A stretch of DNA of 64,000 nucleotides from Zobellia barbeyronii (GTDB lineage Bacteria > Bacteroidota > Bacteroidia > Flavobacteriales > Flavobacteriaceae): positions 248,001-312,000 of the forward strand of contig NZ_JACATN010000003.1 in the NCBI RefSeq assembly GCF_018603515.1. The letters are read 5' to 3'. Below are positions 1 to 64,000 of this stretch, one piece after another (the first letter of the stretch is position 1; each line of letters begins with the position of its first letter). Under the pieces are notes generated by a model. That model was not told where the DNA came from. It did no database searches and saw only the letters and a program-made list of their open reading frames with translations. A program made the position numbers and the translations under genes.

Positions 1-465
1 CCCATCTGTAAAAGGCTTTGACCAGTCACGTTCTTTGCCCAAACTCCCTTCAAATTCCATTTGAAGATGCCACTTTCCTATCATGGCAGTTTTATAGCCG
101 TTTTCTTGAAGTAAAGAAGCAATGGTCATCCTATCCTTTTCTATTAAACAAGGCCCATCAGCTCTTAAAACTCCTTCTTTTAAAGAGGTTCTCCAACTGT
201 ATCGCCCTGTTAGCAAGGAGTATCTAGATGGGGAACATACCGCATCACTGCTATGCCCATCCGTAAAAATGATGCCCTCATTGGCCAATTTATCCATATT
301 TGGCGTTTTGAATTTAGCATCGGGATTAAGTGCCCCTACATCGCCATACCCTTGGTCATCTGTGTAAATAACAATGATATTTGGTTTTTGGATGTTCTGG
401 GCGCCCAGAGTTATTGAAAACAATAAAAGTAAAATTCTTAATGCTTTATATTTCGGTAAATTCAT
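1..465 (-). CDS. S1-family sulfatase, N-terminal part (cut by window edge)
   Basis: A secreted sulfatase reads leftward off the window; 155 codons are visible with no stop. After a signal peptide (LLLLFSITLGAQ, about residues 11-22), the sulfatase domain opens with KPNIIVIYTDDQGYGD, which supplies the metal-binding DD. The formylglycine signature CSPSR follows, with the catalytic Cys at residue 77. Family knowledge: this Cys is converted to formylglycine and hydrolyses sulfate esters. It is the last visible gene of the unit led by the esterase at 3752, 90 bp after the GH29 gene, so it probably desulfates the same fucose-rich glycan. Subfamily and substrate position cannot be told from the fragment. 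Confidence 0.9.
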   Translation of the reverse strand, partial: MNLPKYKALRILLLLFSITLGAQNIQKPNIIVIYTDDQGYGDVGALNPDAKFKTPNMDKLANEGIIFTDGHSSDAVCSPSRYSLLTGRYSWRTSLKEGVLRADGPCLIEKDRMTIASLLQENGYKTAMIGKWHLQMEFEGSLGKERDWSKPFTDG

Positions 466-555
466 AATCGGTTTCTTTATTAGTTTTAGATTGTTCCTTT
501 ACAAACAATCCCTCCCAGTATTGGACACAAGATATGGATTGGGTTCCTTAAGGTC

Positions 556-2370
556 TTACTCCATACTTCCTTCTGGTGTCAATCGTATTTCTTTTAGACT
601 TGCATTGCTCTTTTTTCCATCTACCAAAGAAACTGTTATGGTATGCTTTCCGGGCTTATTAAACTTTATAAGTCCCATTTCATAATAACTATATACCTCT
701 GATGAATTTTGCTGATTCTGAACTACAACTCCCTCATCTGAAGTTATATTCCAAACCAAACGACCTTCACCTGCATAGTTTAATTCCGTTTGATAATAAC
801 CCGGATCTTTCACCTCTATTTCCCAAGTCACTTTACTTCCTTCTTTCCAATCTTGTGCTTGCTCAATATGTTTCCATTCCCCAAATTTTTCCATCCATCT
901 TTTCTCCGCAATGGCGCAACCCTCGGCCGTAGCAAAGTCAACTGGCAGCACCGTTGAAAAAACTGGGTCTATACTATTGGATACAGCCACCTCTGGGCTA
1001 CCCTCTATTTCTAGCTCTATAACCGATATTAATCTTTCGTTTCGTCTTGCTGGTAGTGAAATAGCAACCCAACCATCTTCAGTTGTGGTTTCTAATTTTT
1101 GTCCTTTTCCATCCACTAATAAATCAGCAGACTTAATCGTATTCTTTAACCCTGGAAGCCACAGTTTACCATCTAATGGCCATTGGTAAACACAAAGGTT
1201 CAATTTGCCATCAGCCGCTACGGTGGCATCACCCCATGGCAATGCATGACCCCATGGCGAAGCTCCTGTTTTATATACCACCTGAGGATACTTGCTAATC
1301 CATTCTCCTGATGCTCTTAGCGATTCTTGAGCCTCCGCAGGAATTGTTCCGTCTGGTGCAGGCCCCACATTTAGCATATACGTCCCTCCACGGGCCACTG
1401 TAGAAATAATACTTTTTAAAATCCGTTTTGGGCTTTTCCAATTTTGGTCGTACCAAGCGTAGCCCCAAGAATCGTTGGTAACATCTACAGTTTCCCATAA
1501 CCCACCAATATTTTTTATGGGAATGTTCATATCCCCTAAAGATTTATAATCTCCTAAACCATGACCGGCCCTTCCTGAAATCATAGCATTAGGTTGATGT
1601 TTGCGAACTACTTCTACCAATTCTTCCACATATTTTTTTTCCATATTGCCAGGCGTATCGAACCAGACCATGGCGATATCACCATATTGGGTTACAATTT
1701 CTTTAACCTGCGGAAGACACTTTTCTTTGAAGTAATAATCAAAGCCTACCTCTTTCCCTTTCTCGTTCACCTTTGGTCCTCCATTGCCTCCTGGAAATGT
1801 CCAATCTTGATTGTGTGAATAATAAAAACCAAAACCAAGGCCTAATTCTTTACATGCCTTTGACAGTTCCTTCATAGGGTCTCTGGCAAAAGGCGTGGCC
1901 TTAACTATATTAAAATCGTTGCTTTTAGAATTGTACATGGCAAAACCATCATGGTGCTTACTGGTAACCACTATATATTTCATTCCGGCATCTTTAGCGA
2001 GTTGGGCAATTGCCATAGCATCAAAATTTACAGGGTCAAAGGTTTTTGCCTCTGCCATATATTCGTCCACGGGAATATTTGCTCTTCTGGGGTTCATTAT
2101 CCATTCGCTAATGCCATAATATGTACTGTCTTTCCATGTGTTGGCAATCTTGGAATAGATGCCCCAGTGAATGAACATGGCGTAATTACCATCATCAAAT
2201 AATTTTGTTCTAGAGTCAGGTGCATTTGCTCCCAATGAATTTTGATGTCCCCACATCTCGTCCATATTTTCTCCTTTTTCTTTCTTTTGGCTGAATACAG
2301 AACCACCTTGAAAGAGGAACGTCACAAATAATATCAACACTATATTTACCCTGGTATTCTTAAATTTCAT
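556..2370 (-). CDS. GH29 alpha-L-fucosidase, secreted
   Basis: This 604-residue protein has a signal peptide (to about residue 27) and a GH29 TIM barrel. Hallmarks are AMFIHWGIYS (about 64-73), KYIVVTSKHHDGFAMY (131-146) and AMVWFDTPG, where Asp238 is the expected retaining nucleophile. A C-terminal beta-sandwich region (about 480-604) looks carbohydrate-binding or galactose-binding-like. GH29 enzymes release terminal alpha-L-fucose from glycans, here probably in the periplasm or at the surface. It lies 41 bp after the esterase-like gene and before a sulfatase. A second, differently built GH29 lies at 17875-19860, so two fucosyl linkages or substitution states are probably handled. Confidence 0.93.
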   Translation of the reverse strand: MKFKNTRVNIVLILFVTFLFQGGSVFSQKKEKGENMDEMWGHQNSLGANAPDSRTKLFDDGNYAMFIHWGIYSKIANTWKDSTYYGISEWIMNPRRANIPVDEYMAEAKTFDPVNFDAMAIAQLAKDAGMKYIVVTSKHHDGFAMYNSKSNDFNIVKATPFARDPMKELSKACKELGLGFGFYYSHNQDWTFPGGNGGPKVNEKGKEVGFDYYFKEKCLPQVKEIVTQYGDIAMVWFDTPGNMEKKYVEELVEVVRKHQPNAMISGRAGHGLGDYKSLGDMNIPIKNIGGLWETVDVTNDSWGYAWYDQNWKSPKRILKSIISTVARGGTYMLNVGPAPDGTIPAEAQESLRASGEWISKYPQVVYKTGASPWGHALPWGDATVAADGKLNLCVYQWPLDGKLWLPGLKNTIKSADLLVDGKGQKLETTTEDGWVAISLPARRNERLISVIELEIEGSPEVAVSNSIDPVFSTVLPVDFATAEGCAIAEKRWMEKFGEWKHIEQAQDWKEGSKVTWEIEVKDPGYYQTELNYAGEGRLVWNITSDEGVVVQNQQNSSEVYSYYEMGLIKFNKPGKHTITVSLVDGKKSNASLKEIRLTPEGSME

Positions 2371-2411
2371 TGGTTTGGACTTTAAATTGAATTCGATTAA
2401 TTATAACAAAT

Positions 2412-3752
2412 TTATGGACGATTACCATCCACTATCTTCATAGGAGAACTATACATTCTGCCTTCTGAATTGATTACATTTATGAAATAAGCAACTGCTT
2501 CTTCAGGAAGCTTTGCTGAAATTGTTTTATTGGTATCGGATACTTCAGTAGTGGTTTCTATCCATTGGTAACTGTCCTTTCCCCAATCACTAGTATCTGT
2601 GCTATAGTACAAATAAGCTTTATCTACTTTTCCTTGATATTGATACAACAACTTCTTGTTTTTGTTTTGAATGAGTTTTGGTAATTCTGGTGCAGTACCG
2701 TTGTTTGTCATATATTCTGCAAACGAGTAAATTGACTCCGGTGCCCATCCTGCTTGATGACCATGTTTCATATTATGCCCAACTGATAGATATTTTTCAT
2801 TGGGAGAAGCTTCGTAAGTTTTAGTGAAACTGTTCATAGTAAAGTGAAAATCGTTGGTACCATTCACAAAAAGTGTGGGTTGTTTTTGAAGTGGCACATA
2901 TAAAGAAGGTTCCCAAGTATCTAAATAATACGTTTGTTGCTCTTTACTTAACTGACTTAATAGATTACTATAATTAGGAGTTTCTTGTAAATATCCACAA
3001 CCGTAAACAGGTATGGCAAAAGCATACCGATTGTCAACGCCTGTTATCACATTGGTTAGAATACCTCCCCAAGAAATACCGGTAATCCCGATTTTGTTTT
3101 CGTCTACATTTGGTAGGCTTTTCAATAAGCTTGTAGCCAACATAACATCTGCCACCGCGTGAAAGAACCATTGGTCTTCTAATTTCTCTACAACTACATC
3201 TTCAAAAAAACCTTGACGCTTGGGTCCGGAATACTCAAAGGTCTGATACTCCTTTTTACCATTCTCGCCTTCAATTTTATCTCCGGGAATTTGGCCTTCC
3301 AATGCTATTGCTATTGCAACATACCCTCTGTTGGTCCATTCTTTAACCCAATCAATAAATGCAGTACCTCCACCTCCATGTACTAAGACTATTGCAGGGA
3401 CTTTATCATTTTTAGTCAGGTTTTCGGGAACTCCGTACCAGCTAAAAACTTTTGTTGGTTTTCCTTTAAAAGATAGGCCTTCATAAAAAATTCCTTTTAT
3501 ATTCTCTTCTGATTTTTCAGCATCAAACTCATTGGTAAAATTATACTTCGGGGCTTCTAACACACCACTTTCAATTAAAGTAGTCTTTACCAATAAAGGC
3601 CCGTCAACATTCTTTTCAAGAAGGTGATTTTTATCTTTACCTGTTGAACCAGTACTTTGACCACTTAAAGAATGTGTGTGGGTAATCAGAAAAAAGCCGA
3701 CTACCAAAGTCATTAGATTAAACCGAAAATATTTAAATTGAAGTAAATGCAT
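2412..3752 (-). CDS. Secreted alpha/beta-hydrolase, probable carbohydrate esterase
   Basis: The protein has 446 residues with an N-terminal hydrophobic segment; Met14 is an alternative start giving a tidier signal peptide. The alpha/beta-hydrolase core shows an oxyanion region VLVHGGGG (about 123-130) and the nucleophile elbow GISWGG with Ser227. The C-terminal ~80 residues resemble a PhoPQ/Fn3-like add-on. It resembles dienelactone hydrolase and acetyl-xylan-esterase-type enzymes but does not match a named CE family closely enough to assign. As first gene of its unit, ahead of GH29 and a sulfatase, it plausibly removes acyl groups that block fucosidase or sulfatase. Ester specificity is inference. 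Confidence 0.75.
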   Translation of the reverse strand: MHLLQFKYFRFNLMTLVVGFFLITHTHSLSGQSTGSTGKDKNHLLEKNVDGPLLVKTTLIESGVLEAPKYNFTNEFDAEKSEENIKGIFYEGLSFKGKPTKVFSWYGVPENLTKNDKVPAIVLVHGGGGTAFIDWVKEWTNRGYVAIAIALEGQIPGDKIEGENGKKEYQTFEYSGPKRQGFFEDVVVEKLEDQWFFHAVADVMLATSLLKSLPNVDENKIGITGISWGGILTNVITGVDNRYAFAIPVYGCGYLQETPNYSNLLSQLSKEQQTYYLDTWEPSLYVPLQKQPTLFVNGTNDFHFTMNSFTKTYEASPNEKYLSVGHNMKHGHQAGWAPESIYSFAEYMTNNGTAPELPKLIQNKNKKLLYQYQGKVDKAYLYYSTDTSDWGKDSYQWIETTTEVSDTNKTISAKLPEEAVAYFINVINSEGRMYSSPMKIVDGNRP

Positions 3753-3927
3753 TTTTAAATTTTGAAAAAGAATTTGTTTCGTACCGTTCTTGATTCGAAC
3801 ACTATTTACAGTAACCGATTTTAAATAAAATCAACTTGTAAAAGGATTATAAATAAGAAATACTCAATTAAACAAACGAACTATTAGAATTACTTAAATA
3901 ATTAGAGAGTTTATTATCAATATTCCA

Positions 3928-3962
3928 ATGTGGTTAAAACTAATAATCTATCGTGTGGTCAA
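3928..3962 (-). promoter_or_regulatory. Direct repeat, candidate AraC-type operator
   Basis: Read in the gene direction (minus strand), TTGACCACAC and TTAACCACAT (8 of 10 identical) lie in the same orientation with starts 25 bp apart. They sit in the 262-bp gap between the AraC regulator gene and the esterase gene it precedes, about 180-210 bp upstream of the esterase start. Direct repeats of this size and spacing are typical of AraC-family sites. Binding by the adjacent regulator is inference. The rest of the gap shows nothing else clear. Confidence 0.35.
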
Positions 3963-4014
3963 CTACCAAAAAAAATACAATTTCTGATACTTTTTTTGCA
4001 CGCAAATGCATTTT

Positions 4015-4884
4015 CTAGTCGTTTGAAGAATAATATTTTAAATAAGCGGAAGGTGCCATCCCATGAATAGTCCTAAACTGCCTATTAAAATTAGAGATAT
4101 TATTAAACCCGGATAAGTATGCTATAGAGGTGATACTTTCCTTGTTTTCCAAAAGGAGCCTACAAGCGTAGCCCACCTTTATTTCATTAAGATATCTAGT
4201 AAAAGATTTACTATGGGCTTTCTTGAAAAATCTGCTGAATGCAGATTTGTTCATACCTGTCATTTCAGCAACATCGCTGGCGCTAATACCATCATTGAAG
4301 TTTTCGAATACGTAGGCATATATTTTATCCATTCGTGAGTTATCGGCTTTTTGAAAAGCATTTACAAAGCTTGTACTTGACAATAACTGGTAATTTTCTT
4401 GCTTTGATAAAGCAACCAAAACCTCAATAGTTTTATATACACGTGTAGTAGTATCGAAGTCTTTTAGATTCATGATTTGACCCACCAAATCCGTACTCAA
4501 CGTATTAAACTTAATACCTCTATTAGCTCTATTTAAAAGGTCGGAAATTTGTTTCATTTCTGGGATATCAAAGAAACCTTTTCCTAAAAAATCTCTAGTA
4601 AAATGTATGGCCAGAGCCTCCGCTTCCAATTTACTATCTGGCTGAAAATAAACCTCATCGTTTAACCACATGTGCGGAACATTTTTACCGATGAGTACTA
4701 CTTCTCCCTCTTGAAATTTTTCTATGTTATCTCCTATAAAACGTGTTCCAGAACTTTTTAGAATTACCACCAACTCAATCTCTGGGTGATAATGCCAAAC
4801 CCTTAAAAAATTAGGGTACAGATTATGATTGACCGAAAATGACCGATCAGATACAGATGCCCTATTTAACAAATGAAGTTTCAT
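4015..4884 (-). CDS. AraC-family transcriptional regulator with N-terminal cupin
   Basis: A 289-residue cytoplasmic regulator. The N-terminal half is a cupin-like sensor domain (HYHPEIELVVILKSSGTRFIG; FQEGEVVLIGKNVPHMW). The C-terminal ~100 residues are a two-helix-turn-helix AraC domain (VAEMTGMNKSAFSRFFKK, then SITSIAYLSGFNNISNFNRQFR). It lies 31 bp after the sulfatase at 4916 and is last in the long KduI/KduD unit, so it probably senses a soluble breakdown product such as a ketodeoxyuronate or fucose. This differs from the membrane hybrid sensor at 36881, giving the PUL two layers of control. A direct repeat at 3928-3962 is a possible target. Confidence 0.92.
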   Translation of the reverse strand: MKLHLLNRASVSDRSFSVNHNLYPNFLRVWHYHPEIELVVILKSSGTRFIGDNIEKFQEGEVVLIGKNVPHMWLNDEVYFQPDSKLEAEALAIHFTRDFLGKGFFDIPEMKQISDLLNRANRGIKFNTLSTDLVGQIMNLKDFDTTTRVYKTIEVLVALSKQENYQLLSSTSFVNAFQKADNSRMDKIYAYVFENFNDGISASDVAEMTGMNKSAFSRFFKKAHSKSFTRYLNEIKVGYACRLLLENKESITSIAYLSGFNNISNFNRQFRTIHGMAPSAYLKYYSSND

Positions 4885-4915
4885 GTAATACTATACTATT
4901 TATAAGACTGGAATT

Positions 4916-6391
4916 CTATTTTGCCTGTTGGTCCCAAAGTCTATACGGATCTTCATATGCTTCCATTTCCGTCAATAACAACGCTTCCATTTCTGCCAGC
5001 TTATCCGCATATTTGGGATTATCTGCCAAATTGGTTAGCATTTCGCCTTCTTTATTATGCTCTTTTAAATATTCATTTGGGTTTTCAGCCAAATTGAATA
5101 GTTGTGTTTCACGCACTGCACCTTCCATTACATCATATTTGATTAATTTCCAGTCGTCTTTTTTTACCGTACGCATACCTGGTTTTGTTCCTCCACAATA
5201 TACTCCGTACAACACATCCCTAACAGTTTCTTTTTCACCTTCCAAAACAGGCTTAAAGCTTGTTCCTTCTACAGTTTCTGGAATCTCTATGCCTGCCAAA
5301 TCACATAAGGTAGGTAAGACATCTAATAAATAAACATTCCCCTTTGTGCGTTTGCCTGATGGAAGTCCAGGTCCTTTAATAATCATGGGTACCCGCCATG
5401 TATGCTCATATAAGTTTTGTTTTCCCATAAGTCCGTGTCTTCCAATAGACATTCCGTGATCGGAAGTGTAAACAATATAGGTGTTGTCCAATTCACCCAT
5501 GGCTTCTAATTTCTTTAGTACTTTGCCTAGCTGAATATCTATGTTTTCGGAACAGGCATATTCCCTACCCAACTCATTTCTAACGGTCTGTTCATCTCTA
5601 TTTTTCCATACTCCACTTACCCGTTCTTCATCCCTAAGCTCTGGGTGACCATGGAAAAAAGGATGTGCTTCTAAATAATTATCTTGAAGTGGTGGCTGTT
5701 TATCATTGGCCGGAGGAAGACTATTTTTGTCCGTATGATTTACCGCTCCATATTTCGCTAACAACTCTGGCGTACCGTCTCTGGTATCATGTGGATGGGA
5801 AAATCCAAAATATATGAAAAAGGGATTTTCTTCTTTAACTTTCTCTCGATCTCCTAAATATTCTAAAACTTGTTTGGAGTGCCAAGCACTTCCTGTCTCT
5901 TCAGTACCCCCTCTTTTTACAGCATCATGAACAACCGTAAACTGTTCGTTTGCGCCAGGATATGAGTTACCTTTTTTACAAGTTCTCATAGTATTATAAC
6001 CTGCTCTATTGAAAACAGCCCCAATGGTCTGCTTATCTAGTTCATGAGGAGCCGTGTTCTTTTGAAATTCTGCACTAGGCGGTAAATGCCACAGGGTACG
6101 CCCCGTCATAATCATATGTCTAGAAGGTGTACATACCGCACCGTTCATAGAGCCCATATGGTGGGCAGCTTCTATAACCGTACCTTCTGATGCTAATTTA
6201 GAAATAATAGGAGTTTCTAATATTGACTTTGGATCATACACCTGTAAATCAAAAGGTGATTGATCATCTACCAAAACAAAAAGAAAGTTTGGCCGTTTTT
6301 TAGTTTCCGTTTTTTTTTCTTCGCTTTTACATGACGATAAAATAATCACCACGGAAAAAGCCCATAAGAAACTCCTGTTATTAATTTTCAT
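4916..6391 (-). CDS. S1-family sulfatase lipoprotein
   Basis: A 491-residue sulfatase with a lipoprotein signal (IILSSC, Cys21) suggesting membrane anchoring. The catalytic domain begins at KRPNFLFVLVDDQ (32-44), and the formylglycine motif is CTPSR with Cys87. Further family motifs are YTSDHGMSIGRHGLMGKQNLYEH (metal and sulfate binding) and MIIKGPGLP. The GRTLWHLPP and HPHDTRDG segments place it near iduronate/choline-sulfatase-like S1 subfamilies, but the subfamily is not certain. It follows kduD by 34 bp, so it is co-expressed with uronate catabolism and may desulfate oligosaccharides rather than polymer. Confidence 0.93.
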   Translation of the reverse strand: MKINNRSFLWAFSVVIILSSCKSEEKKTETKKRPNFLFVLVDDQSPFDLQVYDPKSILETPIISKLASEGTVIEAAHHMGSMNGAVCTPSRHMIMTGRTLWHLPPSAEFQKNTAPHELDKQTIGAVFNRAGYNTMRTCKKGNSYPGANEQFTVVHDAVKRGGTEETGSAWHSKQVLEYLGDREKVKEENPFFIYFGFSHPHDTRDGTPELLAKYGAVNHTDKNSLPPANDKQPPLQDNYLEAHPFFHGHPELRDEERVSGVWKNRDEQTVRNELGREYACSENIDIQLGKVLKKLEAMGELDNTYIVYTSDHGMSIGRHGLMGKQNLYEHTWRVPMIIKGPGLPSGKRTKGNVYLLDVLPTLCDLAGIEIPETVEGTSFKPVLEGEKETVRDVLYGVYCGGTKPGMRTVKKDDWKLIKYDVMEGAVRETQLFNLAENPNEYLKEHNKEGEMLTNLADNPKYADKLAEMEALLLTEMEAYEDPYRLWDQQAK

Positions 6392-6425
6392 GCTGTACTA
6401 TATTTAAAAAAATATTGTTTTTCTA

Positions 6426-7193
6426 CTATCTGCCCATCCAGCCACCGTCAACCAACATTACGGTACCTGTCATATAATTAGAAGCTTCTGAGGCCAAGAA
6501 AACAATAGGTCCTTTAAAGTCTTCTGGTTCTCCCCATCTTCCCGCAGGAATCCTTCCTAAAATAGACTTACTACGGTCTTCATCTTTTCGCAAAGCTTCT
6601 GTATTATCCGTAGAAATATATCCTGGAGCAATAGCATTTACCTGTACTCCTTTGGATGCCCACTCATTAGATAATGCCATAGTTAATTGACCGATAGCTC
6701 CTTTTGAAGCGGCATAGCCTGGCACGGTAATTCCTCCTTGGAAAGTCAATAAAGAAGCTGTGAAAATAATCTTCCCGCTTCCTCTATTTACCATTTCCTT
6801 ACCTATTTCCCTAGACAGAATAAACTGGGCATTTTGGTTTACTTCAATTACCTTGTCCCATAGTTCATCTGTATGCTCTGCTGCAGGTTGTCTTAAAATA
6901 GTACCGGCGTTGTTTACCAAGATATCTATGATAGGGTTTTCACTTTTTACTTTTTCAATAAAAGCATACAAAGCTTTTCTATCACTAAAATCACATTGAT
7001 AGGCTTTAAAGCTTTTATTCAATTCAGTTATCCGCTTTTCTATTTTAGAACCCGAAAGCTCCAAAGTAGCGGAAACCCCAATAATATTAGCACCTGCTTC
7101 TGCCAAAGCTTCAGCCATGGCAAAACCAATACCGCGTTTACAACCAGTTACTAAAGCCGTTTTTCCTTTTAAATCGAACTTATTCAATATCAT
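6426..7193 (-). CDS. kduD: 2-dehydro-3-deoxy-D-gluconate 5-dehydrogenase (SDR)
   Basis: A 255-residue short-chain dehydrogenase with TGCKRGIG (cofactor loop, about 16-23), NNAG, and the catalytic YAASK, ending with MTGTVMLVDGGW, the classical SDR C-terminus. KduD reduces 2,5-diketo-3-deoxygluconate to 2-keto-3-deoxygluconate (KDG) with NAD(P)H in the cytoplasm. The identity is strengthened by kduI directly upstream (29-bp gap) and a sugar permease before that. KDG kinase and aldolase are not in this window and must lie elsewhere. Confidence 0.92.
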   Translation of the reverse strand: MILNKFDLKGKTALVTGCKRGIGFAMAEALAEAGANIIGVSATLELSGSKIEKRITELNKSFKAYQCDFSDRKALYAFIEKVKSENPIIDILVNNAGTILRQPAAEHTDELWDKVIEVNQNAQFILSREIGKEMVNRGSGKIIFTASLLTFQGGITVPGYAASKGAIGQLTMALSNEWASKGVQVNAIAPGYISTDNTEALRKDEDRSKSILGRIPAGRWGEPEDFKGPIVFLASEASNYMTGTVMLVDGGWMGR

Positions 7194-7222
7194 ATTCGTT
7201 CTTCCTTGTGTTTATTAAAATC

Positions 7223-8053
7223 TTAAAGTACGCCCTGTAAAGGTTCGCCATCCATATCTGTAAATGCTTTGTTCTCACCTGCCATTCCCCAGATAAATCT
7301 GTAGTTACTAGTACCTGAACCTGAGTGGATAGACCATGGTGGAGAAACTACGGCTTCAAAATTCTTCATGGCAACGTGGCGCGTCTCTTGAGGCTGTCCC
7401 ATATAATGCATTACAATATTGTCTCCTGGAATATCAAAATAAAAATAGACTTCCATTCTACGCTCATGGGTGTGCGGTGGAAACGTGTTCCAAACACTAC
7501 CTTTTTTCAATTCCGTATATCCCATTACCAACTGGCAACTTTGAATACCGTCTTCGTGAATGTATTGGTATAATGTTCTTTCGTTACTTGTTTCAACAGC
7601 ACCTAATTCTACTATATTAGCATCTGAACGTGTTGCTTTTTTATTTGGATATTCTTTATGCGCCGGAGCTGAATTCAAATAGAATTGTGCAGCATCAGAG
7701 CCATCTGTACTTGCAAAAGTCACCTCTTTTGAACCTTTACCTACGTATAAGGCTTCCAAGTTTCCAAGTTCAAATACTTCACCATCTACGGTTACGGTAC
7801 CTTTACCTCCAACATTAATAATTCCCAATTCTCTTCGCTCTAAAAAATAATTGGCTTTCAACTCATCGTAAGTTGGTAATGAAAGGCTCTTAGATTTAGG
7901 AAAAGCGGTACCATATATAAAACGATCGTAATGTGTGTAAATCATTTTTATAGCATCCTCGCCCATTAGGTCTGAACTATGAAACTCTTTTCTAATTCTT
8001 TGTGTGTCGTATAATTTGGCATCATCAGGATGCACTGCGTACTTAACTTCCAT
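7223..8053 (-). CDS. kduI: 5-dehydro-4-deoxy-D-glucuronate isomerase
   Basis: A 276-residue cytoplasmic cupin-type isomerase of full family length. The zinc ligands are visible as HTHERRME (His194, His196, Glu201) and His243 in WSIHSGSG. KduI converts 5-keto-4-deoxyuronate, the spontaneously opened form of unsaturated uronate, to 2,5-diketo-3-deoxygluconate. It sits between the MFS transporter and kduD, completing the route from lyase (14387, 22265) and GH88 (29698) to KDG. Its presence is strong evidence that the polymer contains uronic acid cleaved by beta-elimination. Confidence 0.96.
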   Translation of the reverse strand: MEVKYAVHPDDAKLYDTQRIRKEFHSSDLMGEDAIKMIYTHYDRFIYGTAFPKSKSLSLPTYDELKANYFLERRELGIINVGGKGTVTVDGEVFELGNLEALYVGKGSKEVTFASTDGSDAAQFYLNSAPAHKEYPNKKATRSDANIVELGAVETSNERTLYQYIHEDGIQSCQLVMGYTELKKGSVWNTFPPHTHERRMEVYFYFDIPGDNIVMHYMGQPQETRHVAMKNFEAVVSPPWSIHSGSGTSNYRFIWGMAGENKAFTDMDGEPLQGVL

Positions 8054-8072
8054 GTCTAAATTTTAGATTTAA

Positions 8073-9386
8073 TTATTTTGTTATCATTTTCTGTAATTCT
8101 TCTAAGGTCTTTCCTTTGGTTTCTGGCATCATAAATATGACGAACAGCAACTGCAGTACCATCATACCACCAAAAAAGAAAAACACTATTCCAGGGTTGT
8201 CAAAACTACCCATGGCTATTGGCATAAAAAGCGTAATCAATGCAGCTAATACCCAGTGGGTAGAACTACCAAAGGACTGCCCTTGTGCTCGTAAATTTGT
8301 TGGAAATATCTCTGATATAAAAACCCAAATTACCGCTCCTTGCCCAATAGCGTGAGAAGCTATAAACAGGAATAAGAAAATAGGTACCATTAGGCCTTGC
8401 CACTCTAATGTGAAAGCAACACCTACCATAGTTAATGAGATAATATAACCGATAGAACCAATGTACATAAGAACTTTACGACCTACTTTATCAATTAAAT
8501 AAAGGCCCAATAGCGTAAAAACCAAATTGGTTATACCAATACCAATACTGCTCAATAAAGCCGTATTTTCTCCCAAACCAGCGGAACTAAATATCCGAGG
8601 CGCATAATATAGAAAGGCATTAATACCTGACAATTGATTGAAGAAAGCAATCAAAAATGCTAGCATTAAAGGAAATTTGTATTTCTTGACAAACAGGGCA
8701 GATTTCTCTGTTTGTTCTTCTTTTAACTGCTCAATAACGGACTCGTCCAATTCAGTTCCGGTAAGTTCCAATTGAATTCTTTTTGCTCCCTCCAAGTCGT
8801 TTTTCTTCTCTAACAACCATCGTGGACTTTTAGGAACTCCTATCATAGCCACAGTATAGATTAAGGCAGGAAGTGCTTCTATACCAATCATCCAACGCCA
8901 AGGTTCTGATCCAAAATCTTTCAATAAATAATTGGATACGAAGGCGATTAAAATTCCGAAAACAATATTGAATTGATACAATGCCACCAATCTACCACGG
9001 TTTTTAGCCGGAGCAATTTCAGAAACATAGGTAGGTGCTGCAACAGTTGATGCCCCTACTCCCAGACCTCCAAGAAAACGGAAGAAAGAAAATAAATACG
9101 GGTCATCTGCGAGACCTGAACCTAATGCAGATACAAAGTATAATATACCTATCCATAAAAGGGTGTTTTTTCTTCCTATTTTATCGCAAGGAATGGATGC
9201 AAAAATAGCTCCTATTACTGTACCCCATAATGCCATTGACATAATGAACGTACCATGAAAAATGTCTGACGTACCCCATAAAGTCTGTAGCTGTTGGTCT
9301 GCTCCAGAAATTACAACGGTATCAAAACCGAATAAAAACCCTGCTAAGGCAACCACAAATGATGTGAAAAATAATTTAGTTTTCAT
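8073..9386 (-). CDS. MFS sugar porter (sugar:H+ symporter type)
   Basis: A 437-residue inner-membrane protein with about 12 membrane segments. It carries the sugar-porter signatures DKIGRKNTL, the PKSPRWLLEKK loop after helix 6, DKVGRKVLM and the C-terminal PETKGKTLEEL. These are typical of XylE/GLUT-like family 2.A.1.1. Its place between DUF4861 and kduI suggests it imports the monosaccharide released by GH88 or fucosidases, most likely the ketodeoxyuronate. The substrate is inferred from context only; fucose permeases are usually a different MFS family. Confidence 0.9.
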   Translation of the reverse strand: MKTKLFFTSFVVALAGFLFGFDTVVISGADQQLQTLWGTSDIFHGTFIMSMALWGTVIGAIFASIPCDKIGRKNTLLWIGILYFVSALGSGLADDPYLFSFFRFLGGLGVGASTVAAPTYVSEIAPAKNRGRLVALYQFNIVFGILIAFVSNYLLKDFGSEPWRWMIGIEALPALIYTVAMIGVPKSPRWLLEKKNDLEGAKRIQLELTGTELDESVIEQLKEEQTEKSALFVKKYKFPLMLAFLIAFFNQLSGINAFLYYAPRIFSSAGLGENTALLSSIGIGITNLVFTLLGLYLIDKVGRKVLMYIGSIGYIISLTMVGVAFTLEWQGLMVPIFLFLFIASHAIGQGAVIWVFISEIFPTNLRAQGQSFGSSTHWVLAALITLFMPIAMGSFDNPGIVFFFFGGMMVLQLLFVIFMMPETKGKTLEELQKMITK

Positions 9387-9392
9387 GGTGGT

Positions 9393-10610
9393 TTATTTAG
9401 ATTTTTTAACTGAAACTGATAACGGACTAGACAAAGCCTGAGACTGTTGTTTCAACATATTTTCCCAGTCTTCCAAAGAACCTACTTGTCCACTTTTATC
9501 CCAAGCAAAACCTGCGTAGTACGTCAGTTTCTCTTGAGGCTTAGTTACGATTAAAAGATTACTCTGATCCACAGCATCGGATTTGTGGATTATAGCATTT
9601 TCCACTATTGCTGGGTCTATAACTATACCCTCACCTACTTTAGAACTATCTATAGTTTCCCAATGACGGAACCAACCTTCTTCTTTGTTCACAGCTCCTT
9701 CACCTTCGTTTTTATGCAACGTAATACCTACCGTGTAATTTGGCACCTCTTTATCTGAAGAAAGACTAATATCAAACTTGGAAAAATTGGAACCTAAATC
9801 TAGAGTTATACGTTTGGTCTCTTTTACTCCATATGCACTCCACGGAGCATAATCCAGTTCAAACACTGTGCGTAATGGACCTGCTGCCAAAGTTCTAGAT
9901 GCCGTGAAATTATTAGATACTAAAAGGCTATCATTATCCCAGATACCAATACCACCTGTTCCTCTACTGCTTCCTACGTGATACGGGTCGTAACCCTCAC
10001 CGTGGTCAATATGATAAGAACCTGATTTAATTGTATGTGCCTTATACCATTTGTTTATGATAGATTTATCGGTACGTTTTAGCCATAAATCTATTCCGCT
10101 AGAAAGTGTACTTCCTGAAACACCTGCCAACGCTTCTTTTTCTCCTGTAGGACCGTACGTTCTAAAAGCTACTTTATCATTCTCCCAGGTATAATCATCC
10201 GTTCTTTCTGGTACGAGACGTGAATATGCAATAACATCACTTTCTGCCGGTGCCTTTACGCTATCCACAAGAATAACATATTCGGAGGTGCTATTTGCGG
10301 GAACCTCAGCTTGAAAAAGTAATTCATCATTGGTGCCGTCCTGATCATTATCTACCCATTGCGTACGCAGGTATTCTTGACCACCTATTTTCTTTACTCG
10401 AATATTGCTTTCCGAGTTATTTTTTAAAACAGCGGATAAGTCGGCAGCGTTTGCGCCCACGACTTCAATTCTAGAAAAATTAAGGTCGTTTTTTACTTCT
10501 ACTGATACCGTTTCAATCTTAGTAGTAGATTCACAAGATGCCATCAAACAGATTGCTGTTAGATAAGCAAGGTTTAAAGGGTTAGTTAGGTTGATTTTCA
10601 TTGTTTTCAT
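9393..10610 (-). CDS. DUF4861-family lipoprotein
   Basis: A 405-residue protein with a lipoprotein signal (LMASC, Cys26; Met4 is an alternative start). The body matches DUF4861, notably the C-terminal LTYYAGFAWDKSGQVGSLEDWENML block and several beta-rich segments. DUF4861 proteins recur beside GH88/GH105 and lyases in uronate-targeting PULs; to my knowledge no reaction is firmly established. It lies 7 bp before the MFS gene, so expression is coupled with uptake. A beta-sandwich enzyme acting on oligosaccharides in the periplasm is plausible but unproven. Confidence 0.8.
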   Translation of the reverse strand: MKTMKINLTNPLNLAYLTAICLMASCESTTKIETVSVEVKNDLNFSRIEVVGANAADLSAVLKNNSESNIRVKKIGGQEYLRTQWVDNDQDGTNDELLFQAEVPANSTSEYVILVDSVKAPAESDVIAYSRLVPERTDDYTWENDKVAFRTYGPTGEKEALAGVSGSTLSSGIDLWLKRTDKSIINKWYKAHTIKSGSYHIDHGEGYDPYHVGSSRGTGGIGIWDNDSLLVSNNFTASRTLAAGPLRTVFELDYAPWSAYGVKETKRITLDLGSNFSKFDISLSSDKEVPNYTVGITLHKNEGEGAVNKEEGWFRHWETIDSSKVGEGIVIDPAIVENAIIHKSDAVDQSNLLIVTKPQEKLTYYAGFAWDKSGQVGSLEDWENMLKQQSQALSSPLSVSVKKSK

Positions 10611-10617
10611 TTTGTTG

Positions 10618-11373
10618 TTACTTCGCTATTTTCTCACTCTTTAGACTAAAGACTTTAAAGTTTTCTATGGTCATATGATTATTCACCGTTCTAAAGCCAA
10701 AATGGCCTGAAGTATAAGGGTTAGGGTCATAAAAATCAATTATACGTTCGCCATCTCTATAATATTGGACGATTCCATCGTATGCTATGATTTTAATCTT
10801 AGTGACTTTGTTAGCCTGAATAAGGTATTTTTTATCTGTAAAATCATGCTCTGGCAACAAAGGCCTTTCGCCATCGCCAGTATATCTACGAAAACGAGTT
10901 TTAGAATTGTCATGACCACCAACACCTATATAGTAAAGCCGAAGATTATCATAGTTGGAAAATTTACCACCACGCTTTTCTGAATTAACGAATAGGTCAT
11001 TAGGGTGCTCCATATCTTGAGCCATCCAAAAACAATTAAGATCTGATACACGGTCTTGCGGGCCATCTTCACCAATAACACAAGCGTCATATGTTATCAT
11101 AAGCGGACCTTCAAATTTTTTAGTGAGCCAAATAGTACAACCGGCAACATCTGTGATTTCTAACTTTCCATCTTTTACTTGGGCGGTACCTTCGGGCATC
11201 TGCTCTACCTTCCAGTTTTCAAGACCCAGTTGAAAAGAATCTAGATAAACTAGTGTGGTACTTGCCGTAAGCGTATCATTAATCTTTACAGTTTCCTCCT
11301 GTGCACTTGCTATCATGGAAACTGACATTAGGATGAAACTCGCTACTATTTTACTTTTTATCTTTTTTATCAT
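10618..11373 (-). CDS. Secreted jelly-roll protein, DUF6250-like
   Basis: A 251-residue protein with a signal peptide (to about residue 24, ASAQ). The rest reads as one beta-sandwich domain: LENWKVEQMPEGTAQVKDGK, CTIWLTKKF, LNCFWMA, GHFGFRTVNNHMTIENFKVF. This is the concanavalin-like/DUF6250 pattern seen in flavobacterial PULs. It could be a lyase, hydrolase or binding module; no catalytic residues can be named. Eight bp separate it from DUF4861, and a related-fold DUF1080 protein precedes it, so two jelly-roll proteins are made together. Confidence 0.65.
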   Translation of the reverse strand: MIKKIKSKIVASFILMSVSMIASAQEETVKINDTLTASTTLVYLDSFQLGLENWKVEQMPEGTAQVKDGKLEITDVAGCTIWLTKKFEGPLMITYDACVIGEDGPQDRVSDLNCFWMAQDMEHPNDLFVNSEKRGGKFSNYDNLRLYYIGVGGHDNSKTRFRRYTGDGERPLLPEHDFTDKKYLIQANKVTKIKIIAYDGIVQYYRDGERIIDFYDPNPYTSGHFGFRTVNNHMTIENFKVFSLKSEKIAK

Positions 11374-11440
11374 ACTATTTGCTATAAGCCTAACTTATTT
11401 TAAGGCTTCTTCCTCATTCAACTTATCTAATTCTTAAATT

Positions 11441-12265
11441 TTATTTTTTTAAGAATTTCTTCATCGCAATTGACTTATCTAATTCCTTTATCTTGATGTT
11501 TCTATAAAATATTTCGGCTGTTTCAGATTGAAATCCTATTATCCCCTCACTAACAGAAAGGTTTGTGCCCATATTTACAATCTTTCCGTTTAGCTTGTGA
11601 ATAGTATATTCATCTCCCATCACAATTATCTCACACTTATTCCATTCGTCATTTAAAGCATTGAATTCCGCCTCTTTAGAAGCATGAAGTTCATTTTTAC
11701 TTTGTTCTTTTTTCTTCCCTCCATTCTTTGGAGTACTAAAAGTTTCGCCATCTGCAGAGTACCAATCTAGAGTTGTGCCTGCAGCCCAAAAATCTCCTGT
11801 GTGGTTTCTTTCCGTTAAATGGTTATACCGTACTTGATATTCAATGCCCTTAGGCCATACGCTATCATCAAATACGTGGTAATAACAACCGGCATCATAC
11901 TGCCACTGATCAAAATTGTTCGTTATTTTCTCACCCCACTTATATTCAAATCTAAGAATATATTTACTATATTTTTTATCGGTATAAAATAGGCCATGCG
12001 TGCCATTATCACCTGTATTAAGATTTAAACTATCTGGAGAATCTTTAAAAACATGTACAATTCCATCTTCAATAGCGTACACTTTTTTCGCCATCTCCTC
12101 ATCTCCATTTCTCAACTTAAGATGCCATCCATTCCAATCCTTACCATTAAAAAGGTCTACAAAACCTTTATCGCTAGATTTCTGAGCTTGCAGGTTGCCA
12201 AAGCTAATTGCACAAACTAAAGTAGCAATAAGATATAACTGAAAAGAGTTTTTTTGATTTTTCAT
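11441..12265 (-). CDS. DUF1080 (3-keto-disaccharide hydrolase-type) secreted protein
   Basis: A 274-residue protein with a signal peptide (about 1-27) and a DUF1080 domain: FVDLFNGKDWNGWH at the start, ILRFEYKWG, GIEYQVRYNH, and the C-terminal IIGFQSETAEIFYRNIKIKEL. DUF1080 is a LamG-like fold; some members hydrolyse 3-keto-glycosides, others are uncharacterised. It is separated from the sulfatase remnant by 83 bp and from the DUF6250-like gene by 67 bp. No 3-dehydrogenase (Gfo/Idh or GMC) partner is visible nearby, so the 3-keto route is not supported here. Confidence 0.85.
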   Translation of the reverse strand: MKNQKNSFQLYLIATLVCAISFGNLQAQKSSDKGFVDLFNGKDWNGWHLKLRNGDEEMAKKVYAIEDGIVHVFKDSPDSLNLNTGDNGTHGLFYTDKKYSKYILRFEYKWGEKITNNFDQWQYDAGCYYHVFDDSVWPKGIEYQVRYNHLTERNHTGDFWAAGTTLDWYSADGETFSTPKNGGKKKEQSKNELHASKEAEFNALNDEWNKCEIIVMGDEYTIHKLNGKIVNMGTNLSVSEGIIGFQSETAEIFYRNIKIKELDKSIAMKKFLKK

Positions 12266-12348
12266 TTTCTAATATTCTCGTTGTTTGGTTATTTATATTC
12301 TATTTCTACTGCGTTGCATTCCCTCTACAGTCTTTCTAGACTTACAAA

Positions 12349-12861
12349 TTATGTCTCAATAATTTCTTCCAGTAATGCAATGGGTTCATGAAAAATTACC
12401 TGCAAGTAAAACGGATTATCATTATCTTTTTTGTCTAACCAACTAAAAGCTTTATCCACTACAATCTGACAACTGAAGCCTTCTATTGGACCCACATTCT
12501 CCCCATTTCTGACGAATTTTTTGAGATTTTCATGACTAGGCGACGCATTGGTATGCGTAGCGAACCAATAATCGAATCCAAAATAATCTGGCTGCGGTTG
12601 GGCACGGTTATTAAAAAGTGAACCGCATTGCCATTTACCCACCAATGCCGTTGAATAGCCAACAGTTTTTAAACGCTCAGGTATGGTTTCTTCTCTTTTT
12701 TGCAAATTCACCAAATGACGTAAATCTTGACTCTTTTTAAGACCAGGTATAAAATCATAGATACCTGCTTTATTAGGTTGAGAAGGTTCTTTCCCATCCT
12801 GTGCTCCAGCAGACATAACTGACACAATCAGTACCACAAAGGAGAAAATACGAAAGGTCAT
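12349..12861 (-). pseudogene. Remnant of an S1 sulfatase lacking the active site
   Basis: This 170-codon reading frame has an intact signal peptide and the linker that normally precedes a sulfatase domain (ends in SQPN). It then jumps directly to KAGIYDFIPG, the segment that normally follows the formylglycine region. The DD metal site and CxPSR motif, about 65-70 residues, are missing without a frameshift. The middle is well conserved (TALVGKWQCG, DYFGFDYWFATHTNASPSH, GFSCQIVVDKAFSWL) and it stops just after FHEPI, so the C-terminal half is also lost. It cannot be a working sulfatase. It still leads TU3, so its start region may persist because it carries the promoter. Confidence 0.85.
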
Positions 12862-12920
12862 TTCACTTAAAGTTTATGAAGTTATAATTCAATCGCAATG
12901 TAATTCTAGTGATAGAAATA

Positions 12921-12984
12921 GCATATAAATTATATGCCCTATACTATAACTCATGATTCTTTTCCCTAAAAATAGGGGTTACAC
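12921..12984 (-). promoter_or_regulatory. Candidate promoter/operator element of TU3
   Basis: The 291-bp gap before TU3 holds a perfect palindrome at 12921-12937 (GCATATA-AAT-TATATGC) continuing into GCCC. An ATAGGGGTTACAC box lies at 12972-12984. A similar AAATTAT core and ATAGGGGTAA box occur upstream of TU1 with almost the same spacing (45 versus 44 bp), and the AT core with GCCC recurs upstream of TU2. This looks like a shared regulator site for the PUL. The binding protein is unknown, with the hybrid sensor at 36881 the first candidate. Confidence 0.45.
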
Positions 12985-13152
12985 AAGGGTTTGATATTCT
13001 TAAGGAGTTTAGTTCTATACCCAAAAGCAACGTTTCTGCATAAAACTAACCTTTTATTTTTGCTTAACTATCATGTACTCTCGTGGTTCAGGCAATAAAA
13101 GTATTACTCCAAACCCTATAAATACACGTAAATATTTTATTAAGAAAATCTA

Positions 13153-14376
13153 TCAATGCCATGTAATTTTCGCCTTCCTTGCCTCCGTATCTACCCAAAC
13201 ACTTGCATGTTCAAATTCACGTGTGAATATCCATCCATCTGGCTTTACGCGCTTAAAGACACCTGTTGGCTTCCCTAATGGTTTTTGTAATGAAGGGTAA
13301 TCTACCAGATTGCCATCTTCCAGGTTCCAACCCCAATTCCACTGAAAATACGAATAAGGTTGAGCGCCGATAAGGTAACAGGCTTGATGAAATTCTAATT
13401 GATCATGAGACCTTTTCTCTATTCCATCGGTCTTTGTTGCTCCCGTCGTAATATCATTTTTTCCTTTTCCTTTAGCACCAAAACGATAGATTGAAATTTT
13501 ACCGGCCTCTGCAATGCGGGCCATATCTCCCCATTCTTTAAGTAGGTTTTCTTTATTGGTGACAGTAGCGTTATAATGCTCAAACATAAAAGCATCGCAA
13601 TGAGGAAAAACCTCTTTTGTTCTGGCGGCATTGTTACCAATCAATATTTTATCTGGCCCCAATTGTTCTTTGAGCGCAGCCATCATCTCACCTTTGGCTT
13701 TTGCTAATTCCGCTATATCATCAACATGATAATCTGCATTTTCGTCCACGTTCATACGATCTATAAAAATACCGTCAGCACCCGAAATTTTAACGCCTTC
13801 TATAGCTGATGCCACCCACCACTCACGAAATTCAGGGTTTAATGCATCAAAATAGTACGAAAATGCCGGTCCTCTTGTTTTTTCCAAGAGTTTTCCAGTC
13901 TTTGGGTCACGTGCCAAAAATTTGGTCAATTCTTCGTTTTTCGCAATGCCATCCGGTGTAAATTCTTTATTAAAACGTGGAAAGGGCCATGCCACATAAG
14001 AATTGTAGTAGAACAACACTTTGATCTCAGGCTCAACTTCATGAAATGCTTCCACCTCGTGCTTTGTCCCCAATACCTGGTCACCAAGCAAATTGTATGC
14101 GTGAGATTTCTCCATACAGATAAAATCTGTTCTATCTGAAATAAATTGAATCTCTTCAGGCTCCAATACACGATCAATATCACCAAAATGATAGTACATC
14201 GGGGTCGTTTCCCAATTGAATTTTGGGAAATAGGACTGTGCATTAAAGCTAGAACCATCACTTGTAAGTAATGATGGTTGTTGCTGTCCGTAAGCGCATA
14301 AACTTACTGCAATCAAGCAGAAAATTGTGCTAAATGTTTTTACTGATGGCATTTTAAATAGTATGTTATTTTTCAT
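13153..14376 (-). CDS. Putative glycoside hydrolase, GHL15-like TIM barrel
   Basis: A 407-residue protein with a signal peptide (about 1-30; Met9 is an alternative start). It looks like the hypothetical glycosyl hydrolase family 15 (GHL15) TIM barrel: YYHFGDIDRVLEPEEIQFIS, IKVLFYYNSYVAW, YFDALNPEFREWW, GADGIFIDRM (Asp likely active-site) and DKILIGNNA. The substrate is unknown. It lies 10 bp after the lyase at 14387 and closes TU2, so it likely acts on lyase products or on a backbone linkage the lyase cannot cut. Confidence 0.7.
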   Translation of the reverse strand: MKNNILFKMPSVKTFSTIFCLIAVSLCAYGQQQPSLLTSDGSSFNAQSYFPKFNWETTPMYYHFGDIDRVLEPEEIQFISDRTDFICMEKSHAYNLLGDQVLGTKHEVEAFHEVEPEIKVLFYYNSYVAWPFPRFNKEFTPDGIAKNEELTKFLARDPKTGKLLEKTRGPAFSYYFDALNPEFREWWVASAIEGVKISGADGIFIDRMNVDENADYHVDDIAELAKAKGEMMAALKEQLGPDKILIGNNAARTKEVFPHCDAFMFEHYNATVTNKENLLKEWGDMARIAEAGKISIYRFGAKGKGKNDITTGATKTDGIEKRSHDQLEFHQACYLIGAQPYSYFQWNWGWNLEDGNLVDYPSLQKPLGKPTGVFKRVKPDGWIFTREFEHASVWVDTEARKAKITWH

Positions 14377-14386
14377 CTTTAATAGT

Positions 14387-17197
14387 TTATTCTATTTCAA
14401 TTTTTCGTAATGTTCCAGCGTCAAATTTCTTTTTTGAATTTTTATAAGTAATAGTAATAGAAACTTCATTATTTAAGAGCAACTCACCTTGTTTTGACTC
14501 CAATACCACATTACCCATTTCAGAAGTTATGATAGTATGGCCTTTGGCCGAAACTTCTTTTCCGTTGCCTATAAAAACTACCCAATCTCCGTTCTCTTCA
14601 TTCCCAAATAAAGTATAGGTAGCGTCACTAGACATTGCTTTATAGTTTGCTTTTTGATGATTAGCCGATGAAAACACGAAATCTTCACGACCGGATTTAT
14701 GTAGGATATTCAACCCAACAAATTCATTATTCCCGTTTTCATCTTCAAAGCCTGAAATCTTTTCTATGCTTTTTCCTTCGGCAGAAGTAAAAGGTTCATA
14801 GACCGAAACGAAAGGTTTTTCCCATGCAGCCCCGTGTTGTCTTGCGGCAAAGGTTAAATAAGGTTCTTTATCTACTTTATAAGGTATACCGTGATTGCCT
14901 CTAAATGCTTTGTTCGGCGGAGATTTTATGGAGAATACCTCACGCCCTACTGTGCCTTTCATCCAAAGGTTCATAAAAACATCATCCTCACCCTCGGGCA
15001 TGTCTATTTTCCATTCAGCTTGGTAATCGTCTTCTAGCTTTACCGATTTTTTATCCCACATATAATCCAAGGCATAAAGGTGGCCGCCAGCAAATGCCAT
15101 TTCCTCACTTTCTGTTAGCTTCAGTGAATTTCCATCAGCATCCATTACACGCATACTTTGTCCTAGATTATGATAATAGTAATCATGAAATTTATCACCT
15201 TTACGCTGTTTTTTAGAGCGAAATACATCAACATAATAACCCGCAGTTTCACCTGTTTTTACAATACTTACCAATCTGCTTTGATCACTCTGCGTTTCGG
15301 GTTCTAAAAAGTAAACATCAGAGTAAGTGATGTCTTCATAAAAGCCTTCTTTCTGTTCGGATTTTGGATATTCACCCAAGACATCAAAAGCATGGTAACT
15401 TAACATTTCTGTATACGAAGAAGCTCCGTCTACCATAACCGTATTGTGTGCAGGAAACTGCGAGTAATACTCCAAATAAATAGGTTGCAAATAGCCCGCT
15501 CCTTTTCCTGGGTCTGCTCCTTGAACAAATCCCTTTCCATACAATTCCATATTAATACCATTGGCATGCATATGGTTTCCTAGAGAACCGTTCAAAGAAA
15601 CCATTAGTCCATCTTTACCTTTTCCCATACGCTGCACATGCCAACTAACACTTGGAGCATTAAAAGTTTGGGTGATATAATCTTCTATGTTGTGTTCTTT
15701 ATAGTTTTGATTTAACACTAAAGGTTTACTTGCAAAAAAAGAAGATATTCCTTTAGAATGTCTTTTTCTGTTTTGAGCAGATTCCTCTTTATCCTTAGCA
15801 AATAATCTATACAAACCTGTAAACTCTTTTTCTAAATCTTTGTCCCCATTTTTCTGAGCAATACGAATCATATCTTCTATTGCCTCTGTACTTATTGGCC
15901 CGTAGTTTGAATCTCCAAAAGCTACAATCTGATTGTTTGGAAATAAATACTGTGGCATCATTTTCACCGCTTTACTCATTACAGGGGTATACGGAAGAAT
16001 GTTATGATCAAATGTGTTATCGAAATCACGAATAAATTCGGTAAGACTACTTGTTACCCCAAGTGAATAACTAGGACATTCGTTCCAAACCCCATTACTT
16101 TCATCATAGCCGTAATCAATAAACTTTGATAGCGACCACTGCCTAGCGGAAGTAACATTTAAGATGTAATTAATATAATACTCGCGACCTTTTTTATCCT
16201 CATAGTTTTCATCGTCTTGTAATACCATGGCTGCTTTTAAGATGATGTTGGCTTGATGAAGGTTCCAATTATTTTGCGGTACACCATTTTTTATAACTAG
16301 GTCTGTCCAACGTTTTATAGTTGCATCATACATAGCAATATGCTCCGGATGGTTTGCTTCTATGTACGGATGTAAAAAATCATAAAGTATGGCTATTTCA
16401 CGAAGAATACCTTCGTGTATTACTTGAAAGTTGGTAAAACCAACCAGTGTTTGAATATGTCCGTTTAGCAAATCAATAGGTTCCCCACGGTAAGACATAC
16501 CTTGCATATAGGTATGGAAAACATCATAGGAAAACTTTGCGAAATGCTCGTCATTTTCAAGCCAATATAAAAATGCTGCATCTCTTGCCAATCCAGTAAT
16601 CTCATCATTGATAGAGTTTATAATTCTACCTGTTTTCGATTGCTCTACCCACTCAAACGGCTGACCTTCTTTACTCTTATTTGGTAAATACAAACCACGG
16701 GGGTCGTCCATATAGGGCAAAATATCTTCTAACTTTGGTTTTCCATAAAGCGTAGTATAATCACGCGAACCAGAAAAACGCACCGTAGGCACAGGAGCCT
16801 CACCATCTGCATGAGAATAATCCTGACCATTTATATAAACATTGGTTGCTTTTGTTTTCCAGTACATTTGCAAACGAGATACCATCCATTCCGGATCCTT
16901 AACATGACGCTCTACATGTTCGTCTACCTCACCATGCAATCCCGCTAAAACGTCTTTTGCCCATGCTTCTTTTTTGATGGTTTCCTGAAGGTCTTTCTTT
17001 TCAGAATTGGTGATGTACAATCGTGGGTAACCTTGTTCTAAATTTTTCGGTAACGGTATATCTGCTGAGTTCTGAGCTGATATATAAGTGGTGAACAAAC
17101 AGAAACCAACTACCAAAGTAAATGTTCTGATGACAATTATTGATATTCTACTGTTTCTTGTCAACATTTTGGTCTCTTTCTGTATATAATTATTCAT
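14387..17197 (-). CDS. Heparinase II/III-type polysaccharide lyase (paralogue 1)
   Basis: A 936-residue secreted protein with an N-terminal alpha/alpha toroid (about 60-450) and a beta-sandwich heparinase II/III domain. Conserved points include NNWNLHQ (309-315), ECPSYS (373-378), NHMHANGINMELYG (541-554) and EYYSQFPAHNTVMVDG (576-591), the usual His/Tyr-bearing motifs of these lyases. Such enzymes cleave at uronic acids by beta-elimination, fitting GH88, KduI and KduD here. The PL family (PL40/PL37-like or new) cannot be fixed by eye. Its ATG follows directly on the stop codon of the upstream gene. Met12 is an alternative start just before the signal peptide. Confidence 0.85.
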   Translation of the reverse strand: MNNYIQKETKMLTRNSRISIIVIRTFTLVVGFCLFTTYISAQNSADIPLPKNLEQGYPRLYITNSEKKDLQETIKKEAWAKDVLAGLHGEVDEHVERHVKDPEWMVSRLQMYWKTKATNVYINGQDYSHADGEAPVPTVRFSGSRDYTTLYGKPKLEDILPYMDDPRGLYLPNKSKEGQPFEWVEQSKTGRIINSINDEITGLARDAAFLYWLENDEHFAKFSYDVFHTYMQGMSYRGEPIDLLNGHIQTLVGFTNFQVIHEGILREIAILYDFLHPYIEANHPEHIAMYDATIKRWTDLVIKNGVPQNNWNLHQANIILKAAMVLQDDENYEDKKGREYYINYILNVTSARQWSLSKFIDYGYDESNGVWNECPSYSLGVTSSLTEFIRDFDNTFDHNILPYTPVMSKAVKMMPQYLFPNNQIVAFGDSNYGPISTEAIEDMIRIAQKNGDKDLEKEFTGLYRLFAKDKEESAQNRKRHSKGISSFFASKPLVLNQNYKEHNIEDYITQTFNAPSVSWHVQRMGKGKDGLMVSLNGSLGNHMHANGINMELYGKGFVQGADPGKGAGYLQPIYLEYYSQFPAHNTVMVDGASSYTEMLSYHAFDVLGEYPKSEQKEGFYEDITYSDVYFLEPETQSDQSRLVSIVKTGETAGYYVDVFRSKKQRKGDKFHDYYYHNLGQSMRVMDADGNSLKLTESEEMAFAGGHLYALDYMWDKKSVKLEDDYQAEWKIDMPEGEDDVFMNLWMKGTVGREVFSIKSPPNKAFRGNHGIPYKVDKEPYLTFAARQHGAAWEKPFVSVYEPFTSAEGKSIEKISGFEDENGNNEFVGLNILHKSGREDFVFSSANHQKANYKAMSSDATYTLFGNEENGDWVVFIGNGKEVSAKGHTIITSEMGNVVLESKQGELLLNNEVSITITYKNSKKKFDAGTLRKIEIE

Positions 17198-17575
17198 CTA
17201 TAATGGTGTATAGGTAATAGTTAATTTCCCTTCTTTATTCGCTAAACGATAAATACTGTGCGTAATTGGCACTTCAGGTTTTGTGTTCAGTAATCCATTC
17301 GCTTTTACTAAGTAATAATGACCTGATTCAGAGTTTGCAATTGCAGCCCAATACGTTCTATCCGATAATTTTGGAGCAGGTCGAAAAGCCTCTTTTGGCA
17401 GTACCTTTTTAAGCATTTCTATTTGTTCAGAAGACGGATAGATAATATCACTATCTGCCAATTTTAGATAAGTTGACATATCTAAATACCCAGAAGAAGT
17501 TTGCCCTAAAACATCTTGATTGAGAATAACAATCACCGTAAAGCAACATATAAATTGAAGTATTTTTTTCATCAT
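17198..17575 (-). CDS. Small secreted protein of unknown function
   Basis: A 125-residue protein with a clear signal peptide (cleavage near VLGQ, residue 25). The ~100-residue mature part has no domain I recognise; notable segments are YPSSEQIEMLKKVLPKEAFRPAPKLSDRTYW and GHYYLVKANGLL. It is first in TU2 and abuts the lyase gene with no spacing (stop and ATG adjacent), which suggests translational coupling and a joint role. It may be a binding protein or accessory subunit for the lyase; this is inference. Confidence 0.7.
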   Translation of the reverse strand: MMKKILQFICCFTVIVILNQDVLGQTSSGYLDMSTYLKLADSDIIYPSSEQIEMLKKVLPKEAFRPAPKLSDRTYWAAIANSESGHYYLVKANGLLNTKPEVPITHSIYRLANKEGKLTITYTPL

Positions 17576-17639
17576 ATAGAATTAAGTATTGCCCCTGCCT
17601 AAGGGGACAAACTATAATATTGTTGATGGTTAAAAAAAA

Positions 17640-17681
17640 AGCCAAGAACCAATTACATTACAATGTTATCGGTTCTTGGCT
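17640..17681 (-). terminator. Rho-independent terminator of TU1
   Basis: A perfect 11-bp stem (AGCCAAGAACC at 17640-17650 with GGTTCTTGGCT at 17671-17681) is followed on the minus strand by nine T residues. It lies about 190 bp after the stop of the GH29-SGNH gene and ahead of TU2, so it separates two enzyme units of the PUL. Confidence 0.85.
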
Positions 17682-17712
17682 ATATATAATATAATATAGT
17701 GTTCAGGACATA

Positions 17713-17759
17713 TAAATTATAGCCCATTACCTGTATAATGGACTATAAAGAGGTTATTC
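17713..17759 (-). promoter_or_regulatory. Imperfect palindrome upstream of TU2, candidate operator
   Basis: TATAGCCCATTA (17718-17729) and TAATGGACTATA (17736-17747) form a 12-bp inverted repeat with one mismatch and a 6-bp centre, 143 bp upstream of the TU2 start. The left part, ATAAATTATAGCCC, resembles the element at 12921 before TU3. An AAAGAGGTTATTC stretch (17747-17759) weakly resembles the AGGGGTTACAC box there, about one helical turn closer. No T-run follows, so this is more likely an operator than a terminator. Confidence 0.4.
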
Positions 17760-17874
17760 AAAATAAAAATCGGTTATTATTCTTCTCAAAATTCCAATGA
17801 TTTTTATACATCTATTTTTTATATGACAGCGATTTTATATTTGCTTCTGCAAAATAATACTGAATTGTATACTT

Positions 17875-19860
17875 CTATTTTTTCTTCAATGCTTTGGCAA
17901 TAGCTTCATTGACCAATGGAGCCATAACGTTATATCCATCAAGATTTGGATGCACACTATCTCTACCATACTCGCTTTTTAAGCCCTTTTCCGCATCTAC
18001 CATTGGCGTATAATAATCTAGGTAGACTATATTGTTTTTATCCGCATATGCCTTAATTCTTTTGTTCAGTTCAACAATCTGATCAGCAGGTGAAATAGAC
18101 GGACTCCAAGAGTAACTATTAGCTGGTAATGCCGATGCCAGAACCACTTTAATCCCATTCGCTTTAGCTAACTGAGCCATTGAGAATATATTCTTCGCAA
18201 TCTGGTCCATTCTGATGGGACCACGGTTACCTGCAAGATCATTAGTTCCTGCAAGTATAACAACAGCTTTAGGGTTCAAATCAATAACATCTGGACTAAA
18301 ACGCAACAACATTTGTTGTGTTACCTGGCCGCTTATTCCCCTATTGATGTATGATGGATTTTTTTCAAAAAACTCAGGATTGTTTTTGCCCCAGCCTTCG
18401 GTAATAGAATTCCCCATAAAAACAACACGTTTCTCTTTTTTAGCAGGTGCTTTCAACTGGTCGTTTGCAGCTTTATATTTTCCAAAGTTAGCCCAATCAT
18501 CATTGGAGAGTAACGTCATTTTAATCACGGTAGCTGCAGCATCAGGAGCCGTTTTTGGAAGCTGAATGGTCAACCCTTTATCGGTAAGACCTGCTTTCAA
18601 TTTAGTTCCGTCTGCCAATAAAGTAGCTCTCTGTAATTTTATATCGCTATTGATAACTAGGTTACCATCTTCGGGCCAATCAAAAACATGAGCATAAAGA
18701 ATATCATCTTTAATTGTATAACGGCCCCATTCAGGTCTGTCATAAGGACTAGCGCTACTTCCGTAAATGGCTTCACCGTTTACATCCGTCCAGTCTCCCA
18801 TAGCCTTTAATCTTTCTACGCTCTCTGGTGGAAATTGACCAAGACCATCAGGACCTATATTTAAAAGGAAGTTCCCTCCTTTTGATACGATATCAATCAA
18901 ATTTTGAATCAGCTTTTCACTGCTTTTCCAGTTATCATCTGATGGTTTGTACCCCCAAGACCCGTTCATAGTCATACAAGACTCCCAATCGGAATCGATT
19001 CCAGTAGCCGGTATTTCTTGTTCAGGAGTACCAAAATCGCCCGCAAAGTTACCTTCTCGGTCCATTCCTTCCATTCCCATACGGCCCTTATCCACTCTAT
19101 TGTTTATGATCGTATTAGGTTGAATCTCCCTGATAAAATCATACATTTCCTTACCCATTTCGGTTGTATAATCTGCAATCCAATCGCCATCAAACCAAAC
19201 TACACCTATATCACCATAATTGGTCAATAACTCCTTAACCTGTGGTTTTAGATAATCTTTAAAATATTCTGGAAATTCAGGATTTACAACGGTTTGGTCT
19301 TTTTGACCCGCATTATAATTAGGGAATAAATTGCCCTGAGCCTGAGGATGGTGCCAGTCTACAATGGAGTGATAAAAACAGAAAACAATATCTTGTTTTT
19401 TACACGCATCTGATAATTCTTTGATGACATCTCTTTTAAAAGGAGACGAATCCATAATATCATAATCAGATACTTTTGAGTCCCACAGACCAAAACCATC
19501 ATGGTGCTTTGAAGTAATTACAATATACTTCATTCCGGCATCTTTGGCCATGGCTACCCACTCATCGGCATCAAATTTTACTGGATCAAATACTGGAGGT
19601 AATTTTTCATACTCCTCAATAGTATAATCCAATTTATCCATAATCCATTCGGCACCACCTCCGCAAACTTCTCCGTTTCTTTCACCACCCGGAATAGAAT
19701 ATACACCCCAATGAATAAACATACCGAATTTGGCATCTTGCCACCATTCCATGCGTTCATCATCAGATAGTTTTTTTACTTCTTTTTCTTGGGCCAGTCC
19801 TTTGCCCGCAGTCAACATCGCAACAAATGCGAACAATACCACTTTCATTATTACTTTCAT
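17875..19860 (-). CDS. GH29 alpha-L-fucosidase fused to SGNH/GDSL esterase
   Basis: A 661-residue secreted two-domain enzyme. Residues about 25-460 are GH29: AKFGMFIHWGVYS, KYIVITSKHHDGFGLW (111-126) and GVVWFDGDW with probable nucleophile Asp224. Residues about 477-661 are a complete SGNH hydrolase: GNSIT with Ser485, GTND with Asn540 and DSVHPN with Asp634 and His637. GH29 removes alpha-L-fucose; SGNH domains of this type usually remove acetyl esters. Fusion suggests an O-acetylated fucose or its neighbour is de-esterified and cleaved by one protein. It is the last gene of TU1, 16 bp after the beta-helix gene. Confidence 0.93.
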   Translation of the reverse strand: MKVIMKVVLFAFVAMLTAGKGLAQEKEVKKLSDDERMEWWQDAKFGMFIHWGVYSIPGGERNGEVCGGGAEWIMDKLDYTIEEYEKLPPVFDPVKFDADEWVAMAKDAGMKYIVITSKHHDGFGLWDSKVSDYDIMDSSPFKRDVIKELSDACKKQDIVFCFYHSIVDWHHPQAQGNLFPNYNAGQKDQTVVNPEFPEYFKDYLKPQVKELLTNYGDIGVVWFDGDWIADYTTEMGKEMYDFIREIQPNTIINNRVDKGRMGMEGMDREGNFAGDFGTPEQEIPATGIDSDWESCMTMNGSWGYKPSDDNWKSSEKLIQNLIDIVSKGGNFLLNIGPDGLGQFPPESVERLKAMGDWTDVNGEAIYGSSASPYDRPEWGRYTIKDDILYAHVFDWPEDGNLVINSDIKLQRATLLADGTKLKAGLTDKGLTIQLPKTAPDAAATVIKMTLLSNDDWANFGKYKAANDQLKAPAKKEKRVVFMGNSITEGWGKNNPEFFEKNPSYINRGISGQVTQQMLLRFSPDVIDLNPKAVVILAGTNDLAGNRGPIRMDQIAKNIFSMAQLAKANGIKVVLASALPANSYSWSPSISPADQIVELNKRIKAYADKNNIVYLDYYTPMVDAEKGLKSEYGRDSVHPNLDGYNVMAPLVNEAIAKALKKK

Positions 19861-19876
19861 GTTCTTGTACTTAAGA

Positions 19877-22249
19877 TTACTTGGTTCTAATTGATAATTT
19901 ATGTTCAGATTGATTTCTAACTACAATAATGTCTAATTTCTCTTGTGTTTTAGATTCCAAAACAACTTTAAAAAAGTCTGTTATTCCTTCAATTTTTTCT
20001 CCGTTGGCCTGTACTATTACATCCCCTGTTTTTAGTCCGTTGTTCTGTACTGCTGGGCTTTCTGCCCAAACACTCAGGATAATTACCCCTTGAGCTGTTT
20101 TTAAACCGTAGGCAGATTGCTCTTCTTTTGAGGATACATTTTTAAGTTTATTTCGCAACCAGGTCACAACCAGTGTCGTTTCCGTTCCTTTCTCTGATTC
20201 ATTTTTTAGCTCCGGTACTTCAGGTGTTTTGGCAAGTGCTTTCAACTCGGCCTTTTGCACGCCAAATTTGTCCATCGGGAAATTTTTAAATCCGATTTTG
20301 AAAGCAGGCGAATTTTCTAGAACGGAAAAATCAAGATGCGCAGGGTCCTTGAATAATGGATCTCCATAAGCACTGTTCAAATCCCTATCATACACTCTAG
20401 ATTTCATCATGGTTACTTCATTAGGGAACAAGTTATAATCCAATTCCTTTCCCCAACCGTCTAACCTAATATCTTGATATGACTTTTGGACAATGTTGTG
20501 CCGGAATACATCTTGGCTATTTTTGAACCATACATGAGGGTGCAGTGAATTATTGACCATGATGTTATTCTCGGCTACCCTAGCAAATCCTTCCCTTAAT
20601 TTAAGGCCATTGTTCAACAGCAAATTGTTGTAGATATGATAATTGGAAGACCCATCGTCTAAATCAATATCCCAACCGTGATCACAACGAAAGCGGTTAT
20701 TACGAATGATGGTAGTATGCACAGCATCCCATTTCCACATATTGGGGTTTGCATCAGTTAAACTATCCATTACACCTCTTTTGGGATGCCAAAACCTATC
20801 TCTTCCCCACGAATTGAAAGACCCATGGTCACTGGTCTCCAATACGGTATTGAATACATCATTATACTCTAAAATATGTCCGCCCCAAGTACCATCACCA
20901 ATATTGATACCCGCTCTAGGCACATCATAAATACTATTATGCCGAACAGTAATATCCATAGCCATGGAAATTTGAACGCCAGCCGTTTGCTTCTCTATTC
21001 TGCCTATTCTATAAATGAGGTTATCCTCCACCAAACATTCTCTTGGGTACAGTTCGTTTTTAGGACCCGATACGGTATCCATTTCGGTTACCGAAACAAA
21101 CTCCTTATAAGTAAAAGCAGGAGACCTCACTGCCGAAGGGTCACCTATAAAAGAAACGGCACTAGCACCAGAATCATGAATGTGATTTCCTTTGATCTCA
21201 AGGTTTTTATTATACTTACTTGCCAAGATTACATTGCCACCAAGGTTTGTGAATTCGTTATTGCTCACCTTGCAATTTTCCGTTCCTTCAAAGAAAACGG
21301 CTCCACCTCGGTATATCATCCAATCGCTTCTTAAGAGAGGCTCGTATTCGTCCATAAAGGTGCGTTGCGAATTCTCAAATTTCACCCCTTCTATGGTGAC
21401 ATTCCTTACCGGGTTCTCTAAGGTACCCGTAAGCTGAATTAGATTTTTTAATACCGAAACCTCCAATTGAGCTGTATTCAAATCCGTACCCTCCAAAGGC
21501 CAATAGTAGAGCTTGTTTTCCTCTGTATTCAAGTACCATTCTCCCGGGCTATCTAGTTCCTCAAAAACATTCTCTACCATGCGGAATTCTTTGTGCGGTT
21601 CTGACGCTCTATTATTTTGATGCCCGCCTTCAAAAATTGGATTCCCCTCGGCGTCAAGACCTGTAATACGAAAATGAAAACCACCCCATCTACCACCGTG
21701 TAAAGCATGAAAATATGCTCCAGCGGGGTTCTCCCATGATGCCACACGTTCTTTAGACAAAGCATCTTCCGCATAGCCTTGCCAGTACTGTGCAGTTTCG
21801 TCGTAATTGGGATATCGGGCTAAAACCTGTGGTTTGCCATTGACCATAAATTGGTCGAAACTTGAGGCTTGATCTACATTGGCTACATACATATGGTCTT
21901 CATATTTCTGCCAATTCAACTGTATGGGAACAGCCCCTTTTAAAGTAACTTCTGAAGCTCCCGAGCCTTTAATAGTCAAATTACTCAATGAAGCGGGTAT
22001 TGTAATTGGCTTAAATAAGTAATACGTTCCTGGAAGGATATTGATAATTATATGAGCTTCTGGGCTATCTTTTTTTAATTCCGATGCTTTCTGAATTGCC
22101 TCTTCTAAAGTTTTATAATTAATCTCATCTGTCTTTTCATTTTCTTCTGATTTAGAAACATAAATCTCTATGGTTTTCTCTTCTTGAGTACACGAAAAAA
22201 GAAGAGCCATAAAGCCGACCAGGAAAAGTATTTTATTGAGTTTTTGCAT
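19877..22249 (-). CDS. Parallel beta-helix lipoprotein with C-terminal PDZ, GH141-like
   Basis: A 790-residue lipoprotein (LLFSC, Cys20). Residues about 45-650 form a right-handed parallel beta-helix with repeats such as VRNVTIEGVKFENS, CKVSNNEFTNLGGN, LEIKGNHIHDSGASAV and ITVRHNSIYDVPRAGINIGD. The segment FMVNGKPQVLARYPN is typical of GH141-like proteins, a family with fucosidase and xylanase members. The last ~80 residues are a PDZ domain (GVIILSVWAESPAVQNNGLK; GDVIVQANGEKI). With two GH29 enzymes nearby, an alpha-L-fucosidase is a reasonable guess, but family membership is inferred from a few motifs. A beta-helix lyase is the main alternative. Confidence 0.7.
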   Translation of the reverse strand: MQKLNKILFLVGFMALLFSCTQEEKTIEIYVSKSEENEKTDEINYKTLEEAIQKASELKKDSPEAHIIINILPGTYYLFKPITIPASLSNLTIKGSGASEVTLKGAVPIQLNWQKYEDHMYVANVDQASSFDQFMVNGKPQVLARYPNYDETAQYWQGYAEDALSKERVASWENPAGAYFHALHGGRWGGFHFRITGLDAEGNPIFEGGHQNNRASEPHKEFRMVENVFEELDSPGEWYLNTEENKLYYWPLEGTDLNTAQLEVSVLKNLIQLTGTLENPVRNVTIEGVKFENSQRTFMDEYEPLLRSDWMIYRGGAVFFEGTENCKVSNNEFTNLGGNVILASKYNKNLEIKGNHIHDSGASAVSFIGDPSAVRSPAFTYKEFVSVTEMDTVSGPKNELYPRECLVEDNLIYRIGRIEKQTAGVQISMAMDITVRHNSIYDVPRAGINIGDGTWGGHILEYNDVFNTVLETSDHGSFNSWGRDRFWHPKRGVMDSLTDANPNMWKWDAVHTTIIRNNRFRCDHGWDIDLDDGSSNYHIYNNLLLNNGLKLREGFARVAENNIMVNNSLHPHVWFKNSQDVFRHNIVQKSYQDIRLDGWGKELDYNLFPNEVTMMKSRVYDRDLNSAYGDPLFKDPAHLDFSVLENSPAFKIGFKNFPMDKFGVQKAELKALAKTPEVPELKNESEKGTETTLVVTWLRNKLKNVSSKEEQSAYGLKTAQGVIILSVWAESPAVQNNGLKTGDVIVQANGEKIEGITDFFKVVLESKTQEKLDIIVVRNQSEHKLSIRTK

Positions 22250-22264
22250 GTTTTTTTGATTTGT

Positions 22265-25102
22265 TTAATAGGTAATCAAAACCTTATCATACTCTTTGGA
22301 AAGCTTAAACACGACTTGCCCTGAGTTGTTCCTGTTAGTTGTTCCCTTTCTGCTGGCTACGAGTTTCCCTCCTTCGAACAATTGTATTTTAGGTTGGCTT
22401 CCCTCCTTTGGTAGAGGCATATTGATGGTTATAGGATTGTCATTACTTACCGCATACCCATTCGTAGTTTTTTCAAGCGAAAACGAAAATGGTCTACCCG
22501 ATGAAACGATATCCCACCCGTGCGATTCAAATTTTTCCATTCCGGATAAAAACATGAATGCGATATCGGCCTCATTATTGGTCAATCGCAATACGGACAA
22601 CAATCCTTTTTGATAGAAACCTTCTTTGGCTGCAATATCACTTTCAGATGCATTTAAAACGATCCGATCTAAAGTGACTTTATCACTTAGCGAAACATCA
22701 ATAATCTGCGTATTGGGATACGCTGTTAAAGATGAAAAAGACACATTTGCTATGGGATTAGTTTCCCCTTCCATAAAAGGATTAAATATTACCGCAAACG
22801 GATTTCCCCAAGCCGCTTCATCTCTTTTTAAAATTAATGTAGGTATGGGTTTTTCAAGAACTTCTTCGGGAGCAGTACCCTCACTAAGGGCATTAGATTT
22901 TGGCGAATTGACTTTGTATAAAGTTTGATTTTCGTTTCCTTTTACCCACAGTTTCATGAAATTATCGGCCTTTTCACTACTTTTTAGCGTAAAAACGGCT
23001 TGAATATTACCAGAATTGACCACTTTGCTTTTATCCGTAAAATAATCGTAACCTTTTAAATCCCCCTTTTGAGAAGATAAATCATCGGTTGAAACCGTAT
23101 TTAAAAGATTCTTTTTTGCATCAAAAATATCTAATGATTGCCCTAAGTTATGATAGATATATTCGTGCTTCTGCTTCCCTCCTTTTTGCTTTTTAGAGCG
23201 AAATACATCGATTACATATGGTTTTTGACTTTTGGAAGCGATTACTGCCGTAAAACGCTGTTGATCTGAAACCGTCTTTGGTTCAACAAAGGATACGTTT
23301 GAAAAAGTTACTTTATCAAAAGAAGGTCTTTCTCCTGATTTAGGAAATACATTTTCTAGCTTAAAAGGAAAATAAGTCCGCATTGCTGCATAATCAGATT
23401 TACCGTCTACGACTACCGTATTATGTGCCGGAAACCGTGAATAGAACTCCCTATGATCTGGATGCCAGTAACTAGAGCCACGCCCCATATCCGTACCCAA
23501 CACATAATTGTTCGCATACAATTCTAATGAAATACCATTGGCATGAGCATGATTGCCAAAAGACCCCACTGTGGATGCCATTACAGCATTTTCAGCCTCT
23601 CCCATTCGTTGATTGACCATACTAACATTAGGCGCATAAAAAGTTGGAGATATGAGCTTATCTGTATTTATATCTTCAGAATTACTATCAATCAAATTAT
23701 CTGTATAGAAAAACAACTCAAAGAAATCTTTTGCTTTTCGGTCGTACGAACCATCATTTACCTTTTGGGACAAAAGCCCTGATATCAATTTTTCTTTATC
23801 TTCTTGACCGTACTTTTTATAGTTTGAAACTAAAAGCTCAAAATTTTCTGGCGGCAACATTTTATGATGTGAATCTCCAAAACCAACCATATAACCACTT
23901 GGAAACAAATACTGAAAAGAGGCTAAGGCTGCCCTTTCTACTATAGGATAATTAGCAAATTCATTGGCATTCGTTGCATGATCTAACAAAGTGAAGATTC
24001 GTAAAAAGGTAGTAATCACATGCACTGAATATGATGCACACTCAGGCCACATGGCATTTTCTTGGTCATATACCAACAGACTTTCTTTGATAGCTATTTG
24101 CCTATCCGTAGAAATATTAAAAGTATGATCTAAAAAATACTCTTGTCCTTTTCCGTTCTTATAATTTTCGTTCCCCTCTAAAACCAAACCAATATAGGTA
24201 AGAAACCTAGCTTGGAATAAGTTCCAATTATTATCAGGAATTCCCTTATTGATTATTTGGTCTCCCCATTTCTGAAGCACAGCTACAGAAGTGTCTAACT
24301 TTTTATTATTCGTCTTAAAATAGTTGAATAGAAAATCATAGGTAGTAACCAAGGAAACCACAATACCTTCATGAATAACTTCAAAAGTAGCAAGGCCGGA
24401 TATGTTGGCCTGTTCGGATTTTTCTAAGTCAATAGGAGCATCTCTATAATACATTCCCTCCATATAGGTAAAGAAAACAGGAGCCGCAAAATCTGCATAC
24501 TTTTGTTCACCAGTAAACCAATATAAAAAAGCAGCATCTGAAACCAATTCCATTATCTGCTCATTGATCTTATCTATTGCAAAACCTGATTTGGAAGGAT
24601 GTACCCATTCCATTTTCCCGGTTTCCTTGTGCTTTAAATACAGACCACGAGAATCATCCAAATAGGGTTGTACATCTTCTAACTTGGGGCGCTCATAATC
24701 TGTTGCCCAATCTCTTGTACCAGAATATCTAACTGTAGCCACAGGAGCCTTTCCTTCTGAATGCGAAAAATCTCCTCCCTTTAGAAAAACTTTAGTATGC
24801 TTAGTGTTCCAGTTCATTTGAAGCCTTGAAACCAACCATTCTGGGTCATTCTCCCAATAGGTAATATACTTTTCTAAACGCTCCTTCTTTTTAACAACAA
24901 GTTCCTTTTTCCATTCAACGTTTTCAACCGATTTTACAAAGACTTCCTTTTCTTGATCGGTGACGTAAATTCTTGGGTGTTCTGTTGTTTGCCCCGTAAC
25001 AATGATTGATACAAATAGAATACATGCCGAAATCCATACTTCTTTCCTTTTCATTCTCTTCATCATCTTTCTAAAATTCATGGGTGTTCTATACCGTATC
25101 AA
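22265..25102 (-). CDS. Heparinase II/III-type polysaccharide lyase (paralogue 2)
   Basis: A 945-residue secreted protein homologous over its whole length to the lyase at 14387. Shared blocks include DPEWLVSRLQMNWNTK, VRYSGTRDW, DAAFLYW, FEVIHEGI, NHAHANGISLELY and RFPAHNTVVVDG. One informative change is NNWNLFQ where paralogue 1 has NNWNLHQ, so a residue in the toroid cleft differs. Met8 is a likely alternative start, before the signal peptide (WISACILFVSIIVTGQ). It sits between a sulfatase and the beta-helix protein in TU1. Two paralogues in separate units suggest different uronate types or sulfation patterns. Confidence 0.85.
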   Translation of the reverse strand: MIRYRTPMNFRKMMKRMKRKEVWISACILFVSIIVTGQTTEHPRIYVTDQEKEVFVKSVENVEWKKELVVKKKERLEKYITYWENDPEWLVSRLQMNWNTKHTKVFLKGGDFSHSEGKAPVATVRYSGTRDWATDYERPKLEDVQPYLDDSRGLYLKHKETGKMEWVHPSKSGFAIDKINEQIMELVSDAAFLYWFTGEQKYADFAAPVFFTYMEGMYYRDAPIDLEKSEQANISGLATFEVIHEGIVVSLVTTYDFLFNYFKTNNKKLDTSVAVLQKWGDQIINKGIPDNNWNLFQARFLTYIGLVLEGNENYKNGKGQEYFLDHTFNISTDRQIAIKESLLVYDQENAMWPECASYSVHVITTFLRIFTLLDHATNANEFANYPIVERAALASFQYLFPSGYMVGFGDSHHKMLPPENFELLVSNYKKYGQEDKEKLISGLLSQKVNDGSYDRKAKDFFELFFYTDNLIDSNSEDINTDKLISPTFYAPNVSMVNQRMGEAENAVMASTVGSFGNHAHANGISLELYANNYVLGTDMGRGSSYWHPDHREFYSRFPAHNTVVVDGKSDYAAMRTYFPFKLENVFPKSGERPSFDKVTFSNVSFVEPKTVSDQQRFTAVIASKSQKPYVIDVFRSKKQKGGKQKHEYIYHNLGQSLDIFDAKKNLLNTVSTDDLSSQKGDLKGYDYFTDKSKVVNSGNIQAVFTLKSSEKADNFMKLWVKGNENQTLYKVNSPKSNALSEGTAPEEVLEKPIPTLILKRDEAAWGNPFAVIFNPFMEGETNPIANVSFSSLTAYPNTQIIDVSLSDKVTLDRIVLNASESDIAAKEGFYQKGLLSVLRLTNNEADIAFMFLSGMEKFESHGWDIVSSGRPFSFSLEKTTNGYAVSNDNPITINMPLPKEGSQPKIQLFEGGKLVASRKGTTNRNNSGQVVFKLSKEYDKVLITY

Positions 25103-25128
25103 TCAGTTACCTCAAGGACTTTTCTAAT

Positions 25129-26649
25129 TTAATATTGGTTAGGGTGTTCGTAATCCCCTATTCTGTGATATACATTCCTTTTTAAAGGTATCTGCATACC
25201 ATCGCTATTCTCTAGCCAATCATAAAGGCTATTGGCAAAATCCTTTATCATGGGTTGTAATTCTGGTTTGTCAATAAGGTTTACAATTTCACTAGGGTCA
25301 TTCTCTATATCATAAAGCTCGTTCGTATCCCAAATACCATTGTAGCGTATGTATTTATATTTATCTGTTCGTACACCAAAAACCGTTGGTGTCATTGGAA
25401 AATCGTACTCAAAATAATACTCGTAGAATATCTTATCGCGCCATTTATTCTCATCCCCTTTAAGCAATTGAACAAATGATTTACCTGGCATATAATCCGG
25501 CTTTTCTAGTCCCGCACACTCTAAAATAGTTGGCGCTACATCTACATTTTGCACCATTCTTTCTATAGTCTGCCCTCCTTCAAAAATTTCTGGACAACGC
25601 ACCAACATCGGTACTTTAACCGACTCTTCGTAAAAATGACGCTTATCTATCAAACCATGCTCGCCCCAACTAAATCCATTATCACCCATATAAATAACCA
25701 TGGTAGACTCATCAAGACCGTTGGCCTTTAACCATTCCATAACGGTTCCTACACTTTCATCAACACCCATTAAAGTTTCGCAATACCGTTGTACCAAATC
25801 ATCAAAAGTACCTTCTGCCTTTCCGTGATACATGTAATCTACACCATGCCAGCTATCTCGTTGTTTTTTAACCCATTCTGGCCAATTCAACTTTTTATAA
25901 GCACTACCAATAGTTTGCGTATACGAGTCCGGTTTCACTATTTTTTTACCCGCATACATACCTTCATGACGCTTGGCTGGCTTAAACATAGCATGAACTG
26001 CCTTATGAGAGAGGTACATGAAAAATGGTTTTTCAGCATCTCTATTATCTAACCAATCCACTGCGTGCTCGGTCAACAAATCTGTTACGTAAGTCTCTTT
26101 ATCGTATTGCGTATTTTTTCCGTTGATGTTAAGATTGGGCGCATAGTAATCTCCTTGGCCAGCAAAACTTTCCCAATGGTCAAAGCCAGGTCTTGGATTG
26201 TCATTATGGTCTCCCATATGCCATTTCCCAAAAAAGGAAGTTTGGTATCCTGCCTTCTGAAGGTACTCTGGAAAAAACGTTAGATTGCCAGGGTTTGGAG
26301 CTACATTATCTACAATCGTGTGTACATGTGAATACTCTCCCGTTAGAATACTAGCCCTACTTGGCGAACATAAAGACGTTGTTACAAAGGCATTTTTCAT
26401 GTGTGCACCTTCTGCCGCCATCTTATCCATATTAGGAGTCTTTAGCCACGGCACCTTACCTGTAAAGCCCATAAAATCATAACGGTGATCATCTGTTAAG
26501 ATGAAAATTACATTCCGTTTCTTTTGGCCCTTAACCTTCTTTAAATTTAGGTTGGTTTTTTTAATTTTTTGAGGTTGCTGAAATCCAAAACTAGGGTTTG
26601 GCGATAAGAGCAACATGGTAATAACAAAGACAAAAATTCTACTTTTCAT
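25129..26649 (-). CDS. S1-family sulfatase, secreted
   Basis: A 506-residue sulfatase with a signal peptide (about 1-23). Motifs are NVIFILTDDHRYD (46-58, metal DD), CSPSR with formylglycine Cys94, GKWHMGDH, and YMGDNGFSWGEHGLIDKRHFYEE. The long insert around KRHEGMYAGKK and the C-terminal RYNGIWDTNELYDIENDPSE fit S1 arylsulfatase/N-acetylglucosamine-6-sulfatase-like groups, without certainty. It is 18 bp after GH97 and 26 bp before lyase paralogue 2, implying action on the polymer or large fragments in the periplasm. Confidence 0.93.
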   Translation of the reverse strand: MKSRIFVFVITMLLLSPNPSFGFQQPQKIKKTNLNLKKVKGQKKRNVIFILTDDHRYDFMGFTGKVPWLKTPNMDKMAAEGAHMKNAFVTTSLCSPSRASILTGEYSHVHTIVDNVAPNPGNLTFFPEYLQKAGYQTSFFGKWHMGDHNDNPRPGFDHWESFAGQGDYYAPNLNINGKNTQYDKETYVTDLLTEHAVDWLDNRDAEKPFFMYLSHKAVHAMFKPAKRHEGMYAGKKIVKPDSYTQTIGSAYKKLNWPEWVKKQRDSWHGVDYMYHGKAEGTFDDLVQRYCETLMGVDESVGTVMEWLKANGLDESTMVIYMGDNGFSWGEHGLIDKRHFYEESVKVPMLVRCPEIFEGGQTIERMVQNVDVAPTILECAGLEKPDYMPGKSFVQLLKGDENKWRDKIFYEYYFEYDFPMTPTVFGVRTDKYKYIRYNGIWDTNELYDIENDPSEIVNLIDKPELQPMIKDFANSLYDWLENSDGMQIPLKRNVYHRIGDYEHPNQY

Positions 26650-26667
26650 ATATGGTCTGATTTGTAA

Positions 26668-28659
26668 TTAATTGGTTTTTTGAATACGCATAGCGAATCC
26701 GCTATTTCTTTCAATGTTCAATTTAATTAAACTATTTGAATCCAATTCTTTTTCCTCGATCTTAACGTGTGTTCTCGTTTGTACCATTCTATCATCTGTA
26801 TACAATTTTGCCTTATAAGGGGTATTTTCATCTAAAAAAGAAAAATCAAGTTCAACGGTTCTTCCTTGATTTCCGTTGATACCACCAACAAACCAGTCGT
26901 TCCCTTTTCTACGAGCAATCACTCCTATTCCTCCTATTTGTGCTTCTAGTACCTTGGTTTCATCCCATGTGGTAGGTACAGCATCAAAAAACTCCAATTC
27001 CGGTTCGTTTCCTATATGTCTTGTATCTCCCCAAAGACCATCATTCTTTTCCGGAGAATCCAAAGGTTTATCATACCAATACAGAAATTGTAACGGACTA
27101 AAAATACAGACGGTTTTTGCCAGTTGAGAAGCATGTGACCCCATTACATCTACCCTAGAATTGTAATAACAAACCGTATTATCTGCAGCACCGGCCAGCA
27201 TTCTTGTAAACATCGTTATTAAAGTATGCTCATTGGTTACTGTAGTTTCATCACCAGCAATTCCTTCTTGTGTTAAAAAATTAGGGTATGTTCTTGAAAA
27301 ACCTGTTGGACGATACTCATCATGCACATCAACTACCATTTTATAACTTGCCGCTTTTTTTATAGCCTCATGTAGCCATGCCGTTGCATCTTGGTCTCCT
27401 ACTCTAACAAATCCGAATTTAATACCTGCCACTCCCCATGATTGGAAAAGTTCTAGAACTTCATCTAATTGTTTTTCAAGGGCACGTCTATTGACATATA
27501 GGATGACACCTATGTTTTTGGTTTTACCGTAATCAATTACAGCTTTTAGATCTAATGGTCCTTTTGAACGATTAGGGTCTACCGTAATGGTTGTCGCATC
27601 AGATGAATCATACATTTCATTCCCGTACCAACCAGCATCAAATAACACATATTGCATATTATGATTTGCGGCGAAGTCTACGGTAACATATCCACCTTCT
27701 GTAGTTAATGTCGCTTCTCTGATTACCTTCCCTGGTTTAATCCAAGATTCATCATTTATTTCAGAAGCATCGTTCAAGTTTTGAATGATGGAATTATTGG
27801 TTAATAATTGCCCTTCATTTTCTGCCATCATTACTACACGCCAAGGCGATTGAAATGGCAGCTTTTTATGAACTTTCATCATATTTTCATGCTGTTCAGA
27901 GATTACCGCGCCGGTAATGGTATCCTGTTGCTGCTCACCCATCTTACTGTCCAAAGAAGAAACAATACTAAATTCTGAACTTGAACCTTTATCAAAGCTA
28001 AGACGAGCAAAATCTACCAATTTAGCTTCAGCTAAGGCGACCATTAAACTGTCTCCCATTTCTATAACTAATGGGCGTTCACATCCTTTTTGTAATTGTG
28101 ATATCGGAATCTTTCTATATTCTCCTTGTGCGGTTAAAACACCCTTTTCTCGTTTTGGTGTTGACCACAGTTTATAGTCCTCTTTAAAATTATAATTGAT
28201 TTTTTCGTCTAAATCAATTTCGGTAATTCCGCCTTGCTCGAGTATTTCATACGCCAAAGCAATACCCTCATTATAGGCCCTAACAATTAAACTTATTTGA
28301 TTACCACCCTTATCCAAAAGAACCTTGAGCTGGTTGTAGTTGTCATGAAAACTACTATTATCAAGAAAATTTGAATGCCACGTGTTTGATTCGGAAGTAT
28401 GTTCTGTACTCAATACAGACAAAGAGCCGCTAAAAGGCAACTGCTCTGATATAATTTCTAAAGTTGATGGTAATAAGACTGAGTTTCCATTATAAAAAAC
28501 AGTAAATTCTATTTGGTCATTTTCTGTTGTAACGCTTATTTTTTTAGTTCCGTCAGGCGATTTTAATTCAGTTTTCTCAGATGAAGAACATCCCAAAAAT
28601 ATCACTAAGATTATAAGAACCAGAATCTTATATTTTAGAAAATGTAAAATCTTAATCAT
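26668..28659 (-). CDS. GH97 glycoside hydrolase lipoprotein, inverting-type
   Basis: A 663-residue lipoprotein (FLGC, Cys24) with the GH97 layout: N-terminal beta-sandwich (about 30-290), TIM barrel with SWIKPGKV and YVLFDAGWYG, and a C-terminal sheet. At the position where retaining alpha-galactosidases of this family have the nucleophile Asp, this protein has Gly416 in IKFGFV. Acidic residues expected for the inverting (SusB-like) group are present in VDVHDEYRPTG (Glu448), TQEG (Glu465) and GDE (Glu471). It should therefore be an inverting exo-alpha-glycosidase; whether glucoside or galactoside is unclear. It is 41 bp after an esterase-like gene. Confidence 0.92.
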   Translation of the reverse strand: MIKILHFLKYKILVLIILVIFLGCSSSEKTELKSPDGTKKISVTTENDQIEFTVFYNGNSVLLPSTLEIISEQLPFSGSLSVLSTEHTSESNTWHSNFLDNSSFHDNYNQLKVLLDKGGNQISLIVRAYNEGIALAYEILEQGGITEIDLDEKINYNFKEDYKLWSTPKREKGVLTAQGEYRKIPISQLQKGCERPLVIEMGDSLMVALAEAKLVDFARLSFDKGSSSEFSIVSSLDSKMGEQQQDTITGAVISEQHENMMKVHKKLPFQSPWRVVMMAENEGQLLTNNSIIQNLNDASEINDESWIKPGKVIREATLTTEGGYVTVDFAANHNMQYVLFDAGWYGNEMYDSSDATTITVDPNRSKGPLDLKAVIDYGKTKNIGVILYVNRRALEKQLDEVLELFQSWGVAGIKFGFVRVGDQDATAWLHEAIKKAASYKMVVDVHDEYRPTGFSRTYPNFLTQEGIAGDETTVTNEHTLITMFTRMLAGAADNTVCYYNSRVDVMGSHASQLAKTVCIFSPLQFLYWYDKPLDSPEKNDGLWGDTRHIGNEPELEFFDAVPTTWDETKVLEAQIGGIGVIARRKGNDWFVGGINGNQGRTVELDFSFLDENTPYKAKLYTDDRMVQTRTHVKIEEKELDSNSLIKLNIERNSGFAMRIQKTN

Positions 28660-28700
28660 TTTGGCTGTTTATAATTTAATCTGGCTTTTTGACTTTTAAA

Positions 28701-29573
28701 TTAAATTCTAGGCTTCCCTTTTAAGTATCCCATAGATTGAAGAAATTTATCGGCTTCCCTCGTAGTCTTAATATAAAACTCACCGTTACTTCTGGGTTTA
28801 TTAAAAAATCCGTGGGTTTGACCTTCGTATAAAAAGAGGTCACACCTGCTTCCTACTTCCTCCATTTTTACTTTATATTTTTCCATTGTCGATACTGGTA
28901 TTAAAGCATCTTTTGTTCCTAGAAAAATTATGGTAGGCGCAGTACCCTTCTTAATATTATGCTTTGGAGATATCTCCATATGACGGCCGTTCATTCGTTC
29001 GTACTCAAACCCATCAGGTCCATTATCAATTACTGGATTGTAAAGCACTAAAGCGTTAGGTTTTGCACTTATAGAAAGGTCATCTGTAGATTCATCTAAT
29101 CCTTCTAAAGTTGCCGTTGCTGCTGCCAAATGACCGCCAGCAGAACCTCCTGAAGCTACAATTTTATTAGGGTCTATTTGAAATTTAGCTGCATTACCTC
29201 TCACAAACCTAATAGCCGATTTTGCATCGCTTACGGCTTCAAATGGTGTAGTCTGATGTCTTGATTTCACACGATAGTCAACCAAAAAACCAACCATACC
29301 CCTAGAAGCGAAGTATTTTGCCTGGTCCTCAAATTGCTTTGTAGTTCCGCCGTTCCATCCGCCTCCAAAAAAGAAGACTATAGCAGGATATTCCTTGTTT
29401 GGTTTTAGGTTTTCAGGATATAGCACTTGCATTTTTAGCGTATCTCCTTCAATAATTTTATAGATAATCTCATCAGGCAAAGATGGAATTGACGCATTGC
29501 TTTCTTGGCTGCTTGCTGTGGCCAACACCAAAAACATTAATACAAGTAAGACTTTATTTTTAAAGTTTTTCAT
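28701..29573 (-). CDS. Secreted alpha/beta-hydrolase, esterase/lipase type
   Basis: A 290-residue protein with a signal peptide (about 1-22). The nucleophile is Ser144 in GGSAGGH; the acid is probably in LGTKDALIP and the histidine in GQTHGFF. The oxyanion loop reads FFGGGW, with Phe in place of the usual His of HGGG. It resembles BD-FAE/acetyl-esterase-like PUL enzymes. Placed between GH88 and GH97, it probably removes acetyl or similar groups from oligosaccharides. The 124-bp gap upstream contains ATTACCCCTA (29680-29690), an inverted form of a box seen before TU1 and TU3. Confidence 0.85.
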   Translation of the reverse strand: MKNFKNKVLLVLMFLVLATASSQESNASIPSLPDEIIYKIIEGDTLKMQVLYPENLKPNKEYPAIVFFFGGGWNGGTTKQFEDQAKYFASRGMVGFLVDYRVKSRHQTTPFEAVSDAKSAIRFVRGNAAKFQIDPNKIVASGGSAGGHLAAATATLEGLDESTDDLSISAKPNALVLYNPVIDNGPDGFEYERMNGRHMEISPKHNIKKGTAPTIIFLGTKDALIPVSTMEKYKVKMEEVGSRCDLFLYEGQTHGFFNKPRSNGEFYIKTTREADKFLQSMGYLKGKPRI

Positions 29574-29697
29574 TCGGTTGTTATTTTATAATTCCACTCC
29601 TCCCGATACATGTAGCAGTTATCCTTTGCATAGCAAATCTATATATAATTCTATTCCACATTCTTTGTGACGAACAACCATTACCCCTACATCAAAA

Positions 29698-30897
29698 TTA
29701 TTTAGATGCCTCAAGTTTTTTCAATCGTAATAAGGCTTCCATATAGTAATAATCGGCATAAACAATGGGCATATCTATTTCCGAGTTATTAGGGTGATGT
29801 CCAGTTGAATGCAGGAGAAGAGATTGATTTGTATCTCCACTATAATAAGGTTCACTGGATAATTTCTCTAATAAATCTTTAGCTGCATCAATATATTTTT
29901 GTTTTAAAATAGCATCTTCAACAAGTCCGGAAAGCTCTAACAAGCCACAAGCGGCTACAGCAGCTGCAGAAGCATCTTTAGGTGAATTCGGAATCTTGGG
30001 GTCATCAAAATCCCAGTAAGGAATGCCATCTTTAGGTAAACGCTCCAAAAAGTGATCAGATAGTTTGATTGATGTATTTAAGAAATCTTTGTTACCCGTC
30101 TCTCTGTACGCAATGGCAAAACCATATATACCCCATGTCTGCCCCCTGGCCCACATAGAATCATCTGCATACCCTTGGTGAGTCATCCCTTTTAGGAACT
30201 CTCCTGTTTCACTATCAAAAGAACCTAAGTGAAACATAGAGCCATCTTCTCTAACTAAATAATCCATAGTTAACCTTGCATGACTTTCAGATAGATTATA
30301 TAGATCCTGACTACCTCCGTTCTTAGCTGCCCAAAAAAGCAACTCTAAATTCATCATATTATCAACAATGGTATTATGATTAAATTTACTTGTCATTACT
30401 GGCCAAGATAAAATACTACCTACTTTAGGATTGTAAAGCGTAGCCAAAGTATCTGCAGCTGCCAGCAAAATACTCTTATATTCTTCATTACCTGTTAATC
30501 TATATCCATTGCCATAGCTACAATATAACATGAAACCAATATCATGATTGTCTGCTGGGCTATATGCTATTTCTTTTAGTGCCTCTGTAGATTTCATGGC
30601 ACTTTCCTTTATTTCGGAATCGTTGGACTGCTCATAAGCGTACCACAATACACCAGGCCAAAAACCGCTACACCAATCACGTACACCTACCATTTCCCAA
30701 TTGGTCTGTCCTTTTGGAATATTTCTAGGAAATTGATCTACGCTTTTTACCGTTTCTTGAACTTCCTTGATTTTCTTGACATTTTCATCAAGCACTTTCT
30801 CTGCAGAAAATTGAACAACTTCCTTTTCTTTTACTTTGGAAGCACACGAAAACAATAAAAACGAAACAAATAAAATTAAATGTAGCCTTACTCTCAT
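29698..30897 (-). CDS. GH88 unsaturated glucuronyl hydrolase, lipoprotein
   Basis: A 399-residue lipoprotein (LLFSC, Cys18) with an alpha6/alpha6 barrel. The two key aspartates are visible: Asp119 in NHDIGFML and Asp179 in IVDNMMNLELLFW, 60 residues apart as in the characterised Bacillus enzyme (88 and 149). Other motifs are WCSGFWPG, DDSMWARGQTWGIYG and DASAAAVAACGLLEL. GH88 hydrates the 4,5-double bond of the non-reducing uronate left by lyases and releases 5-keto-4-deoxyuronate, the substrate of KduI. It heads TU1 and diverges from SusC, so it is probably an early-induced gene. Confidence 0.95.
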   Translation of the reverse strand: MRVRLHLILFVSFLLFSCASKVKEKEVVQFSAEKVLDENVKKIKEVQETVKSVDQFPRNIPKGQTNWEMVGVRDWCSGFWPGVLWYAYEQSNDSEIKESAMKSTEALKEIAYSPADNHDIGFMLYCSYGNGYRLTGNEEYKSILLAAADTLATLYNPKVGSILSWPVMTSKFNHNTIVDNMMNLELLFWAAKNGGSQDLYNLSESHARLTMDYLVREDGSMFHLGSFDSETGEFLKGMTHQGYADDSMWARGQTWGIYGFAIAYRETGNKDFLNTSIKLSDHFLERLPKDGIPYWDFDDPKIPNSPKDASAAAVAACGLLELSGLVEDAILKQKYIDAAKDLLEKLSSEPYYSGDTNQSLLLHSTGHHPNNSEIDMPIVYADYYYMEALLRLKKLEASK

Positions 30898-31648
30898 CTG
30901 AAATATTTTAGATACCCTGAGGATATCATTAAAATTGGTTGATTAATTGAAAACGAAATGTTCTTAATACGAATAAAATCTGCCCCCAAACTTGAACAGG
31001 TTTTAAATTGAATTTTCGCTCTCTACAATTTTACCGAGAATGCAGATAAAGACTCATAAATTATGATTCATAAGCTATAAAATAATAGCCTTTTATAGCT
31101 TATAGGGGTAAAATTTACACGTTACCCCTCAAAACCGAAGCAATTCCTTGTGCTTTTAAGAATATTCTCTTTTAAAGTTTAAAGAAGACTTTTAGACCTT
31201 GGTATTGCATTTCCTTTTTTGACCTACCTCAGTTTAAATTCCCGCAGGTTTTCCTGTTTGAAATTTCATTCTAAACAACACCCAATCTTTAATAACTCAA
31301 TATTTATAGTACTTGCGAGAGTACTTAAGGGTTATTCTAATGTAACACACCTAAGTTTCCCTTTAAATACTTCTAAAAATAGGCCTGCCATTACTTCTTA
31401 AAATCATGCCATTTTCACTTCCGATAATCACCTTGATAATTTGAGGTTTTCACCTACCCATTTTTGTCAATACCTTATTTTAAGCCTATTTAAACTGATA
31501 ATGAACAATAATTTATAATCAATGAATGATAATTTATCGATACTGCTTTCAATTCTTTTTAACATTGGCTTAACAATTTTTGAGTACTCTTATTCTACAG
31601 TATGAGTTCAAAAAATTAATTCAACAAAAACTATTAAATAACACTTTT
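30898..31648. promoter_or_regulatory. Divergent regulatory region between GH88 and susC
   Basis: About 750 bp without a convincing gene. It holds CATAAATTATG (31055-31065), a perfect 13-bp inverted repeat (ATAAGCTATAAAA at 31070-31082, TTTTATAGCTTAT at 31091-31103, 8-bp centre) and directly after it AGGGGTAA/TTACCCCT (31104-31111 and 31122-31129). There is no T-run, so operators or RNA leader hairpins are more likely than terminators. From about 31130 to 31648 lies a long AT-rich leader before susC with no clear motif; a 60-codon frame at 31219-31401 has no features of a real protein. Confidence 0.6.
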
Positions 31649-34600
31649 ATGACCACTGAAAAAAGAAATCGAACCAACTTAAAGTATGTAGCGGGTCTAT
31701 TAGGAATCTTAGGGTTTTTAATAAGCGGCGCATGTACAAATTTATACGCTGCAACAAGCAGTCGTATTATTCTTGACGTTATAGATACGCAAGATTTAAC
31801 TATTACTGGTACCGTAATAAGTAGTGATGATGGCATGCCTGTTCCTGGGGCGAATGTTATTTTAAAAGGAACCACTACAGGAACCACTACAGATTTTGAT
31901 GGGAACTTCGCAATTGATGTTCCTTCTTCTAATAGTGTACTTGTATTCTCATCCATTGGGTTTGCTTCAAAAGAAGTTACCGTAGGAAATAACACAACTA
32001 TCAACGTTTCACTAGATATGGATGTCTCCGCTCTTGATGAAGTAATTGTAGTGGGTTTTGGTACAACTAAAAAAGAAACCTTAACAGGTGCTGTCGAACA
32101 AATTAGTTCTGAAGTTTTTGAAGATCGTGCGGTTAGTAATGTTGCATTAGCTTTACAAGGGCAAACGCCAGGTCTTACTGTCAATAGATCTTCTTCAAGA
32201 CCAGGTAATGAAAATGTTAATTTACAAATTAGGGGTGTTACTTCCATTAATGGTGGAAGCCCATTAATTGTAATAGATGGTGCACCTGCATTTGACGACA
32301 GTGAGTTTTTTCAAATGAACCCAGATGATATAGAATCTATTAGTGTGCTTAAAGATGGTGCTGCATCTATATATGGTTCTAGAGCAGCAAATGGTGTTAT
32401 TTTAGTTACCACTAAAAAAGGTAAAGGTAAAATGAAAATTGAGTTCAATTCTAATACTAGAATGAATTTCCTAGGTTTGAAACCACCTTTTCCATCGTAT
32501 CAAGAATATGGACAATTATGGTTAGATACAGCAGAACAGGATTTAGCTGCAACGGGTGTTGCTAATTATTGGAACTGGGGAGAAGAAGCTTTACAAGGTA
32601 TTGCATCTGGACAAGCTGGCTATTACGCAACTCCAATAGTTGACGGCTGGGGAGAAGGCGGATTCTTATATCTAGCACCTGCAGATCGTTATGAAGATCT
32701 GTATGGATCAAACATAGGTCATCAACAAAGTTTAAGTCTTTCTGGAAGTTCAGACCAAGCAAGGTATAGATTATCTATGGGCGTATCTGAATCACAAGGT
32801 GCATTAAAAACTGCTTATGATGGTATAAAACAATTTTCTGTACGTTTAAATACAGATTTTGACATTACAGAAAGACTAAATTTAGCAACTAACATTTCAT
32901 TACAAAAAAACCGTACATCTAGTCCTTCTTCAGGTTTTGGACGAGGCTTAGTTGGACAAGATGCTCCCATATTCCCTGCAAAAAATTCTCTTGGACAATG
33001 GTATGGTAATTTTGGACGATATTCTACAAATTCTATAGCCGCTACTAGTGAAGGTGGTAGAGATGATTTGGAAGAAAATATAGCAAAAATTTCTTTAAAT
33101 CTTAAGTATGATCTCGGGTCTGGTTTTAGTGTAAATGCTACTGGAACATATAACCATGTAAATAGTAGACAAGATATTACTCAATTAACAGTACCAGTAT
33201 TTGGTTGGGAAGGCGAAAGTTATAATGAAGCAGTAAATTCAACGTCAAGTATTGAAACTGTACATCTTACCAATGAATATCAAACCTATGGTGGTTTTTT
33301 AAACTACGAGACTAAATTAGGTAAGCATAATTTTAAAGCCATGGTAGGCATGACGGCTGAACTAAATGAATTTAAAGGGCTTAGTGCAAAAAGAACTGAT
33401 ATTGTAAATGAAGGTGTGTTTGATTTAGCAGTTGCTTCAGGAGTTCCAACAATTGGCGGGGCTGGAAACAATAACAATAGAGGTCAAGACCATGATGGCC
33501 TATACTCTTATTTAACAAGACTTAATTATGATTATAATGAAAAGTACTTGGTTGAATTAGTAGGTAGACGTGATGGTTCTTCTAGATTTGCTCCTGGATT
33601 TAAATTTAACAATTACGGAAGTGCATCAGTTGGTTGGAACATTCACAAAGAGAGTTTTTTAGAAAATCTTGAAAGCTTAAGTAATTTAAAGCTGAGAGCT
33701 AGTATTGGCTCTAGTGGTAATCAAGCAGGTATAGGTAGGTACGATTATGTGTCTACAATATCTCAAGGCACTGAACTTTTTGGTGAGGGAGGAACTTTAA
33801 GCAATACTGCTTCAGTTGCTGGTATTACCACTACACAACGTTCTTGGGAAGTTGTTACAATCAAAAATATCGCTATTGATTTTGGACTTTTTAACAACAA
33901 GCTTTCTGGTACTTTTGAGACCTATGAAAGAGAAAACAAAGATATGCTTTTAGGCAGATCGTATTCTGCACTATTAGGTGGCGACGCCCCGGAAACGAAT
34001 ATTGGAAATTTAAAAACCACTGGTTGGGAAGCCATGTTAAATTGGAAAGATCAAAAAGGAGATTTCTCGTATAACATTGGTGTAAATATGAGTGACAACA
34101 CAAATGAACTAGTTAACCTAGAAGGTGGCGGAGGCTCAATACAAGCAGGTTATAATCAGTTAGTTGAAGGTTTTCCTTTAAATTCCTATTTTGTATTTGA
34201 AACCGATGGCCTATTCCAATCACAAGCAGAAGTAGATGCCTACAATGCATTATATGATAAAGATGGTTCTTCAGTGCCTAACGGAGGAAACGCTTTGCGT
34301 GTTGGTGATACTAAAATAGTAGATTTAGATGGAGACGGTAGTATTAACGCAATAAACCAAGACAATGAAAAAGGTCAAGGTGATATTAAATATGTAGGAG
34401 ATGCACAAACACATTATGTTTTTGGTATCAATTTAGGAGCAAAATATAAAGGTTTTGATTTTACCGCCTTTATGCAAGGTGCACTACAACAAAATGTACT
34501 TAGACAGGGAGTTAGTGCATTTCCCTTTAATAATCCTTGGCCTAACCAAACAAACGCTTATAATGACCTTACTTGGACTCCAGAAAATACGGGTGCAACA

Positions 34601-34918
34601 TATCCTAGATTAACGGCTCAGCGGACTCTAGCCCGATGGAACTGGTCTAACACAGATACATTTATACAAAACAACAAATATATACGTCTTAAAAATATTG
34701 TTATAGGGTATTCGTTACCTGCAGATGTTTTAGATAAATTAAATATGGATAAAATACGTATTTATGTTTCTGGAAATGATCTTTTTGAGCTTAGTTCTTT
34801 GGTTGACGGTTATGACCCTGAAGATGGGAACGTCCCAACAGTAACGGATTCCAATGTACAAACATCAGTATATCCATTTCAACGTACTGTTGCTGTTGGA
34901 GTTAATTTAGCATTTTAA
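31649..34918 (+). CDS. SusC-like TonB-dependent outer-membrane transporter
   Basis: A 1089-residue outer-membrane protein. I chose ATG at 31649 rather than the in-frame TTG at 31580, because the signal peptide (YVAGLLGILGFLISGACTNLYAA) then sits correctly. Order: carboxypeptidase-regulatory-like domain (GTVISSDDGMPVPGANVILKG), TonB box/plug start (LDEVIVVGFGTTKKE), plug (QIRGVTSINGGSPLIVIDGAPAF; SIYGSRAANGVILVTTKKG), then the beta-barrel ending in VAVGVNLAF. With the SusD partner 41 bp downstream it imports large oligosaccharides of the PUL substrate. It is the only SusC here. Confidence 0.96.
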   Translation: MTTEKRNRTNLKYVAGLLGILGFLISGACTNLYAATSSRIILDVIDTQDLTITGTVISSDDGMPVPGANVILKGTTTGTTTDFDGNFAIDVPSSNSVLVFSSIGFASKEVTVGNNTTINVSLDMDVSALDEVIVVGFGTTKKETLTGAVEQISSEVFEDRAVSNVALALQGQTPGLTVNRSSSRPGNENVNLQIRGVTSINGGSPLIVIDGAPAFDDSEFFQMNPDDIESISVLKDGAASIYGSRAANGVILVTTKKGKGKMKIEFNSNTRMNFLGLKPPFPSYQEYGQLWLDTAEQDLAATGVANYWNWGEEALQGIASGQAGYYATPIVDGWGEGGFLYLAPADRYEDLYGSNIGHQQSLSLSGSSDQARYRLSMGVSESQGALKTAYDGIKQFSVRLNTDFDITERLNLATNISLQKNRTSSPSSGFGRGLVGQDAPIFPAKNSLGQWYGNFGRYSTNSIAATSEGGRDDLEENIAKISLNLKYDLGSGFSVNATGTYNHVNSRQDITQLTVPVFGWEGESYNEAVNSTSSIETVHLTNEYQTYGGFLNYETKLGKHNFKAMVGMTAELNEFKGLSAKRTDIVNEGVFDLAVASGVPTIGGAGNNNNRGQDHDGLYSYLTRLNYDYNEKYLVELVGRRDGSSRFAPGFKFNNYGSASVGWNIHKESFLENLESLSNLKLRASIGSSGNQAGIGRYDYVSTISQGTELFGEGGTLSNTASVAGITTTQRSWEVVTIKNIAIDFGLFNNKLSGTFETYERENKDMLLGRSYSALLGGDAPETNIGNLKTTGWEAMLNWKDQKGDFSYNIGVNMSDNTNELVNLEGGGGSIQAGYNQLVEGFPLNSYFVFETDGLFQSQAEVDAYNALYDKDGSSVPNGGNALRVGDTKIVDLDGDGSINAINQDNEKGQGDIKYVGDAQTHYVFGINLGAKYKGFDFTAFMQGALQQNVLRQGVSAFPFNNPWPNQTNAYNDLTWTPENTGATYPRLTAQRTLARWNWSNTDTFIQNNKYIRLKNIVIGYSLPADVLDKLNMDKIRIYVSGNDLFELSSLVDGYDPEDGNVPTVTDSNVQTSVYPFQRTVAVGVNLAF

Positions 34919-34959
34919 CATTACCAAAAGATCACAAATAATTACTAAAAAATATACAA

Positions 34960-36747
34960 ATGAAAAAATTAATAACCCTATTTTCAGCAGCCGTATTCCT
35001 ATTGACGAGCTGTGAAGATAAATTTCTAGATTTACAAGATTTAGATAGTGTTACGGAGATTGTCTTCTTTGACAATCCGCAAGATTTCGAAGATGGTGCT
35101 AACGATTTTTACAGTGGGCTACATTCCCCAAAAGCATCAAACCCTGGTACTGGATCTGGAGACAATGACGGTTTTGCAGAAATTTCAGATTACGGCACAG
35201 AATTAAACGGGTATGCTCAAGACTTTGGACAAGGAGTTAATAACCCAACATTTGAGGACTCGTATTGGAAAAATGCATATTGGTATCTTAGAGATATAAA
35301 TACTTTAATTCAAAAAGGAGAAGAGTATGTTGCAAATGGCGGTAGCGCATCAGAGATAAGTGAATCAATTGCAACGGCTTACTTTTTTAGAGCATACCAT
35401 CACTTTAGATTATTAAAACGCTTTGGTGGCGCTCCTATTATGACCGTAGTAGCTGGTTTAGATGATGAAGTTTTAGATTCCCCAAGAAATAGTAGGTATG
35501 AACTTGTAACACAAGTTTTAGCAGATTTAGATTTAGCTATTGCAGGTTTACCCGCAACAGCTGTAGGTTCTGATCTTGGAAAAATTAGTAGTATTGCCGC
35601 AACAGCATATAAAGCACGTGTACTTTTATTTGAAGGTACTTGGGAAAAATACGTAGGTACTGTTACCGATTTTGAAGGGTCTGGTGGACCAACAGTTACC
35701 GCAGATGCTTATATCGCACAGGCAGTTACAGCAGCAAAAGAAGTAATAGATAGTGGTGATTTTGAAATTTGGAACCAAAATGCAGACCCACTTATGGAAA
35801 ATAATTCATATAAATGGTTATTTTCTTTAGAAGGTGCAGATTCAAACCCTGGAGGCTACACCAAAGCATCAAATAACGAATTCATTATTCAAAGTATATT
35901 TGACCATGCAGCAAACGATCAAATACGTTCTCAATTTACGCAGATAAATGAAAGTAGAAATTCTGCCACACAAGTTGCTCTAGATATGTATTCCACTTTA
36001 AATGGTTTACCTATAACCGCTACCGGTAATACTCAATTTATGGGTTATGCTAAACAATCTGATCAATTTATTGATAGAGACCGAAGAATGTGGGCAAATT
36101 TTGGAGGGGGATCAGCACCAGTTGATGGATCAAATGCAATTTTAGCAATTTCAAATGTTAATAATTCTAATTTACCCAATCAAAAATTTACCACTTGGAA
36201 TAAGTATAGAAGTGTTCGTGAAGAATCTTATAATTATCCTCACTTAAGATATGGTGAAATATTACTTACCTATGCTGAAGCATTGTATGAGCGTGATGGT
36301 TCTATTTCTGATGCTGATTTAGACATATCTATTAACCTAATTAGAAATAGAGCAGGCATTGCTCCTTTAACTAATGCATTGGTTACTTCTAACGACTTAG
36401 ATATGTTAGAGGAGATTAGAAGAGAAAGAACCGTTGAATTATACATGGAAGATAATAATCATTGGAATGATATTAGACGATGGGATACAGCTGTAGATTT
36501 ACTTAGTAACAACATAATTGGAGCTGTAATTGAAGGAACTGAATACGAGTCTAATATTGATCTTTTTGATCCATCAACTGCTATTTATGGTTTTGTTGAT
36601 AATTACCCTTCTGGGGTGGGACCAGTACGAGCCTTAATAATTGACCCTGCAAGTTTTAGAACATTTAATCACAAGAATTATCTGTGGCCATTACCATTAG
36701 AAGAACTTGTATTGAGCTCTAGTTTAAAGCAAAACCCAGGGTGGTAA
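34960..36747 (+). CDS. SusD/RagB-family glycan-binding lipoprotein
   Basis: A 595-residue surface lipoprotein (LLTSC, Cys18) of the SusD superfamily. TPR-like segments are visible (ATAYFFRAYHHFRLLKRFGGAPIM; AATAYKARVLLFEGTWEKY), as is the C-terminal HLRYGEILLTYAEALYE and RRERTVELYMEDNNHWNDIRRW block with a final LWPLPLEEL. SusD lids bind glycan above the paired SusC pore. It follows SusC by 41 bp and is followed by a terminator, so susCD form a two-gene unit. The acidic N-terminus with SGDNDG repeats is long but normal. Confidence 0.95.
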   Translation: MKKLITLFSAAVFLLTSCEDKFLDLQDLDSVTEIVFFDNPQDFEDGANDFYSGLHSPKASNPGTGSGDNDGFAEISDYGTELNGYAQDFGQGVNNPTFEDSYWKNAYWYLRDINTLIQKGEEYVANGGSASEISESIATAYFFRAYHHFRLLKRFGGAPIMTVVAGLDDEVLDSPRNSRYELVTQVLADLDLAIAGLPATAVGSDLGKISSIAATAYKARVLLFEGTWEKYVGTVTDFEGSGGPTVTADAYIAQAVTAAKEVIDSGDFEIWNQNADPLMENNSYKWLFSLEGADSNPGGYTKASNNEFIIQSIFDHAANDQIRSQFTQINESRNSATQVALDMYSTLNGLPITATGNTQFMGYAKQSDQFIDRDRRMWANFGGGSAPVDGSNAILAISNVNNSNLPNQKFTTWNKYRSVREESYNYPHLRYGEILLTYAEALYERDGSISDADLDISINLIRNRAGIAPLTNALVTSNDLDMLEEIRRERTVELYMEDNNHWNDIRRWDTAVDLLSNNIIGAVIEGTEYESNIDLFDPSTAIYGFVDNYPSGVGPVRALIIDPASFRTFNHKNYLWPLPLEELVLSSSLKQNPGW

Positions 36748-36809
36748 GATTTTTGAGCATCCATTTATATGGATAAATTGTTTGTTTAGTTTTGAGTTAG
36801 TTTAGTAAA

Positions 36810-36848
36810 AGGCAGTTGTATTCCACCTACAGCTGCCTTTTCTTTTGT
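36810..36848. terminator. Bidirectional terminator between susD and the hybrid sensor gene
   Basis: AAAGGCAGTTGTA (36810-36822) pairs with TACAGCTGCCTTT (36830-36842) through one G-T wobble, with a 7-nt loop. T-rich sequence follows on the plus strand (TTTTCTTTTG) and A-rich sequence precedes it, so it can stop transcripts from both converging genes. Confidence 0.8.
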
Positions 36849-36880
36849 GCTAATTTCTAGCTAGAAGACAAGGGCTACCT

Positions 36881-39800
36881 TTAGCTATCTTGGCTTTCTT
36901 GCTGATCTATAAACTCCGTAGGGGTTACATTAAATAGCTCCCGGAACGTTTTACTAAAGTACGCTGTAGAATTAAAGCCGGTCATATAGGATATTTCCTT
37001 AACGGAATACTTATTCGCTTTTAATAGCTCCGAAGCATGCCGTAAACGGACCGTACGCATATAATGACTCGGGTTTTTGCCTGTTAAAGAATTTATTTTT
37101 CTGTACAATTGAGATCTACCGATTCCCAACTCTTTTAGGAGATCCTCCTGTTTAAAATCCATATCGCCAACATTGTCCAAAATAGTTTTTGTGACCTTAT
37201 CCAAAAACACCTCATCAATAGTATTGGTAGTAACTTCACTTGCAGGAAAGATGCCCCCAATTTCAGAGAACCGTTGTCTTATCCTCTTTTTGGTTTCTAG
37301 TAAGTTGTTGATACGAGCAATTAAAACTCTAGTCACAAACGGTTTCGATAAGTAACCATCCGCTCCACTATGGTACCCTTCTACCCTATCATCATCCAAA
37401 CTTTTAGCGGTTAGTAATAATACAGGAATATGACAGGTTTCAAATTCGTTTTTAAGGTTCTTACAAAGCTCAAAACCATCCATTATGGGCATCATAACAT
37501 CACTTATAATCATATCTGGTAAATGTTTTTTAGCCATTTTTAACCCCTTCTCTCCATTCGCGGCCTGCTTTACTTGATAAAACTCCCTAAGGTCATTTAC
37601 TAAATGTGTCCGTAACTCCTTATTGTCTTCTACAACTAGAACTGTTGGGCGGTCTTTATCTCCTGTCTGTTCTTGAAAATCTTTGCTTGTTACCAATTCA
37701 TTGGTCGTAAGCATTTCATACTCCACCGCTTTCATGGAATTAATACGAAACTCGTTCTTAATATTTTCGGTTTCTATGGCTTCCTCATCAAGATTCAAGG
37801 GCAACCTGACTGTAAATTTACTTCCTTTTTTAGATTGACTTTCAACAGATATATCGCCTCCGTGCATTTCAGCTAAAGCTTTACTAAAGTTTAGCCCAAT
37901 GCCCGTTCCTGTTTTTGATGGATCTAAATTATAGAACCTAGAAAAAATGTTTTTCAATTGTATCTTATCCAATCCTCTACCGGTATCTTTCACTATAATT
38001 TCTACATAATCGCCCATCTTCTCTCTGATGAAGAGGACCGAGTCGTATGTTTTCACTTTTTTAGTAATCTTATTTATGGATACTTCAATGGTTCCTTCTG
38101 GCGGAGTGAACTTTATAGCGTTGGAAATTAAGTTGGTTATTATTTTTTCGACTTTGTCCAAATCAAAATGAGCTTGTATTTTCTTTGAATCTGACGTAAA
38201 CGTATAAGTCAGCTCCTTCTGATCTGCCAAGCCTTTAAAGAGCATAAAAATATCCTCAGAAAACTTCACAATGTTTCCTTTTTCCAATTGCAAAGGCATC
38301 ATCCCAACATCCATCTTTCTGTAGTCCAAAAGCTGATTTACCAAATGCAATAACCTTCTGGCGCTACGCTGTATGGTCTGTGCCGAATTCATCATAGGGC
38401 TAGACTCATTAATACTAGAAAGTATCTTATCTACAGGATTTAAGATTAAAGTTAATGGAGTTCTAAACTCATGCGAAACATTTACAAAAAACTGAAGTTT
38501 CATCTGATCTAGCTCGTGCTTTTGACCCTCTCTTACTTTTTGAGTGTAGTAATACATTACCGCCCAAAGAAGAAAACCGCCGGCAATGGCATAAATAAGG
38601 TACATCCACCATGTTTTCCAAAACGGGGGCAAAATCTCTATATTCATCTTTGCAGAACCGGCATTGACCCATTTACCATCCACAGATGCCTTTACTTCAA
38701 AAGTATAGTTACCTGGTTGAAGGTTAGAATGGTTTACCACCCTATTGTTTCCAATATTTACAAAATCATCATCAAGCCCTTGCATTTTATAAGCGTATTG
38801 CACTTGCTCCGGGTTCTCAAAATATAGCGCTACAAATTCAAAGGAGATATAGTTCTCATCGTACTTTAGTTTGATTTCCCCAATGGAATCCAACGCACTG
38901 TTAATCAATACACGCCCACTTATAGAATCGCCTTTAACTACTTTCTTGTTGTTGAGTTTAAAGCTTGTAATTAGCGGTTGCAGTTTTACTTCTGCAGGTA
39001 ATTTTATATTGTCCGGATGAAATATATTAAACCCGTTTAGCCCACCTGCCAAGATTCTACCATCCTTGGTCTTGTCTATTGACTTTGTTTGAAACTCTGC
39101 ACCTTGCAGTCCGTCATGAACATTAAAGTTTCTAATCTCGTTCGTTACCGGATTTAGGAAAGAAAGTCCACTTTTTGAGGTAATCCAAAAATTGTGATTA
39201 TCATCTTCTTGGAGACCAACTACCAAGTTATTAGGAAGGCCATCATGCGAGGAATATGATTTGATTTGTTTTAGGTTCTCATCAAGAACAAAAATCCCTG
39301 AGTCCGTACCCAGCCATATGTTTCCCTTATAATCTTCGGTTATAAAATTTATTCTATTTCCCTCTACTCCTTCTTCATAAACCCTTGCAAAATCTATATC
39401 TTTTGGAGCAAACTCAGTAAGCTTATCTAGCTCAACTATATTCAACCCAAGAGTAGTTCCTATTAATAACCGTTTTTTAGAATCTACATACAAATACAGG
39501 ATAACATTACTAGTTAAACCTATATCCTTTAAGGATGTATTCCTGTAATTGCTAAATACTCCCGTTTTAGGGTCTAAAAGGTTTAGACCATCTGTACGCA
39601 GGCCAATCCAAATTCTTTTTTCAAAATCTTCTAAACCCGCCCACACAGAATTCTGACCTATAGATTTAGGGTTAAATACGTCATTTTCATAACGCTTAAA
39701 AACCTCTTTTTCCGGGTCAAAACTGTTAAGGCCACCGTCTAAAGTACAGATCCAAATTTTACCGTCAGAGGACTCAAACGTATATAAAATTTTATCGGAT

Positions 39801-41050
39801 GATAAGGAGTTTGCATTACCGGGAACATTCTTATAATGCTTGTATGATTCATTCTTTTCATCAAATAGATTAAGGCCTCCATTATAAGCACCCAACCAAA
39901 TTCGCTCTTTTGCGTCTTGTAATACAGACTGTACTATTTTCTCGCTAAGCCCTTCAAGACTATTAGGTTGATGATAATAATGACCAAAGGAATACTTTGA
40001 TGGATCCAATTTACTTACTCCCTTATCATAACTTCCTATCCACAAAATCTCATTCCTGTCCTCGTATATTATAGAGGGTTTATCATTAGCCAGTGAGAAA
40101 GGGTCAAAAAGGTTATTTACAATTTGCTGGGTTATTTTCCCTTGTTTCTTATCATATAAATAAATGCCATGGCCATCTGTTGACAACCAAAAAATACCGT
40201 TATCATCTTGATAGATATTGCTTACCGGAATATGAAAATCTACCAAAGAAAGGTGTTCAAATTCGTTTTTATCTCGAATCCAAAATATCATATCAGATAA
40301 ATCATTTCCTATTAAAAAATCACCATCGCTATCTATAAATACTCTTTTAGGTATATGGTTTAGTTCGTAGGGATTGCCACTATCAATAAATACTCTGTCA
40401 AAATCATCTTTGGACCTATTATATTTATTAAGATATTGCCCGTCTGTGTTAATCCATAATTCATCCTTACTTATCAGTATAGAATTAACGTTGTTGGAAT
40501 CTAAAGACCTATCATTTGTAGCATCGTTTAAATAGTATGAAAACTTTAAGTTATGAAGCGTATCTACATCCGTAAGTTTAATTTTAATAACTCCATTTTC
40601 AGTAGCTACCCAAATATCATTGCCCTTGTCATCATAAACCACATCGTTTATAATCTTTCTAGGGCTACTTGATAAGGATAAGGGGCCATAGAGATCAATA
40701 TGCGTGAATTTGTCAGTTTCCTTATCATAGACATTTAAACCGTTATTGGTTCCCACCCATAGTTTTCCATATCTATCTTCGGCTATCGTATTTATTCTAT
40801 TATTACTTATGGAAGTGGTATCGTTTAAAACCGACCTAAATATTTCAAATTCATAGCCATTATATCTATTGAGTCCGTCAATAGTACCAAACCAAAGAAA
40901 ACCTTCTTTATCCTGAAATATCTCTGAACAAGTGCTGCTAGACAACCCTTCCGGCGTTTCAAAATTCTCAAACTTTAGGGTGTTAAACTGTGCACTCAAT
41001 GTTGTTGAGAGAAGTAGAAGCAATAAATAAATAGGTTTTACAGTAACCAT
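36881..41050 (-). CDS. Hybrid two-component system sensor/regulator (HTCS)
   Basis: About 1389 residues from ATG at 41050, chosen because it puts the signal peptide (YLLLLLLSTTLSAQ) at the N-terminus. Order: periplasmic two-component-propeller repeats (many xIWxGTxxGLN-type units, about 25-720), a Y_Y_Y domain, one membrane helix, HisKA (VNVSHEFRTPLTLILNP), HATPase (NLISNAIKFTPPEG; DTGRGLDKIQLKNIFSRFY), receiver (VLVVEDNKELR; DMIISDVMMPIMDGFE) and an AraC HTH (SVKEISYMTGFNSTAYFSKTF). HTCS proteins bind an oligosaccharide and activate their PUL, so this is the likely master regulator here. A TATATTTG box (41091-41084, minus strand) lies about 34 bp upstream. Confidence 0.95.
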   Translation of the reverse strand: MVTVKPIYLLLLLLSTTLSAQFNTLKFENFETPEGLSSSTCSEIFQDKEGFLWFGTIDGLNRYNGYEFEIFRSVLNDTTSISNNRINTIAEDRYGKLWVGTNNGLNVYDKETDKFTHIDLYGPLSLSSSPRKIINDVVYDDKGNDIWVATENGVIKIKLTDVDTLHNLKFSYYLNDATNDRSLDSNNVNSILISKDELWINTDGQYLNKYNRSKDDFDRVFIDSGNPYELNHIPKRVFIDSDGDFLIGNDLSDMIFWIRDKNEFEHLSLVDFHIPVSNIYQDDNGIFWLSTDGHGIYLYDKKQGKITQQIVNNLFDPFSLANDKPSIIYEDRNEILWIGSYDKGVSKLDPSKYSFGHYYHQPNSLEGLSEKIVQSVLQDAKERIWLGAYNGGLNLFDEKNESYKHYKNVPGNANSLSSDKILYTFESSDGKIWICTLDGGLNSFDPEKEVFKRYENDVFNPKSIGQNSVWAGLEDFEKRIWIGLRTDGLNLLDPKTGVFSNYRNTSLKDIGLTSNVILYLYVDSKKRLLIGTTLGLNIVELDKLTEFAPKDIDFARVYEEGVEGNRINFITEDYKGNIWLGTDSGIFVLDENLKQIKSYSSHDGLPNNLVVGLQEDDNHNFWITSKSGLSFLNPVTNEIRNFNVHDGLQGAEFQTKSIDKTKDGRILAGGLNGFNIFHPDNIKLPAEVKLQPLITSFKLNNKKVVKGDSISGRVLINSALDSIGEIKLKYDENYISFEFVALYFENPEQVQYAYKMQGLDDDFVNIGNNRVVNHSNLQPGNYTFEVKASVDGKWVNAGSAKMNIEILPPFWKTWWMYLIYAIAGGFLLWAVMYYYTQKVREGQKHELDQMKLQFFVNVSHEFRTPLTLILNPVDKILSSINESSPMMNSAQTIQRSARRLLHLVNQLLDYRKMDVGMMPLQLEKGNIVKFSEDIFMLFKGLADQKELTYTFTSDSKKIQAHFDLDKVEKIITNLISNAIKFTPPEGTIEVSINKITKKVKTYDSVLFIREKMGDYVEIIVKDTGRGLDKIQLKNIFSRFYNLDPSKTGTGIGLNFSKALAEMHGGDISVESQSKKGSKFTVRLPLNLDEEAIETENIKNEFRINSMKAVEYEMLTTNELVTSKDFQEQTGDKDRPTVLVVEDNKELRTHLVNDLREFYQVKQAANGEKGLKMAKKHLPDMIISDVMMPIMDGFELCKNLKNEFETCHIPVLLLTAKSLDDDRVEGYHSGADGYLSKPFVTRVLIARINNLLETKKRIRQRFSEIGGIFPASEVTTNTIDEVFLDKVTKTILDNVGDMDFKQEDLLKELGIGRSQLYRKINSLTGKNPSHYMRTVRLRHASELLKANKYSVKEISYMTGFNSTAYFSKTFRELFNVTPTEFIDQQESQDS

Positions 41051-41324
41051 GTACGGATTGGACTTTATCGTGTGCGTAAACAACAAATATAATTTAAGGG
41101 GAAAATCTACGAAAAGATGCACTAGAACCACAGTAAAATCGGGAATAATTTTGAGTGAACGGTAACATTATATTAATATTTAGTGAGAATACGTTAGCAC
41201 CTTACTACTAGATGTAAGAGCAGAAAATTGAATAATTTTCTTTAAATCGGACTTTTTTATCCAATTATTTTTGAAAAATGGTCATAAGGTGACTTTTGTC
41301 ACATTCTAAACCAAAAGTTGCTCC

Positions 41325-41332
41325 TAAATTTG
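41325..41332 (+). promoter_or_regulatory. -7 promoter element four bases before a GTG start
   Basis: TAAATTTG fits the Bacteroidetes/Flavobacterium -7 consensus TAnnTTTG. It ends four bases before the GTG of the next gene, so the transcript probably starts at or near the start codon. The nearest upstream TTG (41296-41298) is further away than usual for a -33 box. Confidence 0.5.
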
Positions 41333-41336
41333 CGGA

Positions 41337-41714
41337 GTGAAACCATCGCAACTACTCATATCAATTCTATTCTTGGCCATAACCCTGGCAAGCAGTTTAA
41401 AAATTGCAGGGACTATTGGTTACTATACTTTGTTCACCGAGAATTTTATTGAAACACTTTGCGAAAATAAGAATACCCCAGAGCTACATTGCGACGGAAA
41501 ATGTGCTCTTTCTCAAATGATGGCACAAGAGAACCCTAACGATAAAGAGCCTATAAATCTTGATATTCTAAAAATTGAAACTGTTCTATTCTTACAGTCC
41601 GTTTATGCTATTGAGTTTCCTTCTGTCTTTGTTTCACACGTTTTTGATGTATCCTATACGGATAACTACTACTTCCGTTTAATGAACCAAATTAAACATC
41701 CTCCCAGAGTTTAA
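41337..41714 (+). CDS. Small membrane/secreted Cys-Met protein linked to copper receptor
   Basis: A 125-residue protein starting at GTG; no ATG exists before the N-terminal hydrophobic segment (about 5-30), which supports this start. It has Cys42, Cys52 and Cys56 (HCDGKC) followed by two Met (61-62), and then a hydrophobic segment around 81-96. Small proteins with a CxGKC motif often precede TonB receptors in Bacteroidetes. The receptor 81 bp downstream carries a copper-binding CxxxM motif, so a metal-chaperone or sensor role is plausible. The function is not established. Confidence 0.65.
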   Translation: MKPSQLLISILFLAITLASSLKIAGTIGYYTLFTENFIETLCENKNTPELHCDGKCALSQMMAQENPNDKEPINLDILKIETVLFLQSVYAIEFPSVFVSHVFDVSYTDNYYFRLMNQIKHPPRV

Positions 41715-41795
41715 AATTATACTTCAACCTCTTATTCCGAAAGCTTTTAGCAGCGTTCGAAAGTATTTACATGTATAATTTTAATTATTCAAATT

Positions 41796-44093
41796 ATGAA
41801 TTTCAAATATCTATTGGCATCCCTACTGTTCACAATTGGTCAACTTAGTATGGCTCAGAATTTTGACGGAAAGGTATTAGATAGCCAAAATAACAGTCCC
41901 CTCCCTCAAGCACATGTTCTTTCTCAAAAAGGCAGTGCCACTTATACCGATGCAAATGGGAATTTTCAACTTTCCATTCCTGAAAAAGGTACTACCGTAA
42001 CCATCTCTTATATGGGTTATAAAACGATACAACAATTTATATCTCCTAATAATACCACAAACCAATTTCTTATGGAGGAAGAACCTTTTGAGGTTCATGG
42101 GGTTATGGTAACCGGTAACGCAAAAATAGACCCTGTATTTGCCGCAGTAACAAATGACTACGTCAAGAAAATAGTGCAACCTAGAAATGTTGCCGACCTA
42201 TTTAACGACCTCAACGGTTTCTCCCTCATTAAACGGGGTAATTATGCAATTGACCCTTCTTTTAGAGCTACCCAATATGAGCAGTTAAATGTACAGTTTG
42301 ATGGCGGCACCAAAGCCATGCACGCCTGTCCAAACCGGATGGACCCTATTACTACACATGTTATTCCTGAAGAAATAGAAAGAATAGAAATCATTAAAGG
42401 CCCTTATACCGTGCGTTACGGGGCTACATTTGGTGGCATCGTTAATTTGGTTACTCAAAAACCTGGAATTGATGACTATGGTATTAGCGGCAGCGTTCAA
42501 GCGGGTTATGAAAGTAACGGAAACTCATTGGTTTCTATGGCACGTTTACAACAGGCTACAGAAAAATATGATGTGGTGGGCAACGTAGGTTTTAGAGATT
42601 TTGGCAACTATGAAGATGGTGATAGCGTTGAAATTCCTTCGTCTTTTAGAAGTTTGGATTACGGATTACGCGTTGGCTATAACTTTACCGAAAACCAGCG
42701 ACTACAAGCACATTGGCGACAATCATACGGAAGAGACGTATTACATGCCGGACTTCCTATGGATACAGAAACGGACGATAGTTCTATCTTTTCTTTGGAT
42801 TATAACTTAAATGGCCTGACTGGTGTACTCAAAGGTTTGGATGCCAAAGTCTATTACAGTTATGTAGATCACTTGATGACCAATGCCCAACGCCCCACTT
42901 TTATGATGGTAGATGCCGTTTCTTCTGTAGATGCGGTTACCGCAGGAGGAAAATTAGAACTGGAGTTTAAACCCTCTGAAAAGCTAACCTTGTTTACTGG
43001 TGTTGATATGCTTCATATTGCTAGGGACGGACAACGTACTAGACTGGTTAAACAAAATGCCATGGGTACCTTGGCTACACCAATGGAATTTACGGATAAG
43101 GTTTGGCAAGATTCTTATATCAATGACTTTGGATTGTTTGTGGAAGGTAAATACCCTATCAGCAACAAAACCATTCTAACGGCTGGTTTGCGATATGATG
43201 GAGTGATATCCGATATAAGAGACCCTGAAGCAGATTTTGCTGCATTATATACGGATTTAGATAAACGTACAGAACATAACATAAGCGGTACGGCATCTAT
43301 CAAATATGCCCTATCTAGTCAGTTTTTAATGGAGGTTGCCTATGGTAGAGGCGTTCGTTCTGCGAATATGGTTGAGCGTTTCATCAATCATTTTAGCGTA
43401 GGGCAAGATTCTTATGAATATATTGGCAACCCTAATCTTGATGCTGAGATCAATAATCAATTCGAGGTTGGTTTTAAAGGAAAAATACCTTTGGAGGCCA
43501 ATGGTTTTGACCAGTTTAATTATGGTAGTTCTTTTTACTATTCTTTCTATGAGAATTATATTGTAGCCGTTATAGACCCCACCCAAAGCCGAAAGTTCAT
43601 GCCCATGCAAGAACCCACAAGCGTAAAAGTTTATAGAAATTTGAACGATGCTTATAAAACAGGATTTGAGGTAAACGCCGGTGTAGACTTTTTAAATAAT
43701 TTTAATTTTACTACGGAGCTGTCTTATGTATACGCTAAGAATAAAGACCTAAACGAATCCTTGCCTCTAGTTCCACCTTTGGTAACTAGATTTAAACTAG
43801 GCTTTGAAAAAGAAAAATTCTGGGCGAATGCCAATTATACCTTAACATCAAAACAAGATAACATTGCTTCTTCTTTTGGAGAAACTGTAACAGATGGTTA
43901 TAATGTTTTGGATATTCGTTTAGGCGTGGTTCCTTTTAAAAATATTACTATAGGAGTTGCCGCTTTAAATGTATTTGATATAACATATAACAACCACTTA
44001 AATTTCTCTTACAACAATCAAACAGATTTTGATAGTGTTCCTATCAATGATCCAGGAAGAAACCTATCAGCTTTTGTTCAGTACAAGTTTTAA
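41796..44093 (+). CDS. TonB-dependent receptor, OprC-like (copper)
   Basis: A 765-residue outer-membrane protein with signal peptide (about 1-20), a carboxypeptidase-regulatory-like domain (GKVLDSQNNSPLPQAHV), a plug and a 22-strand-type barrel ending in FVQYKF. The plug contains ACPNRMDP with Cys178 and Met182, matching the CxxxM copper site described for Pseudomonas OprC, and IIKGPYTVRYGATFGGIVNLVT. This argues for copper uptake rather than glycan import. It has no SusD partner. It follows a Cys/Met-rich small protein and ends at a shared terminator. Confidence 0.85.
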   Translation: MNFKYLLASLLFTIGQLSMAQNFDGKVLDSQNNSPLPQAHVLSQKGSATYTDANGNFQLSIPEKGTTVTISYMGYKTIQQFISPNNTTNQFLMEEEPFEVHGVMVTGNAKIDPVFAAVTNDYVKKIVQPRNVADLFNDLNGFSLIKRGNYAIDPSFRATQYEQLNVQFDGGTKAMHACPNRMDPITTHVIPEEIERIEIIKGPYTVRYGATFGGIVNLVTQKPGIDDYGISGSVQAGYESNGNSLVSMARLQQATEKYDVVGNVGFRDFGNYEDGDSVEIPSSFRSLDYGLRVGYNFTENQRLQAHWRQSYGRDVLHAGLPMDTETDDSSIFSLDYNLNGLTGVLKGLDAKVYYSYVDHLMTNAQRPTFMMVDAVSSVDAVTAGGKLELEFKPSEKLTLFTGVDMLHIARDGQRTRLVKQNAMGTLATPMEFTDKVWQDSYINDFGLFVEGKYPISNKTILTAGLRYDGVISDIRDPEADFAALYTDLDKRTEHNISGTASIKYALSSQFLMEVAYGRGVRSANMVERFINHFSVGQDSYEYIGNPNLDAEINNQFEVGFKGKIPLEANGFDQFNYGSSFYYSFYENYIVAVIDPTQSRKFMPMQEPTSVKVYRNLNDAYKTGFEVNAGVDFLNNFNFTTELSYVYAKNKDLNESLPLVPPLVTRFKLGFEKEKFWANANYTLTSKQDNIASSFGETVTDGYNVLDIRLGVVPFKNITIGVAALNVFDITYNNHLNFSYNNQTDFDSVPINDPGRNLSAFVQYKF

Positions 44094-44107
44094 TCCTATT
44101 CATAAAC

Positions 44108-44147
44108 AAAAATGCCCCGTTAAACATAAAGTTCAATGGGCATTTTT
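44108..44147. terminator. Bidirectional terminator between converging genes
   Basis: AAAAATGCCC (44108-44117) pairs with GGGCATTTTT (44138-44147), a perfect 10-bp stem with A and T tracts at its two ends. It serves the receptor gene on the plus strand and the efflux operon on the minus strand. Confidence 0.85.
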
Positions 44148-44174
44148 ATTTGATATACTCTAAAATTTAGTAGT

Positions 44175-44381
44175 TTAGATACTACAACCTTTCCCTTCTT
44201 TCTTTACGCCTAACTTTACAAGAATAGTTTCTAACAAGCACCACTTTGTAAATGCAGATTGTATAAGGTTTACCCCTATGAACACGGTAAACCACAACCA
44301 GTTTATATTTACATACACGGCCAGAACAACACTTAGCAAAACCATTACACCAACGATAACTCTAAAATATGTATTTAGCAT
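44175..44381 (-). CDS. DUF2892 small membrane protein
   Basis: A 68-residue protein with two membrane helices (YFRVIVGVMVLLSVVLAVYV; WLWFTVFIGVNLIQSAFT) and a Cys near each end of the tail (WCLLETILVKLG, GKGCSI). This is the YgaP-type DUF2892 domain, often next to rhodaneses or metal pumps. It is last in the efflux operon, 18 bp after the DUF3240 gene. A related protein lies at 63556. The function is unknown. Confidence 0.8.
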   Translation of the reverse strand: MLNTYFRVIVGVMVLLSVVLAVYVNINWLWFTVFIGVNLIQSAFTKWCLLETILVKLGVKKEGKGCSI

Positions 44382-44399
44382 TTTGATTGTTTTTTGATA

Positions 44400-44705
44400 T
44401 TAAATAGCCCTTTCAATAGGCACTACAGCTGCCTTTATAGGATTACTAGTTTTCAAGGTTGTATTGAATTCTTTGATCAGTATAAAAAGAGCATCAATTT
44501 TATCCTCTTCAACAAAAGAAAAGAACAAACTAGATTCTACGCCTTCTTTTTCGCTGGGAAACCAACTAGCAGCTCGTAACACTTCGGTATGATTTTTATA
44601 TCCATCAATACCTGAACTGCTAAAACTATCTATTTTCGCTTGTTTAAAGAGTCGCAAGATTTCCTTTTCAAATTCGTGTACGACCGTTACGATTAGTAAT
44701 TTCAT
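44400..44705 (-). CDS. PII-like protein, DUF3240 type
   Basis: A 101-residue cytoplasmic protein with a ferredoxin-like/PII fold pattern (KLLIVTVVHEFEKEILRLFKQAKI at the N-terminus, FFSFVEEDKIDALFILIKEFN in the second half). Similar proteins accompany RND metal efflux pumps. It lies 11 bp after the RND gene, so it may sense a small molecule or metal and modulate the pump. The assignment is from pattern and context; no ligand can be named. Confidence 0.6.
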   Translation of the reverse strand: MKLLIVTVVHEFEKEILRLFKQAKIDSFSSSGIDGYKNHTEVLRAASWFPSEKEGVESSLFFSFVEEDKIDALFILIKEFNTTLKTSNPIKAAVVPIERAI

Positions 44706-44716
44706 CTTTATCTTTT

Positions 44717-47700
44717 TTAGTCTTCTATCTTATCTTCTACTTCTTTCATTTCCGTTTCAGGATAGTTCTTGCGCTCTATTAGATAATAGACCAACGGTAC
44801 CACCAACAAGGTCAATACGGTAGAAACAATAGTCCCGCCCATTAAAGAAATTGCCAAACCTTGAAATATTGGGTCAAATAAAATAACGAAAGCTCCAATA
44901 ACCACCGTTCCCGCAGTTAACAAAATAGGGATTGTACGTACGGCACCAGCTTCAATAGCAGCTTGTTTTATAGGAACACCTTCTTCTAGCCGTAAGTTTA
45001 TAAAATCTATTAACAGTACAGAGTTTCGTACCATAATACCGGCCAAGGCAATCATACCTATAAAAGAGGTTGCAGTAAAAAATGCACCCATTATCCAGTG
45101 TCCTAAAACAATTCCTATTAATGATAAGGGTATGGCCACCATCATGACAATAGGCGCCTTAAAGTTCTGAAACCATCCTACGATCAAAATATAAATTAGA
45201 ATAATAGCTCCTAGAAAGGCAATTCCTAAATCTCTAAATACCTCTAGTGTAATCTGCCATTCCCCATCCCATTTGACGGTATAGTTATCTTCAAATTCAG
45301 GCTGCCCTAAATACATCTCATTAATAGTATACCCTTTTGGCAAGGCTATCTCTTTTAGCTTTTCTTCCATTCCCAAAATGGCATATGCCGGACTCTCTAA
45401 TTCTCCCGCCATATCTGCCATTACATACACCACTCGTTTTTGGTTTTTATGGTTAATGCTCTTTGCACTTATAGTTTCTGTAATATCTACCAAGTCAGCA
45501 ATAGGAACCATAGTACCCTGTTTAGAGATAATTTTTAACTGAGAAATATCAGAAATAGTTGATTTCTCTTTTTCATCCAAAGCCAATACCAAGCCTACTT
45601 GATCAATGGCATTTTCATCGTATAAATTGGTTATGGCCCTATTGGACAATGCCATATTCATGGTGTAAGCAATCTGCTGTGGCGTAACACCATAAAGCAT
45701 TGCTTTTTCTTTATCAATCTCAAATTGATATTCCGTTTGGTCGTCTTCAACCATCCAATCAATATCTACAACATCATCTGTGTTTTTTAGAATATTTTGA
45801 ACACTGTTAGCAACCTTGATCTGCTCGTCATAATCTGGTCCATACACCTCTGCAACAATAGTAGATAACACAGGAGGTCCTGGAGGAACTTCTACCAATT
45901 TTACGTTCGCATTGTACTTGGCCGCAATTTTCTGAATATCCGGTCTAAGCAATCTTGCAATATCATGACTCTGGGCAGAACGCTCCTCTTTATCAATAAG
46001 ATTCACTTGAATATCTGCCATATTGCTACCTCCACGTAAATCATAGTGTCGTACCAAACCGTTAAAAGTAATAGGTGCGGAAGTACCAATATAATTTTGA
46101 TAATTGACCACTTCTGGGCGCGTAGATAAGTACTGAGAAATTTCTTGAGTTACCACCCCAGTACGTTCTAGAGTAGTTCCTTCTGGCATGTCAATCACTA
46201 TTTGAAACTCATTTTTATTATCAAAAGGCAACATTTTCACGGCTACAGATTTCGTGAAAAATAGCATCACAGAGCCTATGAGCAATAAAAAAGTTACGCC
46301 TAAAAACAACCATCGTTTGCTTTTATTTTCAATAAGTGGTCGTTCATATTTATTATAAATTCTATAGATAAAAGTTTCCTCCAAAGGTTTTTGTAGCTTT
46401 ACTACTTCACCTTTCTTATCCTTTTCTCTTAGGAAAACAAAACCTAAATAAGGTGTAATGGTCAAAGCAACAAACAAGGATAAAATCATGGCAATAGAAG
46501 CACCAATAGGCATCGGAGCCATATATGGACCCATTAATCCCGATACGAATGCCATGGGCAATACGGAAGCAATTACGGTAAAAGTTGCCAAAATGGTTGG
46601 GTTACCAACTTCATTAATGGCATACAACGCGGCTTGTTTAAAAGGCAAGCGTTTCATCTTAAAATGCCGGTGCATATTTTCGGCTATAATAATGGAATCA
46701 TCCACTACAATACCGGTAACAAAAACCAAAGCAAAAAGGGTAATTCTGTTCAGCGTATAGTCTAACATGTAATAACTTAACAAGGTCAACGCAAACGTGA
46801 CCGGCACAGATAAAAACACCACTAGACCACCGCGCCAGCCCATAGCCAACATAACTACCAACGTCACGGCAATAATAGAACCAATAAGGTGTAACAGAAG
46901 TTCGGATACTTTATGCGATGCCGTTTCTCCATAGTTTCTGGTAATTTCTACATGAACATCATCGGGGATTAAATTTTCGCGTAAATACTCAACTTTACTA
47001 ATAACAACATCTGCAATTTTCATAGCATCCGCACCTTTTCTTTTCGCTACGGAAATGGTTACGGCAGGGTATTCAGATTTATAATCGGTTACCTTATCAC
47101 TTGCCTGTCCAAAACCTAAGGACACATAACTTTGTGGAATTTCAGGACCATCAATAATGTTCGCAATTTGCTTTAAATAAACGGGTTGGTTCTGTTGCAC
47201 GCCAACTACCAGGTTTTCAACATCGGAAACCGATGCCAAAAAACTACCCGTATTTATCAAAAATTCCGTGTCATTTTTATCAAAACTGCCCGAGCTTAAC
47301 TGCGCATTGTTCGCCTTGATCATTTCAGAAACCGATAAAAAATCCAATCCGCTAGCGGCCAATTTATCCTTATCTAAAACCACGCGCAACTGGCGGTCCT
47401 GATTACCAATTTTATGGGTAACCGCAACATCGTTCACCTTTTTGATTTCACTTTCCAACTCCTGCGCCATTTGGCTTAACTGGTACCCATCGTAATTTTC
47501 GCTCCACAAGGTTAGCCCAAGCATAGGCACATCATCAATAGCCCTGGTTTTCACCAACGGAAACGTTACGCCCTGCGGCATCTCGTCCATATGCTTATTA
47601 ATTTCGTTGTAGAGTTTTACAAATGAGCGCTCAATATCCTCACCCACATAAAACTGAACAATTACCATTCCCTGCTCCTTCATAGACGTAGAATACACAT

Positions 47701-47950
47701 ATTCCACTCCCTTAATATTCGATATTAATTGTTCTAAAGGCTTAATCACCCGCGACTCTACTTCAGTAGGACTCGCACCAGGGTACCCCACAAAAATATC
47801 GGCCATAGGCACATCTATCTGAGGTTCTTCTTCTCTCGGAATCAAAAACGAACTGTATACCCCAATGACCATAAAAACAACCATTAACAACACTGTTAAC
47901 TTGCTACCTATGAACATTTTGGCAATTTTACCTGCTAATCCTTCTTTCAT
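44717..47950 (-). CDS. RND efflux pump inner-membrane permease
   Basis: A 1077-residue AcrB-type transporter with 12 expected membrane helices, two large periplasmic loops and conserved features: YPGASPTEVESRVIKPLE in the porter domain, GIVVDDSIIIAENMHRH in helix 4 (proton-relay Asp pair), and the mirrored IALAGIMVRNSVLLIDFI in helix 10. The IPREEEPQIDVP start is typical of HAE1-like pumps of Bacteroidetes rather than CusA-type metal pumps. It works with the MFP (48090) and TolC (49215) proteins. A 139-bp REP-like stretch separates it from the MFP gene, more than is usual in such operons. Confidence 0.93.
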   Translation of the reverse strand: MKEGLAGKIAKMFIGSKLTVLLMVVFMVIGVYSSFLIPREEEPQIDVPMADIFVGYPGASPTEVESRVIKPLEQLISNIKGVEYVYSTSMKEQGMVIVQFYVGEDIERSFVKLYNEINKHMDEMPQGVTFPLVKTRAIDDVPMLGLTLWSENYDGYQLSQMAQELESEIKKVNDVAVTHKIGNQDRQLRVVLDKDKLAASGLDFLSVSEMIKANNAQLSSGSFDKNDTEFLINTGSFLASVSDVENLVVGVQQNQPVYLKQIANIIDGPEIPQSYVSLGFGQASDKVTDYKSEYPAVTISVAKRKGADAMKIADVVISKVEYLRENLIPDDVHVEITRNYGETASHKVSELLLHLIGSIIAVTLVVMLAMGWRGGLVVFLSVPVTFALTLLSYYMLDYTLNRITLFALVFVTGIVVDDSIIIAENMHRHFKMKRLPFKQAALYAINEVGNPTILATFTVIASVLPMAFVSGLMGPYMAPMPIGASIAMILSLFVALTITPYLGFVFLREKDKKGEVVKLQKPLEETFIYRIYNKYERPLIENKSKRWLFLGVTFLLLIGSVMLFFTKSVAVKMLPFDNKNEFQIVIDMPEGTTLERTGVVTQEISQYLSTRPEVVNYQNYIGTSAPITFNGLVRHYDLRGGSNMADIQVNLIDKEERSAQSHDIARLLRPDIQKIAAKYNANVKLVEVPPGPPVLSTIVAEVYGPDYDEQIKVANSVQNILKNTDDVVDIDWMVEDDQTEYQFEIDKEKAMLYGVTPQQIAYTMNMALSNRAITNLYDENAIDQVGLVLALDEKEKSTISDISQLKIISKQGTMVPIADLVDITETISAKSINHKNQKRVVYVMADMAGELESPAYAILGMEEKLKEIALPKGYTINEMYLGQPEFEDNYTVKWDGEWQITLEVFRDLGIAFLGAIILIYILIVGWFQNFKAPIVMMVAIPLSLIGIVLGHWIMGAFFTATSFIGMIALAGIMVRNSVLLIDFINLRLEEGVPIKQAAIEAGAVRTIPILLTAGTVVIGAFVILFDPIFQGLAISLMGGTIVSTVLTLLVVPLVYYLIERKNYPETEMKEVEDKIED

Positions 47951-47959
47951 CGCTATTTA

Positions 47960-48080
47960 TATTATTTTGGGCGTTCGGGCGGGCTTTTCACTTCTACTCC
48001 TCATGCTATTTATCTGTATCCAGATCAAAAGCATTGTGGGGTATCCGTTGCACTCCCTAACGCAATCGCTCGTTATCTTC
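47960..48080. repeat. REP-like intergenic element inside the efflux operon
   Basis: The gap between the RND and MFP genes differs from nearby spacers. It is locally GC-rich (GGGCGTTCGGGCGGGC on the plus strand, about 47969-47984), with short inverted pieces such as ATCTG/CAGAT. On the minus strand it contains GGAGTGCAACGGATACCCC and GAAAAGCCCGCCCGAACGCC, which I recall as a kind of repetitive intergenic element in flavobacterial genomes. It has no coding features. The family assignment is from memory. Confidence 0.45.
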
Positions 48081-48089
48081 TCTATCTTT

Positions 48090-49175
48090 TTACTGTACGC
48101 TAACCTTTACCCCATTGAATAATTTTCCTTCAGAAGAAACAACGTATTGTTCCTCTTGAGACAATCCTGAAAGTACTTCCACCTTATCGCCAAAAACGCG
48201 TCCTAAACGTAACCAACGTAACAAAGCGGTACCGCTCTGGCTTATGGTATAAACACCGGTCAATTGGCCTTTTTCAACTAATGCTTCGGTAGGAATCATA
48301 ATGGCACTGGCATTTGCTTTTCGTTCAACAGGAAACTGAACCGTGGCATACATACCGGATAAAATCTTAGCATCAGAGGCATCCAACATCACCTTTACCA
48401 AGTATTGCCCGCCTGTATTCTTGGCAGAGCTGCTCACTTCTGTTACTTTACCTTTTACTGTTTTATGCAATGATTTTATAAGAACTGTTACTTCAGTATT
48501 AAGCTTGATATCCAAAATCTCTGATTCTGCTACCATAGTCAAAACTTGATGTTTTTCAGGAGACTCTACTTCCAACAATGGCATTCCCGGGTTGGCCATA
48601 TCGCCTGCGTTTATAAACTTGTTCGTTACCACTCCGGCAAAAGGAGCCCGAATATTGGCATACCCCATTTGAGCGTTCACTCCGTTTTTCATTTGTTTTG
48701 CACTTTCCAAACGCGCCTGAGCCATATTATAATTGGCCGTTATATCATCTAGCTCTTTTTGCGAAGCACTGTTCTCATTGAACAAATTTGTAAAACGTTG
48801 GTAATCCTTCTCCGCATTGGTAAAGGCTGCCGTTGCTTCTGTTATTCCTGCATTTACTTGTGCAAGCTTGGCGGAAACATCTGCATTGTTTACACTCAAT
48901 AATAATTGGCCGTTTTTTACCTTATCCCCTACTTTCACGTAAATCTTATCTACATACCCCATCATACGGGTGCTGATATTGGCACTTTTGGCCGCCTCAA
49001 TTTTACCACTAGACGTTACGAACGAATTCTCTGTATTCTCAGCTACCGTGCGCACTTGAACGGGAACCGCCGGGGAATTATCCACAACCGCTTTCTTTTC
49101 TGTTTCTCCACAGCTAGCCAATACAAGTGTCATTGTTAGAACTGCTGTTATTATGTAATTTCTATTTTTCATCAT
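48090..49175 (-). CDS. RND periplasmic adaptor (membrane fusion protein)
   Basis: A 361-residue lipoprotein (LASC, Cys22). It has the MFP order: barrel-sandwich half (SANISTRMMGYVDKIYVKVGDKVKNGQLLLSVNN), a coiled-coil hairpin (about 105-165, TEATAAFTNAEKDYQRFTNL onward), the second lipoyl half (MGYANIRAPFAGVVTNKFINAGD) and a beta-barrel with IPTEALVEKG. It links the RND permease to the TolC channel across the periplasm. It lies 39 bp after the TolC gene. Confidence 0.93.
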   Translation of the reverse strand: MMKNRNYIITAVLTMTLVLASCGETEKKAVVDNSPAVPVQVRTVAENTENSFVTSSGKIEAAKSANISTRMMGYVDKIYVKVGDKVKNGQLLLSVNNADVSAKLAQVNAGITEATAAFTNAEKDYQRFTNLFNENSASQKELDDITANYNMAQARLESAKQMKNGVNAQMGYANIRAPFAGVVTNKFINAGDMANPGMPLLEVESPEKHQVLTMVAESEILDIKLNTEVTVLIKSLHKTVKGKVTEVSSSAKNTGGQYLVKVMLDASDAKILSGMYATVQFPVERKANASAIMIPTEALVEKGQLTGVYTISQSGTALLRWLRLGRVFGDKVEVLSGLSQEEQYVVSSEGKLFNGVKVSVQ

Positions 49176-49214
49176 TTTAGAATTAAGTACTAGGTAAAAG
49201 TGTATCGTAGTTTA

Positions 49215-50519
49215 TTACTTGGTCAAGAATTGTACATATGCCATGGCATAGTTATGTTGAAAAATGGTGCTGTAATATTCCAGTTGTTTCTGGGCATATT
49301 GGGTTTCGGCCATTAATACATCGGTCGTTTTTTCCAATCCCTGTTGAAAGCGGTTGGTGCGTATGCGCAAAGATTCTTTGGACTGCTCTAGGGCAAGGGC
49401 CGTAAGCTCCAAGTTGTTCTTGGCATCTTGGAGCGAACGTTTGGCCCTATTCAGCTCTACCTGACTTTCAGCTGTATATTGCTCTAATTCTATTTTTGAT
49501 TTTTCGTATTCCGCTTTACTTTTTTGAGCTTTTCCGTAACGCTTGCCTCCTTCTAGAATATTCCATTTTAGCTCGGCCCCGAACAAATATCCGTTGGAAG
49601 CTCCTTGAAAAATTTCGTCATCGTGAAGTTCATAGGTCCCAAATGCATTTAACCTTGGCAAGAAGCTCATTTTATCTGCCTTGTGCATTTGTCCGTAAGC
49701 ATTACTTGCAGATGACATGGCTAGTATATCCGCTCTGTTTTCAGAAAGCTGGTGTACGGCCGCATCACTAATTGTAACCGTTAGTGAATCTGTGGGCTGT
49801 AAGATTGCGTAGGTTTTATCATCCATTAAAACCGATAAGTAATTAGATGCATTTTGAATATTACTCTTTGCATACTGCAACTGGTTCTGTATCTCACCTA
49901 CACGGACTTCTACGGCAAGAACATCTGATTTCTGTAGATATCCCTGTTTAAAACTATTGTCTGCAATACGTTTGTTTTCTACTGCGGCTTCTTTTGCTTT
50001 TTCTAAAACTTCTACCGTTTTATACGCCAACTGTAGCTGCATATATGCCTTTTCTATCTCCAGCGACATATATTCCTGAGTACGTTCTGACTGTAGCTTG
50101 GTGGCATTATACTTGGACTTGGCCGCCTTGCGTTGGTAGATGCCATCAAAATTAACCAGTGGTTGTTGTACCTCTATTCGCGTAGCGAAATCTTCAATTT
50201 GACTAGGATTGTTCAGTAAATCCGGAGCAAAATCACCTGAAGTCAAAATAGATTGATTTAACTTAGAACCAAATGCCATTAACGGGTTGGTAGTTGCTAT
50301 TCCCGTATGTGAAACTCCTATACTAGGCAACAAGGTGGCATTGGTCTGCCTATAATCTCCCAAAGCTGCCAAAACATCTTGTTCCGCCATTTTTAAGGTG
50401 TTGTTGTTTTCGTTTACCTTGGCAATGACCTCAGCTTTTGTAATCAGTAGTGTTTCCTGTGCTTCTGCAAAAAAGGAACCTCCCAGAAAAACCAATATCA
50501 AGAAAATATACTTCATCAT
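49215..50519 (-). CDS. TolC-family outer-membrane efflux protein
   Basis: A 434-residue protein with signal peptide (about 1-20) and two repeated long helical hairpins, seen in KAEVIAKVNENNNTLKMAEQDVLAALGDYRQ and the second-repeat ELKWNILEGGKRYGKAQKSKAEYEKSKIELEQY. It forms the outer-membrane duct of the RND system. It is first in the five-gene operon TolC-MFP-RND-DUF3240-DUF2892. No regulator is adjacent; the upstream 90 bp lead into the terminator of the DUF6132 gene. Confidence 0.92.
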   Translation of the reverse strand: MMKYIFLILVFLGGSFFAEAQETLLITKAEVIAKVNENNNTLKMAEQDVLAALGDYRQTNATLLPSIGVSHTGIATTNPLMAFGSKLNQSILTSGDFAPDLLNNPSQIEDFATRIEVQQPLVNFDGIYQRKAAKSKYNATKLQSERTQEYMSLEIEKAYMQLQLAYKTVEVLEKAKEAAVENKRIADNSFKQGYLQKSDVLAVEVRVGEIQNQLQYAKSNIQNASNYLSVLMDDKTYAILQPTDSLTVTISDAAVHQLSENRADILAMSSASNAYGQMHKADKMSFLPRLNAFGTYELHDDEIFQGASNGYLFGAELKWNILEGGKRYGKAQKSKAEYEKSKIELEQYTAESQVELNRAKRSLQDAKNNLELTALALEQSKESLRIRTNRFQQGLEKTTDVLMAETQYAQKQLEYYSTIFQHNYAMAYVQFLTK

Positions 50520-50613
50520 TAATTTATTTTCTACAAAATTACGGTCGCGTTCCTAGCTCCACAGTAACCATTGTTACCATTCAAAAAAGTATTGCATCGC
50601 TCATTCTACGGAA

Positions 50614-50648
50614 TAAAAAAAGGCCCCTCGTTTACCGAAGTGCCTTTC
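50614..50648 (-). terminator. Terminator after the DUF6132 gene
   Basis: On the minus strand AAAGGC and GCCTTT form the stem base, extended by CTTCG pairing with CGAGG (one wobble), and seven T residues follow. It ends transcription of the small gene at 50684 before the efflux operon. Confidence 0.75.
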
Positions 50649-50683
50649 GTTGACTTACCTATATTATTTAATTTCTAACTAAT

Positions 50684-50878
50684 TTATTTCTGAGGAGATT
50701 TCACAAACATATTAAATAACAACCCTCCCATAAGAGCTCCGTACAACGTACTGTTCAGTGGTTTGGAGGTGATAGCGCAAGTACCAGAAACACACCCAAT
50801 TTCTGAATAATACACATACCCGGCAATTGCTCCTACAGCTATACCAAGCATTGTAAGCCATACTGTTTTTCTTATCAT
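50684..50878 (-). CDS. DUF6132-like small membrane protein
   Basis: A 64-residue protein from ATG at 50878; the longer in-frame extension upstream is Cys/Trp/Arg-rich and unlikely to be translated. It has two hydrophobic helices (VWLTMLGIAVGAIAGYVYY; STLYGALMGGLLFNMFV) and a CVSGTC motif between them. This is the DUF6132 pattern. Such proteins appear near rhodaneses, SQR and thioredoxin-like genes; here the upstream neighbour at 51073 is an SQR-like flavoprotein. A redox or sulfur role is inference. Confidence 0.75.
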   Translation of the reverse strand: MIRKTVWLTMLGIAVGAIAGYVYYSEIGCVSGTCAITSKPLNSTLYGALMGGLLFNMFVKSPQK

Positions 50879-51072
50879 TATAATGTTGTTTTTCGGGTAC
50901 CACCATGGCCTCCGGCCACAACAATCAATATCTTTAAACTCAACCAAATGAACTTGAAGAATTGAATGATAGGATTCCTCATAATGAATCGTTTTGATTT
51001 TGATATTCTTTTCATCTTTTTCTATTTCAAATTAAACCACTTACCAATAATGAATAATCGCTGTCCTACTTT

Positions 51073-52527
51073 TTACTCAGGAATGAGCCACCAAAACGGC
51101 TTCATTTTGGCCTTATACATAAAGGCATAATGCAATGCCAGTTTTAACCAGTGGCCAGCTAAACCAATTTCACCAAAGGTCTTGCCCAATTTTCTACCAT
51201 GAGTTTCTGGATATTTTATAAAATCGGGAACAATAGGGAATGTGGTAATGCTAATTCCGCTTCCTTGTGTCATGCCATAACCTGCAGAAGCAATACATGC
51301 TGCGCCCATATTACCCATAGATCCTTTGTGCTGTAATTCTTTTTTCCCTTTAATGACATCTATAATATTATCTGCAACCAACTTGGCCGTAATTCCCGAT
51401 GGCATTCCCGTACGTGGCGGTGCCGGCGAAATAGCTGTTCCGTTTTTACTTACCCTTGGTTTAGAAATGGCGTGTGGAGGTGCAAAGGCAATACCTGGCG
51501 CGAATATGTTTTTATATGACGGATTCTGATACGTTTCTGGCCAATCTTGCACGCTCCAATTTTCATAGGGTTTTGGCCTGTAATCTGCATCTACCAGCAT
51601 AAAGCCTTTAAAAAGCTTATCTGTTATCTCTTCATTATTTTTATCGTAAGCCTTGAACCCATGCCCTGAAAAAGCAGGAATGAGCATTGCAAAATCATAG
51701 GTTTCCGATTTTTGCTCGCCCTCCAAATTTTCATAATGGGCTATACCGTCTTCTATTTTATTTACTCCGGCACCTAGAATCCATTTTATGCCTCGGTCTT
51801 CAAAAACCATTTCAACCAATTCACTAGACTTCATAATGTTACTGCCGTAGCTAAGCAGAACGCCATCCATACCAAAATCTCCCAATTGATATTCGTTAGA
51901 AATCCAGGTAACTTCAGCCATATCTCGCACATTATGTCTGTGAAGTTCTTTCTCTACATTTAAAATATACTCAAAAGCAGCCCCTTGGCAGGTTGCCTTG
52001 GCATGACCTGTACCTATTAGAATTTTTACTTTTTCACCCTTCTTCATTCTTTCAATGAGGGCATCCAATCCTTGCCATGCATGTTCCGCATGGGTATAGG
52101 TACATACAGAATAGGTCTTATTGGTTGCGGGCATAAGCCCTTCCGTTTGGTCAAAAGCCAATTTTGGACCAGTAGCATTAATCAAATAGTCGTAGGTTAC
52201 TTTTTCCGTTCTGCCTTTTTCTTCCTCAAGAACATACTGCACGTTTACATAAGGTTTTGAGATTTCAGTATCCCCTTCTGGGTGAAAGGTTGTCACCTTG
52301 GCCCTTTTAAAGTCAATCCCTTTTTTCTTATATAATGGTGTTAGGGGAAAAAGAATATCTTCCGACTTCATCCTTCCCACACCTACCCATATATTAGAAG
52401 GTATCCATTGGTAATTTCCGTTTGGGGAAACAACGACTACTTCATGTTCTTTTGATAATTTTCTCCTTAGGTGAGTGGCGGCCACGTGACCTGCAATTCC
52501 AGCTCCTAGTATAACTATTTTAGACAT
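51073..52527 (-). CDS. FAD-dependent oxidoreductase, sulfide:quinone reductase-like
   Basis: About 484 residues from ATG at 52527, which places the FAD-binding IVILGAGIAGHVAATHL at the N-terminus. The second dinucleotide motif is ILIGTGHAKATCQGAAFEY, carrying a Cys that could be redox-active; further Cys lies in GAACIASAGYG. NYQWIPSNIWVGVG is typical of SQR/type II NADH dehydrogenase-like proteins, and the C-terminal LKLALHYAFMYKAKMKPFWW would dip into the membrane. It probably oxidises sulfide to polysulfide with quinone as acceptor. The exact SQR type is not determined. Confidence 0.8.
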   Translation of the reverse strand: MSKIVILGAGIAGHVAATHLRRKLSKEHEVVVVSPNGNYQWIPSNIWVGVGRMKSEDILFPLTPLYKKKGIDFKRAKVTTFHPEGDTEISKPYVNVQYVLEEEKGRTEKVTYDYLINATGPKLAFDQTEGLMPATNKTYSVCTYTHAEHAWQGLDALIERMKKGEKVKILIGTGHAKATCQGAAFEYILNVEKELHRHNVRDMAEVTWISNEYQLGDFGMDGVLLSYGSNIMKSSELVEMVFEDRGIKWILGAGVNKIEDGIAHYENLEGEQKSETYDFAMLIPAFSGHGFKAYDKNNEEITDKLFKGFMLVDADYRPKPYENWSVQDWPETYQNPSYKNIFAPGIAFAPPHAISKPRVSKNGTAISPAPPRTGMPSGITAKLVADNIIDVIKGKKELQHKGSMGNMGAACIASAGYGMTQGSGISITTFPIVPDFIKYPETHGRKLGKTFGEIGLAGHWLKLALHYAFMYKAKMKPFWWLIPE

Positions 52528-52728
52528 TTTGTTTGGATTTTTGGTATGAAGTTCATTCCTAAAAAACAACAACCAACCTGATTATTATTGACTAAGAACC
52601 AACAACACTAACACTGTAAATTTCAGTATTTAACAAAGCGCTCACAGCTACTTTTGTTACAGAAACAACCTGCTCAGAAGAAAAATAATTGTGTAAACGA
52701 ATATTGACGGGTTTGTTGCAAATAGTTT
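52528..52728. other. Intergenic sequence with no recognised feature
   Basis: Between the SQR-like gene and repeat copy A. It is AT-rich, with the likely promoter of the leftward SQR gene, but no motif was strong enough to name. TTTGTTGC (52712-52719) is the reverse complement of the GCAACAAA tags found after genes at 57.2 and 57.9 kb. Confidence 0.3.
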
Positions 52729-52885
52729 ATAAATAATACGGTATTCTGTAAGAAGTAGGTGACATGATTATTTATATTGCAGTTATAGTCTAAACATGGG
52801 TAGACTCAACAGAGTGGTTTTATACCCTAGTATTGAGAGGTATGTACTAGGGTACATATACAATTGTTACAAAACAATAAAAAAA
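52729..52885 (+). repeat. ~150-bp intergenic repeat, copy A
   Basis: First of three homologous copies. The cores TTCTGTAAGAA (52744-52754) and ATTTATATTGCAG (52770-52782) have starts 26 bp apart, exactly as in copies B and C. A 10-bp perfect inverted repeat (TACCCTAGTA at 52823-52832, TACTAGGGTA at 52845-52854) follows, and the copy ends with TTGTTACAAAACAATAAA. The following gene is 250 bp away, so this copy may be a remnant without its own short ORF. Confidence 0.85.
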
Positions 52886-53134
52886 GCACTAGTAAGATAA
52901 AAAAGTTCATTAGCTAGATTGCAAAATGTAGACTAACTAACAAAGCTCAATCAGATTATAAACGAGTTCAAATTTTTACAATACTAGAGTTAAAGAAAAT
53001 GTAGACGCGTTTTGTACCGCTTGGATTGATAAAACAAGATTAACAGTAACAGATACTATTACTTCCTAAAAAGAGTTTTACTTTTTATATAAGGTCTAAT
53101 TTTAGGATGATTATACAGTAAAAATAATTGATAA
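52886..53134. other. Leader of the orphan sensor kinase gene
   Basis: AT-rich sequence between repeat copy A and the kinase start. No clear -7/-33 pair, hairpin or gene fragment was seen. Confidence 0.3.
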
Positions 53135-56100
53135 ATGCAACGTTTCCCCACTAGGGTGCTCTTAACCTCGGTATTATATATCCTTATGATACTGGGCCTT
53201 AATGCGCAATCTAGTAATCAATTTTTAGAAAAAATTGGACTTGAAAATGGGCTTTCATCTAATTATCCTACATGCATTATTGAAGACTCCAAAGGATTCA
53301 TTTGGGCTGGCTCCAATAACGGATTGAACCGATACGATGGGTATCAATCTAAAGTATTTAAGTATGACCCAAACAATAGTAACACCATCTCAGAAAATTG
53401 GATTACTGCTCTATTAGAAGATTCTAATGGAAATATATGGATTGGAACAGAAGGTGGTGGACTAAACCTTTATAATACCACTACAGACGTTATAACGAGA
53501 TTTACCCATAGAAAAAATGATTCAACTTCTATTAGCAGTAACACGGTACATAGAATATACGAGGATAGTACATTAAGACTTTGGGTAGCTACAAATAGTG
53601 GTTTGAATTTACTAAATCGCTCCAAAGGCACCTTTAAACGCTGGATACAACCCAATGAATGCGAAAATTGTGAGTTCTCCGTAAAAGCTATAACTGAAGA
53701 TCAAAAGGGAAATCTTTGGATTGGAGACGAGTTTCAAGGGCTTTACTACTTTACTCCCTCCAGTGGTAAATTCACCAAACCTCATTTAAACAATACCAAT
53801 GAAAATGTACTTCCTTCAGAATTTATAAATGATCTATATTTCTCTAAAGGCAATTTATGGGTAGGTACTGACAATGGATTAGCCATATTAAACACACTAA
53901 CTACTCCATTTAAAAAAGTGGCATTAGATCCTGAACGTAAAAGTGCTCTTAATGGCATGTATATATGGAAAATTTACAATGACAATAATGGGAGTATTTG
54001 GTTATGTACAAATGGTAGCGGTTTAATAAATTATAATAGAAAGACACACGAGATAACTGTTTATAAGGCAGATGGCAACTCTGCTTACAAAATAGGTAGT
54101 AATTCCATAGAAGATGTACTTGTAGATACATCCAGAAACATTTGGATGGCAACCACAGGAAACGGATTGAATAAATTCAATTTGAAAAACCTGAACTTTC
54201 ATCATTGGGAAAAAGACAACGACAACAGCAATTCATTGGTTGATAACAGTGTCCGAGCAATGTTGCAGGATAAAGACGGTACGATATGGGTAGGAACTAA
54301 CAATGGGTTAAGCGGATTCAATCCAACATCTCATCTATTTAAAAATTATAAAAAGGATTTTAATTATAGAGCTGATGTCAATACTCCAAAAATCCGTTTT
54401 ATACTTCGTTCCAAAAGCAATGACTTATGGATAGGCTCACAAAGTGGTGGACTCTATAAATACAATCCAAAGCAAGATCGGTTCATCTTAGAATTAGATT
54501 TTATAAATAATCCAATAGCAACTAAAATAGGACACATTCAAACCTTATATGAGGTAGAAGATGGTGTACTGTTAATTGGAACCGTAGGAGCTGGCTTAGT
54601 TACCTACAATACTATTACAGGCGAAACCAAGCATATATACTCACAAGACAATCCCAATAACATCATATTTAGCTTAGATGCAAAATGCATGTTAACAGCT
54701 TCTGAATCTGAAATATGGATAGGTACTGACATAGGTTTGCTCTTGCTTAATACCAATACTTTAGAGTTTAAATTATGGGAATATAAAGAAGGTTGTGACA
54801 ACTGTATTGTTGGAAATAAAATTCGTTCCTTATACCGTGACAGGAACAATAGATTGTGGATTGGAACCAGAAGTGGCTTAGCCATATTTGATCCTAAATC
54901 CGAAAAATTTGAGCAATACGGAATAGATGATGGTCTACCAAGTGATATCATATTTGGTATTCTACCAGGTATTGACGGTAATATTTGGCTAACAACTCCC
55001 AATGGGTTGTCAAAAACAAACCCTCTAAATATAGAATTCAAAAATATTACAGTACCCGGAAACAATATTCTAGACATGGGAGCCCATGCACAGGGGTTAG
55101 ACGGAAATTTACTCATAGGAGGTACATCTGGGTTTACGGTTTTCAACCCTAACGACATAAAAAGTAACCCGCACATTCCTAATGTAGTTTTTACAGATGT
55201 TAAGGTTAACAATGAATCCATATCGTTCGATAAGAATATTTCCGAATTGGACTCCATAGATTTATCCTATGACCAAAACAATTTAACCTTTGAATTTTCT
55301 GCTTTAGAATTCACAAATTCCCAAATTAATAAATACAAATACAAATTAGAAGGGTTTAATGATAGTTGGGTTGAATATGGTAGTAAACACGATTTAAATT
55401 TTACAAATTTAGACCCAAAAACATACGTATTAAAAATTAAAGGCTCCAATGATGAAGGTGTGTGGAATGAGCAAGAAACGTCACTAACTATTTACATAAA
55501 ACCACCTTTTTGGAAAACACTGTGGTTTAGAATCCTTAGTATTTTACTAATTATTGGGTCTCTTTTTACTTTCTATTATTTACGGATCAATAGATTGAAA
55601 AAAACGGAAGCCATGCTTCAAAAAGAGGTCTCTAAACAAACAAAAGAACTGGTAGAGAACAACAAAAAGTTAGAGGAACTAGATAGAGAAAAGGATGGTA
55701 TCATTGGGATTATGGCTCATGACCTCAGAGGCCCTCTTAATAATATTCAAGGTCTTAGTCAGCTTTTAGAAAGTAATGAGAACTTAAATGAAGAACAAAA
55801 AACATACATTGGGTACATTAATAAATCTGTAAAAAGTGGTAATAGCCTAATCACAGATTTGCTCTTTATGAGTAATGTTAATCACCCAGAAAAAACAATT
55901 GAATTAAAAGACATTGAGCTTTCTGAATTTATAGAAGAATGGGGAAAAAGCTATATAACCAGGTTAGATAAAAAAGGTCAAGAACTAAGAACGTTTATTG
56001 ACAAAAAGCCTCTCATAATTCATACGGACCAAAAATTGGTGACCCGTATTTTTGATAATTTAATGACCAACGCAATTAAGTTTTCAAACAAAGGAAATAA

Positions 56101-56368
56101 AATTGATTTATCCGTAAACTCCAGTAACGACCTAATAATTATTTCCTTCAAAGATTACGGCCCTGGTATGTCTGAAGCTGATAAAAATAAAGCATTTAAA
56201 ATGTTTCAAAAACTCTCTGCACGACCAACGGATGGGGAAAGTTCCCATGGGTTGGGCTTAGCTATTGTTAAAACACTGGTTGAAAAGCTAGAAGGGTCTA
56301 TTACAATTAAAAGCGAACTGAGGAAAGGCACTGAGTTTATTCTCAGTTTACCTAAAGGGAAGATATAA
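53135..56368 (+). CDS. Orphan two-component-propeller sensor histidine kinase
   Basis: A 1077-residue membrane sensor with signal peptide (about 1-24), about a dozen propeller repeats of the form NIWIGTxxGGLN (about 30-690), a Y_Y_Y domain (LSYDQNNLTFEFSALEF), one membrane helix (LWFRILSILLIIGSLFTFYYL), a short coiled coil, HisKA (GIMAHDLRGPLNNIQGLSQLL) and HATPase (NLMTNAIKFSNKG; SHGLGLAIVKTLVEKLEG). Unlike the HTCS at 36881 it has no receiver or DNA-binding domain, and no response regulator is adjacent. It lies between repeat copies A and B. Ligand and partner are unknown. Confidence 0.9.
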   Translation: MQRFPTRVLLTSVLYILMILGLNAQSSNQFLEKIGLENGLSSNYPTCIIEDSKGFIWAGSNNGLNRYDGYQSKVFKYDPNNSNTISENWITALLEDSNGNIWIGTEGGGLNLYNTTTDVITRFTHRKNDSTSISSNTVHRIYEDSTLRLWVATNSGLNLLNRSKGTFKRWIQPNECENCEFSVKAITEDQKGNLWIGDEFQGLYYFTPSSGKFTKPHLNNTNENVLPSEFINDLYFSKGNLWVGTDNGLAILNTLTTPFKKVALDPERKSALNGMYIWKIYNDNNGSIWLCTNGSGLINYNRKTHEITVYKADGNSAYKIGSNSIEDVLVDTSRNIWMATTGNGLNKFNLKNLNFHHWEKDNDNSNSLVDNSVRAMLQDKDGTIWVGTNNGLSGFNPTSHLFKNYKKDFNYRADVNTPKIRFILRSKSNDLWIGSQSGGLYKYNPKQDRFILELDFINNPIATKIGHIQTLYEVEDGVLLIGTVGAGLVTYNTITGETKHIYSQDNPNNIIFSLDAKCMLTASESEIWIGTDIGLLLLNTNTLEFKLWEYKEGCDNCIVGNKIRSLYRDRNNRLWIGTRSGLAIFDPKSEKFEQYGIDDGLPSDIIFGILPGIDGNIWLTTPNGLSKTNPLNIEFKNITVPGNNILDMGAHAQGLDGNLLIGGTSGFTVFNPNDIKSNPHIPNVVFTDVKVNNESISFDKNISELDSIDLSYDQNNLTFEFSALEFTNSQINKYKYKLEGFNDSWVEYGSKHDLNFTNLDPKTYVLKIKGSNDEGVWNEQETSLTIYIKPPFWKTLWFRILSILLIIGSLFTFYYLRINRLKKTEAMLQKEVSKQTKELVENNKKLEELDREKDGIIGIMAHDLRGPLNNIQGLSQLLESNENLNEEQKTYIGYINKSVKSGNSLITDLLFMSNVNHPEKTIELKDIELSEFIEEWGKSYITRLDKKGQELRTFIDKKPLIIHTDQKLVTRIFDNLMTNAIKFSNKGNKIDLSVNSSNDLIIISFKDYGPGMSEADKNKAFKMFQKLSARPTDGESSHGLGLAIVKTLVEKLEGSITIKSELRKGTEFILSLPKGKI

Positions 56369-56529
56369 TCTAATCTTCTATTGCCAATTACAACTACTAC
56401 AATTTTATAACTCTTGGGCTGTGACAGCTCATTTGAGAGATTCTCTCTTTAAAGTTGACTACTAGTATATGCGTAAATAAAACACACGGTTTAACTCCGT
56501 AATCTTCTTATTCAAAAAACACCCCTTCA

Positions 56530-56685
56530 TTAAATAATACAGTATTCTGTAAGAATCAGACGACATGATTATTTATATTGCAGCTATAATACCGATTTAA
56601 ACAGGCTAAAAAGCGCCATGGTTACCCTCATATTTAGATAGATGTGTGCTTGTGGACATATACAAGCACTGTTAAACAAAATAAA
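56530..56685 (+). repeat. ~150-bp intergenic repeat, copy B
   Basis: TTCTGTAAGAA at 56545-56555 and ATTTATATTGCAG at 56571-56583, again 26 bp start to start. An 8-bp perfect hairpin (GTGCTTGT at 56646-56653, ACAAGCAC at 56662-56669) sits near its end, followed by GTTAAAC and the ATG of the next gene. The 160 bp before it (56369-56529) hold only small palindromes such as GAGAGATTCTCTC. Confidence 0.85.
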
Positions 56686-57201
56686 ATGTACAAATTCATA
56701 ATTTTACTTCTCATTCTATTTGTGCCATTAACTACGTTTTCACAAGATAAATATTTCAAATTACCACAGGCTAAAACCCAAAAACCCTTCTTAATTTTCA
56801 ATAAAAACATTATTGGAAATGATTTTTTAATGAATCGTTTTGGAACTTCAGAGAAAGAGGCGAGAGAAAAAATTAAAGAAATGTATGTTTTAATAGACAA
56901 ACAAAACAGAGAACTCAGCGACTATTATAACCTCACAGAACACGGACTCGTATTATTCGATTTAAAAGATAGTTTAATAAGTAAAACTCAATCAGAACTG
57001 AATAAATTTTTCGGACTGGACAAACAAAACGAAATCTATATTGACGGCTATTTATTAGAAAGTAAAAAATATAGCATCGCATTAATCGGAATTACCGAGA
57101 TTGAAATTGTGGAGCCTGATGGCATAAATGGACTTAAGAACAGAGTCCTGAATATATGGACTTTAGGAAAAAGCAAAAGGTATTTCAAAAACGAAAACTG
57201 A
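56686..57201 (+). CDS. Secreted protein of unknown function in repeat-bounded unit
   Basis: A 171-residue protein from ATG at 56686, chosen because the signal peptide (IILLLILFVPLTTFSQ) then begins at once; 14 upstream codons are unlikely. The mature part is charged, with the LPQAKTQKPFLIFNKN motif and an alpha-helical stretch (SEKEAREKIKEMYVLIDKQNREL). I recognise no domain. It directly follows repeat copy B and is followed, 13 bp after its stop, by the TTGCAACAAAACCT tag (57215-57228), so it looks like a gene-cassette insert. Confidence 0.65.
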   Translation: MYKFIILLLILFVPLTTFSQDKYFKLPQAKTQKPFLIFNKNIIGNDFLMNRFGTSEKEAREKIKEMYVLIDKQNRELSDYYNLTEHGLVLFDLKDSLISKTQSELNKFFGLDKQNEIYIDGYLLESKKYSIALIGITEIEIVEPDGINGLKNRVLNIWTLGKSKRYFKNEN

Positions 57202-57214
57202 CCATGAAAATAAT

Positions 57215-57228
57215 TTGCAACAAAACCT
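57215..57228 (+). repeat. 3' tag shared by cassette-like genes
   Basis: TTGCAACAAAACCT just after the stop of the secreted protein gene. Near-identical TTACAACAAAACCT occurs at 57890-57903 after the DMP19-like gene, and TGCACAACAAAACTCT at 61215-61230 just before repeat copy C. Confidence 0.5.
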
Positions 57229-57333
57229 AAATATAATACAAACCTTAGGGCAAAATCACAAGGTCTGTGCCTATTTACAAACCGCTAAATTTTATTGATT
57301 TAGCTTTAAAATAGAAAAATAAAATAATTATCA

Positions 57334-57885
57334 TTGAAAAAAATCTGGCTGTTTCTATCAAATATTTTCTTTACAAATCGCAATTCTAAAACCAAATTTA
57401 ATTTGGAAACAGTATTAGAAATGGATAGAGAGGACTTGATTGTTACGGAAATAGATACGTATTTAAATGAAATATCAAACTACGGACAAGAGATAGAAAA
57501 ATTGAATTCTTCTCAAAGAGTTTTGCTAATTATTGAAAACCTACAACGCGAAATTAATAATGGCGGATTTAAACAATTTTACTGGAATTCAAGCGGAGAT
57601 TATGCAATGGAAACGGTAGATACTCTAAAACAAATTGGAGCTACAATAACTGCTGGAGTAGTTAAAAAAGCTAACGACCAATTTCCTGACGGACTTGTTC
57701 CTGAAGACAGGGATAAAAGAGGTGAGGTTTTGAATTTAATTGGGGAAAAATCTTCTGAATACTGGAATGCGTTAGACCTTAAATTCTACGGACCTAATAA
57801 GGAAACCGGAATATGGGAAATTGACGACTTGCCAAATCTGCTTATTAAGTTTGTAAAAGCTAATAAAGCTGACTTTGAAAAATAA
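57334..57885 (+). CDS. DMP19-like (DUF4375) protein
   Basis: A 183-residue protein read from TTG at 57334; no ATG lies earlier in frame, and Met30 (57421) is the alternative. The core RVLLIIENLQREINNGGFKQFYWNSSGDYAMETVDTLKQIGA is the DUF4375/DMP19-like signature, with an acidic total composition. The Neisseria DMP19 member mimics DNA and relieves a repressor; other members are uncharacterised. It is alone, between the secreted protein and the TetR group, with the ACAACAAAACCT tag four bases after its stop. Function here is unknown. Confidence 0.75.
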   Translation: MKKIWLFLSNIFFTNRNSKTKFNLETVLEMDREDLIVTEIDTYLNEISNYGQEIEKLNSSQRVLLIIENLQREINNGGFKQFYWNSSGDYAMETVDTLKQIGATITAGVVKKANDQFPDGLVPEDRDKRGEVLNLIGEKSSEYWNALDLKFYGPNKETGIWEIDDLPNLLIKFVKANKADFEK

Positions 57886-57889
57886 TATG

Positions 57890-57903
57890 TTACAACAAAA
57901 CCT
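57890..57903 (+). repeat. 3' tag, second copy
   Basis: TTACAACAAAACCT begins four bases after the stop of the DMP19-like gene and matches the tag at 57215 in 13 of 14 bases. Confidence 0.5.
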
Positions 57904-58095
57904 CCTAAAAAAAGCCTCCCTCCTATTTTCTAAACCAAATTCCTGTTTTCTTCTACCTTAAAACTCCTTATCTCATCTTGCCTTTCACATAGCTTACCAG
58001 CTTTTTTATATTTACAGTCGGTGCTAAACGTAAAGGTTCGTGTGTAACGATTCGTTCCTAATCATAACCTTACCCCTGCCTGTAATTCAAAAAGT

Positions 58096-58125
58096 AGACA
58101 GACTTGTCTGCTTTTTGTATATTTG
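58096..58125 (+). promoter_or_regulatory. TetR autoregulatory operator and -7 box
   Basis: AGACAGAC-TT-GTCTGCTT (58096-58113) is an inverted repeat lying four bases before a TATATTTG -7 box (58118-58125), which in turn ends four bases before the GTG start of the TetR gene. The half-site AGACAGAC is identical to that of the palindrome at 61075 before the AhpD-like gene, which supports a common repressor. Confidence 0.65.
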
Positions 58126-58129
58126 TCCC

Positions 58130-58693
58130 GTGAAACACTCCGAAATAAAAAATAGAATCATTGAGACGGCCTCCTCCTTATTTTATAAGAATGGTTATAA
58201 TGCTACAGGGATAAATGAAATCATTTCCGAAGCTGGTATTGCTAAAGCAACACTCTACAGACATTTTAAATCTAAAGAAGATATCTGTATTGCCTATCTG
58301 CGGTTTAAAGACACCGGTTTCACTAAAGATATTGAAGAACTCACCTCTTCCAAACCAAAAGGAAAAGCGCAAATACTAGCTATTTTCGATTTTCTTGAAT
58401 TACTCTTTCAGACCAAAGACTTTAATGGTTGCTGGTCTATCAAAACAGTTTCAGAAATTTCGGGGAATAATGAAGTAATTAGAAATGAGATACAACAGCA
58501 AAAAAATGCGTTTATTGAATTTATCTCAAAACTGATAACGACTAATTTAGAGGATATTAAAGAAGAAGAAATTAACTCACTTTCTCGAAAAATATATTTA
58601 CTCTACGAAAGCGCAGTAGGTGAAAGTTATTTGCATCAAGCAGATTGGCCAATTGAGGAAGCAAAGAATTTGTGCTCCACAATATTAGAATAA
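58130..58693 (+). CDS. TetR/AcrR-family repressor
   Basis: A 187-residue regulator. GTG at 58130 (VKHSEIKNRIIETA) is preferred over the upstream ATG at 58040, because the longer form would cover the operator and promoter and adds an unrelated hydrophobic segment. The HTH is clear: NGYNATGINEIISEAGIAKATLYRHFKSKEDI. The C-terminal ligand domain contains two Cys (GCWSIK, NLCSTI). It is divergent in sense from no gene but has its own palindromic operator, and the same site occurs before the AhpD-like gene at 60738. It probably responds to a reactive or aromatic compound; the inducer is unknown. Confidence 0.92.
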   Translation: MKHSEIKNRIIETASSLFYKNGYNATGINEIISEAGIAKATLYRHFKSKEDICIAYLRFKDTGFTKDIEELTSSKPKGKAQILAIFDFLELLFQTKDFNGCWSIKTVSEISGNNEVIRNEIQQQKNAFIEFISKLITTNLEDIKEEEINSLSRKIYLLYESAVGESYLHQADWPIEEAKNLCSTILE

Positions 58694-58710
58694 AGCAATT
58701 TACGCCCATA

Positions 58711-58736
58711 TAGACAGACTAAAATTAGACTGTCTA
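58711..58736. terminator. Hairpin between converging tetR and patB-like genes
   Basis: TAGACAG...CTGTCTA arms with an inner CTAA/TTAG and one A:A mismatch form an 11-bp stem between the two converging stops. The half-site AGACAGAC resembles the TetR operator, so a third binding site is possible, but its position fits a transcript end better. Confidence 0.4.
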
Positions 58737-58784
58737 ATTAGTAATGCCGCTAATAATTACTTTGACGAACAACACTTAAAGCAA

Positions 58785-59993
58785 CTACTTTTCTAAAACA
58801 GCTTTTATAACTCTACGCAAACCTTCTTCTAATATTACTCTAGGGCAAGCAAGGTTTAATCTAATATAGCCATCTGCATTGGCAACAAACATATTTCCGC
58901 CTTCCAATAAAACCCCTGCATTTCGTGCGAAATACAATGTTAGGTTTTCATTATCAGCAAAATAATAACTAACATTTACCCAAGCCAAATAGGTTGTATC
59001 AGGAATAATGAACTTTGTATGAGGCAAATGTTCATCTAATTGTTCTTTTAAGTACTTAAAGTTATCATCTAAATAATCTGTCAATTCAATGAGCCAAGCA
59101 TGACCTTCTGAATAAGCAGCCTTAGCTGCTACAATACTCAATGGGTTTTCTACAGGCACATAATTCTCATTGTATTTAGTTCTCAATTCATCGTTGGGAA
59201 TAATAATATTAGCAAACAAATTACCAGCAAGGTTAAATGTTTTACTTGGCGCCATACAAGTAATAATCTTATCTGAATTAGGAAAAAGACTTGCCAAAGG
59301 TGTAAAGATTTTGTCTTTACGGAGTACGTCACAATGAATTTCATCAGATATAATAGTCAATCCGTTTTCTAAACAAACTTGGCCAAACTCTAATAATTCT
59401 TTTTGGGACCATAATCTCCCGGTAGGATTATGAGGGTTACAGAAAACCGCCAAAACACATTTCTCGTCTGACGCTTTCTTTTTAATATCATCCATATCCA
59501 TGCGAAACCTGCCCTTCTCTTCTATCAGATCAGAACAGACCAACTCTACCTCATTATAATCGGTTCCGTGCTTAAAAAACGCATAAGAAGGCGTAACAAT
59601 CAATACTTTTTCGTCTGCTTTACAGATATAACCGATCAAATCATATAAAGCGGGAATAACACCTTTAGCATGTACTAAATGTTCTATGTTAAACCTCCAT
59701 TTATAACGGTCTATACACCATTGCAGAAAACTCAACGCATAAGAAGGGTCAGCTACCATAGAATATCCCAATAACGGGTGTTCTAAGCGCTCTTTCATAG
59801 CATTGATAATTTCTGGTGCAATCGCAAATTCCATATCTGCAACCCACATTTTAATAAAATCTTCTTCCGGATAATTACCACTAAGATCTTCATCTGTATC
59901 AAAAAGATAACCTCTATACCCCTCTACGGACATAGCATTGGTTCCTTTTCTTTCTAATACTTGATTAAATTGGTATGTGTTAGATGACATCAT
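58785..59993 (-). CDS. patB: PLP-dependent aminotransferase/C-S lyase, MalY/PatB type
   Basis: A 402-residue fold-type I PLP enzyme. Motifs are NPHNPTGRLW (cofactor-binding Asn), IISDEIHCDV (Asp for pyridine N) and SKTFNLAGNLFANI with the Schiff-base lysine in PSKTF. MalY/PatB enzymes cleave cystathionine or cysteine conjugates and can act as aminotransferases. It is 41 bp after the RidA-family gene, and RidA proteins hydrolyse the reactive enamines/imines that PLP C-S lyases release, so the two form a sensible pair. Confidence 0.88.
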   Translation of the reverse strand: MMSSNTYQFNQVLERKGTNAMSVEGYRGYLFDTDEDLSGNYPEEDFIKMWVADMEFAIAPEIINAMKERLEHPLLGYSMVADPSYALSFLQWCIDRYKWRFNIEHLVHAKGVIPALYDLIGYICKADEKVLIVTPSYAFFKHGTDYNEVELVCSDLIEEKGRFRMDMDDIKKKASDEKCVLAVFCNPHNPTGRLWSQKELLEFGQVCLENGLTIISDEIHCDVLRKDKIFTPLASLFPNSDKIITCMAPSKTFNLAGNLFANIIIPNDELRTKYNENYVPVENPLSIVAAKAAYSEGHAWLIELTDYLDDNFKYLKEQLDEHLPHTKFIIPDTTYLAWVNVSYYFADNENLTLYFARNAGVLLEGGNMFVANADGYIRLNLACPRVILEEGLRRVIKAVLEK

Positions 59994-60034
59994 TTTAAAA
60001 ATTAGGAAGCGTTATAGTACTAGATTATTAAAGG

Positions 60035-60385
60035 CTATTTCTTTGCAGCAACTACAGACATTTCTACGAGCAATTCAGGTCTGGCCATACGAGCTTCAAC
60101 ACATGCACGTGCCGGCTGATGCCCTTCCTCTACCCAGGCATCCCAAACTTCATTCATGGCAGCAAAGTCTTTCATATCTCTTATATAAATGGTTACCGAG
60201 AGGATGTGTCTTTTGTCAGAACCGGCTTTATTAAGCAATTCTTCTACCTTTTCTAGGGTTGTTACCGTTTGTTCTTTGATGCTTTTAGTAGCATCTTTTG
60301 CCACTTGACCGCAAAGATAAATTGTACCATTATGCTCTACAATCCTACTCATACGCGGCGTTGTATCTATTCTTGTTATCGACAT
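60035..60385 (-). CDS. RidA/YjgF-family enamine/imine deaminase
   Basis: A 116-residue protein with the RidA fold pattern: [43 protein letters not shown], and the C-terminal [23 protein letters not shown] containing the conserved Arg. RidA proteins hydrolyse reactive 2-aminoacrylate-type imines to keto acids in the cytoplasm. The strong substrate-binding Arg near position 98 is present. It precedes the PatB-like gene in the same unit, supporting detoxification of that enzyme's by-products. Confidence 0.92.
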
Positions 60386-60737
60386 CAGTTTTTGTTATTG
60401 GTTAAAATGCAAAATGAATACATATAATTTTTTTACTGAGGAACTCATTGCAACTATGTACACTTTCCTAACACAAATGCATGCGGTTGGGAGACTTGTA
60501 CATTATAAATAAAAGACTTTAAACTTGATTATTAGAATATTGATGAAAAAGAATTACACCAAGTACAACAGGTACTATAATCATTGCCCTAAAACATATT
60601 AAGATGCAAAAGGACACTGATTATAGCCTTGTTGTTCTCTGCCAGAAGTTTCAATAATTTAATACTCATTTCAAAAATCCAAATTAGATAAAACAAGTAC
60701 CCATTAAAAGCCTGACAAAATTATTAAGTACAAAGAA
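60386..60737. other. 352-bp intergenic region, no gene seen
   Basis: AT-rich gap between the RidA gene and the AhpD-like gene. On the minus strand a 26-codon frame (MSIKLLKLLAENN start, about 60596-60676) is too short to support. No hairpin with a T-run and no repeat copy was found. It should contain the promoter of the RidA-PatB unit. Confidence 0.4.
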
Positions 60738-61040
60738 TTACTTTATAATATGTGTTCCATGAACAACTGCGGCACCTGCTCTTAATGCTGCTGCAATAAA
60801 CGTTGTTTCTGCTAATTCTTCTTCGGTTGCTCCTGCTTCCACTGCATGATTCTTGTGAATCTCAAGACAGTAAGGACATTGCGTAGTAAGTGCTACTGCT
60901 AAAGCTATTAATTCTTTATATTTTTTAGGAATTGCTCCTTCGCCCATAGCTGCTTTATCCAATGCTTGAAAAGCTTCCATTGCAGCAGGTGCCATTTTAC
61001 CTAAACTTCCTAGTTTACTCAATTGTTTCATGTCATACAT
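60738..61040 (-). CDS. AhpD/carboxymuconolactone decarboxylase-like protein
   Basis: A 100-residue protein with the AhpD-like core: YKELIALAVALTTQCPYCLEIHKNHAVEAGAT, where CPYC plus the following His is the redox-active site, and ETTFIAAALRAGAAVVHG. Members reduce peroxides or act as small disulfide reductases. Met4 is an alternative start (61031). The promoter is unusually clear, with a -33 TTG (61076-61074), 18-bp spacer and TAAATTTG (61055-61048). A 30-bp palindrome overlaps the -33 box, so a TetR repressor should switch it. Confidence 0.92.
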   Translation of the reverse strand: MYDMKQLSKLGSLGKMAPAAMEAFQALDKAAMGEGAIPKKYKELIALAVALTTQCPYCLEIHKNHAVEAGATEEELAETTFIAAALRAGAAVVHGTHIIK

Positions 61041-61047
61041 AGTACTT

Positions 61048-61104
61048 CAAATTTAATGTTGAATTCAAATGTACAAATAAAGACAGACCTGTCTGTCTTT
61101 ATTT
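61048..61104 (-). promoter_or_regulatory. Promoter of the AhpD-like gene with overlapping TetR operator
   Basis: The operator is a perfect palindrome: AAATAAAGACAGAC (61075-61088), two central bases, GTCTGTCTTTATTT (61091-61104). Its edge overlaps the -33 TTG (61076-61074 on the minus strand); the -7 TAAATTTG follows at 61055-61048, seven bases before the ATG. Binding would block RNA polymerase directly. The half-site is shared with the tetR operator at 58096. Confidence 0.8.
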
Positions 61105-61232
61105 TGTTTTTAACATTTATATACAAATTAGAATCTATGAGTCATTCTATTGCCGCAGAACTAAATGAAACGTTATATAGATTGACGAAAGCTAATTTGA
61201 GCTATCAGAACCTCTGCACAACAAAACTCTTC
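61105..61232. other. Intergenic region between AhpD promoter and repeat copy C
   Basis: The rest of the 362-bp gap from 61041. A plus-strand frame (MSHSIAAELNETLYRLTKAN, starting about 61137) reads protein-like for ~39 codons but runs into repeat copy C, and the TGCACAACAAAACTCT tag (61215-61230) lies inside it. It may be the decayed end of an earlier cassette gene; I do not call it a gene. Confidence 0.3.
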
Positions 61233-61402
61233 TATAAATATTACGCCTTTCTGTAAGAATAAAATGACGCGAATATTTATATTGCAGGTATAATCTAAAT
61301 GTGGGTAGGACTAACAGAGTTGTTGTATACTCAATTATGGAGAGATAAGAATACTAATGTAGATATGTAATTGTTAGGCACAATTAAAAAACAAAACCTT
61401 AA
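61233..61402 (+). repeat. ~150-bp intergenic repeat, copy C
   Basis: TTCTGTAAGAA at 61249-61259 and ATTTATATTGCAG at 61275-61287, 26 bp start to start. It ends with TGTTAGGCACA (61372-61382), which includes GTTAGGC, a fit to the GTTRRRY core of integron attC sites. It stops directly before the HEPN gene. A GACTAACAGAGTTGTTG stretch corresponds to GACTCAACAGAGTGGTT in copy A. Confidence 0.85.
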
Positions 61403-62797
61403 ATGAGCGAATTCCATTGCCTCGACATTGAATTTCCCAATGTTGATTTAAATCCATATTTTATTGATACTAAGACGGAAGTTAAACAAATTCATCACGC
61501 TCACTTGTACTCACACCAAGATGAAATTGAACTTAGAATCTTCTATGAAGACAGTACTTATTTTGGAGAAAAATTATCAACTTGGTTAAATAATATCGAT
61601 TCAAAAAAATTTGGCTCATTCATTAAAGTAAAATTAACTGAAAATCATACTAACGAGGGATTACAAAAAATTGATTTTTCTGAAGCAAAACTAATCGGTC
61701 TTTCAAATAGCACTAGTTATTATAAAGGTGACGAAAAATATATTATTATCACAATTGATACAATTAAGTCATATTGGGATTCTAACGAAGAAAATAAAAA
61801 TACAGGTGAATTTTATTTAGACGATAAAGGATTTAGGGTTGTTCAATCATTTTATGGAATTTTTGCTCCAAAAACATTTTTTAAAAATGACGGTAAATTT
61901 GAGATAAATAGAAAGAAAGACGCAACCAAGTTTTACAAACTTGGTAAATCATCATTTCGTCCAGAATTCAATTTATATTCAAAAGGCAATGTAAAAGATA
62001 GAACTGCTTCCATTATAAAAGAACCAAAAATCCAATTCAAATATCAAAATGAGATTACAGAAAAAGAAACTATTTTTTATGGTAATGTAGTATTGATGTT
62101 GGCTTCATTTTATCATCATCTAAAAATAGATTACACTCTTCGTAGAATACATTTGACAGAAAGTACAATAACCATAAAGAAAAGTGAGCAAAAAAACTAT
62201 TTTGATAGAAATGGAAGTCTTAGGGGATTTGGAATTAATTGGAATTTCAATAAATTTCTTCAATCAAGTTGGCAAACAGAATCTATAACCAACTTTGGTA
62301 TGCTTTCAAAAGCAATTACTTTGTTTAATCAATCGCATTTAGTTGACAATTCATCTGCATTTTTGATTCGTTATAATATTATTGAGATTTGTGACAAGCA
62401 AAAACAAGACACAGAAAAGTTCACCCTTACTTTGAGCAAAAGACAAATAAAACAAAAACAAGAAGAAGCTTTATCAAATCTATTAGAGACAATTAAAACT
62501 GATGAACAGCAAGTCTTTAAAAAGCGTTGGGCAAATGTTCTAACTTTATTACAGAACAAGCCTATGAAAAACCAATTGATTTCCTTTTTAGAAAACCAAA
62601 GTTTAGACCCAAATACATTTCCAATTACAATTAGAGAATTAAAAGAACTAAGAAACAATATAACACATGGTAGTATCGATAAAGTAGATGTAGAATTACT
62701 TAGAAAGGCTAATATCTTACTTTATAGAATTAGTGGTATACTAATCTTAAACTTAATGGGAATAAAAGATTGGAAATTAAACACGGAAATAAAGTAA
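61403..62797 (+). CDS. HEPN-domain protein, ApeA-like, candidate defence RNase
   Basis: A 464-residue soluble protein. The last ~200 residues are helical and end in a HEPN domain with the RNase signature ELRNNITHG (Arg417-x4-His422). The layout, a large beta-rich N-terminal part plus Apea-like HEPN, resembles ApeA, a known single-gene anti-phage HEPN system. The N-terminal half is not recognisably the ApeA domain. HEPN RNases of this kind cleave tRNA or other RNA on phage infection. The gene is isolated, AT-rich, and bounded by repeat copy C and the inverted TGTTAGGCACA/TGTGCCTAACA pair, which fits an acquired cassette. Confidence 0.7.
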   Translation: MSEFHCLDIEFPNVDLNPYFIDTKTEVKQIHHAHLYSHQDEIELRIFYEDSTYFGEKLSTWLNNIDSKKFGSFIKVKLTENHTNEGLQKIDFSEAKLIGLSNSTSYYKGDEKYIIITIDTIKSYWDSNEENKNTGEFYLDDKGFRVVQSFYGIFAPKTFFKNDGKFEINRKKDATKFYKLGKSSFRPEFNLYSKGNVKDRTASIIKEPKIQFKYQNEITEKETIFYGNVVLMLASFYHHLKIDYTLRRIHLTESTITIKKSEQKNYFDRNGSLRGFGINWNFNKFLQSSWQTESITNFGMLSKAITLFNQSHLVDNSSAFLIRYNIIEICDKQKQDTEKFTLTLSKRQIKQKQEEALSNLLETIKTDEQQVFKKRWANVLTLLQNKPMKNQLISFLENQSLDPNTFPITIRELKELRNNITHGSIDKVDVELLRKANILLYRISGILILNLMGIKDWKLNTEIK

Positions 62798-62798
62798 C

Positions 62799-62809
62799 TG
62801 TGCCTAACA
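62799..62809 (+). repeat. Inverted boundary repeat after the HEPN gene
   Basis: TGTGCCTAACA two bases after the stop is the exact reverse complement of TGTTAGGCACA at 61372-61382. GCCTAAC fits the RYYYAAC core of an attC R'' site. I could not find a matching R' core within the next ~120 bp. Confidence 0.6.
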
Positions 62810-62909
62810 CGGTATAAAAAACATAAGTCATCTGTGCTAAACCGAAACAAAAGTGGTTATCACCTGCTCTACGCCTCAAACATTAGATTCATAAACACCA
62901 CCCCCAACT

Positions 62910-63542
62910 CTACAAATCAACCAATTTTATATGGTATCGATTTAGTTTAACCTTGCCCATATTTTCCAGTTTTTTAAGCAACCTAGATATTACTACGCGA
63001 GAAGTATGTAGCTCGTAAGCTATTTCTTGGTGGGTACTATTTATAGTGGTGCTGCCTGTAACCCGAGATTTGTTTTTCAGGTATTTTAAAAGACGTTCAT
63101 CCATTTTTAAAAATGCGATGCTGTCTAAAGTTTCCAGCAATTCATTCAGCCTATTATGGTAACTTTCTAGAATAAAATTACGCCAGCTTGGGTATTTGGC
63201 CATCCATTCTTCCATTTTACTAATGGGCACCATAATTAACTTTGCTTCGGTTTCTGCCACCGCGCGTATTTCACTCTTTCTATGACCTACACAACAGTTT
63301 AGTGTCATGGCACAAGTATCGCCATGCTCAAGGAAATAAAGCAATAGCTCATCACCTTTGGCATCTTCCCTCAACACCTTTATTACTCCTGAGACCAGCA
63401 ACGGCATAGTTTTAATGAATTCCCCTATTTCTATAAGTTTAAATCCTTCAGGAATTTCTTTATACGTAGCTACGTTATCAATTTCTTGAAGAAGTTCTTC
63501 CTCAAAAATATGCCCGTAATTCTCTTGTAATGGCTGGTTCAT
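62910..63542 (-). CDS. Crp/Fnr-family transcriptional regulator
   Basis: A 210-residue regulator: N-terminal cyclic-nucleotide-binding-type domain (GVIKVLREDAKGDELLLYFLEHGDTCAMTL) and C-terminal winged HTH (STHQEIAYELHTSRVVISRLLKKLENMG). There are no Fnr-type cysteine clusters, but two Cys are adjacent to the sensor loop (CAMTLNCC). It is 13 bp downstream of the DUF2892 gene. Homologues often control sulfur or nitrosative/redox genes in Bacteroidetes, consistent with this neighbourhood; the signal is unknown. Confidence 0.92.
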   Translation of the reverse strand: MNQPLQENYGHIFEEELLQEIDNVATYKEIPEGFKLIEIGEFIKTMPLLVSGVIKVLREDAKGDELLLYFLEHGDTCAMTLNCCVGHRKSEIRAVAETEAKLIMVPISKMEEWMAKYPSWRNFILESYHNRLNELLETLDSIAFLKMDERLLKYLKNKSRVTGSTTINSTHQEIAYELHTSRVVISRLLKKLENMGKVKLNRYHIKLVDL

Positions 63543-63555
63543 CTTAAAAATTTAA

Positions 63556-63762
63556 TCACTCTTTAATAGAACAGGTCTTAAACCCGAAAAGCGTGTATAA
63601 CGGACAGAAGTTTATAAAACTGGTTATAATAAAAATTGCAGCTACGCCCAACAGCACGTAAGCTAAAGTGCCCCCAATACTATTTTGCCAATAGAGTACA
63701 ATAACAATAGCGGCAAAAATAAATCTAATGATGCGGTCTGTACTTCCCATATTCTTTTTCAT
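63556..63762 (-). CDS. DUF2892 (YgaP-type) small membrane protein
   Basis: A 68-residue protein from ATG at 63762, chosen because the DUF2892 motif NMGSTDRIIRFIFAAIVIVLYW then begins correctly; the extra upstream 20 codons are unlikely. The second helix and tail are AYVLLGVAAIFIITSFINFCPLYTLFGFKTC, the classical CPLY and C-terminal Cys pattern. Such proteins accompany rhodaneses and Crp/Fnr regulators. It lies 13 bp before the Crp/Fnr gene. Confidence 0.9.
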   Translation of the reverse strand: MKKNMGSTDRIIRFIFAAIVIVLYWQNSIGGTLAYVLLGVAAIFIITSFINFCPLYTLFGFKTCSIKE

Positions 63763-63869
63763 GGTTCTAAAATTTAGTTGGTTGAAGGTTTCTCGCATCA
63801 GAAATATTCTGGCTTCATCCAATTCCTGTCATACCCTTTATTCTGTATATTCAGTAATTGGAGGGCTCA

Positions 63870-64000
63870 CTACTTAGACATTTTACCACTCACACAACTA
63901 GCAAAAGAAATTGCCTTTGCGGCCATAGAATTAGCGCTGTCTATGGATGGGTAACCCAATGCTTTTAACTTGTCTTTTACAAGCAAGGCTACGTTTACAT
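63870..64000 (-). CDS. C-terminal end of an unknown gene (cut by window edge)
   Basis: A minus-strand reading frame enters from the right edge and ends at TAG (63872-63870). The visible 42 residues include LVKDKLKALGYPSIDSANSMA and end AISFASCVSGKMSK. It reads like real protein, helical with one Cys near the end, but no family can be named. It is upstream of the DUF2892-Crp/Fnr pair, 108 bp away. Confidence 0.55.
   Translation of the reverse strand, partial: VNVALLVKDKLKALGYPSIDSANSMAAKAISFASCVSGKMSK

Follow-up and report, generated by a model that had tools for sequence, protein, structure and literature searches.

Solitary repeats in Zobellia barbeyronii resemble docking platforms of an integron-like gene-capture system

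The 64,000-nt stretch of Zobellia barbeyronii DNA analysed here (hereafter the window) carries three copies of a repeat that, with a probability of roughly four in five, are solitary docking platforms, composed of a likely promoter block and an attI-like site, that belong to an integron-like gene-capture system. In the proposed mechanism, the GTT of the attI-like site, which follows the likely promoter block, would be the crossover point; the bottom strand of a circular cassette would fold, single-stranded, at the attC-like site, a tyrosine recombinase would join the folded cassette to the platform GTT, and the platform promoter would transcribe the cassette gene after insertion. The anatomy of the platforms, the likeness of their 3' half to sites beside recombinase genes, the matched cassette boxes, the potential for attC-like folding, and the different genes behind the same platform all appear directly in the sequence.

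The copies, designated A, B, and C, start at positions 52728, 56529, and 61233, all on the forward strand, and form a 115-nt repeat family in which identity to copy A is 63% and 77% for the other two. Alignment, shuffles, and a pattern search confirmed the three same-strand copies described by a sequence-only reading, as well as their fixed core spacing, since TCTGTAAGAA-N14-TATTTATATTGCAG occurs without mismatch at 52745, 56546, and 61250. The genome-wide search that this reading had called for, allowing up to three mismatches, returned exactly these three core matches in 4.98 Mb and none with the reversed control, and 100 dinucleotide-shuffled versions of the window contained no match to the core pattern. 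The weaker downstream similarity also proved real, extending over about 90 nt 3' of the core and ending near a GTT at 52866, 56671, and 61373. The repeat is composed of a conserved 5' block and a 3' half terminating in GTT, and this 3' part, beyond a weak match, has the appearance of an attI-like site. Platform A (52728-52868) comprises a 5' block at 52728-52783, a putative promoter, and an attI-like half running to the GTT at 52866-52868; platform C (61233-61375) is built likewise, with its 5' block at 61233-61288 and its GTT at 61373-61375, and in platform B (56529-56673; GTT at 56671-56673) the attI half is decayed. Copy A contains TATGTAC-TAGG-GTACATA at 52841-52858 (read by eye), and the longest inverted arms 5' of the GTT measure 10, 8, and 5 in A, B, and C, respectively, as compared with a mean of 5.3 and a maximum of 9 in 300 shuffles of A.

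As previously noticed, two copies lie close to an ORF, with an ATG 15 nt (B) and 30 nt (C) past the start of the terminal GTT, and neither a transposase nor an integrase was found among the ORFs of 45000-64000. Copy A lies 269 nt upstream of a 1077-aa sensor kinase (53135-56368, forward strand; Reg_prop/Y_Y_Y/HisKA/HATPase) that is accessory in the genus. Copy B precedes a cassette-like 171-aa ORF (56686-57201, forward strand) devoid of a complementary box pair and followed from 57219 by an attC-like remnant, AACAAAACCTAAATATAATAC, without an L' partner. Next comes a DMP19 ORF (57334-57885, forward strand), probably a second decayed cassette, after which a remnant from 57894, AACAAAACCTCC, has no L' partner either. 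The cassette at copy C spans 61373-62808 on the forward strand, from a start box GTTAGGCACAATTA (61373-61386) to an end box TAACTGTGCCTAAC (62795-62808) that complements it save for one A.C mispair. It is followed by the left (L'') half of an attC-like site (62809-62828), for the right half of which no L' partner was found within 320 nt. Its 464-aa ORF (61403-62797) had no match in Pfam, NCBIfam, or PADLOC, and PADLOC returned nothing for the cassette ORFs; close to its C terminus stands RNNITH, presumably akin to the HEPN-like RX4H motif. Relatives of this ORF occur in other orders, and boxes were kept, in part, in one of the five checked (L220), leaving its movement as a cassette elsewhere unsupported. 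The window system thus appears partly decayed: the recombinase is not alongside, matching boxes occur at C only, and the right attC half is missing.

In a congener, G006, a tyrosine recombinase gene has behind it a site resembling the 3' half of the platforms, next a cassette with matching boxes, and then an array in which 27 cassettes were recognised. Each cassette starts with GTT-N7-A-N3 and finishes with N3'-C-N7'-AAC; apart from one fixed A.C mispair, the two boxes are complementary within one cassette (up to 13 of 14 nt), and they differ between cassettes. A box-pair scan yielded 126 pairs, as compared with an expectation of 84 from resampling, and was too loose alone, and a strict letter-class control was therefore made (L001-L201), in which A.C accounted for 56 box pairs, its mirror G.T for 57, and the other 14 classes for 0-6. 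Among the 30 recombinase loci closest to the query, 28 had an attI-like GTT 3' of the recombinase gene and codirectional with it, 41-83 nt past the stop codon in the 23 loci measured; no usable site came from L181, which was cut off, or from L190, in which no GTT was visible. The end box of the same locus reached a score of at least 9 in 22 of the 23 loci with enough flank, L195 being the sole failure, and at least 12 in 12 of them, versus 37 and 0 of 621 swapped boxes; L177, L180, L185, L199, and L201 were dropped for flanks shorter than 400 nt. This test was not fully blind because the GTTs were set by eye after an automatic choice, with which 15 of 24 loci and 35 of 645 controls scored at least 9 and which took a GTT inside a palindrome in eight loci.

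The sites between G006 cassettes are predicted to fold as integron attC sites do, the bottom strand having the lower folding energy at 22 of 23, and A.C occupied the same two arm positions in all 23 with no bonus given for it. These 23 array sites are the unselected check of the arm positions, the constancy of a further set of 27 attC-like sites being inflated because their selection relied on resemblance to both arms, through a filter that already requires A at arm position 7. In this selected set, six sites had no start box and were left unfolded, and the bottom strand was lower in the 21 folded. The suggested attC-like structure was borne out in other loci and genomes, where it lies at the ends of cassettes, and not in the repeat copies, for which RNAalifold on eight copies gave no convincing common fold.

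In the window genome, the recombinase is encoded on a different contig and belongs to another subfamily, and in a further congener, G002, three platforms stand without any recombinase of this kind, only XerC/D-like proteins and one 198-aa frame being found. We infer recombination, a single-strand substrate, promoter activity, and a recombinase acting in trans on the platforms or in an ancestor. The three recombinases scanned scored below the TIGR02249 cut-off of 265 bits (G006, 208; G005, 207; window genome, 191), which was reached in none of 10 genomes, and G006 alone passed the 220-bit cut-off of NF040815 ('site-specific tyrosine recombinase/integron integrase'), with 237 bits against 214 in G005 and 194 in the window genome. 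Alignment to 2a3v omits chain residues 180-243, and the IntI insertion is absent from the recombinases next to the sites in the alignment rows shown. They possess an N-terminal domain of about 100 aa, with no PDB match up to E 0.1 and none convincing in Pfam; a likeness to HARP domains gained no support. In an unrooted tree without outgroup, IntI formed a separate clade (100/100), and the recombinase group lay apart from XerC/D of these genomes, on one side of a branch with 63/33 support where long branches meet.

Comparison with congeners revealed different genes behind the same platform. The counterpart of platform C in G002 is 88.6% identical over 114 nt and is followed by an ORF of 536 aa instead of 464 aa, and the aminotransferase of the interval has no close relative in eight congeners, indicating that the interval is variable. 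The suggestion of a gene-cassette boundary therefore held, as copies end at a cassette-start GTT, the boxes at C match, and the ORFs behind copies differ among congeners. Of 18 platform copies in all, 14 were tested for a matching end box within 6 kb, which was found for three (window C, one in G006, and one in G018) and not for the other 11, including A and B; four were left out (G002 A, G006 A, one in G018, and G006 C9; no candidate site). G002 C agrees with a bulged box type that was noticed after this test. Single three-mismatch core matches in G018, G021, G026, and G028 carry no weight because the reversed control matches equally often (4 of 60 genomes). In G006 C9, the 5' block stands without attI half upstream of a lipoprotein gene (read by eye), much as a promoter would. 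The 5' block is probably a promoter, although it does not fit the -33/-7 spacing of Bacteroidetes promoters.

The conservation of this block, the best conserved part of the repeat, would also suit a reading in which the promoter or RNA leader of a single regulon, perhaps the one of the sensor kinase, was duplicated and homologous recombination brought in the genes that follow it. Copy A indeed precedes the same kinase in the window genome, G002, and G006, the only kinase carriers among nine genus genomes (orthologs 79-81% identical). This explanation is nevertheless unlikely, as G005 and G008 have copies and no kinase, no Rfam match was obtained up to E 1 over 52000-64000, the consensus fold is weak (-3.3 kcal/mol), and the idea leaves unexplained the terminal GTT, the start and end boxes, and the resemblance to the site beside the recombinase gene. 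The proximity of the copies to accessory ORFs that vary among congeners might instead evoke a non-autonomous, MITE-like transposon with terminal repeats; the sequence-only reading had named a non-autonomous mobile element as one of two options. Fixed terminal inverted repeats were not found: the inverted boxes vary from unit to unit and match within a unit. Such a transposon is extremely improbable, and a non-autonomous mobile element found no support, the cassette behaving as the part that moves and the repeat as a docking site that stays in place.

It is also very improbable that the repeats are leftovers of a classical IntI integron (a CALIN), its attC sites being ordinary in all but appearance. 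Elsewhere in the phylum, genuine IntI genes are frequent (above cut-off in 84 of 296 genomes), and the unrooted tree leaves a sister relation of these recombinases to IntI either way. Against this, no genome of the family was among 86 matching ones, although the sample of 296 included at least 20; the TIGR02249 result, the missing insertion, and the separate IntI clade point the same way, and GTTRRRY fits one of 52 distinct box pairs, the pair at copy C fitting. CALINs (at least two close attC sites, no integrase) likewise hold cassettes distant from any recombinase gene; here, however, there is an attI-like site together with a promoter-like block, the attC-like sites of the window are half-sites or decayed, and no complete one was found behind B or C.

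The docking platforms thus appear to work like attI sites in a system that lacks some of the traits defining classical integrons. As in the IntI integrons of class 1, the Vibrio superintegron, and Salinibacter ruber M1, a recombinase gene adjoins an attI-like site (at the recombinase loci; the window copies are solitary) and an array of cassettes that share one orientation, start with GTT, and mostly hold a single ORF, with R and L boxes, a spacer, and, judging from sequence and folding energy, a better-folding bottom strand. An R'' complementary to the cassette's own start is seen in the 27 G006 cassettes and at one of the three window copies. In contrast to IntI integrons, the recombinase has the N-terminal domain and no IntI additional domain, the boxes follow GTT-N7-A-N3 instead of RYYYAAC / GTTRRRY, the attI-like site lies behind the gene and codirectional with it, and there are extra solitary platforms. 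Known attC sites have extrahelical bases, whereas here a mispair, A.C in the top strand and G.T in the bottom one, is fixed at three places. Treponema-type integrons, with their reversed integrase, resemble the present system in that the integrase is read towards the cassettes, and differ by the IntI insertion, absent here. With Xer-type recombinases (NF040815; PDB 4a8e) the catalytic core is shared, yet the present enzymes fall outside XerC/D of these genomes and sit at cassette arrays. Tentatively, and at somewhat less than even odds, this may be a second kind of integron that arose separately from IntI and occurs in well over half of the family, with an Xer-like recombinase bearing an N-terminal domain of its own, a strand chosen by fixed G.T wobbles in the folded attC, and scattered promoter-plus-attI platforms as extra docking and expression sites.

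The IntegronFinder 2.0 paper records one complete integron in Bacteroidetes proper (Salinibacter) and earlier integrase-only elements there (PMC9024848). Here, such recombinases were found in 255, and one attC arm pattern in 222, of 397 genomes of the family. If the reading is true, over half of the sampled family genomes would carry a system that IntI searches would miss, with arrays of uncharacterized accessory genes, and the choice of DNA strand could be studied in a second, differently built system. These data look like a gene-capture system that is common in this family and whose recombinase is not the classical integron integrase.

The window carries three copies (A, B and C) of a ~145-nt repeat, all on one strand, at 52728, 56529 and 61233. 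The window has three perfect matches to their core, TCTGTAAGAA-N14-TATTTATATTGCAG, against none in 100 shuffles, bearing out the sequence-only reading of three same-orientation copies with a rigid core spacing, and the count is also three across the genome (4,977,540 bases) with up to 3 mismatches allowed. No Rfam family matched the repeat. Among 60 genomes searched at ≤3 mismatches, seven had the core, including the window's own (G000); two others of the genus, G002 (three copies) and G006 (two), gave convincing matches, and single matches in four further genomes were no more frequent than in a reversed control. A sequence model built from eight copies, those of G000 and G006 included, was run on 397 family genomes, of which 18 matched at E ≤0.01; at E ≤1e-4, copies were detected in G000 (3), G006 (3), G018 (4) and G008 (2). 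One further copy was found in G005.

In G000, G002 and G006, the copies lie within one variable region flanked by a FAD oxidoreductase and a crp-type gene, and an accessory sensor kinase is preceded by a copy in each. Of nine genus genomes, three encode the Reg_prop sensor kinase of the window (53135-56368), namely those with a platform copy upstream of it. Behind the other copies the ORFs differ: G000 B is followed by ORFs of 171 aa and DMP19, G000 C by one of 464 aa, G002 B by one of 231 aa, G002 C by one of 536 aa, and G006 B by 594 aa with MORN and DMP19. Copy C and its G002 counterpart are 88.6% identical over 114 nt, yet a different gene follows each. G002 and G006 carry a second copy of the 3' portion of the crp/fnr-type gene (loci L013, 2-436 and 3591-4073; L014, 246-923 and 4078-4560). 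The two copies enclose ~3.2 kb with four genes, read by eye as SDR, START-like, membrane protein and AraC genes, which looks like an insertion at the 3' end of the crp/fnr-type gene; the window has that gene in single copy (62910-63542).

Each repeat copy can be described as a platform, with a 5' block that is likely a promoter and an attI-like 3' half ending at GTT, where a cassette would begin and run from a start box (GTT-N7-A-N3) to an end box (N3'-C-N7'-AAC), complementary except for a fixed A.C mispair. The copy C start box GTTAGGCACAATTA (61373) pairs, except for one A.C, with TAACTGTGCCTAAC (62795), located where the 464-aa ORF stops; G006 B and one G018 copy likewise have a complementary end box. 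Altogether, 3 of the 14 platform copies with a candidate site (18 copies in all) have a matching end box; the 11 without include G002 C, which fits a bulged box form recognised afterwards. As a control, box pairs agreeing everywhere except position 11 were tallied by the letters there, on both strands of loci L001-L201: A.C occurred 56 times, its mirror G.T 57 times, and every other class, perfect pairs included, 0-6 times. There were 52 distinct A.C box pairs, of which one fitted GTTRRRY. A scan tolerating one N7 mismatch, with no control of its own, recognised 27 cassettes in the G006 array (29 rows less two spanning repeated boxes). Of the 26 gaps between these, 23 measure 116-121 or 179-186 nt, and the three long ones (949-1586 nt) perhaps hold unrecognised cassettes. 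G000 holds 10 further cassettes, on contigs C3, C5, C31 and C37.

Cassette ends are predicted to fold into attC-like sites. With arm pairing computed without any A.C bonus, all 23 G006 sites had A.C at 10 and 15 nt from AAC, A.C made up 50 of their 59 non-standard pairs, and the bottom strand had the lower folding energy in 22. At 23 other loci, 27 sites, chosen by likeness and partly on the very A.C letters, had A.C at arm position 7 in all 27 and at position 12 in 26, other arm positions showing compensatory changes. An A.C of the top strand is a G.T on the bottom strand, and we infer that these wobble pairs set strand choice; in known attC sites, the bottom strand is chosen through extrahelical bases, according to PMC2727003. 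One left-arm pattern was found in 222 of the 397 family genomes (reversed control, 0).

Relatives of the G006 tyrosine recombinase were found in 255 of these 397 genomes (E ≤1e-40). Pattern and recombinase occurred together in 167, pattern only in 55, recombinase only in 88 and neither in 87 (odds ratio 3.0, kinship ignored). In G006, ATTGGGATATATGTAATTGTACACATATCCGTAC and then GTTGTGCTACATATG lie after the recombinase stop codon and are similar to the repeat's 3' end; the cassette beyond this attI-like site ends in ATACGTAGCACAAC. Among the 30 recombinase loci closest to the query, 28 had an attI-like GTT 3' of the gene, preceded in 23 of the 28 by inverted arms of at least 8 (shuffles of one sequence: mean 5.3, maximum 9). 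An end box score of at least 9 was reached by 22 of the 23 loci with enough flank vs 37/621 swapped boxes, and at least 12 by 12 of the 23 vs 0/621; position 11 was A.C in 18 of the 22 matching loci, the remaining four being of the bulged type. In G005, ~100 nt 3' of the recombinase are, by eye, almost identical to those preceding a two-cassette array ~235 kb away.

Several other observations concern these elements. In G005 and G006, a tRNA gene (Pro, Met) precedes the recombinase gene by ~1 kb (L138, 4386-4460; L140, 4703-4776), and the 30 loci L172-L201 include six with a tRNA and one with a tmRNA. Further cassette platforms of differing sequence occur in G018 (L118, L139) and G000 (L258 and L259, on C3 and C5), GTT being preceded by ..CAACTCGCCATAGCCGTCTGGCC in one type and ..TTCCGGAAGATATACCCGGACC in the other; the ..CAACTCGCCATAGCCGTCTGGCC platform also stands just upstream of a divergently arranged recombinase. 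At the end of the G000 recombinase contig (L137, 6061-6164), GTTGAGGGAAATGA and TCATTTCCCTCAAC were seen by eye to flank ~100 nt that contain no ORF, either an empty cassette or a hairpin.

The system works like an integron in most of the anatomy tested. The integron-integrase model TIGR02249 matched all of ten genomes, none over its cut-off; 14/14 control genomes also matched, XerC/D being part of the matches. An additional ~355-380-aa recombinase was found by this search in five of the ten (G000, G001, G005, G006 and G018), with shorter frames in G007 and G008 and a broken piece in G004, and was not found in G002 or G003. Unlike the classical integrase IntI, the recombinases examined lack the insertion given as a criterion for recognising IntI in PMC2426708, score 191-208 against the TIGR02249 cut-off of 265, and fall outside the IntI clade (support 100/100), and the boxes are not GTTRRRY; the system is therefore not classed as a classical integron. 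One of three recombinases passed NF040815, an Xer-type family with 'integron integrase' in its name. Of 296 phylum genomes, 84 had an IntI above the cut-off, and no genome of the family studied here was among the 86 with a match, in a sample holding at least 20 of that family. A literature search, with preprints and most subscription journals outside its scope, returned no account of such a system in flavobacteria; it may already be known elsewhere.

The 464-aa ORF of copy C (61403-62797) contains RNNITH, which we take to be an RX4H, HEPN-like motif; PADLOC gave no match for it, and it is possibly an undescribed defence gene. Five relatives share 58-75% with it, some of them in other orders, and a sixth genome has a 46-aa piece; the boxes are not kept in their flanks, except partly in L220. 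In a Bacteroidales genome (L221, 1551-7348), a relative lies between 800-aa and 590-aa ORFs, by eye DUF2075-like and SIR2-like. The 52 cassettes of the letter-class control included one related gene pair (66% over 202 aa, different genera), one gene being the first behind an attI-like site in L188 and the other lying behind an attC-like site in L169.

The earlier remark that no integrase lies nearby held, no recombinase standing alongside the window platforms; that of G000 (355 aa, contig C33) belongs to another subfamily in the tree. The right half of an attC-like site was not found behind copy C, so that its cassette is probably locked. Copy B is decayed, and no cassette whose boxes match belongs to copy A. 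The copies in the window are orphan or ageing platforms.
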